Assembly: GCA_945883495.1 (NCBI GenBank)
Contig: CAMCXS010000030.1
Coordinates: 1 to 62,361 of the forward strand
Direction of reading: 5' to 3'
From: Akkermansia muciniphila
GTDB lineage: Bacteria; Verrucomicrobiota; Verrucomicrobiia; Verrucomicrobiales; DEV007
DNA length: 62,361 nucleotides
Shown in pieces: positions 1 through 62,361 of this stretch (positions within the stretch are counted from its first letter, which is position 1; every line of letters begins with the position of its first letter). The position numbers and the translations under genes are program-made. The notes under the pieces are model-generated. The model was not told the DNA's origin. It was given only the letters and a program-made list of their open reading frames with translations, and did no database searches.

Positions 1-3000
1 ACCGCCGCCGCCGTGGATAATTTTGGCGCCCGCACCGTTTCAGCAGCCATCACCATCACCGCCACGACCAACGCGCCCCCCACCGTCGCCCTGATCGCGC
101 CAGCAAACGAAGAGAGTATTCCCCTCCCCAATCCGGTAAACCTCGCCGCCACCGCTGCTGACACGGACGGCACCGTGGTCAAGGTCGAGTTCTGGCAGGG
201 CTCCACCAAGATCGGCGAAGACGTCGCCGCTCCGTTCAACTTTACTTGGTCCGCGCCTCCCGGCACCTACTCCCTCACCGCCGTCGCCCAGGACAACAAC
301 AACGCCCGCACCACGTCAGCCGCCGTGGCCGTCACCGTGACGAATCGCGCCCCGGAAGTATCGCTCGATACTCCCGCCTCTGGAGCAACCTTCACTCTTC
401 CGAACGTGGTCGAGATTGCCGTCACCGCCACCGACGCCGATAGCGCCATCAGTCGCGTCGAGTTCTTCTCCGGGTCCACGAAGATCGGCCAGGACACCTT
501 CCCACCTTATGCGCTGAACTGGAATCCCACGCCTGGAACCCACTCGTTGACGGCCGTCGCCATCGATGAGCACGGAGCGCAAGGGACCTCCGCTGCCGCA
601 GTGATCACCGTGACCAACCCTCCGCCTGTCGTGGCCATTCTCGACCCGGCTTCCGGTTCCACCATCAACCTGCCCGGCCCATTCACGATCTTGGCCCAAG
701 CTTCTGATCCGGACGGCACCGTGACGAAAGTCGAGTTCTTCGCGGGCAACACCAAGCTGGGAGAGGACAGTTCCGCGCCCTTCACCTTTGGATGGACTCC
801 TATTTCGGGCAGCTACTCGTTGACTGCCACGGCGCATGACAACTTCGGCGCGCGCACCACTTCGGCGCCGGTCGCGGTGACGATCGCCAATCCGAACAAC
901 CTCTCCCCTGCGGTGGCGCTGACGTATCCAACTGACGGCCAGCAGCTCTCCTCCAATTCTCCGATCACCCTGACGGCCACGGCCACGGATTCCGACGGCG
1001 TCATCTCCAAATTGGAATTCTTCCAAGGATCCACCAAGCTCGGTGAAGACCTGACCGTTCCCTACACGTTGGTCTGGCCCGGCGCACCGGCCGGCAGCTA
1101 CCAATTTAGCGTCACCGCGACCGACAACGATGGCGCCATCGTCTCCACTTCTCCCGTTGAGGTCACTCTCCTGGACAACCTTCCCCCCACGATCACCCTC
1201 ACGGCGCCGGCGAATGATCAGAACTTCACCGGCTCCACCGTGGCCCTGAACGCAGCGGCCACCGATGACGATGGCGCGATCGCCAAAGTCGAGTTCTACC
1301 GCGGCACCACCAAGATCGGAGAAGACCTCAGCGCTCCCTTCTCCTTTAGCTGGACCGGAGCGAGCAACGGAGCCCACATCATCTCGGCAGTGGCCACAGA
1401 CGATGATGGCGCCCGTTCCAGCTCTCGCGCCGCGCGGATCACCGTATCCGCGCCGCAAACCCTCACCTTCCAGCAGGGCACCAGCGGATATGCCGGAGCG
1501 CTCGACACCGGGCTACGTGGCGCCGCTCCCTCCACCTCGCTAGCCAGCGCCAGCACCCTCAGCGTGGACGGCAGTGATGGAGGTTCCTCGTCTCAAGCCT
1601 TGCTCCGCTTTGACAGCCTGTTCGGCGCCGCGGCAAACCAGATCCCACCAGGTGCCACCGCCACCAGTGCCACGTTGACCCTGCAGATCATGAATCAGGG
1701 CAGCGGCTTCACCGTGCATCGCATGATCGCGCCATGGTCCGAATCGAGCACTTGGAACTCCTTGGTCAACGGCGTCTCCCCGAACGGAACTGAGGCCGCC
1801 GCCACCCCCGTGACGTCCGTCGGGGCCAACGACAGCAACGCCAACGTTTCCACCGGCAGCCGCAACCTCACCGTCACCTCGGCGGTCCAAGAATGGGCCA
1901 ATGGCGTCGCCAACCAGGGCTTCGCCCTTCTGCCTTATCCTTCGGGCAGCGACGGCGTGGATTTCTACACCAAGGAGTGGAGCAGCGTCACTCAGCGGCC
2001 CAAGCTCAGCGTCACCTTCACCGCGCCACCCCGCGAAACGGCCCCCCTGATCGTGAACGAAGTCTATCGCGGAGCCACCGCCGCCCCAGCGTCCACGGAA
2101 CCCTGGCACGGCGATGACGCGGTGGAGTTCCTCCTCACCCAAGACCTCACCGCCGCAGAACTCATGGCCTACACCTTCGGCGACTCGGATCAGTCCACCG
2201 CCGCGAAAACCACCGCCTGGCGCTTCGAGAACCTCGAAACCATCGCCCCGACCTTCCGCGCCGGAACCTTGATCACCGTCCGCGGAGCCTCTCACCCGCA
2301 AGACCTCAGCTACACCCCGGTCCAGGGCGCCAACGAGGATCAGTGGAATCTCCAATTCTCCGCCGGCGGAGGTCACGTCGTCCTCGCTGAGCGCGCACCC
2401 GAAGCAACCTTTGCCCTGGACAGCCTGAACGAAGTCGTTTGGGTCGATTCCCAACACACCGGACTCACTGACCTCGCGGTCGCCCACGGCCTGGTCTGGG
2501 ATGACCCGCAATCCGGTGGAATCGGTGCCTTCACCTCGTCGGGCAGCAATCTCGCCCTGGCTCACCTCACCGCTCCGGCAGATCAGTCCATCGTCTACTC
2601 CGGCGGCGCCGGACAATTCTTCCAAGGCACCAAGTTCACCAACCCCACGTCTGGGGCACCCTCCCTCGGAGTTCCCAACCCTCAAGGGGACAACGCCGCC
2701 TTCATCGCTCAACTCCGTCAAGCCGGCCCTGGTGACCTCCCCTTGATCACGATGGCCGCCACCGATGCCGTCGCGGGCGAGTTTGGGCCGGACAAAACCC
2801 TCACGTTCCAAATCACCCGCTCGGGTCCCGTGACCAGCGAACTGACCGTCAATCTGAATGCCTCCGGTTCCGCCACCGCCGGAGTCGATTATTCCGGCTT
2901 CACCAGTTCCATGACTCTCCCGGCGAACGCCGCGTCCGCTTCGCTGACTTTGACAGCCATCAAGGACAACCGCCCAGAAGGACCGGAAACCGTCCGCCTG

Positions 3001-3495
3001 TCCATCGCCTCCGGCACCGGTTACGCCGCAGGCTCCCCGGCCGTTGCCGAAGCCACGATTCGGGACCGTCCCGTCCATCATTGGCTCCACCACAAACTTC
3101 CGCCCACTTCCAGCCGCAGGGAACTCTGGGACGACGACGATGATGACGGCGACAGCAACCTTGTCGAATACTTCAAAGGCTCCAGCGCGGGTGATTCCAG
3201 CAGCCGTCATCCGGTTTCGACAATGCCGGGAGTTCACGGGCCCAAGTTCCGCTTTACCCGGGCTCGCGACCTCCCCGACGTGGCCGGCGCCGTCTGCTGG
3301 TCACGTGACCTCGCCAGTTGGTTCCCCAGCGGCGCTACCCATGACGACCTGACCGTGAACTTGGATTACCAGGTCGTCTCCCCGGCCGGTCAAGAGCCGG
3401 AGACCGTGGAAGTCAGTTCCACCCTCTCCGGCGATGCTGCCGCAGCCCCAATCACCCTCTTCTTCCGCCTTGAAGTCACTCCTGTTGAGGAATGA
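1..3495 (+). CDS. Secreted Ig-like/DNRLRE/Calx-beta protein, 5' end missing
   Basis: The frame is open from base 1, so the true start lies outside the window. What remains is an extracellular multidomain protein: the end of one Ig-like repeat, then five full ~90-residue bacterial Ig repeats of the 'KVEFF.GSTK.G.D..' type (about nt 76-1450), a DNRLRE domain (about 1459-2030), a lamin-tail-like region (2041-2500), a Calx-beta domain (2744-3065) and a C-terminal module (3067-3495) with an Asp-rich loop followed by 'WSRDL..W'. From the Ig repeats to the C terminus it closely parallels the M14 carboxypeptidase at 15439-19794, which has a catalytic N terminus. By analogy the missing part here may also be catalytic. 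The next gene starts 25 nt downstream, suggesting an operon. The module assignments are strong; the overall function is unknown. Confidence 0.85.
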   Translation, partial: TAAAVDNFGARTVSAAITITATTNAPPTVALIAPANEESIPLPNPVNLAATAADTDGTVVKVEFWQGSTKIGEDVAAPFNFTWSAPPGTYSLTAVAQDNNNARTTSAAVAVTVTNRAPEVSLDTPASGATFTLPNVVEIAVTATDADSAISRVEFFSGSTKIGQDTFPPYALNWNPTPGTHSLTAVAIDEHGAQGTSAAAVITVTNPPPVVAILDPASGSTINLPGPFTILAQASDPDGTVTKVEFFAGNTKLGEDSSAPFTFGWTPISGSYSLTATAHDNFGARTTSAPVAVTIANPNNLSPAVALTYPTDGQQLSSNSPITLTATATDSDGVISKLEFFQGSTKLGEDLTVPYTLVWPGAPAGSYQFSVTATDNDGAIVSTSPVEVTLLDNLPPTITLTAPANDQNFTGSTVALNAAATDDDGAIAKVEFYRGTTKIGEDLSAPFSFSWTGASNGAHIISAVATDDDGARSSSRAARITVSAPQTLTFQQGTSGYAGALDTGLRGAAPSTSLASASTLSVDGSDGGSSSQALLRFDSLFGAAANQIPPGATATSATLTLQIMNQGSGFTVHRMIAPWSESSTWNSLVNGVSPNGTEAAATPVTSVGANDSNANVSTGSRNLTVTSAVQEWANGVANQGFALLPYPSGSDGVDFYTKEWSSVTQRPKLSVTFTAPPRETAPLIVNEVYRGATAAPASTEPWHGDDAVEFLLTQDLTAAELMAYTFGDSDQSTAAKTTAWRFENLETIAPTFRAGTLITVRGASHPQDLSYTPVQGANEDQWNLQFSAGGGHVVLAERAPEATFALDSLNEVVWVDSQHTGLTDLAVAHGLVWDDPQSGGIGAFTSSGSNLALAHLTAPADQSIVYSGGAGQFFQGTKFTNPTSGAPSLGVPNPQGDNAAFIAQLRQAGPGDLPLITMAATDAVAGEFGPDKTLTFQITRSGPVTSELTVNLNASGSATAGVDYSGFTSSMTLPANAASASLTLTAIKDNRPEGPETVRLSIASGTGYAAGSPAVAEATIRDRPVHHWLHHKLPPTSSRRELWDDDDDDGDSNLVEYFKGSSAGDSSSRHPVSTMPGVHGPKFRFTRARDLPDVAGAVCWSRDLASWFPSGATHDDLTVNLDYQVVSPAGQEPETVEVSSTLSGDAAAAPITLFFRLEVTPVEE

Positions 3496-3520
3496 TCCCG
3501 TGCCCCGTCACTCAGACCCC

Positions 3521-6142
3521 ATGAACACCCGCCTCCTTTTCCTCCCCGTGGCCCTGTGGATCGCCTTCGCCACGCACGGCCATGCTCAAATCCCCGTGAC
3601 AGGCACCTCGCCGATCGTGGAGAACTTCAATTCCCTCTCCTCGCTGCAATTGCCCGCCGGTTGGAAGATGTCAGCTCCGGGGACCGGCTCCAGCGCGGGT
3701 TGGGCGGACAGCGGGAACTTTACCGGACTCTCCCTGGCGCACAGTTCCAACTCTTCAATTCCCACTGCCGGGCGCATCCACTGGACCGGACAGAATGGCA
3801 GCGGAGCCACTGCTTCCGTCGGTTTCTACACCTCGGGTTCCTACTCCGGCCCGAACGCCATTATGGCTCACTTCGTCAACAACACCGAGGAACTGCTCAC
3901 CTCCGTCCGCGTAGTCTACAACGCCCAGCGACGCATCACCAATGCGAGCAGCCAGCCATCCGGCTCCCCCACGTTCGAGTTCTTCTACTCCACCGACGGA
4001 AGCACCTGGACTCCGGTCTCCTCGGGGAACATGGGAGCCTGGAATCCCTTCTATCAAAGCGCGACTCCCGCCAGTGGGACGGTCCTGAGCAGCAGCAATT
4101 TCACGGCGGACGTCTCGGGACTCAGGGTCTTCCCGAACGGCAGCATCTACCTGAAATGGGTCGTCCACACCTTGCACGCCGGCGTCCACTGGGGCTTCGG
4201 CATCGACCAAGCCAGCTTTCAGGTCACCGGCCAGGCCCCCGTCCCGTTCCACTTCTGGCTTGGGGACGACACCACCCGTGGCGGCGCCGGCACCTGGACC
4301 AACACCGGCGGTACCGCATGGTCTGAACAAGATGCCGACGGCAGTCCCGGCGTGCCTTGGAATGCGGCTCGCACCGCGGTATTCGGAGGCAACGAGCCCA
4401 GCCTGATCACCGTCAGCGGCAACGTCGCGGCCAACCTCGGCATGAGCTTCCTCCAGACGGGAACCCTGCTGACGGGAGATGCTTTGCTTCTCGCCGGAGC
4501 CAACCGCACCGCCAACACCCTGTCCGCCGCCGATAGCGTCACGGTCATCGTTGACTGCGATCTGACAGGCACCACTGGGATGACCAAGGCCGGAGACGGC
4601 AGCCTGATCGTCAACCGCCCCTTGACCTACTCGGGGGGAACCGATATCAACGGCGGCTCCGTCATCATCGCCGGTCTGGGCACCTTCACCGGCGGCATCG
4701 GCTCCCTGGGAAGCGGAGATGTTTCCATCGCTTCCGGTGCCACTTTGCTGTTGAGCAACGCCCGCGCCATCGACAACGCCGCCAAGCTCACCCTCGCCAC
4801 CGGCGGCCGCCTCGATCTCGGCTTCGCCTACGGCACCGAGGAAGCCGTCGGCTCCCTGGTCCTCAACGGCGTCACTCAAGCAAACGGCACCTACGGAGCC
4901 ACCGGCAGCGGCGCGGAATTCATCAACGACAATTTCTTCAGCGGCACCGGCCTTCTCCGCGTCGGCACCCCGCCCCCGATTCCCACCTCGCTTCACTGGG
5001 TCGGTAATGACGCCAATCGAGGCGGCGAAGGGGTCTGGAGCAACACCGAGCCTTCTGCTTGGGCCCTCATCGATGCGGACATCCCGGGAACCGCCTGGGA
5101 CATCGCCAAAACCGCCGTCTTCGGCGGAGGTGAAGCCGCCACGGTGACCGTCATCGGCGAACTCGCCGCTAACCGGGGTCTCCACTTCCGCTCCAACGCC
5201 ACCACCATCGAAGGAGATTCGATCTACCTCGGCGGAGCCACTCAGGCCGACAACCGCATCACCATCGAAGACGGAGTGGCTGCCACTCTTGAATGCTCCC
5301 TCACCGGATCCGCTGGCGTGACCAAAGATGGCGCCGGCATGCTGGTCATCACCGGGGGAATGGCCTATTCGGGTGGCACGGCCATCCTCGGAGGAAGCCT
5401 CGCCGCCAGCTCCACCGGCAGCCTCGGCGCTGGGGACGTCACCATCGTTCCCACTGCCAACGACGACTCCTGGCTCATCCTGGAAAATTCCAACGCTCTC
5501 CCGGACGATATCGCGGTTCGCTTGACCTCAGCCACTGGCTATGCCGGCAAGCTCAACCTGGGTTTCGCCTCCAACCTTGAAGAGCGGGTCGATGCTCTTT
5601 ACCTCAACGGTATCGCCCAGGCACCCGGCACCTACGGCGCCGCAGGCAGCGGAGCGGACTTCGTCAACAATTCCTTCTTCTCCGGTCCCGGCCGGCTCCG
5701 CGTCGGCGAGCCCCCGGCTCCAGAACCGGGCTTCTTCACCTGGGCCGCGTCCCTGGGCCTCAGCGCCTCTCCGGACAACGACTTCGACGCCGACGGCCTC
5801 TCCGACGCCCTAGAGTACGTCCTCGGCACGGATCCCAAGCAGTGGAATCTCAGCCCCGTTACCTACCGCGTAGGTCCCAACCAGGAACTCATCCTCTCCT
5901 TTCCCCGCCCCGACGCGGCGGAAACTCCGGACGTGATCATGGAAGTCCATGGCACGGCCGATCCCAAGGTCTGGCCCCTCACCTTCCATATCGCTTCCAA
6001 TTCCATTTCCTCCGATAGCCAAGTCACCATCACCGAAAACGGCGACGCCGACGACCTCGTCACCGTCACCATTCCGAACCCCGACGGGAGTCGCCTCTAC
6101 GGCTGTCTCTGCGTGACCATCAACGCCACCGCCAACAACTGA
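3521..6142 (+). CDS. Autotransporter-associated beta-strand repeat protein
   Basis: Encodes 873 residues from the ATG at 3521, chosen because it begins a clear signal peptide (MNTRLLFLPVALWIAFA...AHGHAQ type, cleavage near residue 23). The frame is open further upstream, but that would bury the signal. Residues ~25-240 form a beta-rich domain of unknown type. Two ~245-residue units follow (about nt 4250-4970 and 4980-5720). Each opens with a 'W.GDD..RGGAGTW' or 'WVGNDANRGGEG' motif and carries the 'T.AVFGG' and 'GMTK.G.G.L....YSGGT' signatures of autotransporter-associated beta-strand repeats. The C terminus (from nt 5723) contains a calcium-loop motif DNDFDADGLSDALEYVLGTD and a final beta domain. 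No autotransporter barrel is present, so export must use another route. It is probably an extracellular or surface structural protein co-transcribed with its neighbours. Confidence 0.85.
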   Translation: MNTRLLFLPVALWIAFATHGHAQIPVTGTSPIVENFNSLSSLQLPAGWKMSAPGTGSSAGWADSGNFTGLSLAHSSNSSIPTAGRIHWTGQNGSGATASVGFYTSGSYSGPNAIMAHFVNNTEELLTSVRVVYNAQRRITNASSQPSGSPTFEFFYSTDGSTWTPVSSGNMGAWNPFYQSATPASGTVLSSSNFTADVSGLRVFPNGSIYLKWVVHTLHAGVHWGFGIDQASFQVTGQAPVPFHFWLGDDTTRGGAGTWTNTGGTAWSEQDADGSPGVPWNAARTAVFGGNEPSLITVSGNVAANLGMSFLQTGTLLTGDALLLAGANRTANTLSAADSVTVIVDCDLTGTTGMTKAGDGSLIVNRPLTYSGGTDINGGSVIIAGLGTFTGGIGSLGSGDVSIASGATLLLSNARAIDNAAKLTLATGGRLDLGFAYGTEEAVGSLVLNGVTQANGTYGATGSGAEFINDNFFSGTGLLRVGTPPPIPTSLHWVGNDANRGGEGVWSNTEPSAWALIDADIPGTAWDIAKTAVFGGGEAATVTVIGELAANRGLHFRSNATTIEGDSIYLGGATQADNRITIEDGVAATLECSLTGSAGVTKDGAGMLVITGGMAYSGGTAILGGSLAASSTGSLGAGDVTIVPTANDDSWLILENSNALPDDIAVRLTSATGYAGKLNLGFASNLEERVDALYLNGIAQAPGTYGAAGSGADFVNNSFFSGPGRLRVGEPPAPEPGFFTWAASLGLSASPDNDFDADGLSDALEYVLGTDPKQWNLSPVTYRVGPNQELILSFPRPDAAETPDVIMEVHGTADPKVWPLTFHIASNSISSDSQVTITENGDADDLVTVTIPNPDGSRLYGCLCVTINATANN

Positions 6143-6158
6143 TCCCGGAGACCCCATC

Positions 6159-9100
6159 ATGCCACCGCTCCCCAAACTCCTTCGTTCGCTCCTCGCCGTC
6201 TCCTGGCTCATCGGCATGGCAACGGCCACCGCCCAGATCCAGACCGTTCAGATCGGTGACCAAAAGGCCTCCGCCACCGGTGTTCTCGCCAAGCTCAAGA
6301 ATGAGCGCGGCGCCAAGGCGGCCAATCCCGCCGCTGCGAATCTCGGGATGCTGGCCGATCCCACCTTTCAGTGCGAGATCGTCCCCGGCCTCACCCACCT
6401 GGTCATCAATCCCGCCGTGCGCAAGGCCGCCGTCAACGACGTCGATGTCCTCCAGATCTGCAAAGATCTCATGGCCACCGGCCTTTACGAATACGTAGAG
6501 CCCGATTTCATCCTCACCGCTCTGCAATCCCCTCCCAGCGACACCGCTTACGCCGACGGCACCCTCTGGGGCATCCGCAACACCGGCGCGGGCGGCGGCA
6601 CCGCCGGCATCGACGTCAATGCCACCCCAGCTTGGTCTCTCACCCCTGGCGGCAGCCGGGACGTCATCGTCGCGGTGATCGATACCGGCATCCGCTACAC
6701 CCACCAAGACCTCAAAAACAATATGTGGGTCAACCCGGGCGAAACCCCCGGAAATGGCGTGGACGATGACGGGAACGGTGTGGTCGACGATGTCTTCGGA
6801 CTCAACGCCATCAGCAACAATGGCAACCCGATGGACGATAACAACCACGGCACCCACTGCGCCGGCACCATCGCCGCCACCGCTAACGACTCCGGTCCCA
6901 TCGTCGGCGTCGCCTACAACGTCCGCCTCATGGCCTGTAAATTCCTCTCCGCCGGGGGCAGCGGTCAAACCTCCGATGCCGTCGAGTGTGTCGATTACGC
7001 CACCCGCATGGGAGCCCAGATCTCCAGCAACAGCTGGGGTGGCGGCGGTTCCAGCCAAGCTCTCCTCGACGTCATCCGCGCCGCGAACGCCGCCGGAAGC
7101 CTCTTCGTCGCCGCCGCGGGCAACTCCGCTTCCAACAACGACACCGTGCCGACTTTCCCCGCAAACTACGACTCCCCGAACGTCGTCTCCGTCGCCGCCA
7201 TCGACCGCAACGGCGCCCTCGCTAGTTTCTCGAACTTCGGCCGCACCAAGGTCCACGTCGGCGCCCCGGGCGTGGCGGTGTACTCATCCACCACCTCCTC
7301 GGACACCAGCTACGCCTCCTTCAGCGGGACCAGCATGGCCTGTCCTCACGCCGCCGGCGTCGCCGCCTTGCTCAAGAGCCGCAGCCCCAGCCTGACGCCC
7401 ACCCAACTCCGCGAACGCCTCGTGGCCACCGCGCGTCCCCTGGCCTCGCTGAACGGCCGCACCGTGTCCAACGGCATGGTCGACGCCCGCGCCGCGCTCC
7501 TGGCTGGAGAGGACGGCACGCTGGACTTGGCCATCACCAGCAGCAGCAGTTCCATCAAAGCTGGTGCCTCCGTCGCCTTCTACGTCACCGTCACCGATGG
7601 CGGTCCCATCACCGGAGCCACCGTCACCGCAACCCTCGGCGCCGAATCCCCGGTGACCTTCCTCGACAACGGCGTCAATCCCGACACCGCCGCTGGCGAC
7701 GGGGTCTACTCAGGCTTCCTCACCATCCCCGGGAGCGGCCAAACCGTCACCGTGAACGCCTTGGCCTCCAAAACCGGCAAACAGAACGGCACCGCTTCCG
7801 CGACCTTCAACGTCATCGCTCCGCCGCTCAACGACCTCTTTGAGAACCGCATCGTCCTCGCCATCGGCTCCACCCAAACCACCGGCAACAACCGCAACTC
7901 CGGCAGCCAGCCGGGCGAGCCCTTGAACCCTTCCGTGTCCGGCGGCCAGAGCGTCTGGTGGGAGTGGAACGCCGCCACCTCCGGCTCCGCCACAATCACC
8001 ACCGCCGGAAGCAATTTCGACACCACCTTGGCGGTCTACACCGGGTACGGAACACTGGCTTCCCTCAGCTTGATCGGCTCCAATGACGATACCGGGGGTC
8101 CCACCAGTTCCGTCTCCTTCGATGCCATCGCCGGCGCCTCCTACTACCTCCAGGTCGATGGCTATCGCGGAGCCCAGGGCGATGTCCGCCTCAATTACCC
8201 CAGCCCGGGTCAAGCCAGCGGTCCGCCGTTCCTCACCACCCAACCGGCCAGCGCCATCCTCGTGGAAGGAGATCCCCTCACCGTGGCCGTGGCCGCCGGC
8301 GGTACATTGCCTCTCTCCTTTCAGTGGTCCAAGAACGGCTCGCCCATCCCAGGCGCCACGGGCCCATCCTACAATCTCGCCACCGTCACCCTTTCCGATG
8401 CCGGGAGCTATACCGTCACCGTGACCAATCCGTATGGCAACGTCACCAGCCAACCGGCCGTCGTCTCCGTAGATCCCATTTCCGTCCGCCCTCCCAACGA
8501 TCGCTTCGTCAACGCCCAACTTCTCTCCGGTTCCGCCGGCAGCGTCACCGGCAGCAACGCCCGCGCCTCCGGCGAAACGGACGAGCCGGATCACGCCAGC
8601 AACTCCCGCCCCCTCGAATCCGTTTGGTATCGCTGGACCGCTCCCGTCAACGGCGTCTTCACCGCGAACACCTACGGCAGCTCGTTCGATACCACCCTCG
8701 CGCTCTACACCGGTTCCCAAGTCAACGCTCTGACCCAAATCGCGGCCAATGACGATGCCGGGAACCTGCAGAGCTTCATCACCGCGCCGGTCACCGCTGG
8801 GCAGACCTACTACATCGGCGTCGATGGCACCCAAAGCGCCGAAGGCCTCATCCTGCTCAACTTCAACCTGCAGCCCACCGTCCCCGGCATCATCAACGAC
8901 AACTTCTCCAATCGCACCATCCTCGGCGGCTCCAGTCTCACCATGGGCGGGAACAACATGGGCGCCACCGGGGAAACCTTGGAGCCCGAGCATTCTCCCA
9001 CCTCCATCCCCACTCACTCCGTCTGGTGGTCCTGGACCGCTCCGGTCAACGGCGTCGCCGTGGTCGATACCCAAGGCAGCGATTTCGATACCTCCCTGGC

Positions 9101-11948
9101 GGTTTACACCGGGACGAACGTCACCGCTCTCACCCTGGTCCGTTCCAATGAAGACTCCGGCGGCCCGCAAAGCCAAGTCACCTTCAATTGCACCGCCGGC
9201 ACCAGTTACGCCATCGCCGTGGATGGAAACGGTCCCGCCCAGGGCAACATCCTCCTCAACATCGTCTCCGGCAGCACGGCTCCGGAGATTGCCGTGGAAC
9301 AACCGGCGGGCACCAACCTCACCGACGGCGCCGCCACGGTGAACTTCGGCACCACCCTGAACACCCGCACCTCCACCCGGGTCTTCACCGTGAAGAACTC
9401 CGGCGCTTCCGGCCTCACCGGTCTCCGTCTCCGCATCGAAGGCCCCCACGCTTCCGAATTCACCGTCACCGCCACGCCGGTCGCCCCGGTCGTGCCTAGC
9501 GGTTCCACCACCTTCACCATCGCCTTCCAGCCCACCGCCGCCGGCACTCGCACCGCCACGCTGCAGATCCTCAGCAACGACGCGGACGAGAACCCCTTCG
9601 ATATCAACCTCACCGGCAATGGCGTGGTCGTCCCCCCAGATATCGAATTCCGCATCACCACGCTCGATTCCAAAGGCGCCCAAGTTGCCGACGCCACTTC
9701 CGTGATCGGAGACGACAGCACCGGCATCGCCGTCACCGGCACCCGCGTCTTCGTCAACGGGGATACCGCCGCCGCCCGGTTCGAAGCCTCGAATCTCACC
9801 GGCGGAACCGGGCTCGGCCGCAAGGTCGACGGCCTTTGCTCGGACATCGGCACCGGCAAACTCTACACCCTGGCTCACAACGGCACCGCCTTCGTCGCGG
9901 GGAACACCACTGTCAGCCAACTCATCGAACTCGACGCCACCACTGGCGCGGTCACCTCCACGGTGATCGCCCTGGCCTCGCCCATCACCATCGCGTCGAA
10001 CTCCGGCATCTTCAGCGGCAATGGCCGCATCGTTCTCCACAATGGCACCAACGTATTCGACATCCGAGTCCCTTCCGGCGCCGTCATCGACCTGGGCCCC
10101 ATGACCCGGCCCAACTGGCTCGCATCGGAGTCTTGGGCCGTCTCCGGCGTCGCCGAGTTCTTTGGGGGACAGCTCTACATCGCCTACCGCGTCAGCGGCG
10201 CCAACCGCATCGATCGCATCCCGGTTCCCTCCGGCGCCGCCCAACCGGTGGCCAGCTTCACGAACTTGGGTGACTTGGCAAACTGGACCGTTTCCCTGAC
10301 CCAGAATCGCTGGTACTTCCATCACGAGGGCGCCAGCCAGTTCGGCGGCACCGGCAGCGCCAATGAATACGTCGGGTTGGCCGATGCCACCTTCCAAACC
10401 TTGCCCCCGCCCACCATCAGCAGCCCGCGCCTCGCCTCGGCCTATTCCGGCCAGACCTTCAGCTATCAAATCACCGCTTCCCCCGAAGTCACCGGTTACG
10501 GAGCCAACGGCTTGCCCTCCGGCCTGACCGTGAACACCTCCACCGGTCTCATCACCGGCAGCGTCACCACCCCGGGCAGTTATGTGGTCACCATCGCGGC
10601 CACCAACGCCGCCGGCACCAGCACCGTGCCTGTCACGATCAACATTCAGACCATGCCCGCCTCCTTCTTCGAGGACTTTGATCCCGATACCGACCGGACG
10701 CTCTGGGACGATTTCAGCGGCGGGGCCCAAGCCAACCGCTTTGCCCGTCCCGCTGGCGATCTCTCCTCCGGGAACAGTCTTTGGTTCGGCGGCGCCGGCA
10801 GCCGTCACGCCACCACCATTCCCTTGGATACCCGCAACGGCGGTCGCGTCTCCTTCCTCGTCGCCCTCGGCAGCGGGTCGCGCGGCCGTTGGGAACAAGC
10901 CGATCCCGGGGAAGACGTGGTCGTGGAATACTCCGTCAATGGCGCTCCTTTCGTTCCCTTCGGCACCCCCGTGGGCAGCTCCGCTTGGGAAGAAGTCGAG
11001 TTCGATCTTCCCGCTCCCGCAGAAGCCTTTGGCACCCGCCTCCGCTTCCACCAACGCTCCCACACCGGCCGCGGCCTCGACCACTTCGCCATCGACAATG
11101 TCCGCTTCGGCCCCGTCGTCAATCTCGCTCCGGAGATCGCCGTGGAACAACCCGCCGGCACCGGCCTCGTCGATGGCGCCTCCACCGTTTCCTTCCCGGA
11201 AACCCAGCGCCTCGCGGAGGCCTCGCTCACCTTCACCGTGCGCAACCTCGGCTTGGCCGCGCTCACCGGCGTGGCCGTTCAGATCGCCGGCACGCACGAC
11301 TCCGACTACCAGGTGATCGCCCCCCCGGAGGGAACTGTCGCCCCCGCCGGATCCACCTCGTTCACGGTGCGGTTCTCGCCCACCGCCTACGGAATCCGCG
11401 ACGCCGCCCTACGCATCTCCAGCAACGATTCCAACGAGAACCCGTTCGACATCGTCCTCCGCGGTCCCTGCATCGATCCCCTTTCGTTCTATGACGACTT
11501 CGATCCGGGTTACAAGCCGGACCTCTGGCAGCAGTTCGGCGGCCAAGTCACCGCCAACACCCGGGGCGCCAACGCCGGTTCTGGCTCTACGGGGAACAGC
11601 CTCCACTTTGACGGCACCGGCCCCCGCCACGCCACCACCAAGCCCTTGGATACCCGAGGCGGCGCCATCCTCTCCTTCAAAGTCGCCCTGGGCAACAGCA
11701 CCGCCGCCTTCTGGGAAAGCCCGGATCCAGAGGAAGAAGTCGTCGTGGAATACACCACGGACGGCACCACCTTCGTCTCGGTGGGCGATCTCTACACCAG
11801 CCGCACTTGGCAGTCCGTCAGCATTCCACTCCCTGCCGAAGCCCGCTCCGCCACCACCAGCATCCGCTTCCGTCAGCTCAGCCACAGCGGACCGGGCCTC
11901 GATCACTGGGCCATTGAGGAAGTCCAGGTGAGTTCGAGCCAGCCATAA
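6159..11948 (+). CDS. Subtilisin-like serine protease (S8) with large C-terminal extension
   Basis: Encodes 1929 residues. GGAG at 6147-6150 lies 8 nt before the ATG. A signal peptide (about 1-26) and a propeptide-like region precede an S8 peptidase domain (about 125-450) with a complete triad: Asp175 in VIDTG, His230 in HGTHCAG and Ser392 in GTSMACPHAAG. The oxyanion Asn is in AAAGNS. After the protease come a beta domain, three pre-peptidase-C-like domains ('SVWW.W....G......GS.FDT.LAVYTG', about 556-683, 778-904, 909-1038) with one Ig domain between the first two, two choice-of-anchor-D domains starting PEIAVEQPAGT (from 1042 and ~1658), a He_PIG-like Ig domain and two reeler-like sheet domains. 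It should be an exported endopeptidase acting outside the cell, together with the M14 carboxypeptidase further down. Unlike its neighbours it lacks the Asp-loop/WSRDL tail and ends soon after the second reeler-like unit. Confidence 0.93.
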   Translation: MPPLPKLLRSLLAVSWLIGMATATAQIQTVQIGDQKASATGVLAKLKNERGAKAANPAAANLGMLADPTFQCEIVPGLTHLVINPAVRKAAVNDVDVLQICKDLMATGLYEYVEPDFILTALQSPPSDTAYADGTLWGIRNTGAGGGTAGIDVNATPAWSLTPGGSRDVIVAVIDTGIRYTHQDLKNNMWVNPGETPGNGVDDDGNGVVDDVFGLNAISNNGNPMDDNNHGTHCAGTIAATANDSGPIVGVAYNVRLMACKFLSAGGSGQTSDAVECVDYATRMGAQISSNSWGGGGSSQALLDVIRAANAAGSLFVAAAGNSASNNDTVPTFPANYDSPNVVSVAAIDRNGALASFSNFGRTKVHVGAPGVAVYSSTTSSDTSYASFSGTSMACPHAAGVAALLKSRSPSLTPTQLRERLVATARPLASLNGRTVSNGMVDARAALLAGEDGTLDLAITSSSSSIKAGASVAFYVTVTDGGPITGATVTATLGAESPVTFLDNGVNPDTAAGDGVYSGFLTIPGSGQTVTVNALASKTGKQNGTASATFNVIAPPLNDLFENRIVLAIGSTQTTGNNRNSGSQPGEPLNPSVSGGQSVWWEWNAATSGSATITTAGSNFDTTLAVYTGYGTLASLSLIGSNDDTGGPTSSVSFDAIAGASYYLQVDGYRGAQGDVRLNYPSPGQASGPPFLTTQPASAILVEGDPLTVAVAAGGTLPLSFQWSKNGSPIPGATGPSYNLATVTLSDAGSYTVTVTNPYGNVTSQPAVVSVDPISVRPPNDRFVNAQLLSGSAGSVTGSNARASGETDEPDHASNSRPLESVWYRWTAPVNGVFTANTYGSSFDTTLALYTGSQVNALTQIAANDDAGNLQSFITAPVTAGQTYYIGVDGTQSAEGLILLNFNLQPTVPGIINDNFSNRTILGGSSLTMGGNNMGATGETLEPEHSPTSIPTHSVWWSWTAPVNGVAVVDTQGSDFDTSLAVYTGTNVTALTLVRSNEDSGGPQSQVTFNCTAGTSYAIAVDGNGPAQGNILLNIVSGSTAPEIAVEQPAGTNLTDGAATVNFGTTLNTRTSTRVFTVKNSGASGLTGLRLRIEGPHASEFTVTATPVAPVVPSGSTTFTIAFQPTAAGTRTATLQILSNDADENPFDINLTGNGVVVPPDIEFRITTLDSKGAQVADATSVIGDDSTGIAVTGTRVFVNGDTAAARFEASNLTGGTGLGRKVDGLCSDIGTGKLYTLAHNGTAFVAGNTTVSQLIELDATTGAVTSTVIALASPITIASNSGIFSGNGRIVLHNGTNVFDIRVPSGAVIDLGPMTRPNWLASESWAVSGVAEFFGGQLYIAYRVSGANRIDRIPVPSGAAQPVASFTNLGDLANWTVSLTQNRWYFHHEGASQFGGTGSANEYVGLADATFQTLPPPTISSPRLASAYSGQTFSYQITASPEVTGYGANGLPSGLTVNTSTGLITGSVTTPGSYVVTIAATNAAGTSTVPVTINIQTMPASFFEDFDPDTDRTLWDDFSGGAQANRFARPAGDLSSGNSLWFGGAGSRHATTIPLDTRNGGRVSFLVALGSGSRGRWEQADPGEDVVVEYSVNGAPFVPFGTPVGSSAWEEVEFDLPAPAEAFGTRLRFHQRSHTGRGLDHFAIDNVRFGPVVNLAPEIAVEQPAGTGLVDGASTVSFPETQRLAEASLTFTVRNLGLAALTGVAVQIAGTHDSDYQVIAPPEGTVAPAGSTSFTVRFSPTAYGIRDAALRISSNDSNENPFDIVLRGPCIDPLSFYDDFDPGYKPDLWQQFGGQVTANTRGANAGSGSTGNSLHFDGTGPRHATTKPLDTRGGAILSFKVALGNSTAAFWESPDPEEEVVVEYTTDGTTFVSVGDLYTSRTWQSVSIPLPAEARSATTSIRFRQLSHSGPGLDHWAIEEVQVSSSQP

Positions 11949-12070
11949 TCCGTTTCACGACGTCATCCGGCCACCGCGTCACCTCCCGCGAGTCACCAAG
12001 TCATCACGTCACCGTGTCCTGACCCGATGACTCCCAGTGCCGCCCGATGAAAACGCCTCCTGCCTCCCTT

Positions 12071-12352
12071 TCACACAGGACGCGTTCCCTTGCATTCGGG
12101 ATAGCGGGTGCCCCCCCAGAAGTCCCCGCGGGCCGAAGATCGTTTCCGCATAGGTTGGGCGCATTGCGGGCACGGAGGAGCCTCACCTTGTCCCCGCTCC
12201 TCGGAGCGCGCCCGGTCCATCCGTTCCTTGAATCCCCCTTGGGCCACAATATAGCGCTTGCAGAAGCTGATCGTCCCCAGATGGATGATCATCGCAAACT
12301 TGAATGAATGAAGCCGGCGGAAACCACCACTGGCATGATAAATCCGGCTCAC
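12071..12352 (-). pseudogene. Internally deleted four-helix-bundle suffix / zinc-ribbon protein remnant
   Basis: The minus-strand frame encodes 93 residues. Its first ~30 (SGGFRRLHSFKFA...FCKRYI) look like the N terminus of 'four helix bundle suffix domain' proteins (S23-ribosomal-protein/intervening-sequence-like fold). It then jumps to sequence typical of the end of that family: GGFKERMDRAR and a zinc ribbon CPQCAQPM...FWGG.RYPECKGTRP. Intact members as I remember them are more than 200 residues, so most of the helical bundle is missing while the frame is kept. The zinc ribbon is also damaged: the usual WGC is WGG here. The frame overlaps the first 45 nt of the beta-helix gene on the other strand. 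Most likely a decayed accessory gene; a functional minimal version is less likely. Confidence 0.6.
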
Positions 12353-15300
12353 GGCGTGACGCTAAAGCCACCATCCGCCCTATGTCCAACCGTCATACCT
12401 AAGCCCCGCGCGTCCCTCCATCACCCAGTCATCGCCGCCTTCTTCCTCATCCTTCTCGTCTCCCACACATCCGCCGCCACATACCAAATCGCCAACCAAT
12501 CGGACTTCAACACCCGCCGGACGGCCACCTACAGCCCGGGTGATGAGATCCTCTTCCGCCGTGGCGCCATTTTCACCGGAATGTTTGCCCCGCGCGGCAG
12601 TGGCACGTCCGCCGCTCCCATCCGCATCGGGACCTACGGCACCGGCAATCCCCCCATCATCAACGCCCTCGGCGCAAACCAAGCCGCCATCCTCCTCAAG
12701 AACGTGGAGTATTGGGAGATCGATGGCATCGAAGTCACCAACACCAACGGCACCACCGCCGACCAGGGCGAGATCTTCGGCATCTATGTCCTCATCGATT
12801 CCACCGCCAAGACCGTCCTCAGCCATTATCACATCAGCAACTGCTACGTCCACGACGTCAACGGCAACACCGGCATCCGTTACCGCGGCGCCATTCACGT
12901 CCACGCCCTGGACACGCTCGGTAACGCTCCCTTCCGCCTCGACGATGTTCGCATCACCGGGAACACCATCGAGGACTGCGGCGACGTCGGCATCGGCAAC
13001 CGATCCAGCTATGTTGATCTCCCCAACGGCAACGTCGCCCAGCTCTGGACCAACGTCTACGTCGCCCACAACTACATCGCCCGGACCGGCCGCAACGGCA
13101 TCATCTGCCGGGTCAGCAAAGACGCCGTCTACGAATACAACACCCTCGCCGAGACCAGCCGCCACTCCACCGGGCACAGCCTTTACAACTTCGAGACCTC
13201 CGGCTTTATCGCTCAGCACAACGAAGCGTTCGGCAATATAGGCACCGGCTCGGTCGATCGGGGAGGCTTCGATGCGGACTACAACTCCGAGAACACCACG
13301 TTCCAATACAACTACAGCCACGACAACCGTTGGTTTATGGGCATCATGTGCCGCTACAACAAAGGCGTCATCATTCGTTACAACATCAGCCAAAACGAGA
13401 CCGAGGGCATCTATTGGTATGGCTTCGACGATGAATCCCTGCTCGAAAACGTCGTGGTGCATAACAACGTCCACTTCACCAGCTCCTCTCTCCCCGGAGT
13501 TCTCTTCAACGCCGGGAACCGCCGCCCCCGCAACACCACGTTCCTCAACAATATCTTCTATTTCCAAGGCACCGGCGCTTACGGATCCCTGGCCGGCTCC
13601 GGTGCCAATGTCTCCTTTCGCCACAATCTCTATTATAATATCCCCATCTGGCCCCACGGCGGCGACACCGGCGCCCGCACTTCCGATCCCCGCTTCGTCA
13701 ATCCGGGACAGGGCGGCTCCGCGATCGATATGACCGATCCCAACCGCCTCTCCGGCTATCGCCTCCAGTCCAGTTCTCCCTGCATCGACGCCGGCACCGC
13801 GTTCGCCGGGGTCACCAGGGACTTCTGGGGCCAACCCGCTCCGGCTGGATCCGCCCTCGACATCGGCGTCTTCGAACACCAACCCGCCGCAAACCTTCCC
13901 CCCACCGTCACGCTCACCTCCCCAGCAAACGGTTCCTCCGTCACCCTCCCCGCCGCCGTCTCCCTTTCCGCCACCGCCGCGGATTCAGACGGCTCCATCG
14001 CCAAAGTCGAGTTCTACGGAGACGGCGCTAAGCTTGGCGAAGACGCCGCCGCCCCTTTCACCTGGACCTGGAACGCCGCCGCCGGAAACCACACCGTCTT
14101 CGCCATCGCCCAGGACAACACCGGCGCCCGCACCACCTCCACCACCCACTCCGTCACCGTCCTCCCCGCCCCCAACCTTCCCCCCACGGTCACCCTCACC
14201 TCCCCAGCAAACGGTTCCTCCGTCACCCTCCCCGCCGCCGTCTCCCTCTCCGCCACCGCCGCGGATTCCGACGGCTCCATCGCCAAAGTCGAGTTCTACG
14301 GAGACGGCGCCAAGCTCGGCGAAGACGCCACCGCCCCTTTCACCTGGACCTGGAGCGCCGCCGCCGGGAACCGCACCGTCTACGCGATTGGCCAGGACAA
14401 CTCCGGCGCCCGCACCACCTCCGCCGCCACCCACTCCGTCACCGTCCTCCCCGCACCCAACCTTCCCCCCACCATCACCCTCACCTCCCCGGCAAACGGT
14501 TCCTCCGTCACCCTCCCCGCCGCTGTCTCCCTCTCCGCCACCGTCGCGGATTCCGACGGCTCCATCGCCAAAGTCGAGTTCTACGGCGACGGCGCCAAGC
14601 TTGGCGAAGACGCCGCCGCCCCTTTCACCTGGACCTGGAACGCCGCCGCCGGAAACCACACCGTCTTCGCCATCGCCCAGGACAACACCGGCGACCGCAC
14701 CAGTTCGGCCTCCCACGCCGTGAACGTTATCTCCCCCGGCAGCAACGCCCCACCCATCGTCACCCTCACCGCCCCGCTCCCCGCCGCCCGCATCCCCACT
14801 CCCGGACGGATCGACTTCGCCGCCGCCGCCTCGGACTCGGACGGCGCCATCCTGCTGGTCGAGTTCTTTGCCGGTTCCACCAAGGTCGGCAGCGACACCA
14901 CCGAGCCGTTCAGCTTTGTCTGGTTCGCCCCCTCGGGCACCCATTCCCTCACGGCGGTCGCCTTGGATGACGATGGGGCCCGCTCCACGTCCGCCGCCGT
15001 CCCCGTGACCGTCGGGAGACCGTTCGACTTCTGGATCGCCGATGAATTGCCCGGCTCCTCCCAACTCGCCACCAACGAGGATCCCGACGACGATGGCGCC
15101 TCCAACCTCCAAGAATACTTCCAAGGCTCCGACCCCGGCCTGCCCGATAGCCGATTGCCGATCGTCGCCCAAGAAGCTCCCGGCGCAACCCGTCAGGTCC
15201 ATTTCCGCCGCGCCAAGAACCGCACCGGAGCCACCGGACGCCTCCTCTGGTCCCGGGACCTCACCACTTGGCACGAGAGCGGCGCCACCTCCGGAGACCT

Positions 15301-15442
15301 CACCGTTCAGCTCTCCGAAACCGTCCTCTCCGGCCCTGCGGAAGATCCCGAGCTGGTCGAGGCCACCGCCACCCTCTCCGGACCCGTCGCCGCTCTTCCC
15401 CATCGCCTCTTCTTCCTCCTCCGTGTCAGCCTCGCCCCATGA
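12308..15442 (+). CDS. Secreted right-handed beta-helix protein with Ig repeats
   Basis: Encodes 1044 residues from ATG 12308. ATG 12335 is an alternative. Neither gives an ideal signal peptide, since the hydrophobic stretch (VIAAFFLILLVSHTSAA) begins near residue 41. Residues ~60-520 form a parallel beta-helix, rich in 'N.I.....Y....N' turns and Asn ladders, like pectate-lyase-fold polysaccharide-binding or -cleaving proteins. No family-specific catalytic set could be assigned. Three almost identical Ig repeats follow (13892-14735), then a divergent fourth, and a C-terminal module with DPDDDGASNLQEYFQGSD and LLWSRDLTTWHESGAT. The stop codon overlaps the ATG of the carboxypeptidase gene (ATGA), so the two are probably translationally coupled. 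The likely role is binding or processing a polysaccharide outside the cell. Confidence 0.85.
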   Translation: MKPAETTTGMINPAHGVTLKPPSALCPTVIPKPRASLHHPVIAAFFLILLVSHTSAATYQIANQSDFNTRRTATYSPGDEILFRRGAIFTGMFAPRGSGTSAAPIRIGTYGTGNPPIINALGANQAAILLKNVEYWEIDGIEVTNTNGTTADQGEIFGIYVLIDSTAKTVLSHYHISNCYVHDVNGNTGIRYRGAIHVHALDTLGNAPFRLDDVRITGNTIEDCGDVGIGNRSSYVDLPNGNVAQLWTNVYVAHNYIARTGRNGIICRVSKDAVYEYNTLAETSRHSTGHSLYNFETSGFIAQHNEAFGNIGTGSVDRGGFDADYNSENTTFQYNYSHDNRWFMGIMCRYNKGVIIRYNISQNETEGIYWYGFDDESLLENVVVHNNVHFTSSSLPGVLFNAGNRRPRNTTFLNNIFYFQGTGAYGSLAGSGANVSFRHNLYYNIPIWPHGGDTGARTSDPRFVNPGQGGSAIDMTDPNRLSGYRLQSSSPCIDAGTAFAGVTRDFWGQPAPAGSALDIGVFEHQPAANLPPTVTLTSPANGSSVTLPAAVSLSATAADSDGSIAKVEFYGDGAKLGEDAAAPFTWTWNAAAGNHTVFAIAQDNTGARTTSTTHSVTVLPAPNLPPTVTLTSPANGSSVTLPAAVSLSATAADSDGSIAKVEFYGDGAKLGEDATAPFTWTWSAAAGNRTVYAIGQDNSGARTTSAATHSVTVLPAPNLPPTITLTSPANGSSVTLPAAVSLSATVADSDGSIAKVEFYGDGAKLGEDAAAPFTWTWNAAAGNHTVFAIAQDNTGDRTSSASHAVNVISPGSNAPPIVTLTAPLPAARIPTPGRIDFAAAASDSDGAILLVEFFAGSTKVGSDTTEPFSFVWFAPSGTHSLTAVALDDDGARSTSAAVPVTVGRPFDFWIADELPGSSQLATNEDPDDDGASNLQEYFQGSDPGLPDSRLPIVAQEAPGATRQVHFRRAKNRTGATGRLLWSRDLTTWHESGATSGDLTVQLSETVLSGPAEDPELVEATATLSGPVAALPHRLFFLLRVSLAP
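13892..14735 (+). repeat. Three near-identical ~283-bp direct repeats inside the beta-helix gene
   Basis: Units start at 13892, 14174 and 14459 (282 and 285 bp apart, i.e. 94 and 95 codons). Each encodes one Ig-like domain. They match almost base for base, including synonymous positions, which points to recent duplication or gene conversion. The 3-bp difference is one extra Ala codon. Confidence 0.9.
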
Positions 15443-18400
15443 AAAAGCTTCGCCTCATCCTCTTCGTCTTCGCGATGGTCCTGGCCGCCTCCGCCGCCGT
15501 CCTCGTCAACCAGCCTGCGGCCGAGCCCTTGCAGGACGTCCCCACGGATCCCGTCGTCGCCATCCTTGCTTACTCTGACCGCGAGATCCTCGCGGAGCTG
15601 GCCACCCGGATCGATATCTGGGAGACCGATCCCGTTCGCGCCGAGGCCGTCGTCCTCCTCTACCCGGACCAGTGGGAGTTCGTCCGCGGTTTCGGCATCG
15701 AGCCCCGCATCGATCCGGAGCGCACCGCCGCCATGGGAGAAGCCGGCACCCTCGGGATTTCCGGGTATCCGTGTTACCGCACCGTCACCGAAACCTACGC
15801 CTCGCTCGATCAGATCGTGGCCACCTATCCCGGCCTGGCCCGGCTCGAGACCATCGGCTCCAGTTGGGACAAACTCCGCGCCGGCGGCCCGGCGGGCCAT
15901 GACCTAAAAGCCCTCGTCCTCGGAGGTGCCGCCCCCGGTTCCATTCCCAAGTTCCGCTTCTTCCTCATGGGCGCGATCCATGCCCGGGAGCTCACCACCG
16001 CGGAGCTCGCCCTCCGCTTTGCCGAAGAGTTGCTCGCCGGCTATGGCACCGATCCCGACGCCACTTGGCTCCTCGATTACGGCGAGCTTCACGTGATCCC
16101 CATCGCCAACCCCGACGGCCGCCTCTTCGCCGAGACCGGCCTGAGCTGGCGCAAGAACACAAACACCGATCCCGGTTGCACCACTTCCACCTATGGGATC
16201 GACCTGAACCGCAACCACAGCTTCAAATGGAACACCGGCGGCTCCAGCGGTGTCGTCTGCGATCTCACCTACCGCGGCACCTCCGCCGGTTCCGAACCCG
16301 AAACCCAGGCCCTGGAGAATTACATGCGCTCCATCTTCACCGACCAGCGCGGCCCCAACGACGGCGATGCCGCTCCGGCCGATGCCACCGGCCTCATGAT
16401 TTCCCTGCACAGCTACAGCGAGCTGGTCCTCTACCCGTGGGGGAGCACTTCCTCTCCCGCGCCCAACGAATCCAGCCTTCGCATCCTCGGCCGCAAGTTC
16501 GGCTTCTTCAATCGCTACGATGTCACCCAATCCATCGGCCTCTATCCCACCAGCGGCACCACCGATGACTGGGCCTACGGCACCCTGGGGATCGCCGCTT
16601 ACACCTTTGAACTCGGCACCGCCTTCTTCCAAAGCTGCGCCACGTTCGACAGCACCATCCGGCCCAACAACCTGCCCGCCCTCTGGTATGCCTTCAAAGC
16701 CGCCCGCCGCCCGTACCAAAGCCCCGCCGGTCCCGATGTCACCGTCGTCAGCGCTTCCCCTCCTGCCGTCTATCCCGGTCAGCCGGTCACCATCAGCGGC
16801 ACGGCGGACGATACCCGTTCCTTCGATGCCAGTGGCGGCGGCGAACCCGCCCAAACCATTTCCGCCATCCGCGCCTCCCTTGCCGATCCCTCCTGGGTCA
16901 CCGGCAGCACGCTCCCCCTCACGCCATCCGGTTCCGCGACCACCGTCCGCTCCTTCAGCGGTTCCGTCCCCACCGCCGGGTTGCCCAAAGGCCGCCACCT
17001 CGTCTTCGTCGAAGCCCAAGACTCCGCCGGGAACTGGGGCGCGCCCACCGCCACCTTCATCGAGATCCTCGAAGACCCCAATACTGAGCCCACCGTGGTC
17101 CTCACCAGCCCCACGCCCGGCCAAATCATTCCTCTGCCCAACCCCGTCCTCCTCTCCGCCTCCGCCGCCGATCCCGACGGCTCCGTCACCAAAGTCGAGT
17201 TCTACGCCGGTTCCACCAAACTCACCGAGGACACCGCGCCGCCCTACACCTATTCCTGGTCCGCCACTCCCGGGGCCTACACCGTAACCGCCATCGCCCA
17301 CGACAACGAGGGCGCCACCACCACCTCCGCCCCGGTGTCCTTCACCGTGAGCAACGCCGCCCCTTCGGTCACCCTCACCGCTCCGCTTTCCGGCACCACG
17401 GTCTCCCTGCCCAGCACCGTTGAACTCGCCGCCTCCGCCACGGATTCCGATAGCGCCATCGCCAAGGTCGACTTCTTCGCCAACAGCAGCCTCATCGGCA
17501 CCGACCCCAGCCCGCCCTACACCTTCACCTGGTCCGCCGCGCCGGGCAGCCATACCCTCACCGCCGTGGCCGAAGATCAATTTGGCGCCCGCACCACCTC
17601 GGCCCCCGCCACCATCACCGTCCTCAATCCCGCTCCCAACGTCTCCCTCACCGCCCCGGCGAACGGCGCGCTCTTCGAGTTTCCCGTCACCCTCAGCCTC
17701 ACCGCCGCCGCTTCGGATCCAGACGGCTCCGTCGCTCTCGTCGAGTTCCGCGCCGGCGCTATCCCGTTGGGCACCGACTCCTCCCCGCCGTTCACTCTGC
17801 CGTGGTCGCCCCCGATCGGTTCCCACAGCCTGACCGCCATCGCCCAGGACAACTTCGGTGCCCGCACCACATCCTCCCCGGCTACGGCCATCACCGTGGT
17901 CAACGAGGTGAAAGACCCGCCCACGATCGCGATCAGCTCCCCGGTCACCGGCCAACCGCTTTCCGAGGGCACCATCCCCATCAGCGTGACCACTTCGGAC
18001 CCCGATGGCTCCGTCGCCAAGGTCGAGTTCTTCTCCGGCCCCACCAAACTCGGCGAAGATCTCTCCGCTCCCTTCTCCTGGTCCTGGACCGGCGTCGTCC
18101 CGGGGGATTACCTCCTCACCGCCCGCGCCACGGACAATGACGGCCTCACCGCCACCTCCGCTCCCATCGCCCTCACCGTCGTCGCGAACCTCGCCCCCAC
18201 CATTGTCCTCACCGCGCCCACCCAAGGCGCGGCTCTCACCGGCGCCAGCACCACCCTCCGCGCCACCGCTTCGGATGCCGATGGCTCCATCGCTAAGGTC
18301 GAGTTCTTCGAAGGCGCATCCCGCCTCAGCACGGACACCTCCGCGCCCTACGAATTTCTCTGGACCCCCGTCTCCGGCGGCTTCCACACCGTGCACGCCG

Positions 18401-19794
18401 TGGCCACCGACGACGCCGGCGCCACCGCCACCAGTCCCGAGGTGACCTTTTTCATGCGCACCCCCGCCACCCTCACCTTCCAGCAGGGACTCAACGGCTA
18501 CACCAGCGCCCTCGATACCGGCCTGCGCGGGGCCGCCCCCAGCTCCAACCTCGGGGCCGGATTCACCATCAACGTCGATGCCGATGACGCCGCCTCGCCC
18601 AGCCAAGCCCTCCTCCGCTTCGACAACCTCTTCGGCTCCGGCGCCGCCCAAATCCCCTTCGGCAGCACCATCGATAGCGCCACCCTCGGCCTGCAAATCT
18701 TTAACTCCGGCAGCGGCCTGCGCGTTCACCGCATGCTCACCGCTTGGACCGAAAGCAGCACCTGGAACAGCCTCGTCTCCGGCGTGCAGCCAGACGATGT
18801 CGAGGCCGATTCCTCCCCAGTCGGCACCTTGGGCGCTGACAGCGCTTCGGCAAACGTCTTGACCGGCGCCCGCACCGTCACCGTCACCTCCACCGTCCAG
18901 TCCTGGGGCAACGGTGCCCAGAATCACGGCTTCGCCCTCCTGCCCTTTCCGGCGGGCACCGATGGCTTGGAATTCTATTCCAAGGAATGGAGCTCCTCGT
19001 CCCAACGCCCCAAGCTCACCGTCACCTTCACCGCCCCTGCCCCAGCCCAAGTCAGCATCGCCGCCGAGGATCCCTTGGGCGCGGAGTTCGGCCCGGATTC
19101 AACCCTTCGGTTCACCGTGAGCCGTTCCGGAGACACCGCCACTCCGCTTTCCGTCCCACTCGTCGCCCGAGGCTCCGCTCTTCCCGGCCATGACTATTCC
19201 GGTTGGCTCTCCACTCTCACCCTGCCCGCCGGAGTCAACTCCGCGTCCCTCGACCTCACCGTCCTGCCGGACCAGCTCACCGAGGGCCCCGAAACCCTCC
19301 GCGTCGCCCTCGGCTCCAGCGCCGCCTTCCTCCCCGCCTCCCCGGGCTACGCGGAAGGCACCATCGCCGACCGGCCCCTCTCCGCCTGGCTCCACGGCCA
19401 ACTCCCGCCAAATTCCCCCTCGCGCGGTCTCGCCGATGACGCCGATGGCGATGGCGATCCCAACCTGGTGGAATACTTCAAAGGCACCCGCGCCGGAGAT
19501 CCCACCAGCCGCGACTTCCTCCAGGCCGCCTCCCAAACCGGCACCACCGCCAAACTCCGTTTCCGCCGCGCCAAGGACCGCCCCGACGTCACCGGCACCG
19601 TCTGCTGGTCCCGGGACCTGCAAACCTGGCACCCCAGCGGAGCCACCGACGGCGACCTCACCGTCACCCTCACCACCGCCGTCATTTCCACCCCCGGTGA
19701 TGATCCGGAGACCGTCGAAGCCACCGCCCTCCTCACCGGTCCCGCCGCCACCGCCGCTCCCGTGATCTTCTTCTGCCTCCAAATCACCCCGTGA
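15439..19794 (+). CDS. Secreted M14 zinc carboxypeptidase with Ig, DNRLRE and Calx-beta domains
   Basis: Encodes 1451 residues from ATG 15439, which overlaps the previous stop (ATGA) and begins a signal peptide (MKKLRLILFVFAMVLAASAA). The frame is open upstream but that is not used here. The M14 domain (about 105-430) shows the zinc ligands His181 and Glu184 in HARE, His324 in SLHSYSE and the catalytic Glu391 in FELGT. NPDG and DLNRNHSFKW substrate-pocket motifs are also present. It should remove C-terminal amino acids from peptides outside the cell, complementing the S8 protease in the same gene run. Five Ig repeats, a DNRLRE domain (about nt 18470-19032), a Calx-beta domain and the shared Asp-loop/WSRDL C-terminal module follow. 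The part after the catalytic domain is paralogous to the protein ending at 3495. Confidence 0.93.
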   Translation: MKKLRLILFVFAMVLAASAAVLVNQPAAEPLQDVPTDPVVAILAYSDREILAELATRIDIWETDPVRAEAVVLLYPDQWEFVRGFGIEPRIDPERTAAMGEAGTLGISGYPCYRTVTETYASLDQIVATYPGLARLETIGSSWDKLRAGGPAGHDLKALVLGGAAPGSIPKFRFFLMGAIHARELTTAELALRFAEELLAGYGTDPDATWLLDYGELHVIPIANPDGRLFAETGLSWRKNTNTDPGCTTSTYGIDLNRNHSFKWNTGGSSGVVCDLTYRGTSAGSEPETQALENYMRSIFTDQRGPNDGDAAPADATGLMISLHSYSELVLYPWGSTSSPAPNESSLRILGRKFGFFNRYDVTQSIGLYPTSGTTDDWAYGTLGIAAYTFELGTAFFQSCATFDSTIRPNNLPALWYAFKAARRPYQSPAGPDVTVVSASPPAVYPGQPVTISGTADDTRSFDASGGGEPAQTISAIRASLADPSWVTGSTLPLTPSGSATTVRSFSGSVPTAGLPKGRHLVFVEAQDSAGNWGAPTATFIEILEDPNTEPTVVLTSPTPGQIIPLPNPVLLSASAADPDGSVTKVEFYAGSTKLTEDTAPPYTYSWSATPGAYTVTAIAHDNEGATTTSAPVSFTVSNAAPSVTLTAPLSGTTVSLPSTVELAASATDSDSAIAKVDFFANSSLIGTDPSPPYTFTWSAAPGSHTLTAVAEDQFGARTTSAPATITVLNPAPNVSLTAPANGALFEFPVTLSLTAAASDPDGSVALVEFRAGAIPLGTDSSPPFTLPWSPPIGSHSLTAIAQDNFGARTTSSPATAITVVNEVKDPPTIAISSPVTGQPLSEGTIPISVTTSDPDGSVAKVEFFSGPTKLGEDLSAPFSWSWTGVVPGDYLLTARATDNDGLTATSAPIALTVVANLAPTIVLTAPTQGAALTGASTTLRATASDADGSIAKVEFFEGASRLSTDTSAPYEFLWTPVSGGFHTVHAVATDDAGATATSPEVTFFMRTPATLTFQQGLNGYTSALDTGLRGAAPSSNLGAGFTINVDADDAASPSQALLRFDNLFGSGAAQIPFGSTIDSATLGLQIFNSGSGLRVHRMLTAWTESSTWNSLVSGVQPDDVEADSSPVGTLGADSASANVLTGARTVTVTSTVQSWGNGAQNHGFALLPFPAGTDGLEFYSKEWSSSSQRPKLTVTFTAPAPAQVSIAAEDPLGAEFGPDSTLRFTVSRSGDTATPLSVPLVARGSALPGHDYSGWLSTLTLPAGVNSASLDLTVLPDQLTEGPETLRVALGSSAAFLPASPGYAEGTIADRPLSAWLHGQLPPNSPSRGLADDADGDGDPNLVEYFKGTRAGDPTSRDFLQAASQTGTTAKLRFRRAKDRPDVTGTVCWSRDLQTWHPSGATDGDLTVTLTTAVISTPGDDPETVEATALLTGPAATAAPVIFFCLQITP

Positions 19795-19847
19795 TATGAA
19801 GCGAAATCCGGACAGGACCCACCACGGAAGAATCGGAACACACTGAA

Positions 19848-20468
19848 ATGAGAAGATTGGCTCGCCCGCCATTCGCCCAAGAAGTGCTTGGCTTCTCCAA
19901 CTCAGGCCCCATCGCTGCGTTTCCGTGTCTTCCGTGGTTCCCCATTCTCCTTTGTCCCACCGCCGTGCTCGCCGCCATCCTGCTCCTCATCGGCCACACC
20001 GCCGCTACGGAGGAAGCCATTCACGCCGAAGAGCTCGCCCTCCACGAAGCCCGCCACCGCGCCCTCGTCGCCGTCCATTTCGCCCAAACCCACGGGATCA
20101 CCTTGGCCGAAGCCGATTGGCACCGCGAGATCAACGGCGAAGTCCCGGCCGAGCTTCTCCGCACCCGCGCCCTCGCCTCCGCCCAACGCGACCGCGCCAT
20201 CCAACGCCTCGCCCAAGCACACGGAGTCGGCCAACCCCTGCCCTTTCCGGGCTTCGCAGCCCACCTCGAAGCCGTCAACACCGCCCGCCGCCAAGCGAAG
20301 GCCCAAGCCAATGGCCAACCCATCTACGGCCGGATCGAATTCACCCCCTGGCAGCTCTACCGCTACGAAGTCGACAACCTCCGCCTCCGCCTCCAAGCCA
20401 AGTTCCGCGAAACCGAACCCACCGACGAAGCCGCCCAAGCCAGAGTGGAAGCGGCCCTGCGCTCGTAG
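19848..20468 (+). CDS. Membrane-anchored helical protein, SurA-N-like (hypothetical)
   Basis: Encodes 206 residues from ATG 19848. GTG 19965 would give 168 residues starting just before the hydrophobic segment VLAAILLLIGHTA. One N-terminal membrane segment is followed by a charged helical domain with ITLAEADWHREINGE and FTPWQLYRYEVDNL segments. This resembles the chaperone part of SurA-type peptidyl-prolyl isomerases, but no PPIase domain is present. It lies 53 nt after the carboxypeptidase gene on the same strand and could assist secretion of those large proteins; that is inference. The first ~38 residues come from unusual sequence and may not be translated. The stop codon TAG is formed by the first bases of a REP-like element. 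Confidence 0.6.
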   Translation: MRRLARPPFAQEVLGFSNSGPIAAFPCLPWFPILLCPTAVLAAILLLIGHTAATEEAIHAEELALHEARHRALVAVHFAQTHGITLAEADWHREINGEVPAELLRTRALASAQRDRAIQRLAQAHGVGQPLPFPGFAAHLEAVNTARRQAKAQANGQPIYGRIEFTPWQLYRYEVDNLRLRLQAKFRETEPTDEAAQARVEAALRS

Positions 20469-20527
20469 CGGAACGGCTTCCCGTTCCCAATTCTCCTCAT
20501 CACCCGCAGAGCGAAAACCCTTCGCTC
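20465..20527 (+). repeat. REP-like element, copy 1 (second arm degraded)
   Basis: Begins GTAGCG followed by the hairpin GAACGG-CTTC-CCGTTC. The second arm is degenerate (gagcgaaaacccttcgctcc). It overlaps the stop codon of the preceding gene and lies 87 nt before the Rpn-family start. Confidence 0.7.
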
Positions 20528-20614
20528 CATCTCATCCTGCAGCGCAGACGCCGCCCCGACTCCCCCCGCCACCCACCCGCTTGCCCACCCACCACGAGGA
20601 GCTATGTTGTCCCC

Positions 20615-21469
20615 GTGAACCGTTTCCTCGATCCCCGGAGCGACCTGGTCTTCAAGCGCATCTTCGGCGAGCACCCGGAGATTCTGCGCAGCTTCCTCAA
20701 CGCGGTCTTGCCTTTGGAGGAAGGCGGGGAGATTGAGAGCTTGGAATACCTTCCCTCCGAGCAGGTGCCGGTGTTGCCGCTGCTCAAGCGCAACATCGTG
20801 GACGTCCGTTGCCGGGACGCCGCCGGGCGTCATTTCATCGTGGAGATGCAGATGAACTGGACCGGCGCGTTCCTCCAACGGGTGCTGTTCGGCGCCAGCC
20901 AAGCGTTCGTGCGCCAGCTGGAAAAAGGGGAGGACTATGCCCTCCTTCAGCCGGTGATCGGCCTCAGTCTTCTCGACGATATCTTCGACCGCGACAACGC
21001 GGACACCTACTACCACCACTACCGGATCGTCAACGTGGAGAACCCCCGGAGAATCATCGAGGGGTTGCAACTGGTGTTCATCGAGCTGCCCAAATTCCGC
21101 GAGGACCATCCCCAGGCGGCGCGGCGCTTGCGCTGGGCCTGGCTCCGCTTTTTGCGGGAGGCAGGGGACGCGGGCTCCCCCGGACACCCCACTCCGGAGC
21201 AGCTCACGGCGGAGGTAGGGCTGACCGAGGAACTGCGCGACGCCCTGGAGATTTCCCTGCAAAGCGCCTTTACGCCCGAGGAGCTGGCCGCCCACGATCG
21301 CTTCTGGGACGCGGTGCGCAGCGAGCGGACGCTGATGAACGGCAAGCTGGCCGAAGGCATCGAGATCGGCGTCACGCTCGGGCTGCAACAAGCCCTGCAA
21401 CGCCTGAGAGCCACCGGAATGGACGAAGCGGCGGCTCGTGAGGTTCTCGGGATGACGGAGATTGAGTAA
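20615..21469 (+). CDS. Rpn-family PD-(D/E)XK nuclease / transposase-like protein
   Basis: Encodes 284 residues from GTG 20615. The frame is open far upstream, but homologous sequence starts at NRFLDPRSDLVFKRIFG, and GAGG at 20596-20599 is a plausible though distant ribosome site. The protein matches the Rpn/PF12784 type (recombination-promoting nuclease, YhgA-like). It has the N-terminal 'DP..D..FK.IFG' motif and a PD-(D/E)XK core with Asp63 (NIVDVRCRD) and Glu77-x-Gln79 (FIVEMQM). A variable C-terminal helical tail contains a 'G...G...GL' segment. Family members are DNA nucleases that stimulate recombination, or relics often found in many copies per genome. It is flanked on both sides by REP-like elements in the same orientation. 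Confidence 0.88.
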   Translation: MNRFLDPRSDLVFKRIFGEHPEILRSFLNAVLPLEEGGEIESLEYLPSEQVPVLPLLKRNIVDVRCRDAAGRHFIVEMQMNWTGAFLQRVLFGASQAFVRQLEKGEDYALLQPVIGLSLLDDIFDRDNADTYYHHYRIVNVENPRRIIEGLQLVFIELPKFREDHPQAARRLRWAWLRFLREAGDAGSPGHPTPEQLTAEVGLTEELRDALEISLQSAFTPEELAAHDRFWDAVRSERTLMNGKLAEGIEIGVTLGLQQALQRLRATGMDEAAAREVLGMTEIE

Positions 21470-21508
21470 GTAAGAATCGTTGCCCGGCCGCCGATCAGCC
21501 TGTCGTCC

Positions 21509-21570
21509 GTAGCGGAACGGCTTCCCGTTCCCCATCCTCATCATCCCGAAGGGCGCAAGCCCTTCGCTAC
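21509..21570 (+). repeat. REP-like element, copy 2 (complete, 62 bp)
   Basis: This is the best copy. The ends GTAGCG and CGCTAC are complementary. Between them lie two perfect hairpins: GAACGG-CTTC-CCGTTC, and CGAAGGGC-GCAA-GCCCTTCG with a GNRA-type tetraloop. It sits 39 nt after the Rpn-family stop codon. Confidence 0.85.
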
Positions 21571-21592
21571 CGTTTCATCCGCCGCTTCCCGC

Positions 21593-21844
21593 GCAAATCT
21601 GCGACCTACGCTCCGTGGGGCGACTGCTTTCCACGCAAATCTGCGCCTCCCGGTCCGTGAGGCGACTGCTTGCTACGCAAATCTGCGACCCACGCTCCGT
21701 GGGGCGACTGCATGCCACACAAATCTGCGCCTCCCAGTCCGTGAGGCGACCGCTTGCGTCGCAAATCCGCGAGCACACCTCCTTGAGGCACGCGTTGTCC
21801 GCGCAAATCTACGACAAACACGCCTTCACCGGCCCATCCGCCGC
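21593..21844. repeat. 42-bp tandem repeat array, six units
   Basis: Units start at 21593, 21635, 21677, 21719, 21761 and 21803, exactly 42 bp apart, each opening with (G/A)CAAATC(T/C). Units 1 and 3 match each other, as do 2 and 4, so the array has an 84-bp higher-order period. Units 5 and 6 have drifted. The CGCA-AATC-TGCG core in several units can form a small hairpin. The unit length is a multiple of 3, and both strands stay open as 14-residue repeat peptides. It lies between two convergent genes. Confidence 0.9.
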
Positions 21845-21861
21845 GCAAACGGCCCGTCACC

Positions 21862-22611
21862 TCACGTCGCCCCGGCCGCTTTCGCCTCCGCTTCGGCGTC
21901 CTTGGCCTCGCGGGTCTGGCGCGCTTGCACCGGCGCGGTCAGATCCTTGATGATCTCGTTCAACTTCGTCAGCAATCCGGACGTCTCGGTGCTTGGGTTG
22001 AGCCTCTCCATCTCCGCCGCCACGTCCACGAGCAGATTGAGGCGTCGCTTCAACGCCGGCACCCTCTCCCGCAGCGCCGGCACCTCAGCTCCCGCCGATG
22101 GCGCGGACTTCTGATCCCAAATGCGTTCAAACTCCGCTTGCGCCGCCGCGAGCCGTTGGCAGGAAGCTGTCAGCCCCAGCGCTTCCAGGTCCTGCCGGGA
22201 ACTGTCCGATCCCAAATCCACCAATAGCGCCCCCAGCAAGCCGGTCTCTACCATGTATCCGGTCCGGTGCAGGGTGTTCCCATGCTTGCCGAACACCGCC
22301 CGGAGCCGCCCGCCCGCTTCCCGTTGCGCCGCGCTCGCCGCCCCGTTCTTCGCCCAAACCCCCACGAAATCACGCAACGTCGTGAAGGCATTTTCCCGCG
22401 CCTCATCCGCCAGCCGGATCGGATCCGTCAACTCACTGCCCAACTCACGCCCCGCAGCCTGGTGAATCCCCGCCTTGTCGACTCCAGACGCCTGTGCGAT
22501 CGACTGCAACACCGGATTGCCATCGAAAAGCCGCTCCAAAACCGGCAAAACCCGCTCAGCAGCGGCGGTGAGTTCCTCATTGGCCAGGTGACTTGTAATG
22601 AGTGTGTCCAT
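21862..22611 (-). CDS. DUF6261-like protein
   Basis: Encodes 249 residues from ATG 22611. The frame extends to 22683, but the MDTLITSHLANEELTAAAE start fits the family better. It is all-helical, without signal peptide or membrane segment. The segments 'LTDPIRLADEARENAFTTLR', 'GGRLRAVFGKHGNTLHRTGY' and 'LLTKLNEIIKDL' resemble DUF6261 proteins, known mainly from Bacteroidota and with no established function. The Ala-rich C terminus (AKDAEAEAKAAGAT) is probably disordered. It faces the Rpn-family gene convergently across a repeat region, which fits accessory DNA. The family call is moderate. Confidence 0.65.
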   Translation of the reverse strand: MDTLITSHLANEELTAAAERVLPVLERLFDGNPVLQSIAQASGVDKAGIHQAAGRELGSELTDPIRLADEARENAFTTLRDFVGVWAKNGAASAAQREAGGRLRAVFGKHGNTLHRTGYMVETGLLGALLVDLGSDSSRQDLEALGLTASCQRLAAAQAEFERIWDQKSAPSAGAEVPALRERVPALKRRLNLLVDVAAEMERLNPSTETSGLLTKLNEIIKDLTAPVQARQTREAKDAEAEAKAAGAT

Positions 22612-22724
22612 CTCGTGTATCGACTGCTGTTTCTCTTCCTCAGCAACACCCTGACACAAGCGCATCCGATGACCATCCTGCATTGCGTGACAACTTCGTC
22701 ACCTTTGCGTTCCTTCCCCTCGCT

Positions 22725-22747
22725 GTAGCGGAACGGCTTCCCGTTCC
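22725..22747 (+). repeat. REP-like element, copy 3 (left arm only)
   Basis: GTAGCG plus the hairpin GAACGG-CTTC-CCGTTC. No second arm follows. Confidence 0.75.
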
Positions 22748-22763
22748 CTTCGTCCCCTTCCTC

Positions 22764-22786
22764 GTAGCGGAACGGCTTCCCGTTCC
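22764..22786 (+). repeat. REP-like element, copy 4 (left arm only)
   Basis: Identical 22-bp left arm, 39 bp after the start of copy 3. The second hairpin is absent. Confidence 0.75.
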
Positions 22787-22834
22787 TTCGCCAGTTGAGG
22801 GCTGATTGTTGATGGTTGATGGGCGGGAATGAAA

Positions 22835-22901
22835 GTAGCGGAACGGCTTCCCGTTCCCTTCCTCATCCTCATCATCCCGAAGGGCGCAAGCCCTTCGCTA
22901 C
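22835..22901 (+). repeat. REP-like element, copy 5 (complete)
   Basis: Complete element with both hairpins and GTAGCG/CGCTAC ends. The spacer between the arms is slightly longer than in copy 2. Confidence 0.85.
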
Positions 22902-22907
22902 GCCCAC

Positions 22908-22968
22908 GTAGCGGAACGGCTTCCCGTTCCCCATTCTCCTCTTTCCGAAGGGCGCAAGCCCTTCGCCA
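22908..22968 (+). repeat. REP-like element, copy 6
   Basis: Both hairpins are present. The right end reads CGCCAC instead of CGCTAC, so the outer stem is weakened. Only 6 bp separate it from copy 5. Confidence 0.8.
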
Positions 22969-23286
22969 CATCCCCCCGAAGGCAACAAGCGACTTCGCGA
23001 CCTCCACAACATCCCTCCGGCTCCGAGGGCAGCACGTTTTCCACCAGCATGCAGTGGATCATTCATGGGCTTGCGTCTCCATGGCGAGATCAGTTCACAG
23101 ATCAGGGACGCGGCCGCCGGCCCGTCCATCCCCGATCCATGTTTCAAAATTGTCACCCTTCCCGGCTGGAGATCGGAGCCCCGCTCGCCACCATTCCGGC
23201 CGTCGGAGTGGGAGAAGTCGGCCCAACCGACGTTTCCCTCTCCCCTCCCGCCTCCCTCCCGCTTCCCGCTTCCCGCCTCTCGGCAC
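22969..23286. other. Non-coding stretch before the giant gene
   Basis: No convincing gene on either strand. The last ~70 bases are strongly pyrimidine-rich with repeated CCCGCTT blocks. Frames are open through it only because stop codons are rare in GC-rich DNA. A promoter for the gene at 23336 is expected here, but no good -35/-10 pair was seen. Confidence 0.5.
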
Positions 23287-23328
23287 CTGCAAACTGCAAA
23301 CTGCAAACTGCAAAGTGCAAACTGCCAA
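23287..23328 (+). repeat. Heptanucleotide tandem repeat (CTGCAAA)n at a gene start
   Basis: Four perfect CTGCAAA units (23287-23314) are followed by GTGCAAA and CTGCCAA. The array ends 7 nt before ATG 23336 and occupies the place where a ribosome binding site would sit. Seven is not a multiple of three, so unit gain or loss would change any upstream reading frame as well as the leader length. Confidence 0.85.
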
Positions 23329-23335
23329 CTTTCCC

Positions 23336-26300
23336 ATGAACCCAACCACCGCCCGGTTCTTTCCCCCAGTCAGCCCCCAATCCAACCTCTGGGCCATCGT
23401 CACGCTCTGCCTCACCGCGTTGCTGCTGGCGCAGACCAGCTGGGGGCAGGGCTTCACCGAGGGCCTCAACAACGCCGTCACCAATGTCACCGTCTCTGGC
23501 GGCGCTTATTACACCGGCAACTCCGGCACCGGCGACCGCCCGGCCTCATCACCCTTCGCGGTCGAGGGGACGCACTCCCGCGGCGTCAGCAACGGCACCG
23601 CGACCATCACATCCAACGCCATCAACACCACCGGCGGCACCGGACTTTCCCTCACGTTCCGTCTCGCGGCCTTTTCCATTGGTTCGACCAGCAACGGCGC
23701 GGATACCTCCGATACGGTCATCGTCGCCATCAGCCCGGACAATGGCACCACTTATTTTGACACGCTTACCATCGCCGGGAACGGCAACGCGTATTGGGCC
23801 TACAGCGCCACCGGAGTCGCCTCCACGCCTTATGACGGGAACTCCTCCTCCGTAATCTTCCAACCATCCTCGGGCGGCAGCCGCACCACCGACGGATACA
23901 GCACGGTGACAGTCACCAACTTGCCCGCCGTGGCCTCCATGCGTTTCCGCATCACCATGCTGAACAACTCCACCAATGAGCGCTGGCTAGTCGATAACAT
24001 CGTCTTCTCCGGCACGTTCGGCAATCCCCCCACCGTCACCACCGGCACCCCCGGCTCCGTCACCATCACCAGCGCCATCGTTTCCGGCAACAACGTCACG
24101 GCTGACGGTGGCATGACCGTCAGCGAGCGCGGCGTCGTCTTCGGCACCTCCGTCAATCCCACCACCGCCAACGGCAAGGCCGTCACGTCCGGCACCACCG
24201 GCACTTACGACACATCCCTCACCGGCCTGCTCGGCGGCACGCTCTACCACGCCCGCGCCTTCGCCACCAACGGCGCCGGCACGTCTTATGGCTCCGGGAT
24301 CACCTTCACCACCGAGCCCGCCGTGGCTCCCTCCGTCACTACCGGCACCGCAGGGTCGGTCACCGGCGGCGGAGCGATCATCTCCGGGAACGACGTCACC
24401 TCCGATGGCGGAGCCCCGATCACCGAACGTGGGATCGTGTATGCCACCACGCCCAGCCCGACGACCGCGAACTCCAAGCTCGCCGTGGCCGGCACCACCG
24501 GCACCTTCGACGGAAACCTCACCGGCCTCAGCCCGCTCACGACCTTCTACGCCCGCGCCTTCGCCACCAACAGCGTCGGCACCACCTACGGCGCGGAGGT
24601 GAACTTCACCACTTTGGCTATCAGCACGCCCACCGTGGTCACCGGCACCGCCGGATCCATCGGCACCACCACCGCCACCATCTCCACGAACAACGTCACT
24701 TCCGACGGCGGCAGCGCCATCACCGAGCGCGGCGTGGTGTATGCAACCACCGCCTTCCCCACCACCGCCAACACCAAACTCACCAGCGCCGGCACCACCG
24801 GCACCTTCAACTCCAACCTCACCGGCCTCAACCAAGGCACCGTCTATTACCTCCGCGCTTACGCCATCAACGCAGCGGGCACCAGCTACGGAGCGCAAAT
24901 CGGCTTCGCCACCAACTTCAGCAGCGTCGTCCGCACCTTCCAGGAAGGCGTCAGCGGCTACACGGGGACGGAGGATACCCATGTGGCCAACGATGCGACC
25001 ACCACCAACTTCGGCGCGGCCACGATCCTCGACATCGATAACGAGAGTCCCGTGGCTCACGGGATCATCCGCTTCAACAACATCGTGGGCAGCGGTGGCA
25101 CCCAAATCCCCGCCGGCAGCACCGTGACCGCCGCCACTCTCCGCTTCAACGTGGAGAACAGCGGGACCACGCTCAATGTCCATCGGATGTTGGGAGCTTG
25201 GACGGAAGGCGGCAGCACCTGGAACTCCTTAATCAGTGGCATCCAAGCCAACAACACAGAAGCCGCAACCACCGTGCTGGGGACCTTCAGCAACCCATCC
25301 AGCGGCTCCACCTCGACGGCGTCTGGACTCCTCCAGTCCGCCGTCCAGGCTTGGGTGAACGGTGAGACAAACAACGGCTTCGCCATCCTGCCCACCGGCA
25401 CCAATGGCGTGGGCCTCTACTCCAGCGAGTTTGGCACCAGCGATTCCCGCCCCCTCCTCAGCGTCACCTACACTCCAGCCACCCCCACCGTCGTCCTCCC
25501 GCCCACCGTGGTCACCGGCACCGCTGGCTCCCTCACTCCCCCCGGCGCCACCATCTCCGCAAACAACGTCACCTCCGCGGGCGGCGGCACGATCACGGAA
25601 CGCGGCGTCGTCTACGCCACCACCCCGGCCCCCACCACCGCCAATAGCAAGCTCGCCGTGGCTGGCACCACCGGCACCTTCGACGCCAATCTCACCGGCC
25701 TGTCCCCCAACACCCTTTACTACGCCCGCGCCTTCGCCACGAACTCCGCCGGGACCGACTACGGCACGGAGATCAGCTTCACCACCCCGATGTCCGGCGG
25801 CACCATCACCCTGACCGGCAGCCTCACCGCACGCTCCACCACCTACGGCACCGCTTCCACCGCCGCCAGCTTCACCGTCAGCGGCACCGGCCTCACCGGT
25901 GACCTCACCGTCACCCCGCCCGCCGGCTTCGAAACCACCCTCACCGAAGGCAGCGGCTACGGCGCCACCACGGTCATCACCGCCTCCGGCACGCTCGCCA
26001 ACACCACGGTCTATGTCCGCCTCGCCGCCGCGACCGCTCCCGGGAACTACAGCGGAAACATCACCGTCTCCGGTGGCGGCGCTTCCTCCGAAACCCTCGC
26101 CATCCCCAGCAGCACTGTTTCCACCAAAGAACTCCCCCTCACCGGCGCCGCCGTCACCACCAAACCCTACGACACCACCACCGCCGCCACCATCACCGGC
26201 ACCCTGAGCGGCATCGTCGGCTCCGACGACGTCTCCTTCACCGGCACCGGCACCTTCGCTTCCGCAAACGCCGGCACCGGCATCGCCGTCACCGCCGCCA

Positions 26301-29300
26301 TCGTCCTCACGGGCGCCGACGCCGCGAAGTACACCATACTCCAACCCACAGGCCTCACCGGGGACATCGACAAGGCGAACCAAACCATCACCTTTGCCGC
26401 GCTGCCCCCCAAACTCGTCAGCAACGCCCCCTTCGCCCTCACCGCCACCGCCTCCTCCGGCCTGCCGGTTTCCTACAATTCGGCCAACACCGCCGTCGCC
26501 ACGATTTCCGGCAGCACGCTCACCATCGTGGGCATCGCCGGTTCCTCCGTGATCACCGCCAGCCAAGCCGGGGATGCCAACTACAACGCGGCCCCCGACG
26601 TCCAGCAAACGCAAACCGTCATCACCGGGCCCACCCCCCTCGCTCTCGGTGACATCTCCGTCATCGGCTTCAACTCTGTGGCGCCCGACGGTTTTGCCTT
26701 TGTCACCTGGGTCGACCTGAATCCGGATACCGTGATCAAGTTCACCGACAACGGCTTCCTTTCCAGCGGCTCCGCCATCGCCGCAAGCAATGGGCGCGGT
26801 GGCGAGAACTTCGCCACCTGGACCAACAGCACCGGCAACACGATTCCAGCCGGCACGGTGATTTCGGTGGTGGACGATGCCAATCCGGACACTGTCAGTC
26901 AGGGATCCATCGCCCAATCGCTCAACGGCATCTCGAGCTCCGGCGACCAGATCTTCGCCTACCAGGGTCCCGGCGCCGGCACCACCACCAGCAATTCCGA
27001 CTTCGGCACCAACGCCAACCCGTCCACCTTTACCGGCACCATCCTCTTCGGACTGAACTTCGGTTCGGATTGGCTCAGCACCGGCACCCCTGACTCGAAC
27101 GACTCCTACCGTCCGTCGGAACTCGCCGCCGCCAACACCAGCATCGCGCTGACCACATCCTCCACCACCCGCGGCCAATACACCGGTTCCCGCTCGGGCC
27201 AGACCCTGGCCCAGTTCAAAGCCGCGGTCGCCGATCCGGCCAACTGGACCACCGCCACGTCCACCGGCGTGATCACGCTCGATACCACCGCCTTCACCTT
27301 CGCAACCGCCATCGCCGCCACCGGCCAGTTCGATTTCGCCCCGCACGACGGCGCCGCCACCAGCTTCGCCTACAACGGCACCGCCATCCCGAACATCACC
27401 GTCAGTGACATCACCTACGTCGGCGTGAACCCGGGAAACAATGACCCCAACCTCCAAGGACAGTGGCCCCTCACCGGCACGCCCAACACCTCCGGCGCCG
27501 CCAATGCCGATCTCATCGGCACGCCGAACACCGGGGCCTACTATCAATTCACCCTGACCGCCGATGCCGGTTACGTCCTGAGCAATCCCAAACTCCGCTT
27601 CGGCGTCGGTCGCGAACTGAACGGCCCCCGCCAGTTCCAGTGGCGCTCCTCGGTGAACGGCTTCAGCAGCCCGATCTCCGCCACCCGCGACATCGACACC
27701 ACCGGCACCGATACCGAAATCTTCTCCGATGAGTTCCGCGTCCTCGACCAGAACTTCTTCTCTCCGGATCCGATCAACAGCACGGACTACAACGAGGTCT
27801 CCCTCACCACGAGCAACCGCTCCGCCATCACCTTCCGCTTCTACGCCTACGGCGCGGAGGCCAACAGCACCGGCGCCCGCCTCACCCGCTTCCTCGATTT
27901 CCTCTTCGACGTGACGCAGTCCTCCACCGCCGTCCCGTCCGCCCCGGTGATCACCGGCATCACCGCGAACAACAACCAGCTCCGCATCGCCTTCACCCCG
28001 CCCTCCGGCACCGTGACCGGGTATGAATACTCCTTGGATGGCGGTTCCACCTGGACCGCGACTTCCCCGGCCCTCCCCACCAGCCCGCTGGTGATCAACG
28101 GCCTCACCAACGGTCAAGTCTACCCCGTCCAGCTCCGCGCCAGCAACGGCAACGGCACCGGCGATGCCTCCCCCACCACCAACGGGACGCCGCAGCCGAA
28201 CACGATCACCGGCCTCGCCGCCACGGACACCCGCACCGTCAACGGCGGCAGCTACGCCCTCAGCGCCACCGCATCCTCCGGCCTCACCGTCTCCTACGCC
28301 AGCTCCAACACCGGCGTCGCCACCGTCTCCGGAAACACCGTGACCATCGTGGGCGCGGGCACCACCACGATCACTGCCAGCCAAGCTGGCGATGCCGACT
28401 TCGATCCCGCCCCCGACGTCACCCAAACGCTCACCGTCCTCCCCACCGGCTGGACCTTGATCGAAGACTTCGAGGCGCGCACCCCAGGGGATCTCAACGC
28501 CCAGAACAACTGGTCCGTGGTCGTCGGCGCCGCCGGCGGCACCGGCACCACCACGGTGACGGCGGATCCGGCCGATGCCGGGAATCAGGTCGCCACCCTG
28601 AGCGGCACCCACACCGCCGCAAACCGCTTCCTCACCAGCCTGTCCGCCACGGAAACCTTCACCGTCTTCAAACGCTTCCGCTTGGAAAACATCGATACCA
28701 TTGCCGCGAACAACACCGAATCCCACCTCAACATGGGCGTCTCCAACCTGGCCGCACCGAGCGGCCCCGGTGATTTCAGCGCCCACACCTTCATCGAACC
28801 CGCCCAAGCCACCCCGTTCCGCATCCGGCACGACGGCACCGGAATCCCCACGAACGTCACCATCGCTTCGGACACTTGGTACTCGGCTTGGTATGTCCTG
28901 AACAACAGCACCGGAAAACTGAAACTCTACCTCCAGGGCGGAGCGCAAACCGAGCCAGTCCTCGCCGCCGACGGCACCGTCACCGACGGACTTTACAACT
29001 TCCGCACCCCCGGAGCCGTGACCGCCGCGCGGATCTACATCCGCGCCTTGGCCAACCACAACGCTCCCGCCTACGTCGATGACATCTACTTCGCCCCCGG
29101 GGAAAACCTCGACGCGCCGGTCCCGTCGATCTACACCACCGGCACCTTGGCCGCCCTCACCACCACCTACGGCACCGCCTCCGCCACCACCTCGCTCACC
29201 GTGGCCGGGGACAGCTTGACGGCAGGCATCACCGTGACCGCTCCCGTCGGCTTCGAGGTTTCCACCAGCGCGGGCAGCGGCTTCGGTTCCTCTATCGTCG

Positions 29301-30160
29301 TCGGCGCCGTCGGCAACGTGGCCCCCACCACGGTCTACGTCCGCCTCGCCGCCACCACGGGCGCGGCCGGATCGCCCTATTCCGGGAACATCGTCCTCAC
29401 CAGCGGCGACGCCCCCACGGTGAACGTGCCCACCGTTTCCAGCACGGTGAACAAGGCGGACCAATCCATCACCTTCGCCGCCCTCCCCAGCCGCTACGTG
29501 AATGAGCAGTTTGTGATCTCCGCCACCGCGTCCTCCGGCTTGGCCGTCACCTTCACTGGAGCCACCAACGCTTCCGTGACCGGCACCACCGCCACGGCCG
29601 GAGGCACCGCTGGACCCGCCGTGATCCGTGCCTCCCAGCCCGGGGATGCCAACTACAACGCGGCGCCAGACGTGGACCAAAGTTTTGACATCTTTGCCAA
29701 CGCCATCCAAGCGTGGCGCGACCAAAACGAGCTGGATCCCACTGGCACCACCGGGAACTCCGGAAACACCGAGAACGCCGATGGCGATGAACTCACCAAC
29801 CTCCAAGAGTTCGCCTTCGGCACCGATCCCAGGAATGGCGGTTCCGGCCCCAACCTGCTCACCGTGACCAACGGCACCACCTTCACCCCCGGGAAGCAAG
29901 CCACGGACATTCAGTTCTCCAACGGTGTGAACTTCACCGGCCGCTTCGTGCGCCGCAAGGATGCTGGCGCGATTGGCTTGACCTACACGCCTCAATTCAG
30001 CCACGATGGAGTCTACTGGGAGGCCAACGCGACCGAACCAACGAGCATCGCGACAAACGAACTCACCCCTTACGAAGTGGTCTCGATCCCTTATGTGCAA
30101 TTCCTCAGCAACGGCCGGAAAGCCCGTTTCTTCCGGATCACGGTTTCTTACACCGAGTAA
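23336..30160 (+). CDS. Giant secreted multidomain protein (FN3-like, DNRLRE, MBG/YDG)
   Basis: Encodes 2274 residues from ATG 23336, which gives a signal peptide (hydrophobic VTLCLTALLLAQTSWG, residues ~22-37). An N-terminal beta domain is followed by FN3-like repeats of the 'TGTAGS.....A.ISGN.VTSDGG..ITERG.VY' type (from ~233, 330, 430 and again ~724), a DNRLRE domain (about 533-717), MBG/YDG-type domains ('ARSTTYGTAST', 'KPYDTTTAATITG', 'NKANQTITFAALP'), a domain beginning LALGDISVIGFNS, another Ig region, a concanavalin-like region, and a second MBG copy. Near the C terminus is a calcium-loop motif NADGDELTNLQEFAFGTDPR and a closing beta domain. It is probably an adhesin or matrix protein; no catalytic domain was recognised. 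A heptamer repeat sits immediately before the start. Confidence 0.88.
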   Translation: MNPTTARFFPPVSPQSNLWAIVTLCLTALLLAQTSWGQGFTEGLNNAVTNVTVSGGAYYTGNSGTGDRPASSPFAVEGTHSRGVSNGTATITSNAINTTGGTGLSLTFRLAAFSIGSTSNGADTSDTVIVAISPDNGTTYFDTLTIAGNGNAYWAYSATGVASTPYDGNSSSVIFQPSSGGSRTTDGYSTVTVTNLPAVASMRFRITMLNNSTNERWLVDNIVFSGTFGNPPTVTTGTPGSVTITSAIVSGNNVTADGGMTVSERGVVFGTSVNPTTANGKAVTSGTTGTYDTSLTGLLGGTLYHARAFATNGAGTSYGSGITFTTEPAVAPSVTTGTAGSVTGGGAIISGNDVTSDGGAPITERGIVYATTPSPTTANSKLAVAGTTGTFDGNLTGLSPLTTFYARAFATNSVGTTYGAEVNFTTLAISTPTVVTGTAGSIGTTTATISTNNVTSDGGSAITERGVVYATTAFPTTANTKLTSAGTTGTFNSNLTGLNQGTVYYLRAYAINAAGTSYGAQIGFATNFSSVVRTFQEGVSGYTGTEDTHVANDATTTNFGAATILDIDNESPVAHGIIRFNNIVGSGGTQIPAGSTVTAATLRFNVENSGTTLNVHRMLGAWTEGGSTWNSLISGIQANNTEAATTVLGTFSNPSSGSTSTASGLLQSAVQAWVNGETNNGFAILPTGTNGVGLYSSEFGTSDSRPLLSVTYTPATPTVVLPPTVVTGTAGSLTPPGATISANNVTSAGGGTITERGVVYATTPAPTTANSKLAVAGTTGTFDANLTGLSPNTLYYARAFATNSAGTDYGTEISFTTPMSGGTITLTGSLTARSTTYGTASTAASFTVSGTGLTGDLTVTPPAGFETTLTEGSGYGATTVITASGTLANTTVYVRLAAATAPGNYSGNITVSGGGASSETLAIPSSTVSTKELPLTGAAVTTKPYDTTTAATITGTLSGIVGSDDVSFTGTGTFASANAGTGIAVTAAIVLTGADAAKYTILQPTGLTGDIDKANQTITFAALPPKLVSNAPFALTATASSGLPVSYNSANTAVATISGSTLTIVGIAGSSVITASQAGDANYNAAPDVQQTQTVITGPTPLALGDISVIGFNSVAPDGFAFVTWVDLNPDTVIKFTDNGFLSSGSAIAASNGRGGENFATWTNSTGNTIPAGTVISVVDDANPDTVSQGSIAQSLNGISSSGDQIFAYQGPGAGTTTSNSDFGTNANPSTFTGTILFGLNFGSDWLSTGTPDSNDSYRPSELAAANTSIALTTSSTTRGQYTGSRSGQTLAQFKAAVADPANWTTATSTGVITLDTTAFTFATAIAATGQFDFAPHDGAATSFAYNGTAIPNITVSDITYVGVNPGNNDPNLQGQWPLTGTPNTSGAANADLIGTPNTGAYYQFTLTADAGYVLSNPKLRFGVGRELNGPRQFQWRSSVNGFSSPISATRDIDTTGTDTEIFSDEFRVLDQNFFSPDPINSTDYNEVSLTTSNRSAITFRFYAYGAEANSTGARLTRFLDFLFDVTQSSTAVPSAPVITGITANNNQLRIAFTPPSGTVTGYEYSLDGGSTWTATSPALPTSPLVINGLTNGQVYPVQLRASNGNGTGDASPTTNGTPQPNTITGLAATDTRTVNGGSYALSATASSGLTVSYASSNTGVATVSGNTVTIVGAGTTTITASQAGDADFDPAPDVTQTLTVLPTGWTLIEDFEARTPGDLNAQNNWSVVVGAAGGTGTTTVTADPADAGNQVATLSGTHTAANRFLTSLSATETFTVFKRFRLENIDTIAANNTESHLNMGVSNLAAPSGPGDFSAHTFIEPAQATPFRIRHDGTGIPTNVTIASDTWYSAWYVLNNSTGKLKLYLQGGAQTEPVLAADGTVTDGLYNFRTPGAVTAARIYIRALANHNAPAYVDDIYFAPGENLDAPVPSIYTTGTLAALTTTYGTASATTSLTVAGDSLTAGITVTAPVGFEVSTSAGSGFGSSIVVGAVGNVAPTTVYVRLAATTGAAGSPYSGNIVLTSGDAPTVNVPTVSSTVNKADQSITFAALPSRYVNEQFVISATASSGLAVTFTGATNASVTGTTATAGGTAGPAVIRASQPGDANYNAAPDVDQSFDIFANAIQAWRDQNELDPTGTTGNSGNTENADGDELTNLQEFAFGTDPRNGGSGPNLLTVTNGTTFTPGKQATDIQFSNGVNFTGRFVRRKDAGAIGLTYTPQFSHDGVYWEANATEPTSIATNELTPYEVVSIPYVQFLSNGRKARFFRITVSYTE

Positions 30161-30348
30161 GTCCCAGCACCGCCTATTGATTTCCCTGTTCAAATGCACC
30201 GTCGACTAGCTCCAAAGTGACCAATTCGTTACAATCCGCAGAGGCTCGCAACCTTGACTTTGCTTGGATCAAGCGTTCCGTCCGACCGCGTTCCTCCTCG
30301 ATCTTTCCCCTAGTTGATCTTCTCCACTCAGTTCCCTCCCATCGCACC

Positions 30349-31434
30349 ATGAAAACGCTCAGCGCACTCCTAGCCCTGCCCCTCGCCCTTGCCTGCTCCG
30401 CTCAAGCGCAAACCGTTTCCACAGACCCGGTCGGATTCATTCCGGTGACCGCGAAAGGAAACTCGGACACCTACGTTTCCTTCCCGCTGCACCGCGGAGC
30501 CGCCTTCCAGGGTGTCCTCACCGCCGTGAATGGAAGCGTCCTGACCGTCGGGAGCGCCTCCTTCACCACCGATCAATTCAAAGGAACCCACTTTGTCCTC
30601 ATCGCCTCCGGCACCAAGGAAGGCATGTGGTATGCCATCACCGCGAACAGCGCCACCGCGCTAACGGTTGACCTCGCGGGTGACACCCTGGGAAGCGCCG
30701 TCGCCGTCGGCACCGAAATTCAGATCATTCCCTTCTGGACGCTCAACACCATCTTCCCCGGGGGCGCCGGAGTGAAACCCTCCCCAACCCTCCTTCCCCA
30801 AACGTCCGTGCTCCTCCCGGACCACACCCGCGCTGGAACCAACCTGGCCCCAGTCGCCTCGTTCTTTTATTACTCAGGCAGCCAATACGAAGGCCCAGGC
30901 TGGCGTCAGTTCGGCACTGCCCCCACTCAGAAGTTCGACGACGTGATGCTCTCTCAGGTGCTCTATCCAGACTCCTATCTGATCGTCCGGCACGAAACCG
31001 CCGGAGACACCACCATCAACATACCGGGCGCCGTCCAGATGACCTCTCTGGCGAACATCATTGGCACCATCGCCTCCGGCAAAGCTCAAGACAACGCGCT
31101 CGCCTTCAACGTCGCCGTTCCCACCTCCCTCGCCGCCTCCGGTTTGTATCCCGGCGCCTTCACCGGATCTTCGACCATCGATCAACCCGTCGATGAACTC
31201 CTCGTCTTCGACAACGACGTGGCCCAAAAGAACAAGAAGCCCTCTGCCATTTTTTACTATTATCTAGGAGGCGGCGCTGGCGCCGCGGGCTGGCGTCTGA
31301 AGGGCAACTCAGTCACGATTCAAGACGATACCCTGGTCTTCCAGCCCGCCTCTGGTTACATCATCCGGAAGGCAGCCACGGCCAATGCACAATCCAGCAC
31401 CTGGACGATCCGCCCGAGCTACGTGCCACAGTAA
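30349..31434 (+). CDS. TIGR02597 family secreted protein
   Basis: Encodes 361 residues from ATG 30349, which begins a signal peptide MKTLSALLALPLALACSAQA. The frame is open upstream without a better start. The mature part opens with 'TVSTDPVGFIPV...GNSDTYVSFPLHR', the hallmark of TIGR02597 proteins, which I know mainly from Verrucomicrobiota and which have no assigned function. Paired 'FFYYSG...GPGWR' and 'FYYYLGGG..AAGWR' segments suggest two related beta units. No lipobox, membrane segment or C-terminal sorting motif is visible. It is placed between two giant secreted proteins on the same strand and is likely periplasmic, outer-membrane associated or released. Confidence 0.85.
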   Translation: MKTLSALLALPLALACSAQAQTVSTDPVGFIPVTAKGNSDTYVSFPLHRGAAFQGVLTAVNGSVLTVGSASFTTDQFKGTHFVLIASGTKEGMWYAITANSATALTVDLAGDTLGSAVAVGTEIQIIPFWTLNTIFPGGAGVKPSPTLLPQTSVLLPDHTRAGTNLAPVASFFYYSGSQYEGPGWRQFGTAPTQKFDDVMLSQVLYPDSYLIVRHETAGDTTINIPGAVQMTSLANIIGTIASGKAQDNALAFNVAVPTSLAASGLYPGAFTGSSTIDQPVDELLVFDNDVAQKNKKPSAIFYYYLGGGAGAAGWRLKGNSVTIQDDTLVFQPASGYIIRKAATANAQSSTWTIRPSYVPQ

Positions 31435-31502
31435 GCAGCCCCGTTTTTCCCCGTTCCGTTTTTCCGGTCTTCCTCCACTCCTCACCGCTCGCCCTCACGC
31501 TC

Positions 31503-34500
31503 ATGCACCGAAACGCCGCGCACCTGTTCCTCGGTCTCTTCCTCGCCCTCGCCCCTTTTCGCCTCGAAGCGACCATATCGCTTCAAATTGGCGCGGATCG
31601 GCTCAATGACGCCAGCGGCAACGCTGCTCCCACCACCACTTTAGCCCTGATCGTTGCCGACACCTCGGGCGACGGCCTGGGACCAGTGCGCCCCGGGAGC
31701 ATCGCTCTCAACGCCCCTCTGAACGGCAGCTCGGGCGATGACATCATCGTTGTGCGAACCGATCTGTCTGTTTCGGGAACGGCCGGAGTGCTCTCAACCT
31801 TCGCCTCAGGACTCGATTTCGCGTCGGTGACCAACGGTACATGGGGCGCGGGTGACCCCCTCTATTTGGTCTGGTTCCCCACCCTGATCTCCTCCGACAC
31901 CACATTGAGCGCCGGCGTTGCCTATGGCGCAATTCCTCTGGGCAGCACCCCGGGAGATGGTGACAGTGAGTCTCTCTTCTACATCTCCCCAACCAACACC
32001 GGTGCGTTTTCCCAGAATCCAACGCAGAACGCCACCAACACCAGCGCCAACCAAACCTCCAGCAACCCGTCGGCTCCGGAGATCGCCCTGCTGGGGAACA
32101 ACGCGGCCATTGCGGATGGCAGCACCACTGCCTCCACCACCAACCACACGGACTTTGGCTCCACGGCAGCCGCCGGAAGCAACACGGTCGTCCGCACCTT
32201 CACGATCTCCAACACGGACGGAACCGCGGCTCTCAACATAACCCTCCCGATCGAGATCACCGGAACCCACGAAGCCGACTTCACCGTCACCACCGCCCCC
32301 GCCACCTCCGTTAACGCAGGCGGTAGCACCACCTTTCAGGTCACCTTCAACCCTTCCGCCGTGGGCGTCCGCACCGCGACCATCAGCATCACGAACAGCG
32401 ATGCCGATGAAGGCACCTACGACTTCGCCATCAGCGGCACCGGAGCGAACTCCGCTCCGGCCGATATCTCGCTGTCGAACGCGACCCTCGCCGAGAATGG
32501 CAGCGCGAATGCTGTCATCGGTTCCTTCAGCACCACCGATGCCGATGCCACCGACAGCCACAGCTATTCACTGGTGGCCGGCGAGGGCAGCACCCACAAC
32601 AGCGCCTTCACCATCAGCGGAAGCAACCTGACGATCAACGCTCCGGCAGACTTTGAGACGCTGAACCAATACAGTGTCCTGGTCCGCACCACGGATGGCG
32701 CGGCCACCTTTGACAAGCAGTTCACGATCACCGTCACGAACGTGAACGAGGCGCCGGCTTCGATTGCTCTGTCGTCGAACAGCCTGCCCGAGAACAGCGG
32801 CGCGAATGCCGTGGTCGGAACCCTGAGCGCCGCAGATCCAGACGCCAACAGCACCTTCACCTTCTCGCTCGTGCAGGGAAGCAACGACAACAGCAGCTTC
32901 AACATCTTCAACAACACGTTGCGGATGAATGCGTCGGCCGACTTCGAGACGAAGAACTCCTACACGGTCCTCGTGCGGGTGGAAGACAACGGTTCACCAG
33001 CTCTCGGAATCGAGCGGCCCCTCACCATCAACATCACCGACGTTGAGGAAGTCCCGGGAACGATCTCCCTCAGCTCCACCACCCTGGCGGAAAACAACAG
33101 CGCCGAAGCCACCGTCGGCGCCTTGACCCTCATTGACAACACCGCCGTTGGAACGGTCACCTACTCCTTGGTGGATGGGAATGGATCGGGCGACAACGGC
33201 AGCTTCACCGTCAGCCCCAGCGGCAGCCTGTCGATCAATGGGGTCGCTGACTTCGAACAGAAGGCGTCCTACAAAATTCGGGTCCAGGCTGCGGACAGCG
33301 CGACCCCTCCCACTCTCACGCCGACCGAGTTCACCATCAACGTGACGAACGTCAACGAAGCGCCCGTCTTCGTAAAGGGTCCGGACATCGAGGTGCCAGT
33401 GGGCGCCACCACGCTCCAGACCGTCACCGGATGGGCCACCGATATCGATGATGGAGACAGCACGGTCACTCAGAGCCTGACCTTCAACGTTTCCGTAACC
33501 GGAGACTCGATCCTCAGCCAGCCACCGGCCATCGCCTCCAACGGGACGTTGACCTACACGCCGAACGGCTCGACAGGCGTGGCCACCGTCTCCGTGACTC
33601 TGACGGACGATACCTCCATCAACAGCCAAGCTGCCATCACTACTGCCTCCGCCCAAACCTTCACGATCACCGCTGCCGCGCCCGGCATCGTCGTCATGGG
33701 CAGCAACAACCTCAGCATTTCCAACGGCGATGCGGATCCATCCATCACCGACGGCACGGATTTCGGAAGCGCCCTGGTCTCGTCAGGCACGGTGCAGCGG
33801 ACGTTCACCATCGAGAACGACGGCAACACCTCATTGACCCTCGGCACCCTTTCCATCGAAGGCACCGATCAGGCTGACTTCACCCCGACCCAGCCGTCGG
33901 AGGCATCCATCCCCGCCGGAGGCAATACCACCTTCACCATCACATTCGACCCCTCTGCCCCCGGTGAGCGCTCGGCCACTGTGAGTATTGTCAACGGTGA
34001 TCCCTCCAAGAACCCCTTCACCTTTGCCATCCAAGGGAACGGAACCCAACCCGGTCTGGAAGTGCGCGGCAACGGCGTAATCATCGCTTCAACTGACACC
34101 ATCCTGAGAACGGAGAACGGCACTGACTTCGGACGCGTCACCCTATTGAACACCCAGATCGTGAAGACCTTCACCATCACGAATACTGGGTCCGCGCCCC
34201 TGAATTTAACCGGCAACCCGCTAGTTGCCCTCAACGGACCGGCGGCCGGTGACTTCTCGGTGACGCTCCTCCCTGATGCGTCTCTGCAACCGCAGGCCAC
34301 CACGACCTTCTCGATCGCCTTCAACCCGGCTCTTCCCGGGCAGCGCATCGCTACGGTGACCATCGAAAACGAGTCCACCCCGTTCCTCTTCAACGTGGGT
34401 GGATTTGGAACCCTCTCGACTCTCCTGAGTCAGTCGATCTCCTTCGCGCCGCCAGCGGTCGTCTATGTCGACCAGAATCCCGTCTCCTTCCCCCTTGAGG

Positions 34501-36293
34501 CAACTGCCACCTCTGGGCTCCCGGTATCCTTTGCGGTTACCGGACCGGCATCGCTCAATGGCAATGTATTGACGATTACCAGCCCCGGAAACGTCCGCAT
34601 CGTCGCGACTCAGCCAGGAGGTGGGAACTACGCCGCCGCTCGGGCCCTGGTCCGGGTCATCGCCGCAAAAGCTTCCCCGCAGTCGCTCACCCTCCTGGAT
34701 CTCAACCAAACCTACGACGGTTCACCGAAGCCGATCTCCGTCATCGGCGCACAGGGCGCAGTCATCACCTACGTAGTGAACCGGGCGGAAACGCCGGTGG
34801 CTCCCACAAATGCCGGAACCTACGTGGTGAAGGCCCAGGCAGGCAATGTCGTAAAGACAGGAAAATTGGTCATCGCCAAAGCCACCTTGACCGTCACTCC
34901 AGATGACAAGCGGAAATTTGTCGGCGAGGCGAATCCCGCCTTGACCTTTACGATCGCAGGGTTTCTCGGAACAGACACCGGCTCCGTCGTGACCCGCCAG
35001 CCCGTTCTCACGACTAGGGCAAGGACCACGAGCTACGGCGGGCTATACCCAATCACCGCAAGCGGGGCCGCTGCATTGAACTACAACTTCGTTTACCGCC
35101 AGGCAACTTTGGTCATTGAGAGCTTTGCTGGTAATTATGAATCCCTTCTTTCCTCTGGCGATCCCCAGCTTCCAGTAGGCAAGCTTTCCATTGCGATTAG
35201 CCGCAGCAGCAACACCTTCACCGCTCGACTCTTCACTGAGAAGGAAACCTCCCCATTGGGCTTCAGCGGCTCCTTGGTGACCGATGCCGGAGCTGAAATC
35301 GCTTCCGGAGAGGATGATGTCACCACCCGCGCTGGAACCAACTACACGGTCCGTTTCACTCTACCACTCAAGGGTGACTCCACCATGGAGGCCGAGTTCA
35401 CTCCTCTGTCAGCCGCGACCGCCACTCCGCTCGGTTCCTCCCAGAATGGCAAACGGCTTGCGGCCTTTACGAGGGTTCCGTATTCCGGCGCACACACCGC
35501 AATCCTCCAACCAGCCTTACCTGCCTCCTCCACGGTTCCTGCGGGCGCGGGCTGGGCAACGGCCTCCGTCTCACGTACCGGGGGCCTCAGTCTAAGCGGC
35601 CGCCTCGGCGACGGAACCCCCTTCACCGCAGGTCTCTCCCCCGACACCGGCGAGAGCCCGGGTTATCGACTCTTTATCCAGCCATATAAAAAGCCATTCC
35701 GCATCGGCACTTACGTCGCAGGCGACTTCCAACTCAAACCGCATCCGGACTTGGCGGGACGCCGCTACCTTGACACCGCTGCACTCACTTGGAGAAAAGC
35801 GGAACAACTGTCGGATTCTTCGTATCGCCAGCCATTCGGTCCCGTGACCACCGATCTGAGCATCGATCCCTGGCTTCCCCCGACCCGGACTGTGACTTTG
35901 GCAAGCCGTCTGGGGCTCAGCAGCCCCCCTTCACCCTTCGTTGTCTCCCACAGCGATACGGGAATCACATCTCAGACCAACTTACCGACGGAACTCGCAT
36001 TGAGCTCTCGCAACGTCGTGAGCGTTGTGAATCCGGCGCTCAACGTCACCAAGTGGAAAACGGGATTCACGACGAAGAACGGGTTGTTTTCTGGAAGCTT
36101 CGAACTGGTCAATGACGGCGCGACCACCAAACGCACGGTGAAGTTCAGCGGCATCCTGCGCCAACCGCCACTCGCCAGTGGTGACGGCGTCATTGGCGAT
36201 GGCCATTTCGTTCTCCCCGCACCATCCATCGGAGGAGCGGCCACGACTGGAGAAGTCCTCTTTCAATCACCTCCAGTTCAGCCAAATCCGTAA
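31503..36293 (+). CDS. Choice-of-anchor-D / cadherin-like / MBG surface protein
   Basis: Encodes 1596 residues with a signal peptide (MHRNAAHLFLGLFLALAPF). Order: an N-terminal beta domain to ~185; a choice-of-anchor-D domain ('APEIALLGNNAAI...FTISN', ~190-315); three cadherin-like repeats ('ISLS...LAENGSANAVIGSF'); an 'APVFVKGPDIEVPVGA' Ig-like region; two more anchor-D domains; an MBG domain; and a C-terminal module opening FAGNYESLL with 'GWATASVSRTGGLSLSGRLG' and 'YRLFIQPYKK'. That last module recurs, as far as I recall, at the ends of many verrucomicrobial surface proteins. It differs from the Asp-loop/WSRDL tail of the first region. Probably a structural or adhesive surface protein; no enzyme domain was recognised. 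Confidence 0.85.
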   Translation: MHRNAAHLFLGLFLALAPFRLEATISLQIGADRLNDASGNAAPTTTLALIVADTSGDGLGPVRPGSIALNAPLNGSSGDDIIVVRTDLSVSGTAGVLSTFASGLDFASVTNGTWGAGDPLYLVWFPTLISSDTTLSAGVAYGAIPLGSTPGDGDSESLFYISPTNTGAFSQNPTQNATNTSANQTSSNPSAPEIALLGNNAAIADGSTTASTTNHTDFGSTAAAGSNTVVRTFTISNTDGTAALNITLPIEITGTHEADFTVTTAPATSVNAGGSTTFQVTFNPSAVGVRTATISITNSDADEGTYDFAISGTGANSAPADISLSNATLAENGSANAVIGSFSTTDADATDSHSYSLVAGEGSTHNSAFTISGSNLTINAPADFETLNQYSVLVRTTDGAATFDKQFTITVTNVNEAPASIALSSNSLPENSGANAVVGTLSAADPDANSTFTFSLVQGSNDNSSFNIFNNTLRMNASADFETKNSYTVLVRVEDNGSPALGIERPLTINITDVEEVPGTISLSSTTLAENNSAEATVGALTLIDNTAVGTVTYSLVDGNGSGDNGSFTVSPSGSLSINGVADFEQKASYKIRVQAADSATPPTLTPTEFTINVTNVNEAPVFVKGPDIEVPVGATTLQTVTGWATDIDDGDSTVTQSLTFNVSVTGDSILSQPPAIASNGTLTYTPNGSTGVATVSVTLTDDTSINSQAAITTASAQTFTITAAAPGIVVMGSNNLSISNGDADPSITDGTDFGSALVSSGTVQRTFTIENDGNTSLTLGTLSIEGTDQADFTPTQPSEASIPAGGNTTFTITFDPSAPGERSATVSIVNGDPSKNPFTFAIQGNGTQPGLEVRGNGVIIASTDTILRTENGTDFGRVTLLNTQIVKTFTITNTGSAPLNLTGNPLVALNGPAAGDFSVTLLPDASLQPQATTTFSIAFNPALPGQRIATVTIENESTPFLFNVGGFGTLSTLLSQSISFAPPAVVYVDQNPVSFPLEATATSGLPVSFAVTGPASLNGNVLTITSPGNVRIVATQPGGGNYAAARALVRVIAAKASPQSLTLLDLNQTYDGSPKPISVIGAQGAVITYVVNRAETPVAPTNAGTYVVKAQAGNVVKTGKLVIAKATLTVTPDDKRKFVGEANPALTFTIAGFLGTDTGSVVTRQPVLTTRARTTSYGGLYPITASGAAALNYNFVYRQATLVIESFAGNYESLLSSGDPQLPVGKLSIAISRSSNTFTARLFTEKETSPLGFSGSLVTDAGAEIASGEDDVTTRAGTNYTVRFTLPLKGDSTMEAEFTPLSAATATPLGSSQNGKRLAAFTRVPYSGAHTAILQPALPASSTVPAGAGWATASVSRTGGLSLSGRLGDGTPFTAGLSPDTGESPGYRLFIQPYKKPFRIGTYVAGDFQLKPHPDLAGRRYLDTAALTWRKAEQLSDSSYRQPFGPVTTDLSIDPWLPPTRTVTLASRLGLSSPPSPFVVSHSDTGITSQTNLPTELALSSRNVVSVVNPALNVTKWKTGFTTKNGLFSGSFELVNDGATTKRTVKFSGILRQPPLASGDGVIGDGHFVLPAPSIGGAATTGEVLFQSPPVQPNP

Positions 36294-36326
36294 CTCAAAG
36301 GTCGCTCGCGGCAGCAAGGCGATTGA

Positions 36327-36361
36327 ATCCCCCGCTCCCTGGCTGGGAGGGCCAGGGGGAT
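36327..36361. other. Nested inverted repeat (possible terminator without T-run)
   Basis: Outer arms ATCCCCC/GGGGGAT enclose inner arms CTCCC/GGGAG. It lies 34 nt after the stop of the 1596-residue gene. No run of T follows, so it may be a factor-dependent terminator, an mRNA-stabilising hairpin or chance. Confidence 0.4.
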
Positions 36362-36429
36362 GCAACTGGCGGCGGATCCAAGTTGCGGTCGCACGCAACC
36401 TGGCCTTCGATTCCGTGCACCATCTCAAT

Positions 36430-36873
36430 ATGATGACACCCCAGCAAAAAGCAGAATCCCTCGGCCTTGTCTTCGCCAAGCAATCTCCTGCCTATCTCAA
36501 CCTCTGCATCCGCAGCGGCAATCAACTGATCACCTCCGGGCATGTCAGTGATTTGAAAGGCAAACTTGGTGCGGATGTCACCACGGAAGCGGGTTATCAG
36601 GCGGCCAAGAATTGCGTCGAAAAAGTGCTCCGCTCCGTTTGGGACACTCATGGCACTCTCGACGGCCTCAAAGTCATTAAAGTCCTCGGATGCGTAAACT
36701 CGACGTTGGACTACACCGACCAGCATCTCGTCATCAATGGCTGCTCTGATCTCCTCCACGAAATATTCGGTAAGGATGGCAATGGCTGGCACGCCCGCAG
36801 CGCTCTAGGATTCGCCCAACTCCCCACTGGCGCCGCTGTCGAAGTCGAGGCGATCTTTGAGATTCAGGCGTAA
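36430..36873 (+). CDS. RidA family protein (YjgF-like)
   Basis: Encodes 147 residues from ATG 36430; a second ATG follows directly. Upstream frame is open but shows no family similarity. The protein matches the RidA/YjgF subgroup with 'TEAGYQAAKNCVEKVLRSV', 'VNSTLDYTDQHLVINGCSDL', 'HARSALGFAQLPTGAAVEVE' and a terminal 'AIFEIQA'. RidA proteins of the classic group deaminate reactive enamine/imine intermediates such as 2-aminoacrylate in the cytosol. This longer subgroup is less well characterised and lacks the usual C-terminal Arg-x-x-x-x-Glu arrangement, so its activity cannot be asserted. It is a single gene between a surface-protein gene and xylA. Confidence 0.85.
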   Translation: MMTPQQKAESLGLVFAKQSPAYLNLCIRSGNQLITSGHVSDLKGKLGADVTTEAGYQAAKNCVEKVLRSVWDTHGTLDGLKVIKVLGCVNSTLDYTDQHLVINGCSDLLHEIFGKDGNGWHARSALGFAQLPTGAAVEVEAIFEIQA

Positions 36874-37030
36874 GTCGGCGACCACCCGGCCGTCACTAAG
36901 CCAAGGTTGCTACCGCCTCGCCCACCAGATGGCATGTGGTTCCAGAAGGAAGGCTTCGGAAGGGTCTGTCCACAAGCCGAAGTCGATTCCTCCTTGACCG
37001 ATTGAGGTGCTCCGCGAGAGTGGGCGTCCC

Positions 37031-38344
37031 ATGAGCGGCGAGTTTTTCCCAGGAATCCCCACCATCCCCTTTGAAGGCCCGAAGTCACGCAATCCGCTGG
37101 CCTTCAAGCATTACAATGCCGAAGAGAAAGTCGGCGACAAAACCATGAAGGAGCATCTCCGCTTCGCCTGTGCATATTGGCACACGATGCGGAACGGACT
37201 CGCCGACCCATTCGGCGGCGCCACCGCGGAGCGCCCTTGGGACGATGGCAGCGATTCCGTGGCCAATGCGCAAAAGCGCGTCTGGGCGATGTTCGAATTC
37301 ATGCAGAAGGTCGGAATTGACTTCTACTGCTTCCACGACCGCGACGTGGCTCCTGAGCTGAACGATCTGGCCGCCTCCAATGCCGCGCTCGACGCCGTGG
37401 CCGACGAGTTGCTCAAGGCTCAGCAGCAAACCGGCATCAAGCTGCTTTGGGGCACCGCCTGCCTCTTCTCTCACAAGCGCTACAATCAAGGCGCCGGCAC
37501 CTCGCCGTATGCCGACGTGTTTGCCTACGGCGCGGCCCAAGTAAAGAAGGCGCTGGAAGTCACCCATCGCCTCGGTGGTGAAGGCTACGTCTTCTGGGGC
37601 GGCCGTGAAGGGTACGCCACCCTTTGGAACACCGACATGAAGCGCGAGCTGGATCACCTGGCTCGCCTCCTCCACATGGCGGTGGATTACAAGAAGAAGA
37701 TCGGCTTCAAGGGCGCGTTCTACATCGAACCAAAGCCGAGGGAGCCCTCGACCCACCAGTACGATTCCGATTCCGCCGCTTGCCTCAACTTCCTCCGCGA
37801 GCACGGTCTCATTGGCGAACTTTCGCTCAACATCGAGACGAACCACGCCACGCTCGCCGGGCACACCATGATGCACGAGCTGCGCGTCGCCCGCGAAGCC
37901 GGAGCGCTAGGATCGATCGATGCCAACACCGGCGATGAGTTGATCGGCTGGGACACCGACCAGTTCCCAACCAGTATTTATCTGACCACGCAGATCATGA
38001 TCGAAGTTCTGCGGATGGGCGGATTCACCACCGGCGGTTTGAACTTCGACGCCAAGTGCCGTCGCGAGAGCTTTGAGCCCGTCGATCTCTTCCACGCCCA
38101 CATCGGCGGCATGGACGCCTTCGCCCGCGGCTTGAAGACAGCGCACGCCATCATTCAGGACGGACGGATCGATTCCTTCGTGAAGGATCGTTACAGCTCG
38201 TTCGACTCCGGCATCGGAGCCAAGATCGAGGCCGGGACCGCGACGTTGGAGGATTGCGAGGCCCACATCCTCGCAACCGGTGAGCCCTCCACCCGGAGCG
38301 GCCGCCAAGAGATGCTCGAGAATATCATCAACGAGTTCATCTAA
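37031..38344 (+). CDS. xylA: Xylose isomerase
   Basis: Encodes 437 residues from ATG 37031; an earlier in-frame start at 37007 is less likely. Converts D-xylose to D-xylulose in the cytosol (and glucose to fructose more slowly). Length and motifs fit the class II (E. coli-like) enzyme. The catalytic pair His102 and Asp105 is in FHDRD. Metal ligands fall where expected: Glu233 in YIEPKP, Glu269 and His272 in IETNH, and Asp residues in SIDANTGD and [10 protein letters not shown]. No xylulokinase or xylose transporter is nearby, so the pathway must be completed elsewhere. The stop is 8 nt before the M50 protease gene, suggesting co-transcription with it. Confidence 0.97.
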
Positions 38345-38352
38345 GGGAAGCG

Positions 38353-39000
38353 ATGCTGCGTTTTGGTCTGTTTGGGATTGGGATCACCATTGAGCCATTC
38401 TTCTGGCTCTCGGCGCTCCTTCTCAACGCCAGCGCGTTCGACTCCGGTCCCGGGTGGATCTCGGACATGGCGGCGTGGGTGCTCGTGGTCTTGGTTTCGG
38501 TGCTTTGGCACGAACTGGGCCACGCCTTCGCCTTCCAGTGGTTCGGGTATCGCCCATCGATTGTGCTCCAGGGCTTTGGCGGGTTCGCCACCGCTCCTGG
38601 AGCCGCCAACCTGCCCCGGTGGAAAGATGTGATCATCTCCCTCGCCGGACCGATGTTCGGCCTCGGCCTGTTCCTGGTCCCCTACCTGCTCCTGACGTTG
38701 GGAGTCATTCCTCCGATGAACGAGTTGGCAGAGGGCTGGCGCTTGATTTTGAAATACCTTCTCTGGGCCAACCTAGTCTGGTCCCTTTTGAATTTGGTGC
38801 CGATTTATCCGTTGGATGGTGGCCGCATTCTTTTGGCGCTCTTCGGCCCCCACCGACTCCGCGCCGCCCTCATGACCACGATTGGCGTCGGCGTGCTCTT
38901 TGGGATTTACCTGGCGGTCTTTTCGTTCAGCTACTTCTTCCTGCTCTTCGTCATCATGATGACCTACCAGAACTATCAGCGCCTCGCGGTTGCGCGCTGA
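38353..39000 (+). CDS. M50 (site-2) family membrane metalloprotease
   Basis: Encodes 215 residues, start ATG 38353, 8 nt after xylA. A polytopic membrane protein with about five or six hydrophobic segments. The zinc site is intact: His53-Glu54-x-x-His57 in WHELGHAFAF within a membrane helix, and the second motif NLVPIYPLDGGRIL supplies the Asp ligand. No PDZ or CBS domain, so it belongs to the short S2P-like group. Family members cut membrane-embedded substrates, often anti-sigma factors or signal-peptide remnants. No obvious substrate is encoded nearby. Linkage to xylA looks coincidental but is tight. Confidence 0.9.
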   Translation: MLRFGLFGIGITIEPFFWLSALLLNASAFDSGPGWISDMAAWVLVVLVSVLWHELGHAFAFQWFGYRPSIVLQGFGGFATAPGAANLPRWKDVIISLAGPMFGLGLFLVPYLLLTLGVIPPMNELAEGWRLILKYLLWANLVWSLLNLVPIYPLDGGRILLALFGPHRLRAALMTTIGVGVLFGIYLAVFSFSYFFLLFVIMMTYQNYQRLAVAR

Positions 39001-39066
39001 ACGGCCAGTGGGACCTTGCCTGCGTTTTGTAGTGGCAGAGTGCGATCGAATGAAGAAATCTTCTCC

Positions 39067-39339
39067 ATGAGCGAAAGCGACGAAAAGAAACCTTTGGGCA
39101 AGAGCATCGTGATGGCGGCAGCAGGGATTCTTTCCCTGATCTACCTCTTCAATCCGTCAGCGGGCTTTATTGAATTCATTCCCGACAACCTCCCAGGACT
39201 CGGGAACCTGGACGAAGCCGCAGCGACAGCCCTGCTGATCAGCTGCCTAGCCTACTTCGGGCTCGACATCACCAAAATCTTCGGTGGCGGCAGAAAAGGA
39301 ACCGAAAAGCCGGTGCAAGGCAGCGTTGTTGAGGACTGA
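39067..39339 (+). CDS. DUF1232-like small membrane protein
   Basis: Encodes 90 residues from ATG 39067 (the frame is open to 39016). Two hydrophobic helices (about 14-30 and 50-68) flank the motif 'IEFIPDNLPGLGNLDEAAAT'. This resembles the 'P.D.IPG.G..DD' core of DUF1232/YkvA-like proteins, whose function is unknown. The N and C termini are charged. It follows the protease gene by 66 nt. Confidence 0.7.
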   Translation: MSESDEKKPLGKSIVMAAAGILSLIYLFNPSAGFIEFIPDNLPGLGNLDEAAATALLISCLAYFGLDITKIFGGGRKGTEKPVQGSVVED

Positions 39340-39366
39340 GGTCCTCGCTTCCTTGAATCGCATCCG

Positions 39367-39861
39367 TCAGAACGGGATCCGGACGCCCAAGCGAGCGACG
39401 GTGAAGTTCTCTTGGCCTACGACCCAGTTGTAAATCCCGTCGGCAAAAATCCCCATGCCTCCGGGCTGGAAACGAACGTCCAGCCCGCCTCCCAGCCTGT
39501 AGAGCGCGGCGGCATCACCGTTCACTCGCCCGCCGCCGCCGACCACGAGGTATGGGGCGATACTGGCCTCAGAGATAGGATAGCGCAGCACCACGTCCGC
39601 GCTGACGGTGTGGATTTCGTCCTCAAACGCGAAGACGCCATAGCTGGCATCAATCCCAACCTCCGGGGTGAAGAAATAGGCGAGGCTGACACCGCCTCCG
39701 AATTCCGCGTTGCCCGAGCCATCTGGAACGGCCCCGGCTCCGAAAACGCCCAGTTCAAAACCCGCGCCAAAATGGCTTGGGTCTTCGGGGACAGGCTCCC
39801 CGGCCCATCCCAAACCCAACAACGCAAGGGCAAGGATGGAGGTGATTGTGGCGCGCTTCAT
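39367..39861 (-). CDS. Outer-membrane beta-barrel protein
   Basis: Encodes 164 residues from ATG 39861, four codons inside the longest frame, where the signal peptide MKRATITSILALALLGLGWA begins. The mature part alternates short amphipathic strands ('FGAGFELGVFG', 'FGGGVSLAYFFT', 'VGIDASYGVFAF', 'IAPYLVVGGGGRV', 'LGGGLDVRF') and ends in a terminal Phe (ARLGVRIPF), the usual BAM recognition feature. About eight strands are expected, as in the OmpA/OmpW size class. It is convergent with the small gene before it. The specific role is unknown. Confidence 0.8.
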   Translation of the reverse strand: MKRATITSILALALLGLGWAGEPVPEDPSHFGAGFELGVFGAGAVPDGSGNAEFGGGVSLAYFFTPEVGIDASYGVFAFEDEIHTVSADVVLRYPISEASIAPYLVVGGGGRVNGDAAALYRLGGGLDVRFQPGGMGIFADGIYNWVVGQENFTVARLGVRIPF

Positions 39862-40002
39862 CAACCCCCACACTCAGGAGGAAGAGCCCGTTCGTCAAGC
39901 AAAATCCGGCTGCGGCCTCGCCCTTAGATCCCGGTCCAAACCAGCAAAATCCACTTTCCGTTTGCGTTCCTCACGCTTCGCCCCCATGTTGCCTCCCTCA
40001 AA

Positions 40003-40078
<76 letters not shown>

Positions 40079-40087
40079 TCGATCCAT

Positions 40088-40120
40088 GGCCCCGATTCGA
40101 AAGAATCGGGGCCTTTTTTT
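40088..40120 (+). terminator. Rho-independent terminator after tRNA-fMet
   Basis: Perfect 11-bp stem GGCCCCGATTC/GAATCGGGGCC with a GAAA loop (40099-40102), followed by seven T (40114-40120). This is the clearest terminator in the window, and it separates the tRNA from pheA. Confidence 0.95.
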
Positions 40121-40196
40121 GTCTCCCGAGCTTTCTCGTTGTTTCGCCCTTCTCTGGAGTTGCCAAAGCGCCCCTCCTTGTCGAGGGTGCCCCCTC

Positions 40197-41273
40197 ATGT
40201 CCCGTACGCTGGATGAGATTCGCGTCGAAATCGATGCCATCGATACCCAACTCCTCGAATTGTTGAATCAGCGGGCCGATTTGGTCCACGAAGTCGGCGA
40301 GATCAAACGCCGCGAGGGGTTGGAAATCTATGCTCCCGAACGCGAGGAGAAACTCCTGCTCCGCCTCATCGGACTCAACAAAGGACGCCTTTCGGCTCAC
40401 TCGATCCGCGCCATTTACCGGGAAATCATGTCGGCCGCCCTCGCCTTGGAGGAAGATCTCAAGATCGCTTTTCTCGGTCCGGAGGGGACTTGGACCCATC
40501 AGGCCGCCGTCACCAAGTTCGGCCGCAGCGTCCGCTACGTTCCCCAGAAGAGCTTGGCGGACGTCTTCAGCGAGGTGGAGCATCGCAACGCGGATTACGG
40601 CGTCGTCCCAGTGGAAAACTCCATTGAGGGCGCTGTCCATCACACGCTCGATCTTTTCGCGAATTCTCCGCTGAAGATCTGCGCGCAAATCCAGATCGCC
40701 ATCGAGAACAACCTGTTGGCAAACTCTCCGGTAGAGCGTTTGCGCAGGCTCTACTCGAACCCAGAAGTCTTTGGACAATGCCGCCGCTGGATCACCGCGC
40801 ATTTCTCGCACGCGGAGTTAATTGAGGTAAAATCTACCGCTGAAGCCGCCGCCATGGCAAAGAACGATCCCGAAGCAGGCGCGATCGGCGGAGCGCTCCT
40901 CGCCGAGCTTCACGGCATCTCCGTGCAGGAGCGGGCGATCCAGGACGATGTCACCAACACCACCCGGTTTCTCGTCATCGGCCACCGCACCTGCCCGCCG
41001 ACCGGACACGACCGGACGTCGATCGTCTTCGCCGTAGCGGATGAGCCTGGAGCCTTGCATGACGCCTTGCAGCCCTTCAACCGTTTCAAAATCAATTTGG
41101 CGAAAATCGAGAGCCGGCCGAATCGCCGAGAAAGGTCGGGGCACCTCTTCCACGTGGATATAGCAGGGCATTTCACCGATCCCGAGATGCAGACCGCCCT
41201 TGAGGATCTGCGGGAACACTGCAGTTCCGTGAAGATTTTGGGCAGCTATCCCGACAACTCGAACGACCGCTGA
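40197..41273 (+). CDS. pheA: Chorismate mutase / prephenate dehydratase (P-protein)
   Basis: Encodes 358 residues from ATG 40197, with GAGGG at 40183-40187 nine nt upstream. Bifunctional cytosolic enzyme of phenylalanine synthesis: chorismate to prephenate, then to phenylpyruvate. Residues ~1-88 form an AroQ-type mutase helix bundle (RTLDEIRVEIDAIDTQLLEL, then IKRREG). Residues ~90-270 are the dehydratase with 'FLGPEGTWTHQAA', 'VVPVENSIEGAV' and the catalytic 'NTTRFLVIG'. The C-terminal ACT domain has 'DEPGALHDAL' and 'ESRPNRR', the usual Phe-binding feedback site. It stands alone behind the tRNA terminator, with no trp/phe leader peptide seen. Confidence 0.96.
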   Translation: MSRTLDEIRVEIDAIDTQLLELLNQRADLVHEVGEIKRREGLEIYAPEREEKLLLRLIGLNKGRLSAHSIRAIYREIMSAALALEEDLKIAFLGPEGTWTHQAAVTKFGRSVRYVPQKSLADVFSEVEHRNADYGVVPVENSIEGAVHHTLDLFANSPLKICAQIQIAIENNLLANSPVERLRRLYSNPEVFGQCRRWITAHFSHAELIEVKSTAEAAAMAKNDPEAGAIGGALLAELHGISVQERAIQDDVTNTTRFLVIGHRTCPPTGHDRTSIVFAVADEPGALHDALQPFNRFKINLAKIESRPNRRERSGHLFHVDIAGHFTDPEMQTALEDLREHCSSVKILGSYPDNSNDR

Positions 41274-41354
41274 TCGCCCGCAATTCAACGGAACCGTGAC
41301 CAAATGGTCCCAGCTCTGGGTAAGCTGGGACAAACCTCATCTCTTCTCCATCCC

Positions 41355-42344
41355 ATGGACCCGATTTCCAACCGTCTTTCTTTCCGCCTCACGCTGGCCG
41401 CCTTTACGGGTTGGCTGATCGTGATCGCCGGGCTCTGGGTTGCGATGCGTGGCCTGGACGAACACTCGGCGGCGGCCATTTTCCTGGGCCGATTCCACAT
41501 TCTTATCGTCCACGTCCCGATCGGCCTGCTCAGCGCCGCGTTGATTTTTGAAGTGCTCGGGATGAGCGGCTGGTTCCCCAAGCTTTCGGAATCTGTATTG
41601 CCGTGCCTCTGGTTGGGCGCGCTTGGATCGATGGGAGCCACGATTGCAGGTTATCTTCTCATGGCTGGCGAACAGCTTGAGGGCAAGGACATGGGCCTTC
41701 ACATGTGGACCGGCCTCGGCGTGGTGGTCTTGGCCACGCTCTGTCTCTACGCCAAGCTCGCCCGGATCTCCCCGCTCGTGATGTCGGTGCTTTTGCTGGT
41801 CACCGTCGGCCTGACCGGCGCCTCCAGCCACTTTGGCGGCAACATGGTCCATGACAATGATTACCTCTCAGAGTACGCTCCGGACCCGTTGAAACCCCTC
41901 CTCGGCCATCCGGCTCCCAAGGAATCGCTCGTCGCAGATATCTCGTTCGAGGAATGGCCGATCTACGACCGCATCGTCCAGCCGATCTTCGATTCCAAAT
42001 GCACCGAATGCCACGACGAGAACAAGATCGAAGGCGGCTTGCGGATGGATTCGTTTGCGGCACTGGCCGAGGGCGGTGATCTCGTGAAAGATGGCGACAT
42101 CCCGGGTGAGTTCGTGGCCGGCAAATCTAAGGAGAGCGAAATCATCATCCGCGTGACCATGGATCCCTCGGAGGACGACTTCATGCCGCCCGGCAAACGG
42201 GAGCACATGACACCCGAAGAAGTTTCACTCGTGGCATGGTGGATCAATCAAGGAGCCTCGCCATCAATGACCGTGGCTCAAGCCAAGCCGGATGCGTCCG
42301 TGACCCCACTTCTGGACGAATTAAGATCCAGGCACGCGAAGTGA
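41355..42344 (+). CDS. DUF2231-like membrane protein fused to a c-type cytochrome domain
   Basis: Encodes 329 residues from ATG 41355; an ATG at 41304 is possible. The first ~160 residues hold about five membrane helices with 'FHILIVHVPIGLLSAALIFE', typical of DUF2231/planctomycete membrane modules. The C-terminal periplasmic part carries one haem-binding site, Cys216-x-x-Cys219-His220 (KCTECHDENK), and ends with 'DFMPPGKREHMTPEEVSLVAWWI', typical of Planctomycete-type cytochrome c, where the Met is the likely sixth ligand. It heads a cluster with ResB and CcsA, which attach haem to such proteins. Likely a membrane electron carrier; its partner is unknown. Confidence 0.88.
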   Translation: MDPISNRLSFRLTLAAFTGWLIVIAGLWVAMRGLDEHSAAAIFLGRFHILIVHVPIGLLSAALIFEVLGMSGWFPKLSESVLPCLWLGALGSMGATIAGYLLMAGEQLEGKDMGLHMWTGLGVVVLATLCLYAKLARISPLVMSVLLLVTVGLTGASSHFGGNMVHDNDYLSEYAPDPLKPLLGHPAPKESLVADISFEEWPIYDRIVQPIFDSKCTECHDENKIEGGLRMDSFAALAEGGDLVKDGDIPGEFVAGKSKESEIIIRVTMDPSEDDFMPPGKREHMTPEEVSLVAWWINQGASPSMTVAQAKPDASVTPLLDELRSRHAK

Positions 42345-42366
42345 GCCGCCCCGCTCCCGACCCCGC

Positions 42367-42996
42367 ATGATCCCCAGACCCCTCACCGTTGTTCTCTCCA
42401 CTGCTCTTCTGGCTTCTTGCGGCCAACCCAAGCAGGTCGAGATCACCCAAACTCGCCAGCTTTCTGAAGCGGAGCGCACACCCGTGCTTGGAGCCACCTC
42501 GCAAGACCGCTTCCAGTTCGCGATGCCCGGCCCGGCCGCGCCGCAAAGCGCTCCGTCCGCCGAATCGGGACCGCGCCTTGCCTGGGACACGCCTCCCGGC
42601 TGGACCGAAACGCCGCACCCGATGCGTGACATCAGCCTTTCGTTCGGCGAAGGCGGGGAATGCTCCGTGGTCCGCGCGGGCGGGTCGCTGGTGGACAATG
42701 TGAATCGCTGGCGCAAGCAGATGGGCCTGCCGGAAGTTTCCGAACAAGAGGTCAACGCCTTGCCAACCCGGTCGTTGTTCGGCGGCCCAGGCGTGTTGGT
42801 GACGCTGGACGGCAGCTATCAAGCAATGGGTGCATCGAGCGCCGCGCCCGATTACCGCATGATTGGCGTCATCCTGGCCGTGCCGTCGGAGAATGCCGCG
42901 ATTTTCGTGAAAATGGTCGGTCCGCGCAAACTGGTGGAGGAGAATCAGCCAGCCTTCGAGGCATTCTGTGACTCCCTGCGCATCGTCACCTCCTGA
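42367..42996 (+). CDS. Lipoprotein of unknown function in the cytochrome cluster
   Basis: Encodes 209 residues. A lipoprotein signal ends LLASC with lipidated Cys18. A Pro/Ala-rich linker (about 50-72) precedes a compact domain with 'LAWDTPPGWTETPHPMRDIS', 'GGECSVVRAGGSLVDNVNRW' and 'FEAFCDSLRIV'. It resembles small lipoproteins found next to cytochrome assembly genes in Verrucomicrobiota and Planctomycetota, from memory only. It lies 22 nt after the cytochrome gene and 11 nt before resB, so it is probably part of that operon. The two Cys in the mature domain might form a disulfide. Confidence 0.75.
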   Translation: MIPRPLTVVLSTALLASCGQPKQVEITQTRQLSEAERTPVLGATSQDRFQFAMPGPAAPQSAPSAESGPRLAWDTPPGWTETPHPMRDISLSFGEGGECSVVRAGGSLVDNVNRWRKQMGLPEVSEQEVNALPTRSLFGGPGVLVTLDGSYQAMGASSAAPDYRMIGVILAVPSENAAIFVKMVGPRKLVEENQPAFEAFCDSLRIVTS

Positions 42997-43007
42997 TTTC
43001 TCTCTTC

Positions 43008-44240
43008 ATGGCCAAATCCAAAACACCTGAATTGACGTTGGAGAATCTGCCGGAGATCGGCTTGCGCGTATTGACGTCATTCGGCCTGGCTGCCGCCGTG
43101 CTGGCGTTGCTCACGTTGGTTACGTTGATGGGCACGTTGAACCAGATTGAAGAAGGCTTGATCGACTCCACCGCGAAATATTTCGAATCTGCCTGGATTG
43201 TCGACACCGTTCCGATCGGTAACGTCACCATCCCGGTGTTTCTGCCGGGCGGGTATCTGCTCTTGGCGATTCTCTTCTTCAATATCCTGGCGGGAACCAT
43301 CCTCAAAATCCGCCGGAATTGGAAGGCGATCGGGCTCTACGTGTCCCACATCGGCATCCTCATCCTGATTTTCAGTTCCTTCGTGACCCGCCACTTTGCG
43401 TGGGAAGGAAACATGGCGCTGCGGCCTGGAATGCAATCGAGCGAGGCGTTGCATTACCGGAATTGGCAACTGGAGATCCTCCCGATCGACGAGAAAGGCG
43501 AAGCAAACAAGGCCCTGGTGATCCCGTATGCGGACTTGGAGACGATCGGCTGGAAGGGTGAGCGCACTTTTACCTCGGAGGAGCTGCCCTTCGAGATCCG
43601 CATCAGCCACGCCGCCCGGAACGCGACGCCGATTCCCGTCTCCGCCCCGATGTCCGCTCAGTCGGATGGTCCGGTGATCGAAGGATTTAAACTCCTGCCC
43701 CTCCCCAAGGAGAAGGAAGCGGAGCGCAACTCGGCCGGTTTCTATGCTGACTTTATTCCGAAGAGCGGAGGAGAGAAGATCCCCGCGATTCTGTGGGCCC
43801 ACCTCGGCGGCAATTTCGCCCAAGTGAAGCCCTTCACTTTTGAAGTCGATGGCAAGAAGTTCGCCGCTCAAGTCGTCCGGGAACGGATGCCGATCCCGTT
43901 CACCATCAAGCTCGATCAGTTCCTTTTCGAAAAATACGCTGGCGTGATGACCGCAAAAAATTACCAGAGCAACATCACCAAACTCGAAGACGGCACGGAA
44001 GAGAAGATTGAAGTGAAAATGAACGAGCCCTTCCGGCACCGGGGTTACACCTTCTTTCAAGCCAGCTTCGGCCCGCCGAACGCCGGTCCCGATGACGAGC
44101 TTTACACGGTGTTCACGGTTTGGAAGAACCCGTCGGATCACTGGCCGCTGTTCTCCCTCATCGTGACGTTTGTTGGACTGCTGGCCCACATGGGCTGGAA
44201 GCTTGCCGAGCATTTGCGCCGTTCCACTCGTATCGCCTAA
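43008..44240 (+). CDS. resB: ResB/Ccs1-like cytochrome c biogenesis protein
   Basis: Encodes 410 residues, ATG 43008. System II cytochrome c maturation: with CcsA it moves haem across the membrane and ligates it to apocytochrome. Four membrane segments are visible: ~19-42, ~80-100, ~108-128 (containing YVSHIGI with a candidate haem-ligand His) and one near the C terminus (WPLFSLIVTFVGLLAHMGW). A large periplasmic loop (~130-380) lies between segments three and four, as in ResB. No Shine-Dalgarno is evident. It lies 4 nt before ccsA, so the two are co-translated partners. Confidence 0.92.
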   Translation: MAKSKTPELTLENLPEIGLRVLTSFGLAAAVLALLTLVTLMGTLNQIEEGLIDSTAKYFESAWIVDTVPIGNVTIPVFLPGGYLLLAILFFNILAGTILKIRRNWKAIGLYVSHIGILILIFSSFVTRHFAWEGNMALRPGMQSSEALHYRNWQLEILPIDEKGEANKALVIPYADLETIGWKGERTFTSEELPFEIRISHAARNATPIPVSAPMSAQSDGPVIEGFKLLPLPKEKEAERNSAGFYADFIPKSGGEKIPAILWAHLGGNFAQVKPFTFEVDGKKFAAQVVRERMPIPFTIKLDQFLFEKYAGVMTAKNYQSNITKLEDGTEEKIEVKMNEPFRHRGYTFFQASFGPPNAGPDDELYTVFTVWKNPSDHWPLFSLIVTFVGLLAHMGWKLAEHLRRSTRIA

Positions 44241-44244
44241 TCTC

Positions 44245-46227
44245 ATGAATCGGTTCCTCTTAGCTCTTCTGCTCCTCGCGTCTGGCGGCAACGCCCCCGC
44301 GGCCTACGCCCCGTGGCCCAAAGAGGCGATCGATTCCTTCTCCCGGATTCCGGTTCTCTCCGAAGGCCGGATCAAGCCGCTGCAGATCGTCGCCTATTAC
44401 ACGCTCTTGGAGCTGAACGGACGCACCTCACTGAAGACAAGAATCGGTGGAGAGACCGCCAAATTGTCAGCGTCAGAGTGGCTCATGGACGCCGTTTTCC
44501 GGCCCGAACTTTCCAAAGATTACCCGATCTTTCTGGTCGATGACACCGCGGCGGTTGGCTCCATCGGCATCGACCGCGCCGGCAAAAAGAAGCGGGATCG
44601 CTTCACCTACAACGAACTCCTCCCCGGACGCTCACAGTTGGCAAACCTCGCCGCAGGCTATGCGCAGAAGAAGTCACGCGAGGAGAAATTGACCGCGCTC
44701 GAGGAGCAAATCCTCATCCTGGGCAGCAAGGTCAACGACTATGAGATGCTGGTCTCCAGTTTCTCCGCCGCGCAGCCAAGTCGGCTAATCAACACGGCCA
44801 TGCTCCCGCCCGACATGACCACACTCGCTGCCAAGATGAACCTCTCGGAGTTTCTCGGCATTGCTCCAAAGCTTCCGGTCGAGGGCATCGAGGCCATGAT
44901 GGGCCAGGACCGTTCGCAGATGTCTGAGGATCAGCGCAGCGTGCTGACGGCGATGATGCTGGTCTATTTCTTCCACAAGACCGGCACCGCGCTCACCCTC
45001 TTCCCGCCCGCCGACGATGCCCGAAAAGAGTGGATCTCCATGGGCGAACTGATCGGCAACGCAATCGGCAAGGAAAAGACCGAGCGCAGCTGGGAGCTCG
45101 AGCGCCTTGGCTTGGTCGAGAAAGTCGCGCAATCCACCAGTGATCCAGCCGCGTTCGCGAGCAGCATGGAAGCTCTGCGGAGCAAAATCCAGGAGGATGC
45201 CAACACCCGCAAGGAGGCGAGTCAGATCGGAACCGAGATTAAGCTCTACAACGGCAAGTATCTAGACAACGCGAAGGTCTGGTTCATCGCCGCCTTCGTG
45301 TTTGTGGTCCTCATTTGGCTGGGGCCAATGTCGACGCCGGGCAAAGTCTTCACCATGCTGGCCATTTGGTGCGGCGTGCTTGGGTTCGGAAGCTTGGTCA
45401 CCGGCATGATGTTGCGCAGCCAAATCCGCGGCTGGGCGCCGATCACCAACCTCTACGAAACCTTCCTCTTCATCAGCGCCGCAACTTTCGTCTTCGGGCT
45501 GGTCTTCGAACGTTCCAACCAACAACGGATCGCGCTGTCAGCGGGCATTTTCGTTCCGATGGTCTGCCTGATTCTTTCTGGACAATTTCTCCTCATTTCA
45601 CCGGAAGATACCCTTCCTCCGCTGGTCGCGGTGCTCCGCAGCAACTTTTGGCTCACAACCCACGTCATAACCGTAACCCTGGGCTACGCCGCCGGTCTCC
45701 TCGCCGCCGTGACTGCGTCCATTTGGATCATCGCCCGCTTTTTCCGCGTCGCCGAAGACCGCCGCGACGTCTACCGGGACATGACGAAGATGACCTACGG
45801 GATCATTCTCTTCTCACTCCTCTTTTCCTTGGTCGGCACCGTGCTCGGCGGGATTTGGGCGAACTACAGTTGGGGCCGCTTCTGGGGTTGGGACCCGAAG
45901 GAGAACGGTGCCCTCATGATTGTGCTTTGGACGCTGGTGATCCTCCACGCGCGCCTCGGCGGGTACATACGGGACATCGGCCTGCATGCCATGGCCGTGC
46001 TTCAGGGCGTAATCATTTCGTTCTCCTGGTTTGGCGTGAACGCGATGGGCGTCGGCCTCCACAGCTATGGGTTCATCGCCGGGATTTGGAAGGCGTTGGG
46101 CATCGCCTGGGCCATCATGGCCGTGATCCTCACCATGGCGGCCGGACTCAAGTTCCGAGAGCCCCAGTCCCCGGCCCGTAGCGAGGCAGCCAACCTCCCC
46201 CGCACCCGCGGCGCCACCGCCATCTGA
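44245..46227 (+). CDS. ccsA: CcsA/ResC-type cytochrome c assembly protein with N-terminal extension
   Basis: Encodes 660 residues from ATG 44245 (signal peptide MNRFLLALLLLASGGNAPA). The C-terminal half (from ~345) has eight or so membrane helices and the haem-handling WWD motif WGRFWGWDPKENGAL at about 543-557. Conserved His residues (HVITVTLGY near 473; LHSYGFIAG) could be haem ligands. The first ~340 residues form an extra periplasmic domain opening 'SFSRIPVLSEGRIKPLQIVAYYTLLEL', a type seen fused to CcsA in Bacteroidota and Verrucomicrobiota. It works with ResB immediately upstream. Its substrate here may be the cytochrome at 41355. Confidence 0.93.
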   Translation: MNRFLLALLLLASGGNAPAAYAPWPKEAIDSFSRIPVLSEGRIKPLQIVAYYTLLELNGRTSLKTRIGGETAKLSASEWLMDAVFRPELSKDYPIFLVDDTAAVGSIGIDRAGKKKRDRFTYNELLPGRSQLANLAAGYAQKKSREEKLTALEEQILILGSKVNDYEMLVSSFSAAQPSRLINTAMLPPDMTTLAAKMNLSEFLGIAPKLPVEGIEAMMGQDRSQMSEDQRSVLTAMMLVYFFHKTGTALTLFPPADDARKEWISMGELIGNAIGKEKTERSWELERLGLVEKVAQSTSDPAAFASSMEALRSKIQEDANTRKEASQIGTEIKLYNGKYLDNAKVWFIAAFVFVVLIWLGPMSTPGKVFTMLAIWCGVLGFGSLVTGMMLRSQIRGWAPITNLYETFLFISAATFVFGLVFERSNQQRIALSAGIFVPMVCLILSGQFLLISPEDTLPPLVAVLRSNFWLTTHVITVTLGYAAGLLAAVTASIWIIARFFRVAEDRRDVYRDMTKMTYGIILFSLLFSLVGTVLGGIWANYSWGRFWGWDPKENGALMIVLWTLVILHARLGGYIRDIGLHAMAVLQGVIISFSWFGVNAMGVGLHSYGFIAGIWKALGIAWAIMAVILTMAAGLKFREPQSPARSEAANLPRTRGATAI

Positions 46228-46234
46228 TCCACTC

Positions 46235-46477
46235 ATGGCGGATTGCGACGTCAGCCGGATTTTTGGCAAAATCCAGTGGGTCACGTCGTTTCCCGACTAC
46301 AAGGTAGAGGTCGTCTCGTCGTTTCCCGATCTCCGGGTGAAACTGGTCAACGCCTTCCCCGACGCGCCTGGGAAATGGCAGATCGTGGACGCGTTTCCCG
46401 ATTTCAAAATCCAAATCGTGACTTCGTTTCCCGACTTTAGAATTCAATACGTAAGCTCCTTTCCTGGCCCTGCGTGA
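46235..46477 (+). CDS. Small 'SFPD'-repeat protein
   Basis: Encodes 80 residues, starting 7 nt after ccsA. Almost the whole protein is six ~11-residue repeats with the pattern [IV]x[VIWL]V[TSND][SA]FPD, for example WVTSFPDYK, VVSSFPDLR and IVTSFPDFR. A GKW insertion follows the third repeat. Similar repeat proteins occur, from memory, in Bacteroidota and Pseudomonadota, so it is likely a true conserved family with no known function. There is no signal peptide or Cys pair. Regular alternation of beta strand and FPD turn suggests a small beta-solenoid or sheet. A co-transcribed role with cytochrome assembly is only inferred from position. Confidence 0.8.
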   Translation: MADCDVSRIFGKIQWVTSFPDYKVEVVSSFPDLRVKLVNAFPDAPGKWQIVDAFPDFKIQIVTSFPDFRIQYVSSFPGPA

Positions 46478-46504
46478 CGTCGGGATTGACTCCATCCGTA
46501 GTGG

Positions 46505-46517
46505 CCTCATGATGAGG
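46505..46517. promoter_or_regulatory. Perfect palindrome at the threonine aldolase start
   Basis: CCTCAT-G-ATGAGG, 2 nt before the TTG start. It includes the only Shine-Dalgarno-like GAGG, which could pair with CCTC just upstream. Possible operator or translational control site; chance cannot be excluded. Confidence 0.35.
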
Positions 46518-46519
46518 TC

Positions 46520-47560
46520 TTGCATCAACCTCCCCAGCAATTCGCCAGCGACAATTACGCCGGAATTTGTCCCGAGGCCTGGGCCTCGCTTGAGGCGGCC
46601 CGGCACGGCCATGCTCAAGCCTATGGCGAGGACGTTTGGACCAGTCGCGCCAGTGATCTCTTGCGGGAGATCTTCGAGACCGATTGCGAGGTCTTCTTCA
46701 CCTTCAACGGCACCGCCGCGAATTCCCTGGCCCTGGCGTCCCTTTGCCACTCTTACCACAGCATTCTTTGCAGCCAAGTCGCCCACGTTGAGACCGACGA
46801 GTGCGGCGCCCCGGAGTTCTTCTCCAACGGCACCAAAATCCTCCTGCTCCCAACTGCCGCTGGGAAAATCCATCGCGAGTCGATCCAACCGGCCGTCCTC
46901 CGCCGCAGCGACATTCACTTCCCCAAGCCCCGGGTCCTCAGCCTGACCCAAGCGACCGAAACCGGCACGGTCTACACGGTGGACGAGTTGCGCGGCCTCA
47001 CGGAAAGGGCCCATCGTTTCGGGTTGAACGTCCACATGGATGGAGCGCGGTTCGCCAACGCGGCGGCCACGCTGGGACGTCCGCCGAGGGAGTTCACCTG
47101 GGAGGCGGGGGTTGACGTGCTCTGCTTCGGCGGCACCAAAATGGGCCTGCCAGTGGGCGAGGCGGTCGTCTTTTTTCGCAAGTCCTTGGCGGAGGAATTC
47201 GCCTACCGTTGCAAGCAGGCCGGGCAGCTCGCTTCAAAAATGCGCTTCCTCGCCGCGCCCTGGGTCGGGATGCTTGAGAATGGAGCTTGGTTGCGCCACG
47301 CCGCCCACGCCAACGCCATGGCGGATCGCCTTTACCAAGGTCTGCGCGATCTCGCCGCCGTCCAAGTGCTTTACCCGCGTGAGGCGAATTCCGTCTTTGT
47401 CGATTTGCCCCCAGCCATCGCCAGCGCGCTCCGGGCTCGCGGCTGGAGGTTTTACAACTTTATTGGTGACTCTGGCTGCCGATTCATGTGCGCTTGGGAC
47501 ACCGAGCCAGCGACCGTGGACCGATTGCTCGCGGACTTTCACTCCGTAACCTCCGGATAG
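46520..47560 (+). CDS. ltaE: Low-specificity threonine aldolase / beta-eliminating lyase
   Basis: Encodes 346 residues from TTG 46520. No ATG or GTG is in frame between the cluster before it and the conserved 'FASDNYAGICPEAW', so TTG is the likely start. A PLP enzyme that splits L-threonine (and allo-threonine) to glycine and acetaldehyde in the cytosol. The fold-type I motifs are present: 'FNGTAANSLAL', 'ETDECGAPEFF', 'HMDGARFANA' with the PLP-binding Asp, and Lys207 in CFGGTKMGL as Schiff-base lysine. The length fits the family. Substrate stereochemistry cannot be read from sequence. Confidence 0.9.
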   Translation: MHQPPQQFASDNYAGICPEAWASLEAARHGHAQAYGEDVWTSRASDLLREIFETDCEVFFTFNGTAANSLALASLCHSYHSILCSQVAHVETDECGAPEFFSNGTKILLLPTAAGKIHRESIQPAVLRRSDIHFPKPRVLSLTQATETGTVYTVDELRGLTERAHRFGLNVHMDGARFANAAATLGRPPREFTWEAGVDVLCFGGTKMGLPVGEAVVFFRKSLAEEFAYRCKQAGQLASKMRFLAAPWVGMLENGAWLRHAAHANAMADRLYQGLRDLAAVQVLYPREANSVFVDLPPAIASALRARGWRFYNFIGDSGCRFMCAWDTEPATVDRLLADFHSVTSG

Positions 47561-47593
47561 ACGCAACGTCAGCGAGAAAGCCCCTCCTCCCCC

Positions 47594-49489
47594 ATGAGAC
47601 GCGGACTCAACTTTCGAACCAAACTGATTGTCTCCATGATGGTCTCCACCCTCGGCGTGGCGGCCCTCCTCATCGTTTTCACGGGACAACGCTTCACCGC
47701 CCGCGAAACCAAGAAGTTTTCCGAGCGCTTCGCCCGCCAAGTCGATTACCTGCGCTCCACTCGGAAAGAGCGAGCCGACCTCATCCTCCGAATCAGCCGG
47801 GACTTCGCCAACTCCAAGATCGTCGTGTCCGCCTTGCGGGACGGGAGCGCCCCTCCACCGGGATTTCCCTGGAAAGACCTTGTCGAGAGAGTCCGGCAGG
47901 GCCCCCAGCGAAGCTATCCCGGCCTTGAAGGCGGCCTTGGCGATTTCAACGCCATGAGGACATTGCTCTCCGGTCCCGCGACGTTGGTGGGAATCATGGA
48001 TACCGAGGGAGGCTTCCGCAATCTGAGTCCGGGAGCGCCGCCCCAGCGTTCCAGCCGCCGCCCGAGCGAATCCAACAGCGAGATTCGGGAGCTCTTCGCG
48101 AAAATGGGCAACGAGACCGCCCAACAGATCGGCTACATCGCCATTGAGGACGGAGATGGCCGGCCCTACGCCAAGGAAGTGGCCTTCACTCCCGTCAAGG
48201 ATCCCAAGACCGGCAGAATCCTGGGCGCGTTCATCATGGGGCTGCCCGCCATCACCTCAGCAGAGGCATTGCTGGAGAAGTTCGGCGATACGGAGGAAGG
48301 CGAAACTGTGGCGCAATCCGCCATTCTCCTCGACGGCGATCTCTATCCGGCGGGCCCTCCGCCGCCTTATCTCAAGGCTTTGGCTTCCAGCACAACCAAA
48401 CTCATCAACGCAAAAAGGGCGAAAACCGGCAATCTGCCACTCGAAGGCCAATTCACGACCCGCCTCGCCGGGGAGCCGTGCAGCGTCCATTTCAGTGTCC
48501 TCAATCCCGATTCTGCCCTGCCCAAGGCTTACCAAATCTCCACCTTCCATCTCGGCAAACTCGAAGAAGAGCTCGACACCATGCATCAATCGGCCCTCGC
48601 GGTCAGTCTCGTCGCAATCTTGGTCAGCTTTCTCGTCGCCTTGGTCCTTGGCCGCAATCTTTCCGGTCCGGTCCGCTCCTTGGCCAAAGCCTCCCGTTCC
48701 ATCGGTGAAGGAAATTTTGCCGCACGCGTCCCGGTCCATTCTCGCGACGAAATTGGCGAGCTTGCCGATTCCTTCAACCGCATGGCGGAGGATTTGGCGC
48801 TCAAGGAGCACTACCGCGAGCTGCTCATGAAAGTGAGCGATGAAGCCGTCGCCCAAGCCATGATCAGTGGCGGCCTGGACCTTGAGCTGGGGGGAGAAGT
48901 CAAAGACGCGACCATTCTCTTCTGTGATATCCGCGGTTTCACCGCCTTGACGGAGGAAATGTCTCCCTGCGAGGTCATCGCCATCCTCAACGAACATATG
49001 ACCGCAATGACGGTTGTGACTCGGGAGAACCACGGCGTCGTCGATAAGTTCATTGGCGATGCGATCATGGGCGTGTTCGGCTGCCTCAAGAGTTATGGAA
49101 ACGACGCCGCCCACGCCACCCGCTGCGCGTTAGGCATGATCGCGGAACGGGAACGTCTCAATCAGACCTCGCGCCTCCCCCTGAGCATCGGCATCGGTCT
49201 GGCCACCGGGCAAGTCGTGGCGGGCTGCATGGGTTCCGCGGATCGACTGAATTATACCGTCCTCGGCTCCCGGGTGAACCTGGCCGCCCGCTTGGCCTCG
49301 CAAGCCGGGAACATGGAAATCCTTATTGACGACGCCACCTTGGAACGGCTCGATGACTCCTTCTCCGCCGAGCCTTTGGGCCCTCTAGCCCTCCGCGGCT
49401 TCTCCAGCGCCCAAGCCGCATTCCGCCTCCTCCATCCCGGGCAGATCCGTGAAGAAACGGCTGTCGCAGCTTGCGTGTCTTCCGCCTGA
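47594..49489 (+). CDS. Class III adenylate/guanylate cyclase with sensor domain and HAMP
   Basis: Encodes 631 residues, ATG 47594. Layout: membrane segment ~13-30, a ~300-residue periplasmic sensor region (double-Cache-like by size and position, not by motif), membrane segment ~332-352, HAMP (~353-405, 'RDEIGELADSFNRMAEDL') and a class III cyclase domain (~437-610). Metal-binding Asp445 (FCDIRGFTAL) and Asp489 (FIGDAIMGVFG) are present, the Lys in VDKFIGD suggests ATP as substrate, and 'GSRVNLAARL' supplies the transition-state Asn and Arg. It should make cAMP in response to a periplasmic signal. No CRP-like regulator is adjacent. Confidence 0.93.
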   Translation: MRRGLNFRTKLIVSMMVSTLGVAALLIVFTGQRFTARETKKFSERFARQVDYLRSTRKERADLILRISRDFANSKIVVSALRDGSAPPPGFPWKDLVERVRQGPQRSYPGLEGGLGDFNAMRTLLSGPATLVGIMDTEGGFRNLSPGAPPQRSSRRPSESNSEIRELFAKMGNETAQQIGYIAIEDGDGRPYAKEVAFTPVKDPKTGRILGAFIMGLPAITSAEALLEKFGDTEEGETVAQSAILLDGDLYPAGPPPPYLKALASSTTKLINAKRAKTGNLPLEGQFTTRLAGEPCSVHFSVLNPDSALPKAYQISTFHLGKLEEELDTMHQSALAVSLVAILVSFLVALVLGRNLSGPVRSLAKASRSIGEGNFAARVPVHSRDEIGELADSFNRMAEDLALKEHYRELLMKVSDEAVAQAMISGGLDLELGGEVKDATILFCDIRGFTALTEEMSPCEVIAILNEHMTAMTVVTRENHGVVDKFIGDAIMGVFGCLKSYGNDAAHATRCALGMIAERERLNQTSRLPLSIGIGLATGQVVAGCMGSADRLNYTVLGSRVNLAARLASQAGNMEILIDDATLERLDDSFSAEPLGPLALRGFSSAQAAFRLLHPGQIREETAVAACVSSA

Positions 49490-49609
49490 CAAGAATCGCC
49501 GCCCTCGAAGCGGCTGCGTTTCCGCTGCTGATGATCTGCAGGACGAAGTCGGAGTCTGGGGCGGGCGGAAGGGAATGCCTTGCGGATCCGCTTTTTGGCA
49601 AGTCATTGC

Positions 49610-50401
49610 TCAAACCCCTCGCGAACTCGGCACGACAAACCGCGTGCAGAATCCTTGGCCGGCAATGATTTCTGGCAGCTGTTCGGGGTGTTTTCCGTCC
49701 GCGATGACCGCCTCGATCCCGCCCTCGATCGCGTGGGCGACCCAGCGGAGCTTGGATCCCATCCCACCGACCGAGCCCTTGCCAATCTCGCCGTTCACAA
49801 ATCCGGCCACCGCCTCGATGTCGGTCACCTCGCGGATGATGTCGCGGTCATCCTTGCGATTGTCCGGATAGAGCCCAGGAACACTCGTGAGCACGACGAG
49901 CAAATCGGCATCCACGAGCCGGGCCACTTGGGAGGAGAGCCGGTCGTTGTCCCCAGTTTTCAGCTCATAAATCGCCACGGAATCGTTCTCGTTGATGATG
50001 GGGACGATGTCGTTGCGGGTGAATAGGTGATCGATGGTGTTCCGCACGTTGTCACGGCGCTTGTCGATCTCGAAATCCTCGTTCGTGAGGAGCAGCTGGG
50101 CGACCTTGAGGTGGTATTGCCGGAAACCACTGTCGTAAATCTGCATGAGCCGGGCTTGGCCGACGGCGGCACAGGCCTGGAGCATGCCGGTATCCTCAGG
50201 CCGGCGAACCAGCTCGAAGGCGTGAAGCCCGGCTCCCACCGCGCCACTCGTGACCATGAGGACCTGATGCCCGTCCTTGGACACGTCCGAAACCGCCTGA
50301 ATCAACCGGCTCAAGACGGCATGATCCAATTCCGCCGTCACCTGACGCGTCAACACGCCGGTTCCCACCTTGATCACGACTCTTTTGCCGCTCGAATTCA
50401 T
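49610..50401 (-). CDS. proB: Glutamate 5-kinase, kinase domain only
   Basis: Encodes 263 residues from ATG 50401. Phosphorylates L-glutamate to gamma-glutamyl phosphate, the first step of proline synthesis. Amino-acid kinase motifs are clear: 'RVVIKVGTGVL', 'VTSGAVGAG', 'NENDSVA', 'VLTSVPGLY' and 'GSVGGMGSK'. The C-terminal PUA domain of the E. coli enzyme (367 residues) is absent, as in some other bacteria. proA is not adjacent. It is convergent with the cyclase gene across 120 bp in which no hairpin with a T-run was seen, and divergent from tRNA-Arg. Confidence 0.95.
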   Translation of the reverse strand: MNSSGKRVVIKVGTGVLTRQVTAELDHAVLSRLIQAVSDVSKDGHQVLMVTSGAVGAGLHAFELVRRPEDTGMLQACAAVGQARLMQIYDSGFRQYHLKVAQLLLTNEDFEIDKRRDNVRNTIDHLFTRNDIVPIINENDSVAIYELKTGDNDRLSSQVARLVDADLLVVLTSVPGLYPDNRKDDRDIIREVTDIEAVAGFVNGEIGKGSVGGMGSKLRWVAHAIEGGIEAVIADGKHPEQLPEIIAGQGFCTRFVVPSSRGV

Positions 50402-50486
50402 GAGGGCGGGAAATTCCCTTGCCTCGGGCCACGTGTAAAGTAGTGTTTCACCCCGCTCCGGAGTTCCTCACTCTGGGGCCGACTGC

Positions 50487-50558
50487 GCACCCGTAGTCAA
50501 ATGGATATGACGTCGGTCTCCGGAACCGAAGGTACAAGTTCGATTCTTGTCGGGTGTA
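50487..50558 (+). tRNA. tRNA-Arg (CCG)
   Basis: 72 nt, no encoded CCA. Acceptor GCACCCG/CGGGTGT (first pair G.T), D-stem GTC/GAC, anticodon stem TCGGT/ACCGA with loop CTCCGGA (anticodon CCG), and T-arm ACAAG-TTCGATT-CTTGT. It reads CGG codons. Downstream a TCCTAG/CTAGGA hairpin (50569-50587) lacks a T-run. The rest of 50402-50725 shows no gene; TTGACA occurs at 50626-50631 but no good -10 is spaced from it. Confidence 0.93.
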
Positions 50559-50725
50559 GCTCCCTCGCTCCTAGTCAATCTCTAGGAATGCCGCTTCGGG
50601 CTTTGCGACGATATCGCCCACTTGCTTGACAAGGCCCTCTCTCTCCTCCTAGCTGGTGCTGTACGGTGCTGACTGACGCGATTCGCAATGCGGTTTCGTC
50701 CACCTGATTGTTAACAAGCGCGCAC

Positions 50726-51487
50726 ATGAAACATCTCTTAACTTTCTGCGCTCCGGCCCTCGGCGCGTTCCTTTTCCTCACCGGCTGCAAAGTGCAGGAG
50801 GTCAAGGTTGGCGTCGAGAACGCTAAGTTCCAGCACGGCTACTTGAACTCAAAGCTGCTGGGCCAGGGCACCCTTCTGCTGTGGGACATGGAAGCGGCGG
50901 CAGATCGCCAATTGACGATCGTCCCCAGCCCCAAAACTGAAGACAACGACCTCGTCGATCACGCTGGCGGTGCGAAATTAGCCTCGGTCGCCTCATCCGG
51001 CGTTTCCGTGCACGGTGCCTTGCCGCTTGAGCAGGTGTCCGCTTCCGCCAAGGCGGAAATCGCCCGGCAAACTGCGGTGGTCGTTGAAGATTTCCAATCG
51101 AAGCGCTTTTACGATTCCGACTTCGTTCTCAACGAGCCCGATTTCGCGGAGCGGCGCCAGACCTTGGGAGAACAGTATGCGGACAACGACAAGATCCGCT
51201 TCGTTTTCATCGCGGGAGCGACGGTGGCCAACGACGCCGCCATTGAGGTAGGCACCCCCACTGAACGTCCGGATCAGTTCGAACTCGCCATCGGCGGCAA
51301 AAAATATCACCTGAGCTACTACGGTACGAAGTCGATCGAGTGGCAAGGCTCCCAGGAACCGGTCTTCATCCAGCCGCGCGTTTACAAGATCGTCAAGGAT
51401 CAGACGGGCGCCACTGGCTATCGTTTCCTTGAGGATCGGCGGATTCAGTTTGATCTCACGCAGATGCTCACAAACGCAAGCCTTTGA
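50726..51487 (+). CDS. Predicted lipoprotein of unknown function
   Basis: Encodes 253 residues from ATG 50726, which begins a lipoprotein signal MKHLLTFCAPALGAFLFLTG with lipidated Cys21. The mature protein is mixed, with 'GYLNSKLLGQGTLLLWDMEAAADRQLTI', an Ala-rich helical part around 100-125, and a C-terminal beta part (IRFVFIAGATVANDAAIEVG and KKYHLSYYGTKSIEWQGSQE). No family is recognised. Its last 20 nt overlap the end of the convergent gene on the minus strand. Confidence 0.8.
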   Translation: MKHLLTFCAPALGAFLFLTGCKVQEVKVGVENAKFQHGYLNSKLLGQGTLLLWDMEAAADRQLTIVPSPKTEDNDLVDHAGGAKLASVASSGVSVHGALPLEQVSASAKAEIARQTAVVVEDFQSKRFYDSDFVLNEPDFAERRQTLGEQYADNDKIRFVFIAGATVANDAAIEVGTPTERPDQFELAIGGKKYHLSYYGTKSIEWQGSQEPVFIQPRVYKIVKDQTGATGYRFLEDRRIQFDLTQMLTNASL

Positions 51488-53711
51488 GTTGAATCGCGCG
51501 GATCGTTTTCATCGTCTCCCCAGCCGGGGAATTGCCGCCAATCTTTCTAAGGTGACGCTGCGTTCCGTGCGTCAGCAGCAAGTTATCGTCGGTAACCGGC
51601 CGGGCCCCGTCTGCATACTCGTGAAGACCTGCGGCCCCGAGAGCGATCGCCGCGCCGTAGCTTTCGACCGTTAAAGGACGCGGACTTTGGGATTTGCGAT
51701 CAAATCCGGGCCAACGCTTCCAGTCGAGTTCCCCCCGACCGCCGAGCAGCACCCCCTGCTGCGGCGTGCCCTGGGGATCCACGTTGGAGGGATCAATCCA
51801 GAGCACCGCATTCGGAAAAACTTCCAAGAACGCGGCGGCCACGGAGCGGGCATTCTCCGGGCTCAGCAGGTGCATCGGAAACCACTGTGCGGCCATTCCC
51901 CCAGGACGCAGCCGGGCAGCGATCAACTGGTAGAATTCCACCGAGTAGAGCGCGTTCGTGCCCGCAAAAAGCGGAGGCATCGGCTCCAAGGTAATGACGT
52001 CGTAACTCCGGTCCGCCCGCCGCAGCCAAGCCCGTCCATCCATCGTGACCGCCGTGATTCTCGGATCCTGGAGGACTCCCCGATTGGAGGGGAAATACCG
52101 CAGAAACTCGAAAACCGCCGGATTCACGTCCACGGCAGTGACCGTAGCGGCTTGCTCATCCCGCAACGCGTGGGCGGTTTGCCCGGTGCCGACACAGATG
52201 ACCAGGGCATCGCGCGGATTCTTATGAAGCAACATCGGGAGCCGCCCCATCGCGTCCATGTAATGCGTCAGAGCGCCAAACTCCCCGCTGGCGGCATAGC
52301 CATCAATCATGAGAGCTCTTCCGTGCGGGCTTTCAATGACCGCCGTAGTTACGTCCGGCCCGTACTCCCGGGCGACGACCCGATGCGGGAGGCGGAGCAA
52401 CGTGCTGGCGCCACTGAGGCGATCTTCGGGGAAGGTCAGCACGGCCAAAAGCAGAAGCACTGCATAACGCCAAGGCACGCGTTGACAGCATCCCGTCAGG
52501 ATCGCGAGGACAATGCCCGCGCCCCACGCCAACCAGCCAGGTCCCAGGACCGGCAGCAAGAGCCAAGCGGCCGCCAAGGCGCCCACCGCGCAACCCAGGG
52601 TATTCCAGGCATACAGCCGCCCCCAAGCGAGTGGCTCGCGCACGGCATCGAGCAGCCACGGCAGAGATACACCCAGGAGCGCCACGGGCGGCCCCATGGT
52701 GGCCAATGCCAAGATCAACCAGATCACCGGTTTCCAGTTCAACTGCGCCGCCGGAATCTGTACGGCATCAAGGTGAGCGATCGCCAAACTCGCTGGCAGA
52801 ATCAGCAACCCGGCCCAACCGAGGATGGAGGCCAAACGGACCCTTCGCCGCCGACACCATGGAGCGAACGCCGCGCCCACTGCCAGGGCGATAAGGAACG
52901 CAAAAAGGACGATGGCGAACGAGTCGACTGTGCTCAGCCAAGCGGAGCGGATCGTCCGGAACCAAGTCACCTCCAAGACGAACGTGACGAGGCCAGTAAC
53001 GAAGGCAAGCAGATATGGATTTGCCGCCCTCTCTGAGTCCGCCAGAGAGCTTTCGGGATCAGCGCTTCGAACGGGCCGACTGAACCGGAGGCGTCGACCC
53101 AACATCCAAGCGCCAAACGCCGCGGCCAGTTGCAGGCTCATCACCGCCGTCTGGCTGCTGCCGACGCCCAACGTTGGCAGCAACCCAAACGGAATCCAAA
53201 CGGCTCCCAGCGCCGCGCCTCCGGTGTTGATCGCATAAAGCCGGGACACCGGAATCCCCAGCGAGCGCGCGAGCTGGCCAAGCACGGGAACGGTAGCGCC
53301 GATGGCCACGGTCGCCGGGCCGATGGCCACCACCGAGGCGAGAACCAGGATCACCGGAGCCAACGACGGACTGACCTTGTACGCTGCCGCATCCAAGTAG
53401 GAGACCGGATCCCGAAGCCAGCTCAGCAGATTCCCCGTCAACGCGGCGGCTCCTTCGAGCATCGCGTACAGCAGCCAGGGATGGACGCCGGGAAAGCGCG
53501 GCAACCACCGGGAGGCAAGCAGTGCGCCCGCCATCATCCCCGCCATCATCGTCGTCACCACCAACGCGGTGGCCTGTGCCGAGACACCCAGCGCCAAACT
53601 GGCATGATGCTGCCAGAGCAATTGCCAACCGATCGCCGCCGCTCCACCCGGGAGAACAAGCAGGCAGGCCAAACGCCGCAACGGAACGGGCAAATCAGGC
53701 TCGGAATCCAC
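51468..53711 (-). CDS. Membrane-bound spermidine-synthase-like protein (polytopic + methyltransferase fold)
   Basis: Encodes 747 residues from GTG 53711, preferred over ATG 53777 because GGAGG lies 5 nt before it and the overlap with the upstream gene shrinks to 17 nt. Two blocks of membrane helices (about 10-215 and 230-460) resemble MFS-type/'fused spermidine synthase' transporters. They are followed by a Rossmann domain with 'ALVICVGTGQTAHALRDE', 'VTAVDVNPAVFEFLR', 'DGRAWLRRADRSYDVITLEP' and 'LRPGGMAAQWFPMH'. The Asp in the catalytic 'D.Y' region of true spermidine synthases is not obvious, so polyamine synthesis is uncertain. It is last in a four-gene overlapping operon. Confidence 0.88.
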   Translation of the reverse strand: MDSEPDLPVPLRRLACLLVLPGGAAAIGWQLLWQHHASLALGVSAQATALVVTTMMAGMMAGALLASRWLPRFPGVHPWLLYAMLEGAAALTGNLLSWLRDPVSYLDAAAYKVSPSLAPVILVLASVVAIGPATVAIGATVPVLGQLARSLGIPVSRLYAINTGGAALGAVWIPFGLLPTLGVGSSQTAVMSLQLAAAFGAWMLGRRLRFSRPVRSADPESSLADSERAANPYLLAFVTGLVTFVLEVTWFRTIRSAWLSTVDSFAIVLFAFLIALAVGAAFAPWCRRRRVRLASILGWAGLLILPASLAIAHLDAVQIPAAQLNWKPVIWLILALATMGPPVALLGVSLPWLLDAVREPLAWGRLYAWNTLGCAVGALAAAWLLLPVLGPGWLAWGAGIVLAILTGCCQRVPWRYAVLLLLAVLTFPEDRLSGASTLLRLPHRVVAREYGPDVTTAVIESPHGRALMIDGYAASGEFGALTHYMDAMGRLPMLLHKNPRDALVICVGTGQTAHALRDEQAATVTAVDVNPAVFEFLRYFPSNRGVLQDPRITAVTMDGRAWLRRADRSYDVITLEPMPPLFAGTNALYSVEFYQLIAARLRPGGMAAQWFPMHLLSPENARSVAAAFLEVFPNAVLWIDPSNVDPQGTPQQGVLLGGRGELDWKRWPGFDRKSQSPRPLTVESYGAAIALGAAGLHEYADGARPVTDDNLLLTHGTQRHLRKIGGNSPAGETMKTIRAIQLKGLRL

Positions 53712-55638
53712 GATCTCCTCCGTAGACGCCGCGCCTTTGCTCCCGCTCGTAAACCTGGCTTCCTGCCACCTTCCCAACCGCCTTGGCCAAGGCCGCCACC
53801 GCCCAGCCCTTGCTGGTGAAGATAAAAAATTGCCCCGGCACCGGCAACGTACCGACCAAGGCGTTGATCAGACTTTGGTCGGCGTCATCCCCCCGAAACT
53901 TCCACCACGGCACTTTCACGGTGATCGCCACCAAAAAGTAGGGATGATCCGGCAGCAGTTTGACTTCCGCTTGGACAATGGAAGCACGCGCAATCTCCGG
54001 ATGTTTCGCCAAGACCTCCCGGATCGCATCCAGCGCACCTGCATCCAAACCGTGCGATCGCAACGGGGTCCGATGATTGACTTTGGTGCGCTCTACCTGC
54101 GCTTGCTCCAACAGCTGCTCGTGTTCGTAAACGCGGCGTTCCAACGCCTTCGCCTCAGCCAGCCTCCCCTTGCGTTGCAGATACGCGTGGACCAGCCCGC
54201 AGGCGTCTGGAGTGGCGAAGATGTCCCGCTTCATCGCACGCTCCAAGTGATCCACCCCTGCCATGTCGTCTTCGTCCAGAAGAATCCGGCCATAGAGAAA
54301 GTTCCCAGCGGCATGAGTTGGTTCCATGTCCAGCAATTCACGCAAGAGCGGCACCACCGCTTCATCGCCCTCCACATCCGCGACGTGGGAAATCCGCTCC
54401 CAACGCTGCTCCAACGTCAAGGTCCCCGCCTCCTCGGCCGCCTCGGTTTTCTCCAAGGCTTCCCGACGCTGATTGCCCTCCTCATGGCGCTGTTTCCAGG
54501 CGTCGCGGATCTGCACCACCCATTCTGCACTGAATCGCGCTCCCGCCCGTCGCTCCAGTTCTCCCAGAAACTCCGCCGCCGCCGTGCGCTCAGGAACCGG
54601 CGGCACTGCCACTAGGTCCAGACTGCCCGCCCCGGGGAAACCCATTTGCACGAGCCGGTCTCGCAAACAAGGATGGGTGTCCGCGTTATTTGTCGGCACG
54701 GCAAGCCCTTCCCGCAGCCAACGCGGCGCTTCCGGCCCCAGATCCTGGCGCAAAGCCTGAGCTAAGCGCTCGTGCAAATCGGCAGGCGGAGTTGCCGAAT
54801 CCAGGGCCAGCTTTTGAATCTCCGGCCAGAACTCTTCTTCCAAAAAACGCGCCATCACCGTCAATCGCAGCAGCGCTTGCCCGGCCACTTCGGCTCCCAC
54901 CGCCCGGGCCGCCGAGCCGTCCGCCTCGTATTCCTGACGCCGGGAAAGAACGAAAGCGTGCGCATTAAAGCGGGGCCACCACCACTCCAGGAATGGACCG
55001 AGCACAAAAAAGCCCCGCCGCTGATTGGAGGCGGACGATACCAAGTTCAACCAGGTCAGCCGAATCCGGTAAAGCCAACGGGTAATACCATTGTGTTCTT
55101 TGGATAGGTGCCCGATTTCGTGCGCAATCACGCTCCGCAACTCATCGGGCGACAACCCCTGCAAGAGAGGCAGGCCCAACACCAAAAAGCGGCGCGTTCC
55201 GCCAAAAAGCCCGAATCTCGGCACCTCGCAGGCCGCCGCGTTGAGATCCGGAGTGAGAAAGACTTTGGAAATCCGGCCCACCCGGAGCAGGCGCCGCAAT
55301 CGCTTCAGTTCCGCGAACAGCGCCGGCGCGTCCTTTGACTTCAACACCATCCCCACCGGAGGATCCAACCGCACCCAGAGCGAGCGGAGCACGCTCCAAG
55401 CGGACCAGAGCGCCGTGACGCCCACGATCAACGCCAGCTTCACCGTACCGGCGTTTGGCGAGCGGATCGCTAGGATCGCTACCCCGGCAGCCGTCGCCAG
55501 AAACACGGACAGGACAAGAATCAGGACGGTGTAGCCCAGAATCGCCATCCCCGCCACGCGGTTGACAAAGCGCGCTGGAGAACGCAGCTCCACCGCTTCG
55601 AGCCGGGCCAGCAAGGCGTCCTGTTCGTCCGGGCTCAT
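53695..55638 (-). CDS. M48 family metalloprotease with TPR-like C terminus
   Basis: Encodes 647 residues, ATG 55638, overlapping the methyltransferase stop by 4 nt. Two N-terminal membrane helices (~30-58 and ~66-85) precede an M48 peptidase domain with the zinc motif His173-Glu174-x-x-His177 (IAHEIGHLS) and the third-ligand Glu in RRQEYEADGSA. The middle and C-terminal parts (~400-540) look helical and TPR-like ('THAAGNFLYGRILLDEDDMA', 'YLQRKGRLAEAKALERRVYE'). Family members (HtpX, LoiP, BepA) work in membrane or envelope protein quality control. The long C-terminal extension is unlike HtpX. Confidence 0.9.
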   Translation of the reverse strand: MSPDEQDALLARLEAVELRSPARFVNRVAGMAILGYTVLILVLSVFLATAAGVAILAIRSPNAGTVKLALIVGVTALWSAWSVLRSLWVRLDPPVGMVLKSKDAPALFAELKRLRRLLRVGRISKVFLTPDLNAAACEVPRFGLFGGTRRFLVLGLPLLQGLSPDELRSVIAHEIGHLSKEHNGITRWLYRIRLTWLNLVSSASNQRRGFFVLGPFLEWWWPRFNAHAFVLSRRQEYEADGSAARAVGAEVAGQALLRLTVMARFLEEEFWPEIQKLALDSATPPADLHERLAQALRQDLGPEAPRWLREGLAVPTNNADTHPCLRDRLVQMGFPGAGSLDLVAVPPVPERTAAAEFLGELERRAGARFSAEWVVQIRDAWKQRHEEGNQRREALEKTEAAEEAGTLTLEQRWERISHVADVEGDEAVVPLLRELLDMEPTHAAGNFLYGRILLDEDDMAGVDHLERAMKRDIFATPDACGLVHAYLQRKGRLAEAKALERRVYEHEQLLEQAQVERTKVNHRTPLRSHGLDAGALDAIREVLAKHPEIARASIVQAEVKLLPDHPYFLVAITVKVPWWKFRGDDADQSLINALVGTLPVPGQFFIFTSKGWAVAALAKAVGKVAGSQVYEREQRRGVYGGDRGFRA

Positions 55639-56672
55639 TCGCAGCGCTTGACCGCCGTCATGAACCCGCGATCCGCGATCGTATCCCGATACGGGCCGGA
55701 CTCAAAGCCGAGCGGCTCCAACAGTTCCCGATACTCCGCCGCCGTGTAGCACTTCCCTTGCGTGATGTTCATGAGCAGGGCTGAATACTCCGCGACCGGC
55801 AATGGCCCCGATTTGTCATCGTGCAGAAAGGCTTCATGGATCACCAGCAAACCTCCCGGCGCCAAGGCTGCCGCGGATTTCTCCAGAAGCGTCCGCACCT
55901 CGGGGACATCCCAGTCATGCAGGACATTCGATAGCAAAACGATGTCACGGCCGACTGGCCACGAATCCCGGAACATATCCCCGCTCATCACCGTAATCCG
56001 ATCCTCCAAACCATGCCGTGCGATCTCGGCCCGCGTGATCCGGTCCACCGGTGGCTGCTCCAGGACGGTCCCGCCAAGCCCCGGATGGGCGGCGACCAGT
56101 GTGGCGGTGTAAATCCCGGAACCGCCACCCACGTCGAGCAGCGCTCGGCGATCACCGATCAGCGGGGTCAATTCACGCGCCAACATCTGGCCGAGGATGA
56201 GACCGCGGCAATTCATCAGCTCCGTAAACCCCTTGGCAAAGTCCTCGGACAACATCGAGGCATGCCAATCGTCCCCTTCGGCCTTGGCTTGCCAATTGGC
56301 CGGTCTGCCCGTGCGCAGGACCTCCAAGTATCCTTGCAGAATCGGAGTGTCCCGGATCGGCTCGTAATAGGGCCCCAGATACCACGGGGAACCTTTGACC
56401 AAATGCTCCCGGCCCACGTCCGACAACCGGTTTGCCACCGTGAGGAAGCCGTTGGCGCGGCACAACGTCAACAGCACATCCGCCGGACGCTCCGCCCAGC
56501 CAAACGCCTCACAAACCTCCGCCGTGCTTGCGCCAGGATGATCCCGGAACCAAGTGAAAAGGTCGAAGTGCAACAGCGCAGCGCAAATCAGATCGGCGGC
56601 GTATTGCCGGTCCCGAAGCCGGAGAATCTGCGCAGGATCGCTGGCGGGAAGAGTGGTGAGAGCGGGGTTCAA
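55635..56672 (-). CDS. SAM-dependent O-methyltransferase (acetylserotonin/hydroxyneurosporene type)
   Basis: Encodes 345 residues, ATG 56672, overlapping the sulfatase stop by 4 nt. The N-terminal winged-helix dimerisation domain (~20-100, 'ASTAEVCEAFGW....ADVLLTLC') is followed by a Methyltransf_2 Rossmann domain with SAM motif 'LLDVGGGSGIYTATL' (~188-202), 'VLEQPPV', 'LLSNVLHDWD' containing the catalytic-type His, and 'LAPGGLLVIHEAFL'. The family methylates hydroxyl groups on small aromatic or polyketide-like molecules; the substrate here is unknown. Its position between a sulfatase and an M48 protease is unusual. Confidence 0.92.
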   Translation of the reverse strand: MNPALTTLPASDPAQILRLRDRQYAADLICAALLHFDLFTWFRDHPGASTAEVCEAFGWAERPADVLLTLCRANGFLTVANRLSDVGREHLVKGSPWYLGPYYEPIRDTPILQGYLEVLRTGRPANWQAKAEGDDWHASMLSEDFAKGFTELMNCRGLILGQMLARELTPLIGDRRALLDVGGGSGIYTATLVAAHPGLGGTVLEQPPVDRITRAEIARHGLEDRITVMSGDMFRDSWPVGRDIVLLSNVLHDWDVPEVRTLLEKSAAALAPGGLLVIHEAFLHDDKSGPLPVAEYSALLMNITQGKCYTAAEYRELLEPLGFESGPYRDTIADRGFMTAVKRCE

Positions 56673-58417
56673 GGTTGCTGTAGCGTCAGGGTGAGCAGCC
56701 GGACATCCGCCACAGAGGGGCCAGGGATCTCCGTCGCACGAAGCCTAAGCAGGCCGCGCCCCTGCGCCAGATGAATTGTTCCCAAAGTCAAGGGGCGGAA
56801 CTCCTTCATTGGCGACTCCGCTTTCGGTCGCGAGATGGTGTCCTGGTTCGTGTAGAGCGGCGGATCCCAGGCCGGAGCGATCTTTCCGGCGAGCCGATCC
56901 GGGCCAAAACTTAATTCCACAGTCGCTCCGGCCGGCTCTGGAGCTGTACAATATAGAATGACCTCGTAGCTTCCCGTCGTACGGACATCGACATCCCAGA
57001 CCATGACGTCCTCTAGGCTTTTCCAGTTCACGAAGTAGGAACAGTTCGGAGCACTGGCACTGCGTTTCACCCCTCCCTCCCCCGCTCCATCACGGGCGGG
57101 CAAGGGCGTCCAAGGGAACTCCGGATACCCCACGGGGATTGGCCGTTCATCCTCCGCCGCCAAGACCACCTCTTGGCTCCACGCTTGCAAGGCCTTACGC
57201 AGTTCCGCCCCCTCCGACGGGTCCACCGGGATCGTCTGCCCGGGATCACGCATCATATCGAAGAGCGCGCCGGCGGCGTCGAGACGATACCGCTGCGTCC
57301 GCACGCTGAGATTCTTGTTCTGCTTGCTAAAGATCATCCGATCCGGCCACTCGGCCCCTTGCCCCAGGAGCAAGGGTGACAAGTCCCGTCCGTCCAACGG
57401 CTTGTCCCCAACCCGGGGGATTCCACAAAGCGAAACGAACGTCGGCAGGAGATCAATGGCTCCCGCGATCGGCTCAATCACCGTCCCTGGAACGATTTCT
57501 CCCGGCCAACGCAGAAGCGCCGTGGAGCGCAGCCCGCCTTCGTCCACTGAACCTTTCTTGCCCTTCATCCCGCCGTTCCAGCGCCACGTATTCGGACCAT
57601 TATCGCTAAAATAGAGGACGATCGTGTGGTCTCGAAGGCCCAGTTCATCCACCCGCTTGAGCATGCGCCCCACGTTTTCATCCTGATTCTCCAACATCGC
57701 ATGAGCACAGCGTGTCTCCTCCAAGACTTCTTTGCCGCCCGCGCTCCCCAACTGCGTCACGGACTTGTCGCGATAGCGCCGCCAATTCTCCTCCGGCGCA
57801 CTCCAGGGAGAATGCGGTGTATTAAACGGAACATAACAGAAAAATGGCTTTCCGGATGCCACGCTCCGCTCCATGAAATCGATCGCATGAGCGGCGAATA
57901 AATCCGCAATGTACCCCTTCTCCCGAACAATCTTCCCATTGTGCTCCAGCGGCGGATCGACGTATTCCCCCCAGTGCCCGGACGTAAATCCATAATACTC
58001 CTCAAACCCTCGCGCCATCGGGTGATACGGCCACTGACTTCCGTTGTGCCATTTTCCAAAGGCGCCTGTCGCATAGCCCGCCGCGCGAAAGGCGTCCGCA
58101 ATGGTTCGCTCGTCCGTGTTGAGACGTTCGTCCCCCAAGGAAACGCCGCGCACCCCGCCCCGGGCATGATACCGGCCCGTCAGAAATTCCGCCCGGGTCG
58201 GCGCACAGACGGAACACACGAAAAACCGGTCAAACCGCGCTCCATCCCGGGCCAGGGAATCGATGTTTGGCGTATGCGCCAGCAAGTTGCCGTTGTGCCC
58301 GTAATCCCCCCATCCGGCATCGTCCGCCAGAAAGATGAGCACGTTCGGAGGCGCGGCATTGATGGTGATGACGGCAAGAGCCGAGAAGACAGAGATCAGG
58401 CAACGAACGGGCGGCAT
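56669..58417 (-). CDS. Secreted sulfatase (arylsulfatase family, Cys type)
   Basis: Encodes 582 residues from ATG 58417, where a signal peptide starts (MPPVRCLISVFSALAVITINA). The frame extends to 58567 but that part is not sulfatase-like. It carries the nucleotide-like fold of formylglycine sulfatases: 'LIFLADDAGWGDYGHNG' with metal-binding Asp pair, the activation motif C-x-P-x-R with Cys71 (VCAPTRAEFLTGR), 'GKWHNG', and 'FSDNGPNTWRWNGGMKGKKG'. A C-terminal ~100-residue beta extension (VWDVDVRTTGSYEVILYC) may bind carbohydrate. It likely removes sulfate from polysaccharides. The maturation enzyme is not in the window. First gene of the four-gene operon. Confidence 0.93.
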   Translation of the reverse strand: MPPVRCLISVFSALAVITINAAPPNVLIFLADDAGWGDYGHNGNLLAHTPNIDSLARDGARFDRFFVCSVCAPTRAEFLTGRYHARGGVRGVSLGDERLNTDERTIADAFRAAGYATGAFGKWHNGSQWPYHPMARGFEEYYGFTSGHWGEYVDPPLEHNGKIVREKGYIADLFAAHAIDFMERSVASGKPFFCYVPFNTPHSPWSAPEENWRRYRDKSVTQLGSAGGKEVLEETRCAHAMLENQDENVGRMLKRVDELGLRDHTIVLYFSDNGPNTWRWNGGMKGKKGSVDEGGLRSTALLRWPGEIVPGTVIEPIAGAIDLLPTFVSLCGIPRVGDKPLDGRDLSPLLLGQGAEWPDRMIFSKQNKNLSVRTQRYRLDAAGALFDMMRDPGQTIPVDPSEGAELRKALQAWSQEVVLAAEDERPIPVGYPEFPWTPLPARDGAGEGGVKRSASAPNCSYFVNWKSLEDVMVWDVDVRTTGSYEVILYCTAPEPAGATVELSFGPDRLAGKIAPAWDPPLYTNQDTISRPKAESPMKEFRPLTLGTIHLAQGRGLLRLRATEIPGPSVADVRLLTLTLQQP

Positions 58418-58815
58418 GAAGTGAAGGCAGGGGTTTCGAGAGAGCTTCCCGCCCCCGCCCAGCTTTCGGACCAGATTGATGGCCCTTACCGGGGCTGCGC
58501 GGCGTTCCAGCAGAGAGCAAGCACACCGAGCCGCTCGCATAAAGATCTCCCGGACGGCGGCCTCCACTTTCTCAGGCGGCCAGTCCGGATGCCGGTGCCG
58601 GAGAGCCGCTGCTTTCAGATTGCGGGCGCTCTAATAAAGGTAGATCGCCGTCTGCCATTTCTGGGCCGGAGTGAGCCGCACGGAGGGGCCGTTGACCGGA
58701 GCCTTGGGCGAAGTTTGTTAGGTCCCATTCATGAATCGTAGCGGACCTTACCCCCAGGTCGGCCAGAATCATACCAAAGCTTGCCAAATCCGCCCGAATC
58801 GCCACGATTTCCCCC
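58418..58815. other. Divergent intergenic region
   Basis: About 400 bp between the sulfatase operon (minus) and the DUF1080 gene (plus). No gene is convincing. It should hold promoters for both. TTGACC at 58692-58697 is a possible -35 for the plus strand but the -10 is poor. ATTCATGAAT (58727-58736) is a perfect 10-bp palindrome. Confidence 0.4.
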
Positions 58816-59502
58816 ATGAACCCCTTACCGCTCCGTCTCCTCGCCTCTTTGGCGCTGGCCTCTGCCCTTCCTTGTTCCGCCGAAGACGGCTGGATCCCAC
58901 TCTTCGATGGCAAATCGTTCGACGCCGATTGGGAGATCAAGAGCGGCTTTGCCACCTATCGCGTCGAGGACGGCGCCATCGTCGGCAAGACCGCCGAGGG
59001 CAGCCCGAACTCGTTCCTCGCTACCAAAGCGAAGTACGCCAATTTCGAGCTCGAATTCGAGGTCAAGGTCGACGATGGCCTCAATTCCGGGGTCCAAATC
59101 CGCTCCCTGCTGCAAGAGACGAACGACAAAGGCGAACCCAATCCTCACGGCGGACGCCTTGGAGGCCCTCAAGTGGAGATCGAAAGCAGCCCCGGCCAAG
59201 CTGGTTGGATCTACGGGGAAGCCACCAAGCTCGGCTGGCTCTCTCCAGAGCCCGAGAGCAAAGATCCCGCGACGGATCGCCATGAACACATCAAAAACGG
59301 CGAGTGGAATCACTTCCGTGTCGTCGCTAACGGCCCCCGCATCCAGACTTGGATCAACGGACAACCAGTCGCTGACCTCACTTACGACGAAATCTTCCAG
59401 CGCTATCCCGAGGGCCACATCGGCCTGCAAGTCCACGGCATCAAGAAGGAAACCGGCCCCTTCGAAGTCCGCTGGCGCAATCTGCGGCTCAAAAAGCTCT
59501 AA
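58816..59502 (+). CDS. DUF1080 (3-keto-disaccharide hydrolase-like) protein
   Basis: Encodes 228 residues with signal peptide MNPLPLRLLASLALASALPC. A single concanavalin-like jelly-roll domain with 'WIPLFDGKSFDADWEI', 'FELEFEVKVDDGLNSGVQIR', 'GPQVEIESSPGQAGWIYGE' and terminal 'FEVRWRNLRLKKL', typical of DUF1080 proteins abundant in Planctomycetota and Verrucomicrobiota. Some members act as 3-keto-glycoside hydrolases or lyases; activity here is not proven. It sits near two sulfatases, which fits extracellular glycan use. Convergent with the CDF gene, 6 nt between stops. Confidence 0.92.
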   Translation: MNPLPLRLLASLALASALPCSAEDGWIPLFDGKSFDADWEIKSGFATYRVEDGAIVGKTAEGSPNSFLATKAKYANFELEFEVKVDDGLNSGVQIRSLLQETNDKGEPNPHGGRLGGPQVEIESSPGQAGWIYGEATKLGWLSPEPESKDPATDRHEHIKNGEWNHFRVVANGPRIQTWINGQPVADLTYDEIFQRYPEGHIGLQVHGIKKETGPFEVRWRNLRLKKL

Positions 59503-59508
59503 CACAGC

Positions 59509-60465
59509 TTAGGTGCTAGGCTCTGCGAACGGCTCAATGTGCACCGTCACATCGAGAATCCCGAGATCCGCGTCGAGCAACGCATCCTTCACGCGGTGGG
59601 CGATGTCGTGCCCCTCACGCACCGTGAGGTCGCCATCGACCACCACGTGGATATCCACGAAGAGCATCAAGCCGCTCCGCCGCACGAGGCACTTCTCGAT
59701 CACTTTGACTTGATCCAGCCCCCCCGCGAGGGCGCGGACTCGTTCCACGATCTCGCGAGGCGGGGCGGCATCGAGCACTTCGCGCCAAGCGGAGCGGAAA
59801 AGCCGGGTTCCATTGAAAGCAATCACCCCAGCGGCAAACAGCGCCGCCCAATCGTCCGCCGCTTCGTATCCCTCGCCTCCCACTAAGGCGATGCCAATGC
59901 CCAAAAACGCCGCAATCGACGTCAGCGCATCGGAACGGTGATGCCACGCATCCGTCTGCATCGCCGAACTTCCGATTTCTTCGCCGGCCTGGATGAGCTT
60001 GCGGAAAAGAATCTCCTTGGCCAACACCACCACAAGCAGCACGATCAAGGTGAACGGCTTGGGCAGATGATGCGGCATCCAGATCTCCCGTACGCTCTGG
60101 ATCGCAATCGCGACCGCCGCCGCCAGTAAGGCCGTGGCCACCGCCAACGCGGCCAGCGGTTCCGCCTTTCCATACCCGTAGGGATGCCGTTCGTCCGCCG
60201 GTTGCGCGGCGATCCGCAAACTCCCCAGCACCACCACCGCGCTGACGATGTCGAGCATCGACTCAATCCCATCGGCGATCAGCGCGTAGGAATTGCCCAC
60301 AAAGCCCGAGACGATCTTCACGATGGCCAATACCGTACTGGCCACAATTCCCCAAAGCGTGGCGCGGATCCCTTTGGAGGCAGCGTCGCGCAGGAGCGCA
60401 TGGCCCCGCTTCGGGTCACCGCCAGAGCCCGGGTTCGATGTCGTCACCTGCGTCAACCCAACCAT
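59509..60465 (-). CDS. Cation diffusion facilitator (CDF) metal transporter
   Basis: Encodes 318 residues, ATG 60465. Exports divalent metal (Zn, Co, Fe or Mn) from the cytosol using the proton gradient. Six membrane helices span ~35-215. Metal-site residues are visible in helix 2 (ADGIESMLDI) and helix 5 (HHRSDALTS, the HxxxD pair), and RHPYGYGKAEPLAAL is a family signature. A C-terminal cytosolic ferredoxin-like domain (~235-310) has 'VDIHVVVDGDLTVREGHDIA' and 'VTVHIEP'. The metal is not determinable from sequence alone. Confidence 0.94.
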   Translation of the reverse strand: MVGLTQVTTSNPGSGGDPKRGHALLRDAASKGIRATLWGIVASTVLAIVKIVSGFVGNSYALIADGIESMLDIVSAVVVLGSLRIAAQPADERHPYGYGKAEPLAALAVATALLAAAVAIAIQSVREIWMPHHLPKPFTLIVLLVVVLAKEILFRKLIQAGEEIGSSAMQTDAWHHRSDALTSIAAFLGIGIALVGGEGYEAADDWAALFAAGVIAFNGTRLFRSAWREVLDAAPPREIVERVRALAGGLDQVKVIEKCLVRRSGLMLFVDIHVVVDGDLTVREGHDIAHRVKDALLDADLGILDVTVHIEPFAEPST

Positions 60466-60571
60466 TCTTCACCCGCCGGGGACGACGGGGCAAGAGGGAT
60501 GAGTCAACTTTCCCGCAACCTCCGGCCCCGCCCGAGGTTTCTTCAGCCTCACCGTTCGCTCATTCCGCCCG

Positions 60572-62361
60572 ATGTTCCGCCTCTACGTTCTCCTCAGCCT
60601 CGCTGCCACCACCTCGTTCGCGGGCCAGCCAAACGTCGTCCTCTTCCTCGTAGATGACATGGGCTGGACCGACTGCGGCGCCTACGGGTCCCAATACTAC
60701 GAAACGCCGAATATCGATCGCTTCGCCAAGCAAGGGATGCGTTTCACCCGGGCCTATTCGCAACCGCTCTGTTCCCCCACTCGGGCCTCCATTCTCACAG
60801 GCCAATACTCTTCGCGGCACGGCGTCACCAGCGCGAGCGGCCACCAACCGCCGCAACCACCCAGCGCCACTTTGTATCCAGAAAAGGCAAATCCCAACGC
60901 GCGGCTCCTCATGCCGGAGAGCCGCAATTACCTAGAACCAGCTCAATATACCTTGGCGGAGGCTCTCCGCGACGGCGGATATCGCACTGGCCACATCGGG
61001 AAATGGCACCTCGGCGTGACCGAACCCCATTGGCCAGAGCAACAGGGCTTCCAGACCGCCTTCCATTGCGAGCCGAGCGCCGGTCCGCCGGGAAACTACT
61101 TCTCACCTTACAGCGTCGTTCCACCAGGCACGCCCAAGACAAAAGGGCAGAAGAACGTCACCGGGACGATCACGGACGGTTCACCGGGCGAGTACATCAC
61201 CGACCGCCTCACGGAAGAAGCCCTCAAATTCATCGCCACGGATGCTTCCAAACCCTTCTTCCTCAACCTCTGGCACTACGGCGTGCACGGCCCCTGGGGA
61301 CACAAGGAAAGCTACACCTCGGAATTCGCGAAAAAGACCGATCCCCGCGGATTTCAGGACAATCCCGTAATGGCTTCCATGCTTAAAAGCATCGATGAAA
61401 GCCTCGGCCGCATTCTTGCCAAGCTCGACGAACTCGGAATCGCTGACAATACTATCGTGCTTTTCACCAGCGACAACGGCGGCAACATTCACAGCATGAC
61501 GGAGGCCGATTCCAAGCGAAATCGAGGCGATGCCAACCATCCCAATACCCCAAGCTATCGCAAGTGGGCCGGCTTCAAAGCTCCCACGAACAACGCCCCG
61601 CTTCGCGACGGCAAAGGCAGGCTCTATGAAGGCGGCGTACGCGTGCCGCTCATCGTGCGCTGGCCAGGCATGATTGCCCCGGGAAGCACGAACGATACGG
61701 TTGTCGGCTGCACGGACATTTATCCCACCTTGCTTGAGCTGTGCGGTTTGAAACCTTCCGCAGATCAGACAATCGATGGCGCTTCTTATGCTCAGGTCCT
61801 GCGCGGAACCGGATCCTTGGCCCGGGACAGCTATTTTATCTGGTTTCCCCACCTCGTCCCCGGCGTCTCCGTGTATCAAGGAAACTGGAAGCTGATTCGC
61901 CGGTTCGAGGAGCGTCCCGATGACTACGCCGGCATTCATGAACTGTTCGATTTGTCTAAGGATCCAAGCGAAGCCAAGAATCTGGCCAGCGAGCTGCCGG
62001 ACAAAGTTGCGGAGCTCAACGCCCTGATCGACAGCTTCGTCACCCGAACGAAAACCCGCTATCCCAAGCCAAACCCAGCCTTCAAAGCTCCCGACCTCAC
62101 CGCCGGAATCGTCGCCCGCTCCTGCAAAATGAGCATGGTCGATGGCGCCCTGCGCGTCGAAGCGGACGCCGGTGCAAAATCCCCGTTCCTCGGCACCGCC
62201 GGACTGGGAGGACTCACAGGCCCGCTGATGCTACAGCTTCGCCTTCGCGCGACTGCCGGAGGCTCGGGAAAAGTCCAATGGAAGAGCGCGGACCAGCCCG
62301 AGTTTCCCGCCACGGGCCAGACGGTGGACTTGCAAATTCCCGCCGGGACCGCCGCGCAAGA
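60572..62361 (+). CDS. Secreted sulfatase (Cys type), 3' end missing
   Basis: 596 codons are visible from ATG 60572 and the frame is open at the right edge. Signal peptide MFRLYVLLSLAATTSFAG. Sulfatase motifs: 'VVLFLVDDMGWTDCGAYGS' with metal-binding Asp pair, activation motif with Cys67 (PLCSPTRASILTGQ), 'GHIGKWHLG', 'LWHYGVHGPW', and 'FTSDNGGNI'. After the catalytic domain (ending ~485) a further beta-rich region begins (GIVARSCKMSMVDGALRVEA), likely a carbohydrate-binding or accessory domain cut by the window edge. It is clearly different in detail from the sulfatase on the minus strand at 56669. Together with DUF1080 it suggests degradation of sulfated polysaccharides. Confidence 0.93.
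   Translation, partial: MFRLYVLLSLAATTSFAGQPNVVLFLVDDMGWTDCGAYGSQYYETPNIDRFAKQGMRFTRAYSQPLCSPTRASILTGQYSSRHGVTSASGHQPPQPPSATLYPEKANPNARLLMPESRNYLEPAQYTLAEALRDGGYRTGHIGKWHLGVTEPHWPEQQGFQTAFHCEPSAGPPGNYFSPYSVVPPGTPKTKGQKNVTGTITDGSPGEYITDRLTEEALKFIATDASKPFFLNLWHYGVHGPWGHKESYTSEFAKKTDPRGFQDNPVMASMLKSIDESLGRILAKLDELGIADNTIVLFTSDNGGNIHSMTEADSKRNRGDANHPNTPSYRKWAGFKAPTNNAPLRDGKGRLYEGGVRVPLIVRWPGMIAPGSTNDTVVGCTDIYPTLLELCGLKPSADQTIDGASYAQVLRGTGSLARDSYFIWFPHLVPGVSVYQGNWKLIRRFEERPDDYAGIHELFDLSKDPSEAKNLASELPDKVAELNALIDSFVTRTKTRYPKPNPAFKAPDLTAGIVARSCKMSMVDGALRVEADAGAKSPFLGTAGLGGLTGPLMLQLRLRATAGGSGKVQWKSADQPEFPATGQTVDLQIPAGTAAQ

Follow-up and report, generated by a model that had tools for sequence, protein, structure and literature searches.

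A C-terminal domain family of exported proteins in Verrucomicrobiota with the architecture of a possible sorting or surface-retention tag

The window (the whole stretch of DNA analysed, 62,361 nucleotides) encodes a series of proteins that end in the same type of domain, here called the tail. The genes and features concerned are as follows.

1–3495: protein whose 5' end is cut by the contig start, with five Big_7 repeats, DNRLRE, and Calx-beta upstream of the tail
3061–3492, + strand: tail domain of the 1–3495 protein (alignment, profile)
3133–3168, + strand: Asp-rich loop DDDDDGDSNLVE of this tail, with a D1, D3, D5, E12 pattern (read from the sequence)
3521–6142, + strand: PATR-repeat (autotransporter-associated beta strand) protein with signal peptide MNTRLLFLPVALWIAFATHGHAQ
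5723–6139, + strand: tail domain of the 3521–6142 protein (profile, positions 18–130 of 132)
12308–15442, + strand: protein with a right-handed beta-helix and four Big_7 repeats, starting at 12308 or 12335
15014–15439, + strand: tail domain of the beta-helix protein (alignment, profile)
15080–15115, + strand: Asp-rich loop DPDDDGASNLQE of this tail (read from the sequence)
15439–19794, + strand: M14 zinc carboxypeptidase with five Big_7 repeats, DNRLRE, Calx-beta, and signal peptide MKKLRLILFVFAMVLAASA
19366–19791, + strand: tail domain of the M14 protein (alignment, structure model)
19438–19473, + strand: Asp-rich loop DADGDGDPNLVE of this tail (read from the sequence)
19546–19788, + strand: predicted Ig/FN3-like beta sandwich of this tail (pLDDT mostly 82–95)
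23336–30160, + strand: giant secreted protein containing YDG and FN3, likely start MNPTTARFF
29696–30157, + strand: tail domain of the 23336–30160 protein (profile, positions 3–130 of 132)

The M14 gene starts at the ATG at 15439 and overlaps the stop codon of the beta-helix gene by four bases (ATGA, 15439–15442), suggesting translational coupling of these two tail-bearing genes. Directly after the tail genes lie a PD-(D/E)XK-family transposase-like ORF (PF12784) and a DUF6261 ORF, at 19925–21469 and 21862–22683 (−). A sulfatase encoded elsewhere in the window (56669–58567, − strand) has no tail by profile, so not every sulfatase here bears one.

An earlier note on this DNA had claimed that the C termini of three of these proteins align throughout, and an end-to-end alignment was indeed found, with 46–56% identity among the tails and with the motifs described for them present in all three. 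The tails at 15014–15439 and 19369–19791 shared 47% and 56% identity, respectively, with the first (3067–3492), and a search of the genome from which the window derives returned the three tails with E-values of 1e−96 (self), 1e−44, and 1e−28. The same note took the upstream parts to be unrelated, and here the comparison contradicted it. The 1–3495 and 15439–19794 proteins are homologous over ~900 residues (two aligned stretches of 671 and 248 aa, with 54% and 52% identity, respectively), having Big_7 repeats, DNRLRE, Calx-beta, and the tail in common; Big_7 repeats also occur in the beta-helix protein. With two of the three proteins homologous, differing cargo is a weak argument inside the window. 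The proteins ending at 6142 and 30160, described earlier as having a diverged last domain, both match the family profile over most or all of its length (E about 1e−13 to 1e−15), although neither was in its training set, and they are thus ordinary members of the family.

The tail is one folded domain family of roughly 110–140 residues, located at the end of hundreds of unrelated exported proteins across the phylum, for which there is so far no Pfam or NCBIfam model. A first profile (A1) recovered weaker relatives in the window's own genome (G000) as well as in 41 of 57 related genomes, and a 41-member alignment built from these (A2) gave a profile of 132 positions. The A2 consensus runs W....F, then D-x-D-x-D-G-x-x-N-L-x-E-Y-x-x-G-x-x-P, followed in the second half by R....D....E.S.DL..W and a final F-x-R-L-x-V. 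G000 encodes about 24 full-length copies, extending beyond the loci in the window, and of 285 genomes sampled across the phylum, 186 had at least one tail (profile, E ≤ 1e−6). At most 14 candidates were scored per genome in this sample; when more were scored, 70 copies were found in genome G098 and 149 in G153. A pattern scan of genome contigs yielded only one Chthoniobacteraceae locus, its patterns being too specific. When the 41 tails were scanned against Pfam-A and NCBIfam (E ≤ 1), no model covered the domain; those that touched the loop were mainly TSP3_bac and Amuc_1099. A solved structure was sought by sequence and none was found, the profile matches in the PDB being EF-hand loops; likewise, a literature search with few subscription journals within reach found no paper describing the tail. 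Searches of plasmids and phages by tblastn with the tail, and of viral contigs with the A1 alignment, returned nothing. DNA patterns picked out a few tail-bearing contigs filed as viral (IMG/VR; L229, L232, and L233), in whose ORFs the domain lies close to the N-terminal end (at 44–194 of 211 aa in L232, for example).

The position of the domain within its proteins was highly regular. Terminal position was not built into the profile search; the loci outside G000 were the strongest matches, and G000 itself was searched whole with no choice of loci. Among 108 full-length copies, 106 ended within 15 residues of the stop codon (95 within 5 residues), where uniform placement would give 4.4, and none of the 108 occurred twice in one protein. 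The earlier note had asked whether the domain is often internal; the full domain almost never is (2/108), and both exceptions occur in G000, where 22 of 24 full-length copies are terminal. In one of them (L128), a signal peptide is followed by the tail and then by TSP3-like repeats, and in the other (L134), a diverged copy lies close to the N-terminal end of a 2381-aa frame. In L121, L126, L136, and L137, the Asp loop alone was matched internally, and these partial matches look like TSP3-type spacers.

A signal-peptide-like start was found in 82 of 99 complete tail ORFs, compared with 94 of 207 neighbouring ORFs, as called by a simple heuristic rather than by SignalP. About seven of the 17 heuristic-negative tail ORFs have a clear signal peptide by eye, and several of the remainder look like frameshifted or truncated frames. 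The idea that the tail is always borne by proteins with signal peptides is therefore correct for most of them but not for every one. An apparently standalone tail (L215) and several short ORFs were discounted as probable fragments produced by frameshift or truncation, and the small proteins L039 and L046 consist of little beyond a signal peptide and a tail.

Nor is the tail confined to Ig-repeat proteins, another possibility that had been raised. In 60 tail proteins, we found 47 Pfam families (E ≤ 1e−5), none of them in more than 7 proteins; they include Calx-beta, GSDH, BACON, subtilase, laminin G, BNR, FAD oxidoreductase, and M10, and the cargo further includes sulfatases, sialidase, GH18, GH85, PL8, and many others. 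The upstream parts had no detectable homology in 415 of 441 within-genome pairs and in 5205 of 5337 between-genome pairs.

Structure prediction pointed to one compact fold, a matter on which the earlier note had looked for an answer. The AlphaFold2 model of the M14 protein's tail (10 sequences; mean pLDDT 83.7, pTM 0.73) has a helix at residues 5–12, the Asp loop, a helix at 33–39, and the strands of a beta sandwich within 61–141. A canonical relative was modelled with the same plan (pLDDT 76); in both runs, such confidence was reached in the best of five models only. Foldseek and VIA placed the sandwich among cytokine-receptor FN3 and Ig domains (best Z of 6.0 and 7.1, rmsd of about 3 Å, 81–85 residues), values of Z below 8 that may reflect a common arrangement and are no proof of kinship; a T9SS-type CTD was not among the VIA matches listed. 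The tail is thus predicted to comprise a short helix with a conserved Trp, the Asp loop, a second short helix, and an Ig/FN3-like sandwich. Its last strand, F-x-R-L-x-V, ends the protein, and the Asp loop is usually of the calcium type. However, 13 of the 108 tails have two or fewer acidic or Asn ligands at the four positions scored. Asp5 and Lys12 occur together in 11 of these 13 ligand-poor tails, which come from several families, suggesting that an Asp5–Lys12 salt bridge may take the place of calcium. Calcium binding was rejected as the essential function, since the ligands are lost in these 13 tails and in nearly all of the listed tails of an Akkermansia-like genus (g19) while the domain persists.

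Genus g19 belongs to the same order as G000, has genomes of 2.2–3.5 Mb, and gives a strong Amuc_1099-family match; we infer that it is Akkermansia. The members examined carry 1–8 tails each, the cargo including a BNR sialidase, a PA14-containing sulfatase, a GH18 protein, and a POMP-repeat protein, and a BACON domain lies directly upstream of the tail in four of the g19 proteins scanned. Tail identity averaged 53% between different cargo in one genome and 80% for the same cargo across genomes, indicating that the module was apparently on many cargo before the g19 species split and has not been recently homogenised. The tail end FLRLKVTR(E) is nearly invariant on unrelated cargo, and all but one of the g19 tails listed are without loop ligands 1, 3, and 12 (PAGDG..NLMKY). 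The portions of the 2011 genome paper of A. muciniphila that concern C-terminal BACON domains name Amuc_0953 and Amuc_2164, and in those portions the tail goes unmentioned beside BACON (PMC3048395). As far as that text describes them, the two proteins fit a sulfatase and GH18 pair in G157, and we offer the assignment of the Amuc_2164 GH18 protein and the Amuc_0953 sulfatase to the G157/G047 loci as a lead.

We propose that the tail is a cargo-independent C-terminal sorting or surface-retention tag, a reading to which we give an even chance of being right. The strict C-terminal position, the single copy, the varied Sec cargo, and the conservation of the last strand are more in keeping with C-terminal reading of a tag than with a free binding or stabilising domain. 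Tail proteins would be taken through the inner membrane by Sec, lose their signal peptide by cleavage, and then fold in the periplasm, where an envelope component would recognise the C-terminal domain and either pass the protein over the outer membrane or hold it there. Such a scheme would be similar in logic to that of the T9SS Ig-like CTDs, with a different reader, and the calcium loop would act as a structural staple; recognition by a machine, its reader, and the outcome of export or anchoring are the conjectural elements of the scheme. The figures that speak for it are the terminal position of 106 of 108 copies, the signal-peptide frequencies (82/99 vs 94/207), the 47 Pfam families, and the occurrence in 186 of 285 genomes. 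Several points weigh against it: no reader was identified among the machineries tested (T2SS and exosortase), some genomes have only one tail protein, which would be an odd economy for a dedicated system, and the internal copies L128 and L134 occur in G000 itself. In g19, where BACON is just upstream in several proteins, the shared module may be BACON plus tail, and an FN3-like fold would also be expected of a plain structural or binding domain. The earlier claim of a sorting or anchoring signal therefore stands as far as architecture is concerned (terminal position, signal peptides, cargo diversity, and one predicted fold) and lacks a clean match to a machinery.

The tail might instead be a non-covalent binding or adhesion domain for polysaccharide of the cell surface or the environment, comparable to a CBM or BACON, which we regard as unlikely. 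The predicted sandwich fold, the many polysaccharide-active enzymes and lectin-like domains among the cargo, and the adjacency to BACON in the Akkermansia-like genus are all consistent with it. Binding modules are commonly internal, N-terminal, or repeated, whereas the tail is terminal in nearly every copy and never duplicated, and its cargo also includes non-glycan proteins (subtilase, M10, M14, GSDH, and FAD oxidoreductase). That enzymes are thereby kept at their substrate or on the cell, the C-terminal place being a habit and not a matter of recognition, seems improbable to the same degree.

Equally hard to favour is a passive end cap, that is, a calcium-stabilised FN3-like domain that shields the C terminus of large extracellular proteins and is read by nothing; a role as an aid to folding or protease resistance is similarly improbable. 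The Asp loop with the FN3/Ig-like fold, the large secreted repeat proteins among the bearers, and the fact that no tested machinery tracks the tail exclusively agree with such a cap. On the other hand, it is not obvious why a cap would need a single family across a phylum on proteins of differing size and kind, or a last strand that hardly varies between unrelated cargo, and the small proteins composed of signal peptide and tail (L039 and L046) also speak against it.

As a special case of the sorting reading, the tail could be a specific T2SS export signal, a structural feature by which folded substrates are chosen; this is less probable still than either of the two preceding alternatives. Full-length GspD (E ≤ 1e−60) was found in 108 of 110 genomes with at least 9 tails and in 111 of 175 others, an association whose Fisher P values are overstated because related genomes are not independent, and which one or two lineages drive, GspD being near-universal in the rest of the phylum. 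G000 encodes a T2SS locus in which E, F, G, K, and D were identified, and examination of three f8 genomes without GspD detected no tails. Conversely, GspD is present in 56 genomes without a detected tail, and the tail-bearing g19 genomes, with their 1–8 tails, have no full-length GspD, only partial secretin matches. The locus in G000 (C4:101000–119000, L236) carries T2SS E, F, G, a pseudopilin-like gene, K, and D; next comes an ORF of 997 aa, which begins in a different frame within the end of the gspD ORF. The association with exosortase, which is not needed, was about as strong as that with GspD, at 106 of 110 genomes with at least 9 tails, and yet no match to TIGR02602 (E ≤ 1e−10) was found in G000, G151, G267, or G273, each with at least 9 tails. 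Since G000 is without exosortase despite the strong association, such associations prove little, and exosortase is ruled out as the tail reader for this genome. A search for SprA gave 0 of 41 genomes, the control genomes being silent too. As to whether the tail tracks a secretion gene set, then, T2SS correlates with abundant tails, but none of the sets tested tracks it cleanly.

The remaining alternative, that there is no module and the tails are held in common through descent from one ancestor by duplication, is true of the window pair homologous over about 900 aa and is already refuted for the family as a whole by the mostly non-homologous cargo across the phylum, which leaves it next to no credence.

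If the tail is a sorting tag, it would allow a one-step listing of surface and secreted proteins in a phylum with large secretomes (Akkermansia and polysaccharide degraders) and would point to a secretion or anchoring route not known so far. With only a structural or binding role, it would still be a family that neither Pfam nor NCBIfam includes and that is present in the majority of the sampled genomes. In Akkermansia, it makes the way in which some mucin-degrading enzymes reach the mucus a testable question. A wider proposal, of which we are doubtful but which merits statement, is that of an unnamed, phylum-wide sorting route in Verrucomicrobiota, with a folded C-terminal Ig/FN3-like address tag on up to about 150 proteins in a genome, among them mucin-active enzymes in Akkermansia-like bacteria, and with a reader that would be neither T9SS, exosortase, nor a strictly canonical T2SS.

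Of the known systems, the CTDs of the T9SS (TIGR04183 and TIGR04131) resemble the tail in being C-terminal, in their length of about 80–140 residues, in their Ig-like sandwich, and in occurring in many copies per genome on unrelated Sec-exported cargo. The T9SS CTD has been described as a compact Ig-like 3+4 beta-sandwich (PMC11285876), and the feature that the tail has in common with it is a predicted C-terminal Ig-like sandwich on unrelated Sec cargo. Unlike these CTDs, the tail has an extra Trp helix and Asp loop, and neither TIGR04183 nor TIGR04131 matched in the NCBIfam scan of the 41 tails (E ≤ 1). The T9SS itself has been described as confined to some Bacteroidetes (PMC5445135). PEP-CTERM (TIGR02595/TIGR02602) is likewise a C-terminal signal on many secreted proteins in the same phylum, with 23 predicted PEP-CTERM proteins in A. 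muciniphila (PMC4960237). It consists of a short PEP motif, a TM helix, and a basic cluster, whereas the tail is a folded domain; no PEP-CTERM model matched in the scan of the 41 tails, which end in F-x-R-L-x-V plus a few residues, and G000, in contrast to a PEP-CTERM system, combines about 24 tails with no exosortase match.

The Asp loop is of the same type, by its pattern, as the loops of TSP3_bac (PF18884) and of EF-hand and dockerin domains. PF18884 matched 4 of the 41 tails at E ≤ 1 (best 4.6e−6), the agreement of pattern being judged by eye; the window protein P0002 scored 14.8 bits against it, under the 25-bit cut-off, and a profile search of the PDB with the tail landed on the EF-hand loops of calmodulin. 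The dockerin model PF00404, which has paired loops, gave no match in the scan of the 41 tails (E ≤ 1), and the loop of the tail is single. A link to the Amuc_1099 family was considered because NF042425 matches 16 of the 41 tails, and it was rejected, the pilus-like protein sharing the Asp loop only. In the Amuc_1099-family pilus-like proteins L237, L241, and L246, the same Asp loop (DDDSDGFTNREEY, DPDGDGFSNLEEF) is set in other surroundings. What sets the tail apart from TSP3 and EF-hand domains is a single loop joined to a specific C-terminal sandwich. FN3/Ig-like domains, of which no Pfam FN3 match was found among the 41 tails, are similar in fold, and the 'Y.VE.S.DL..W' motif resembles FN3 usage; the tail differs from them in being almost always terminal.
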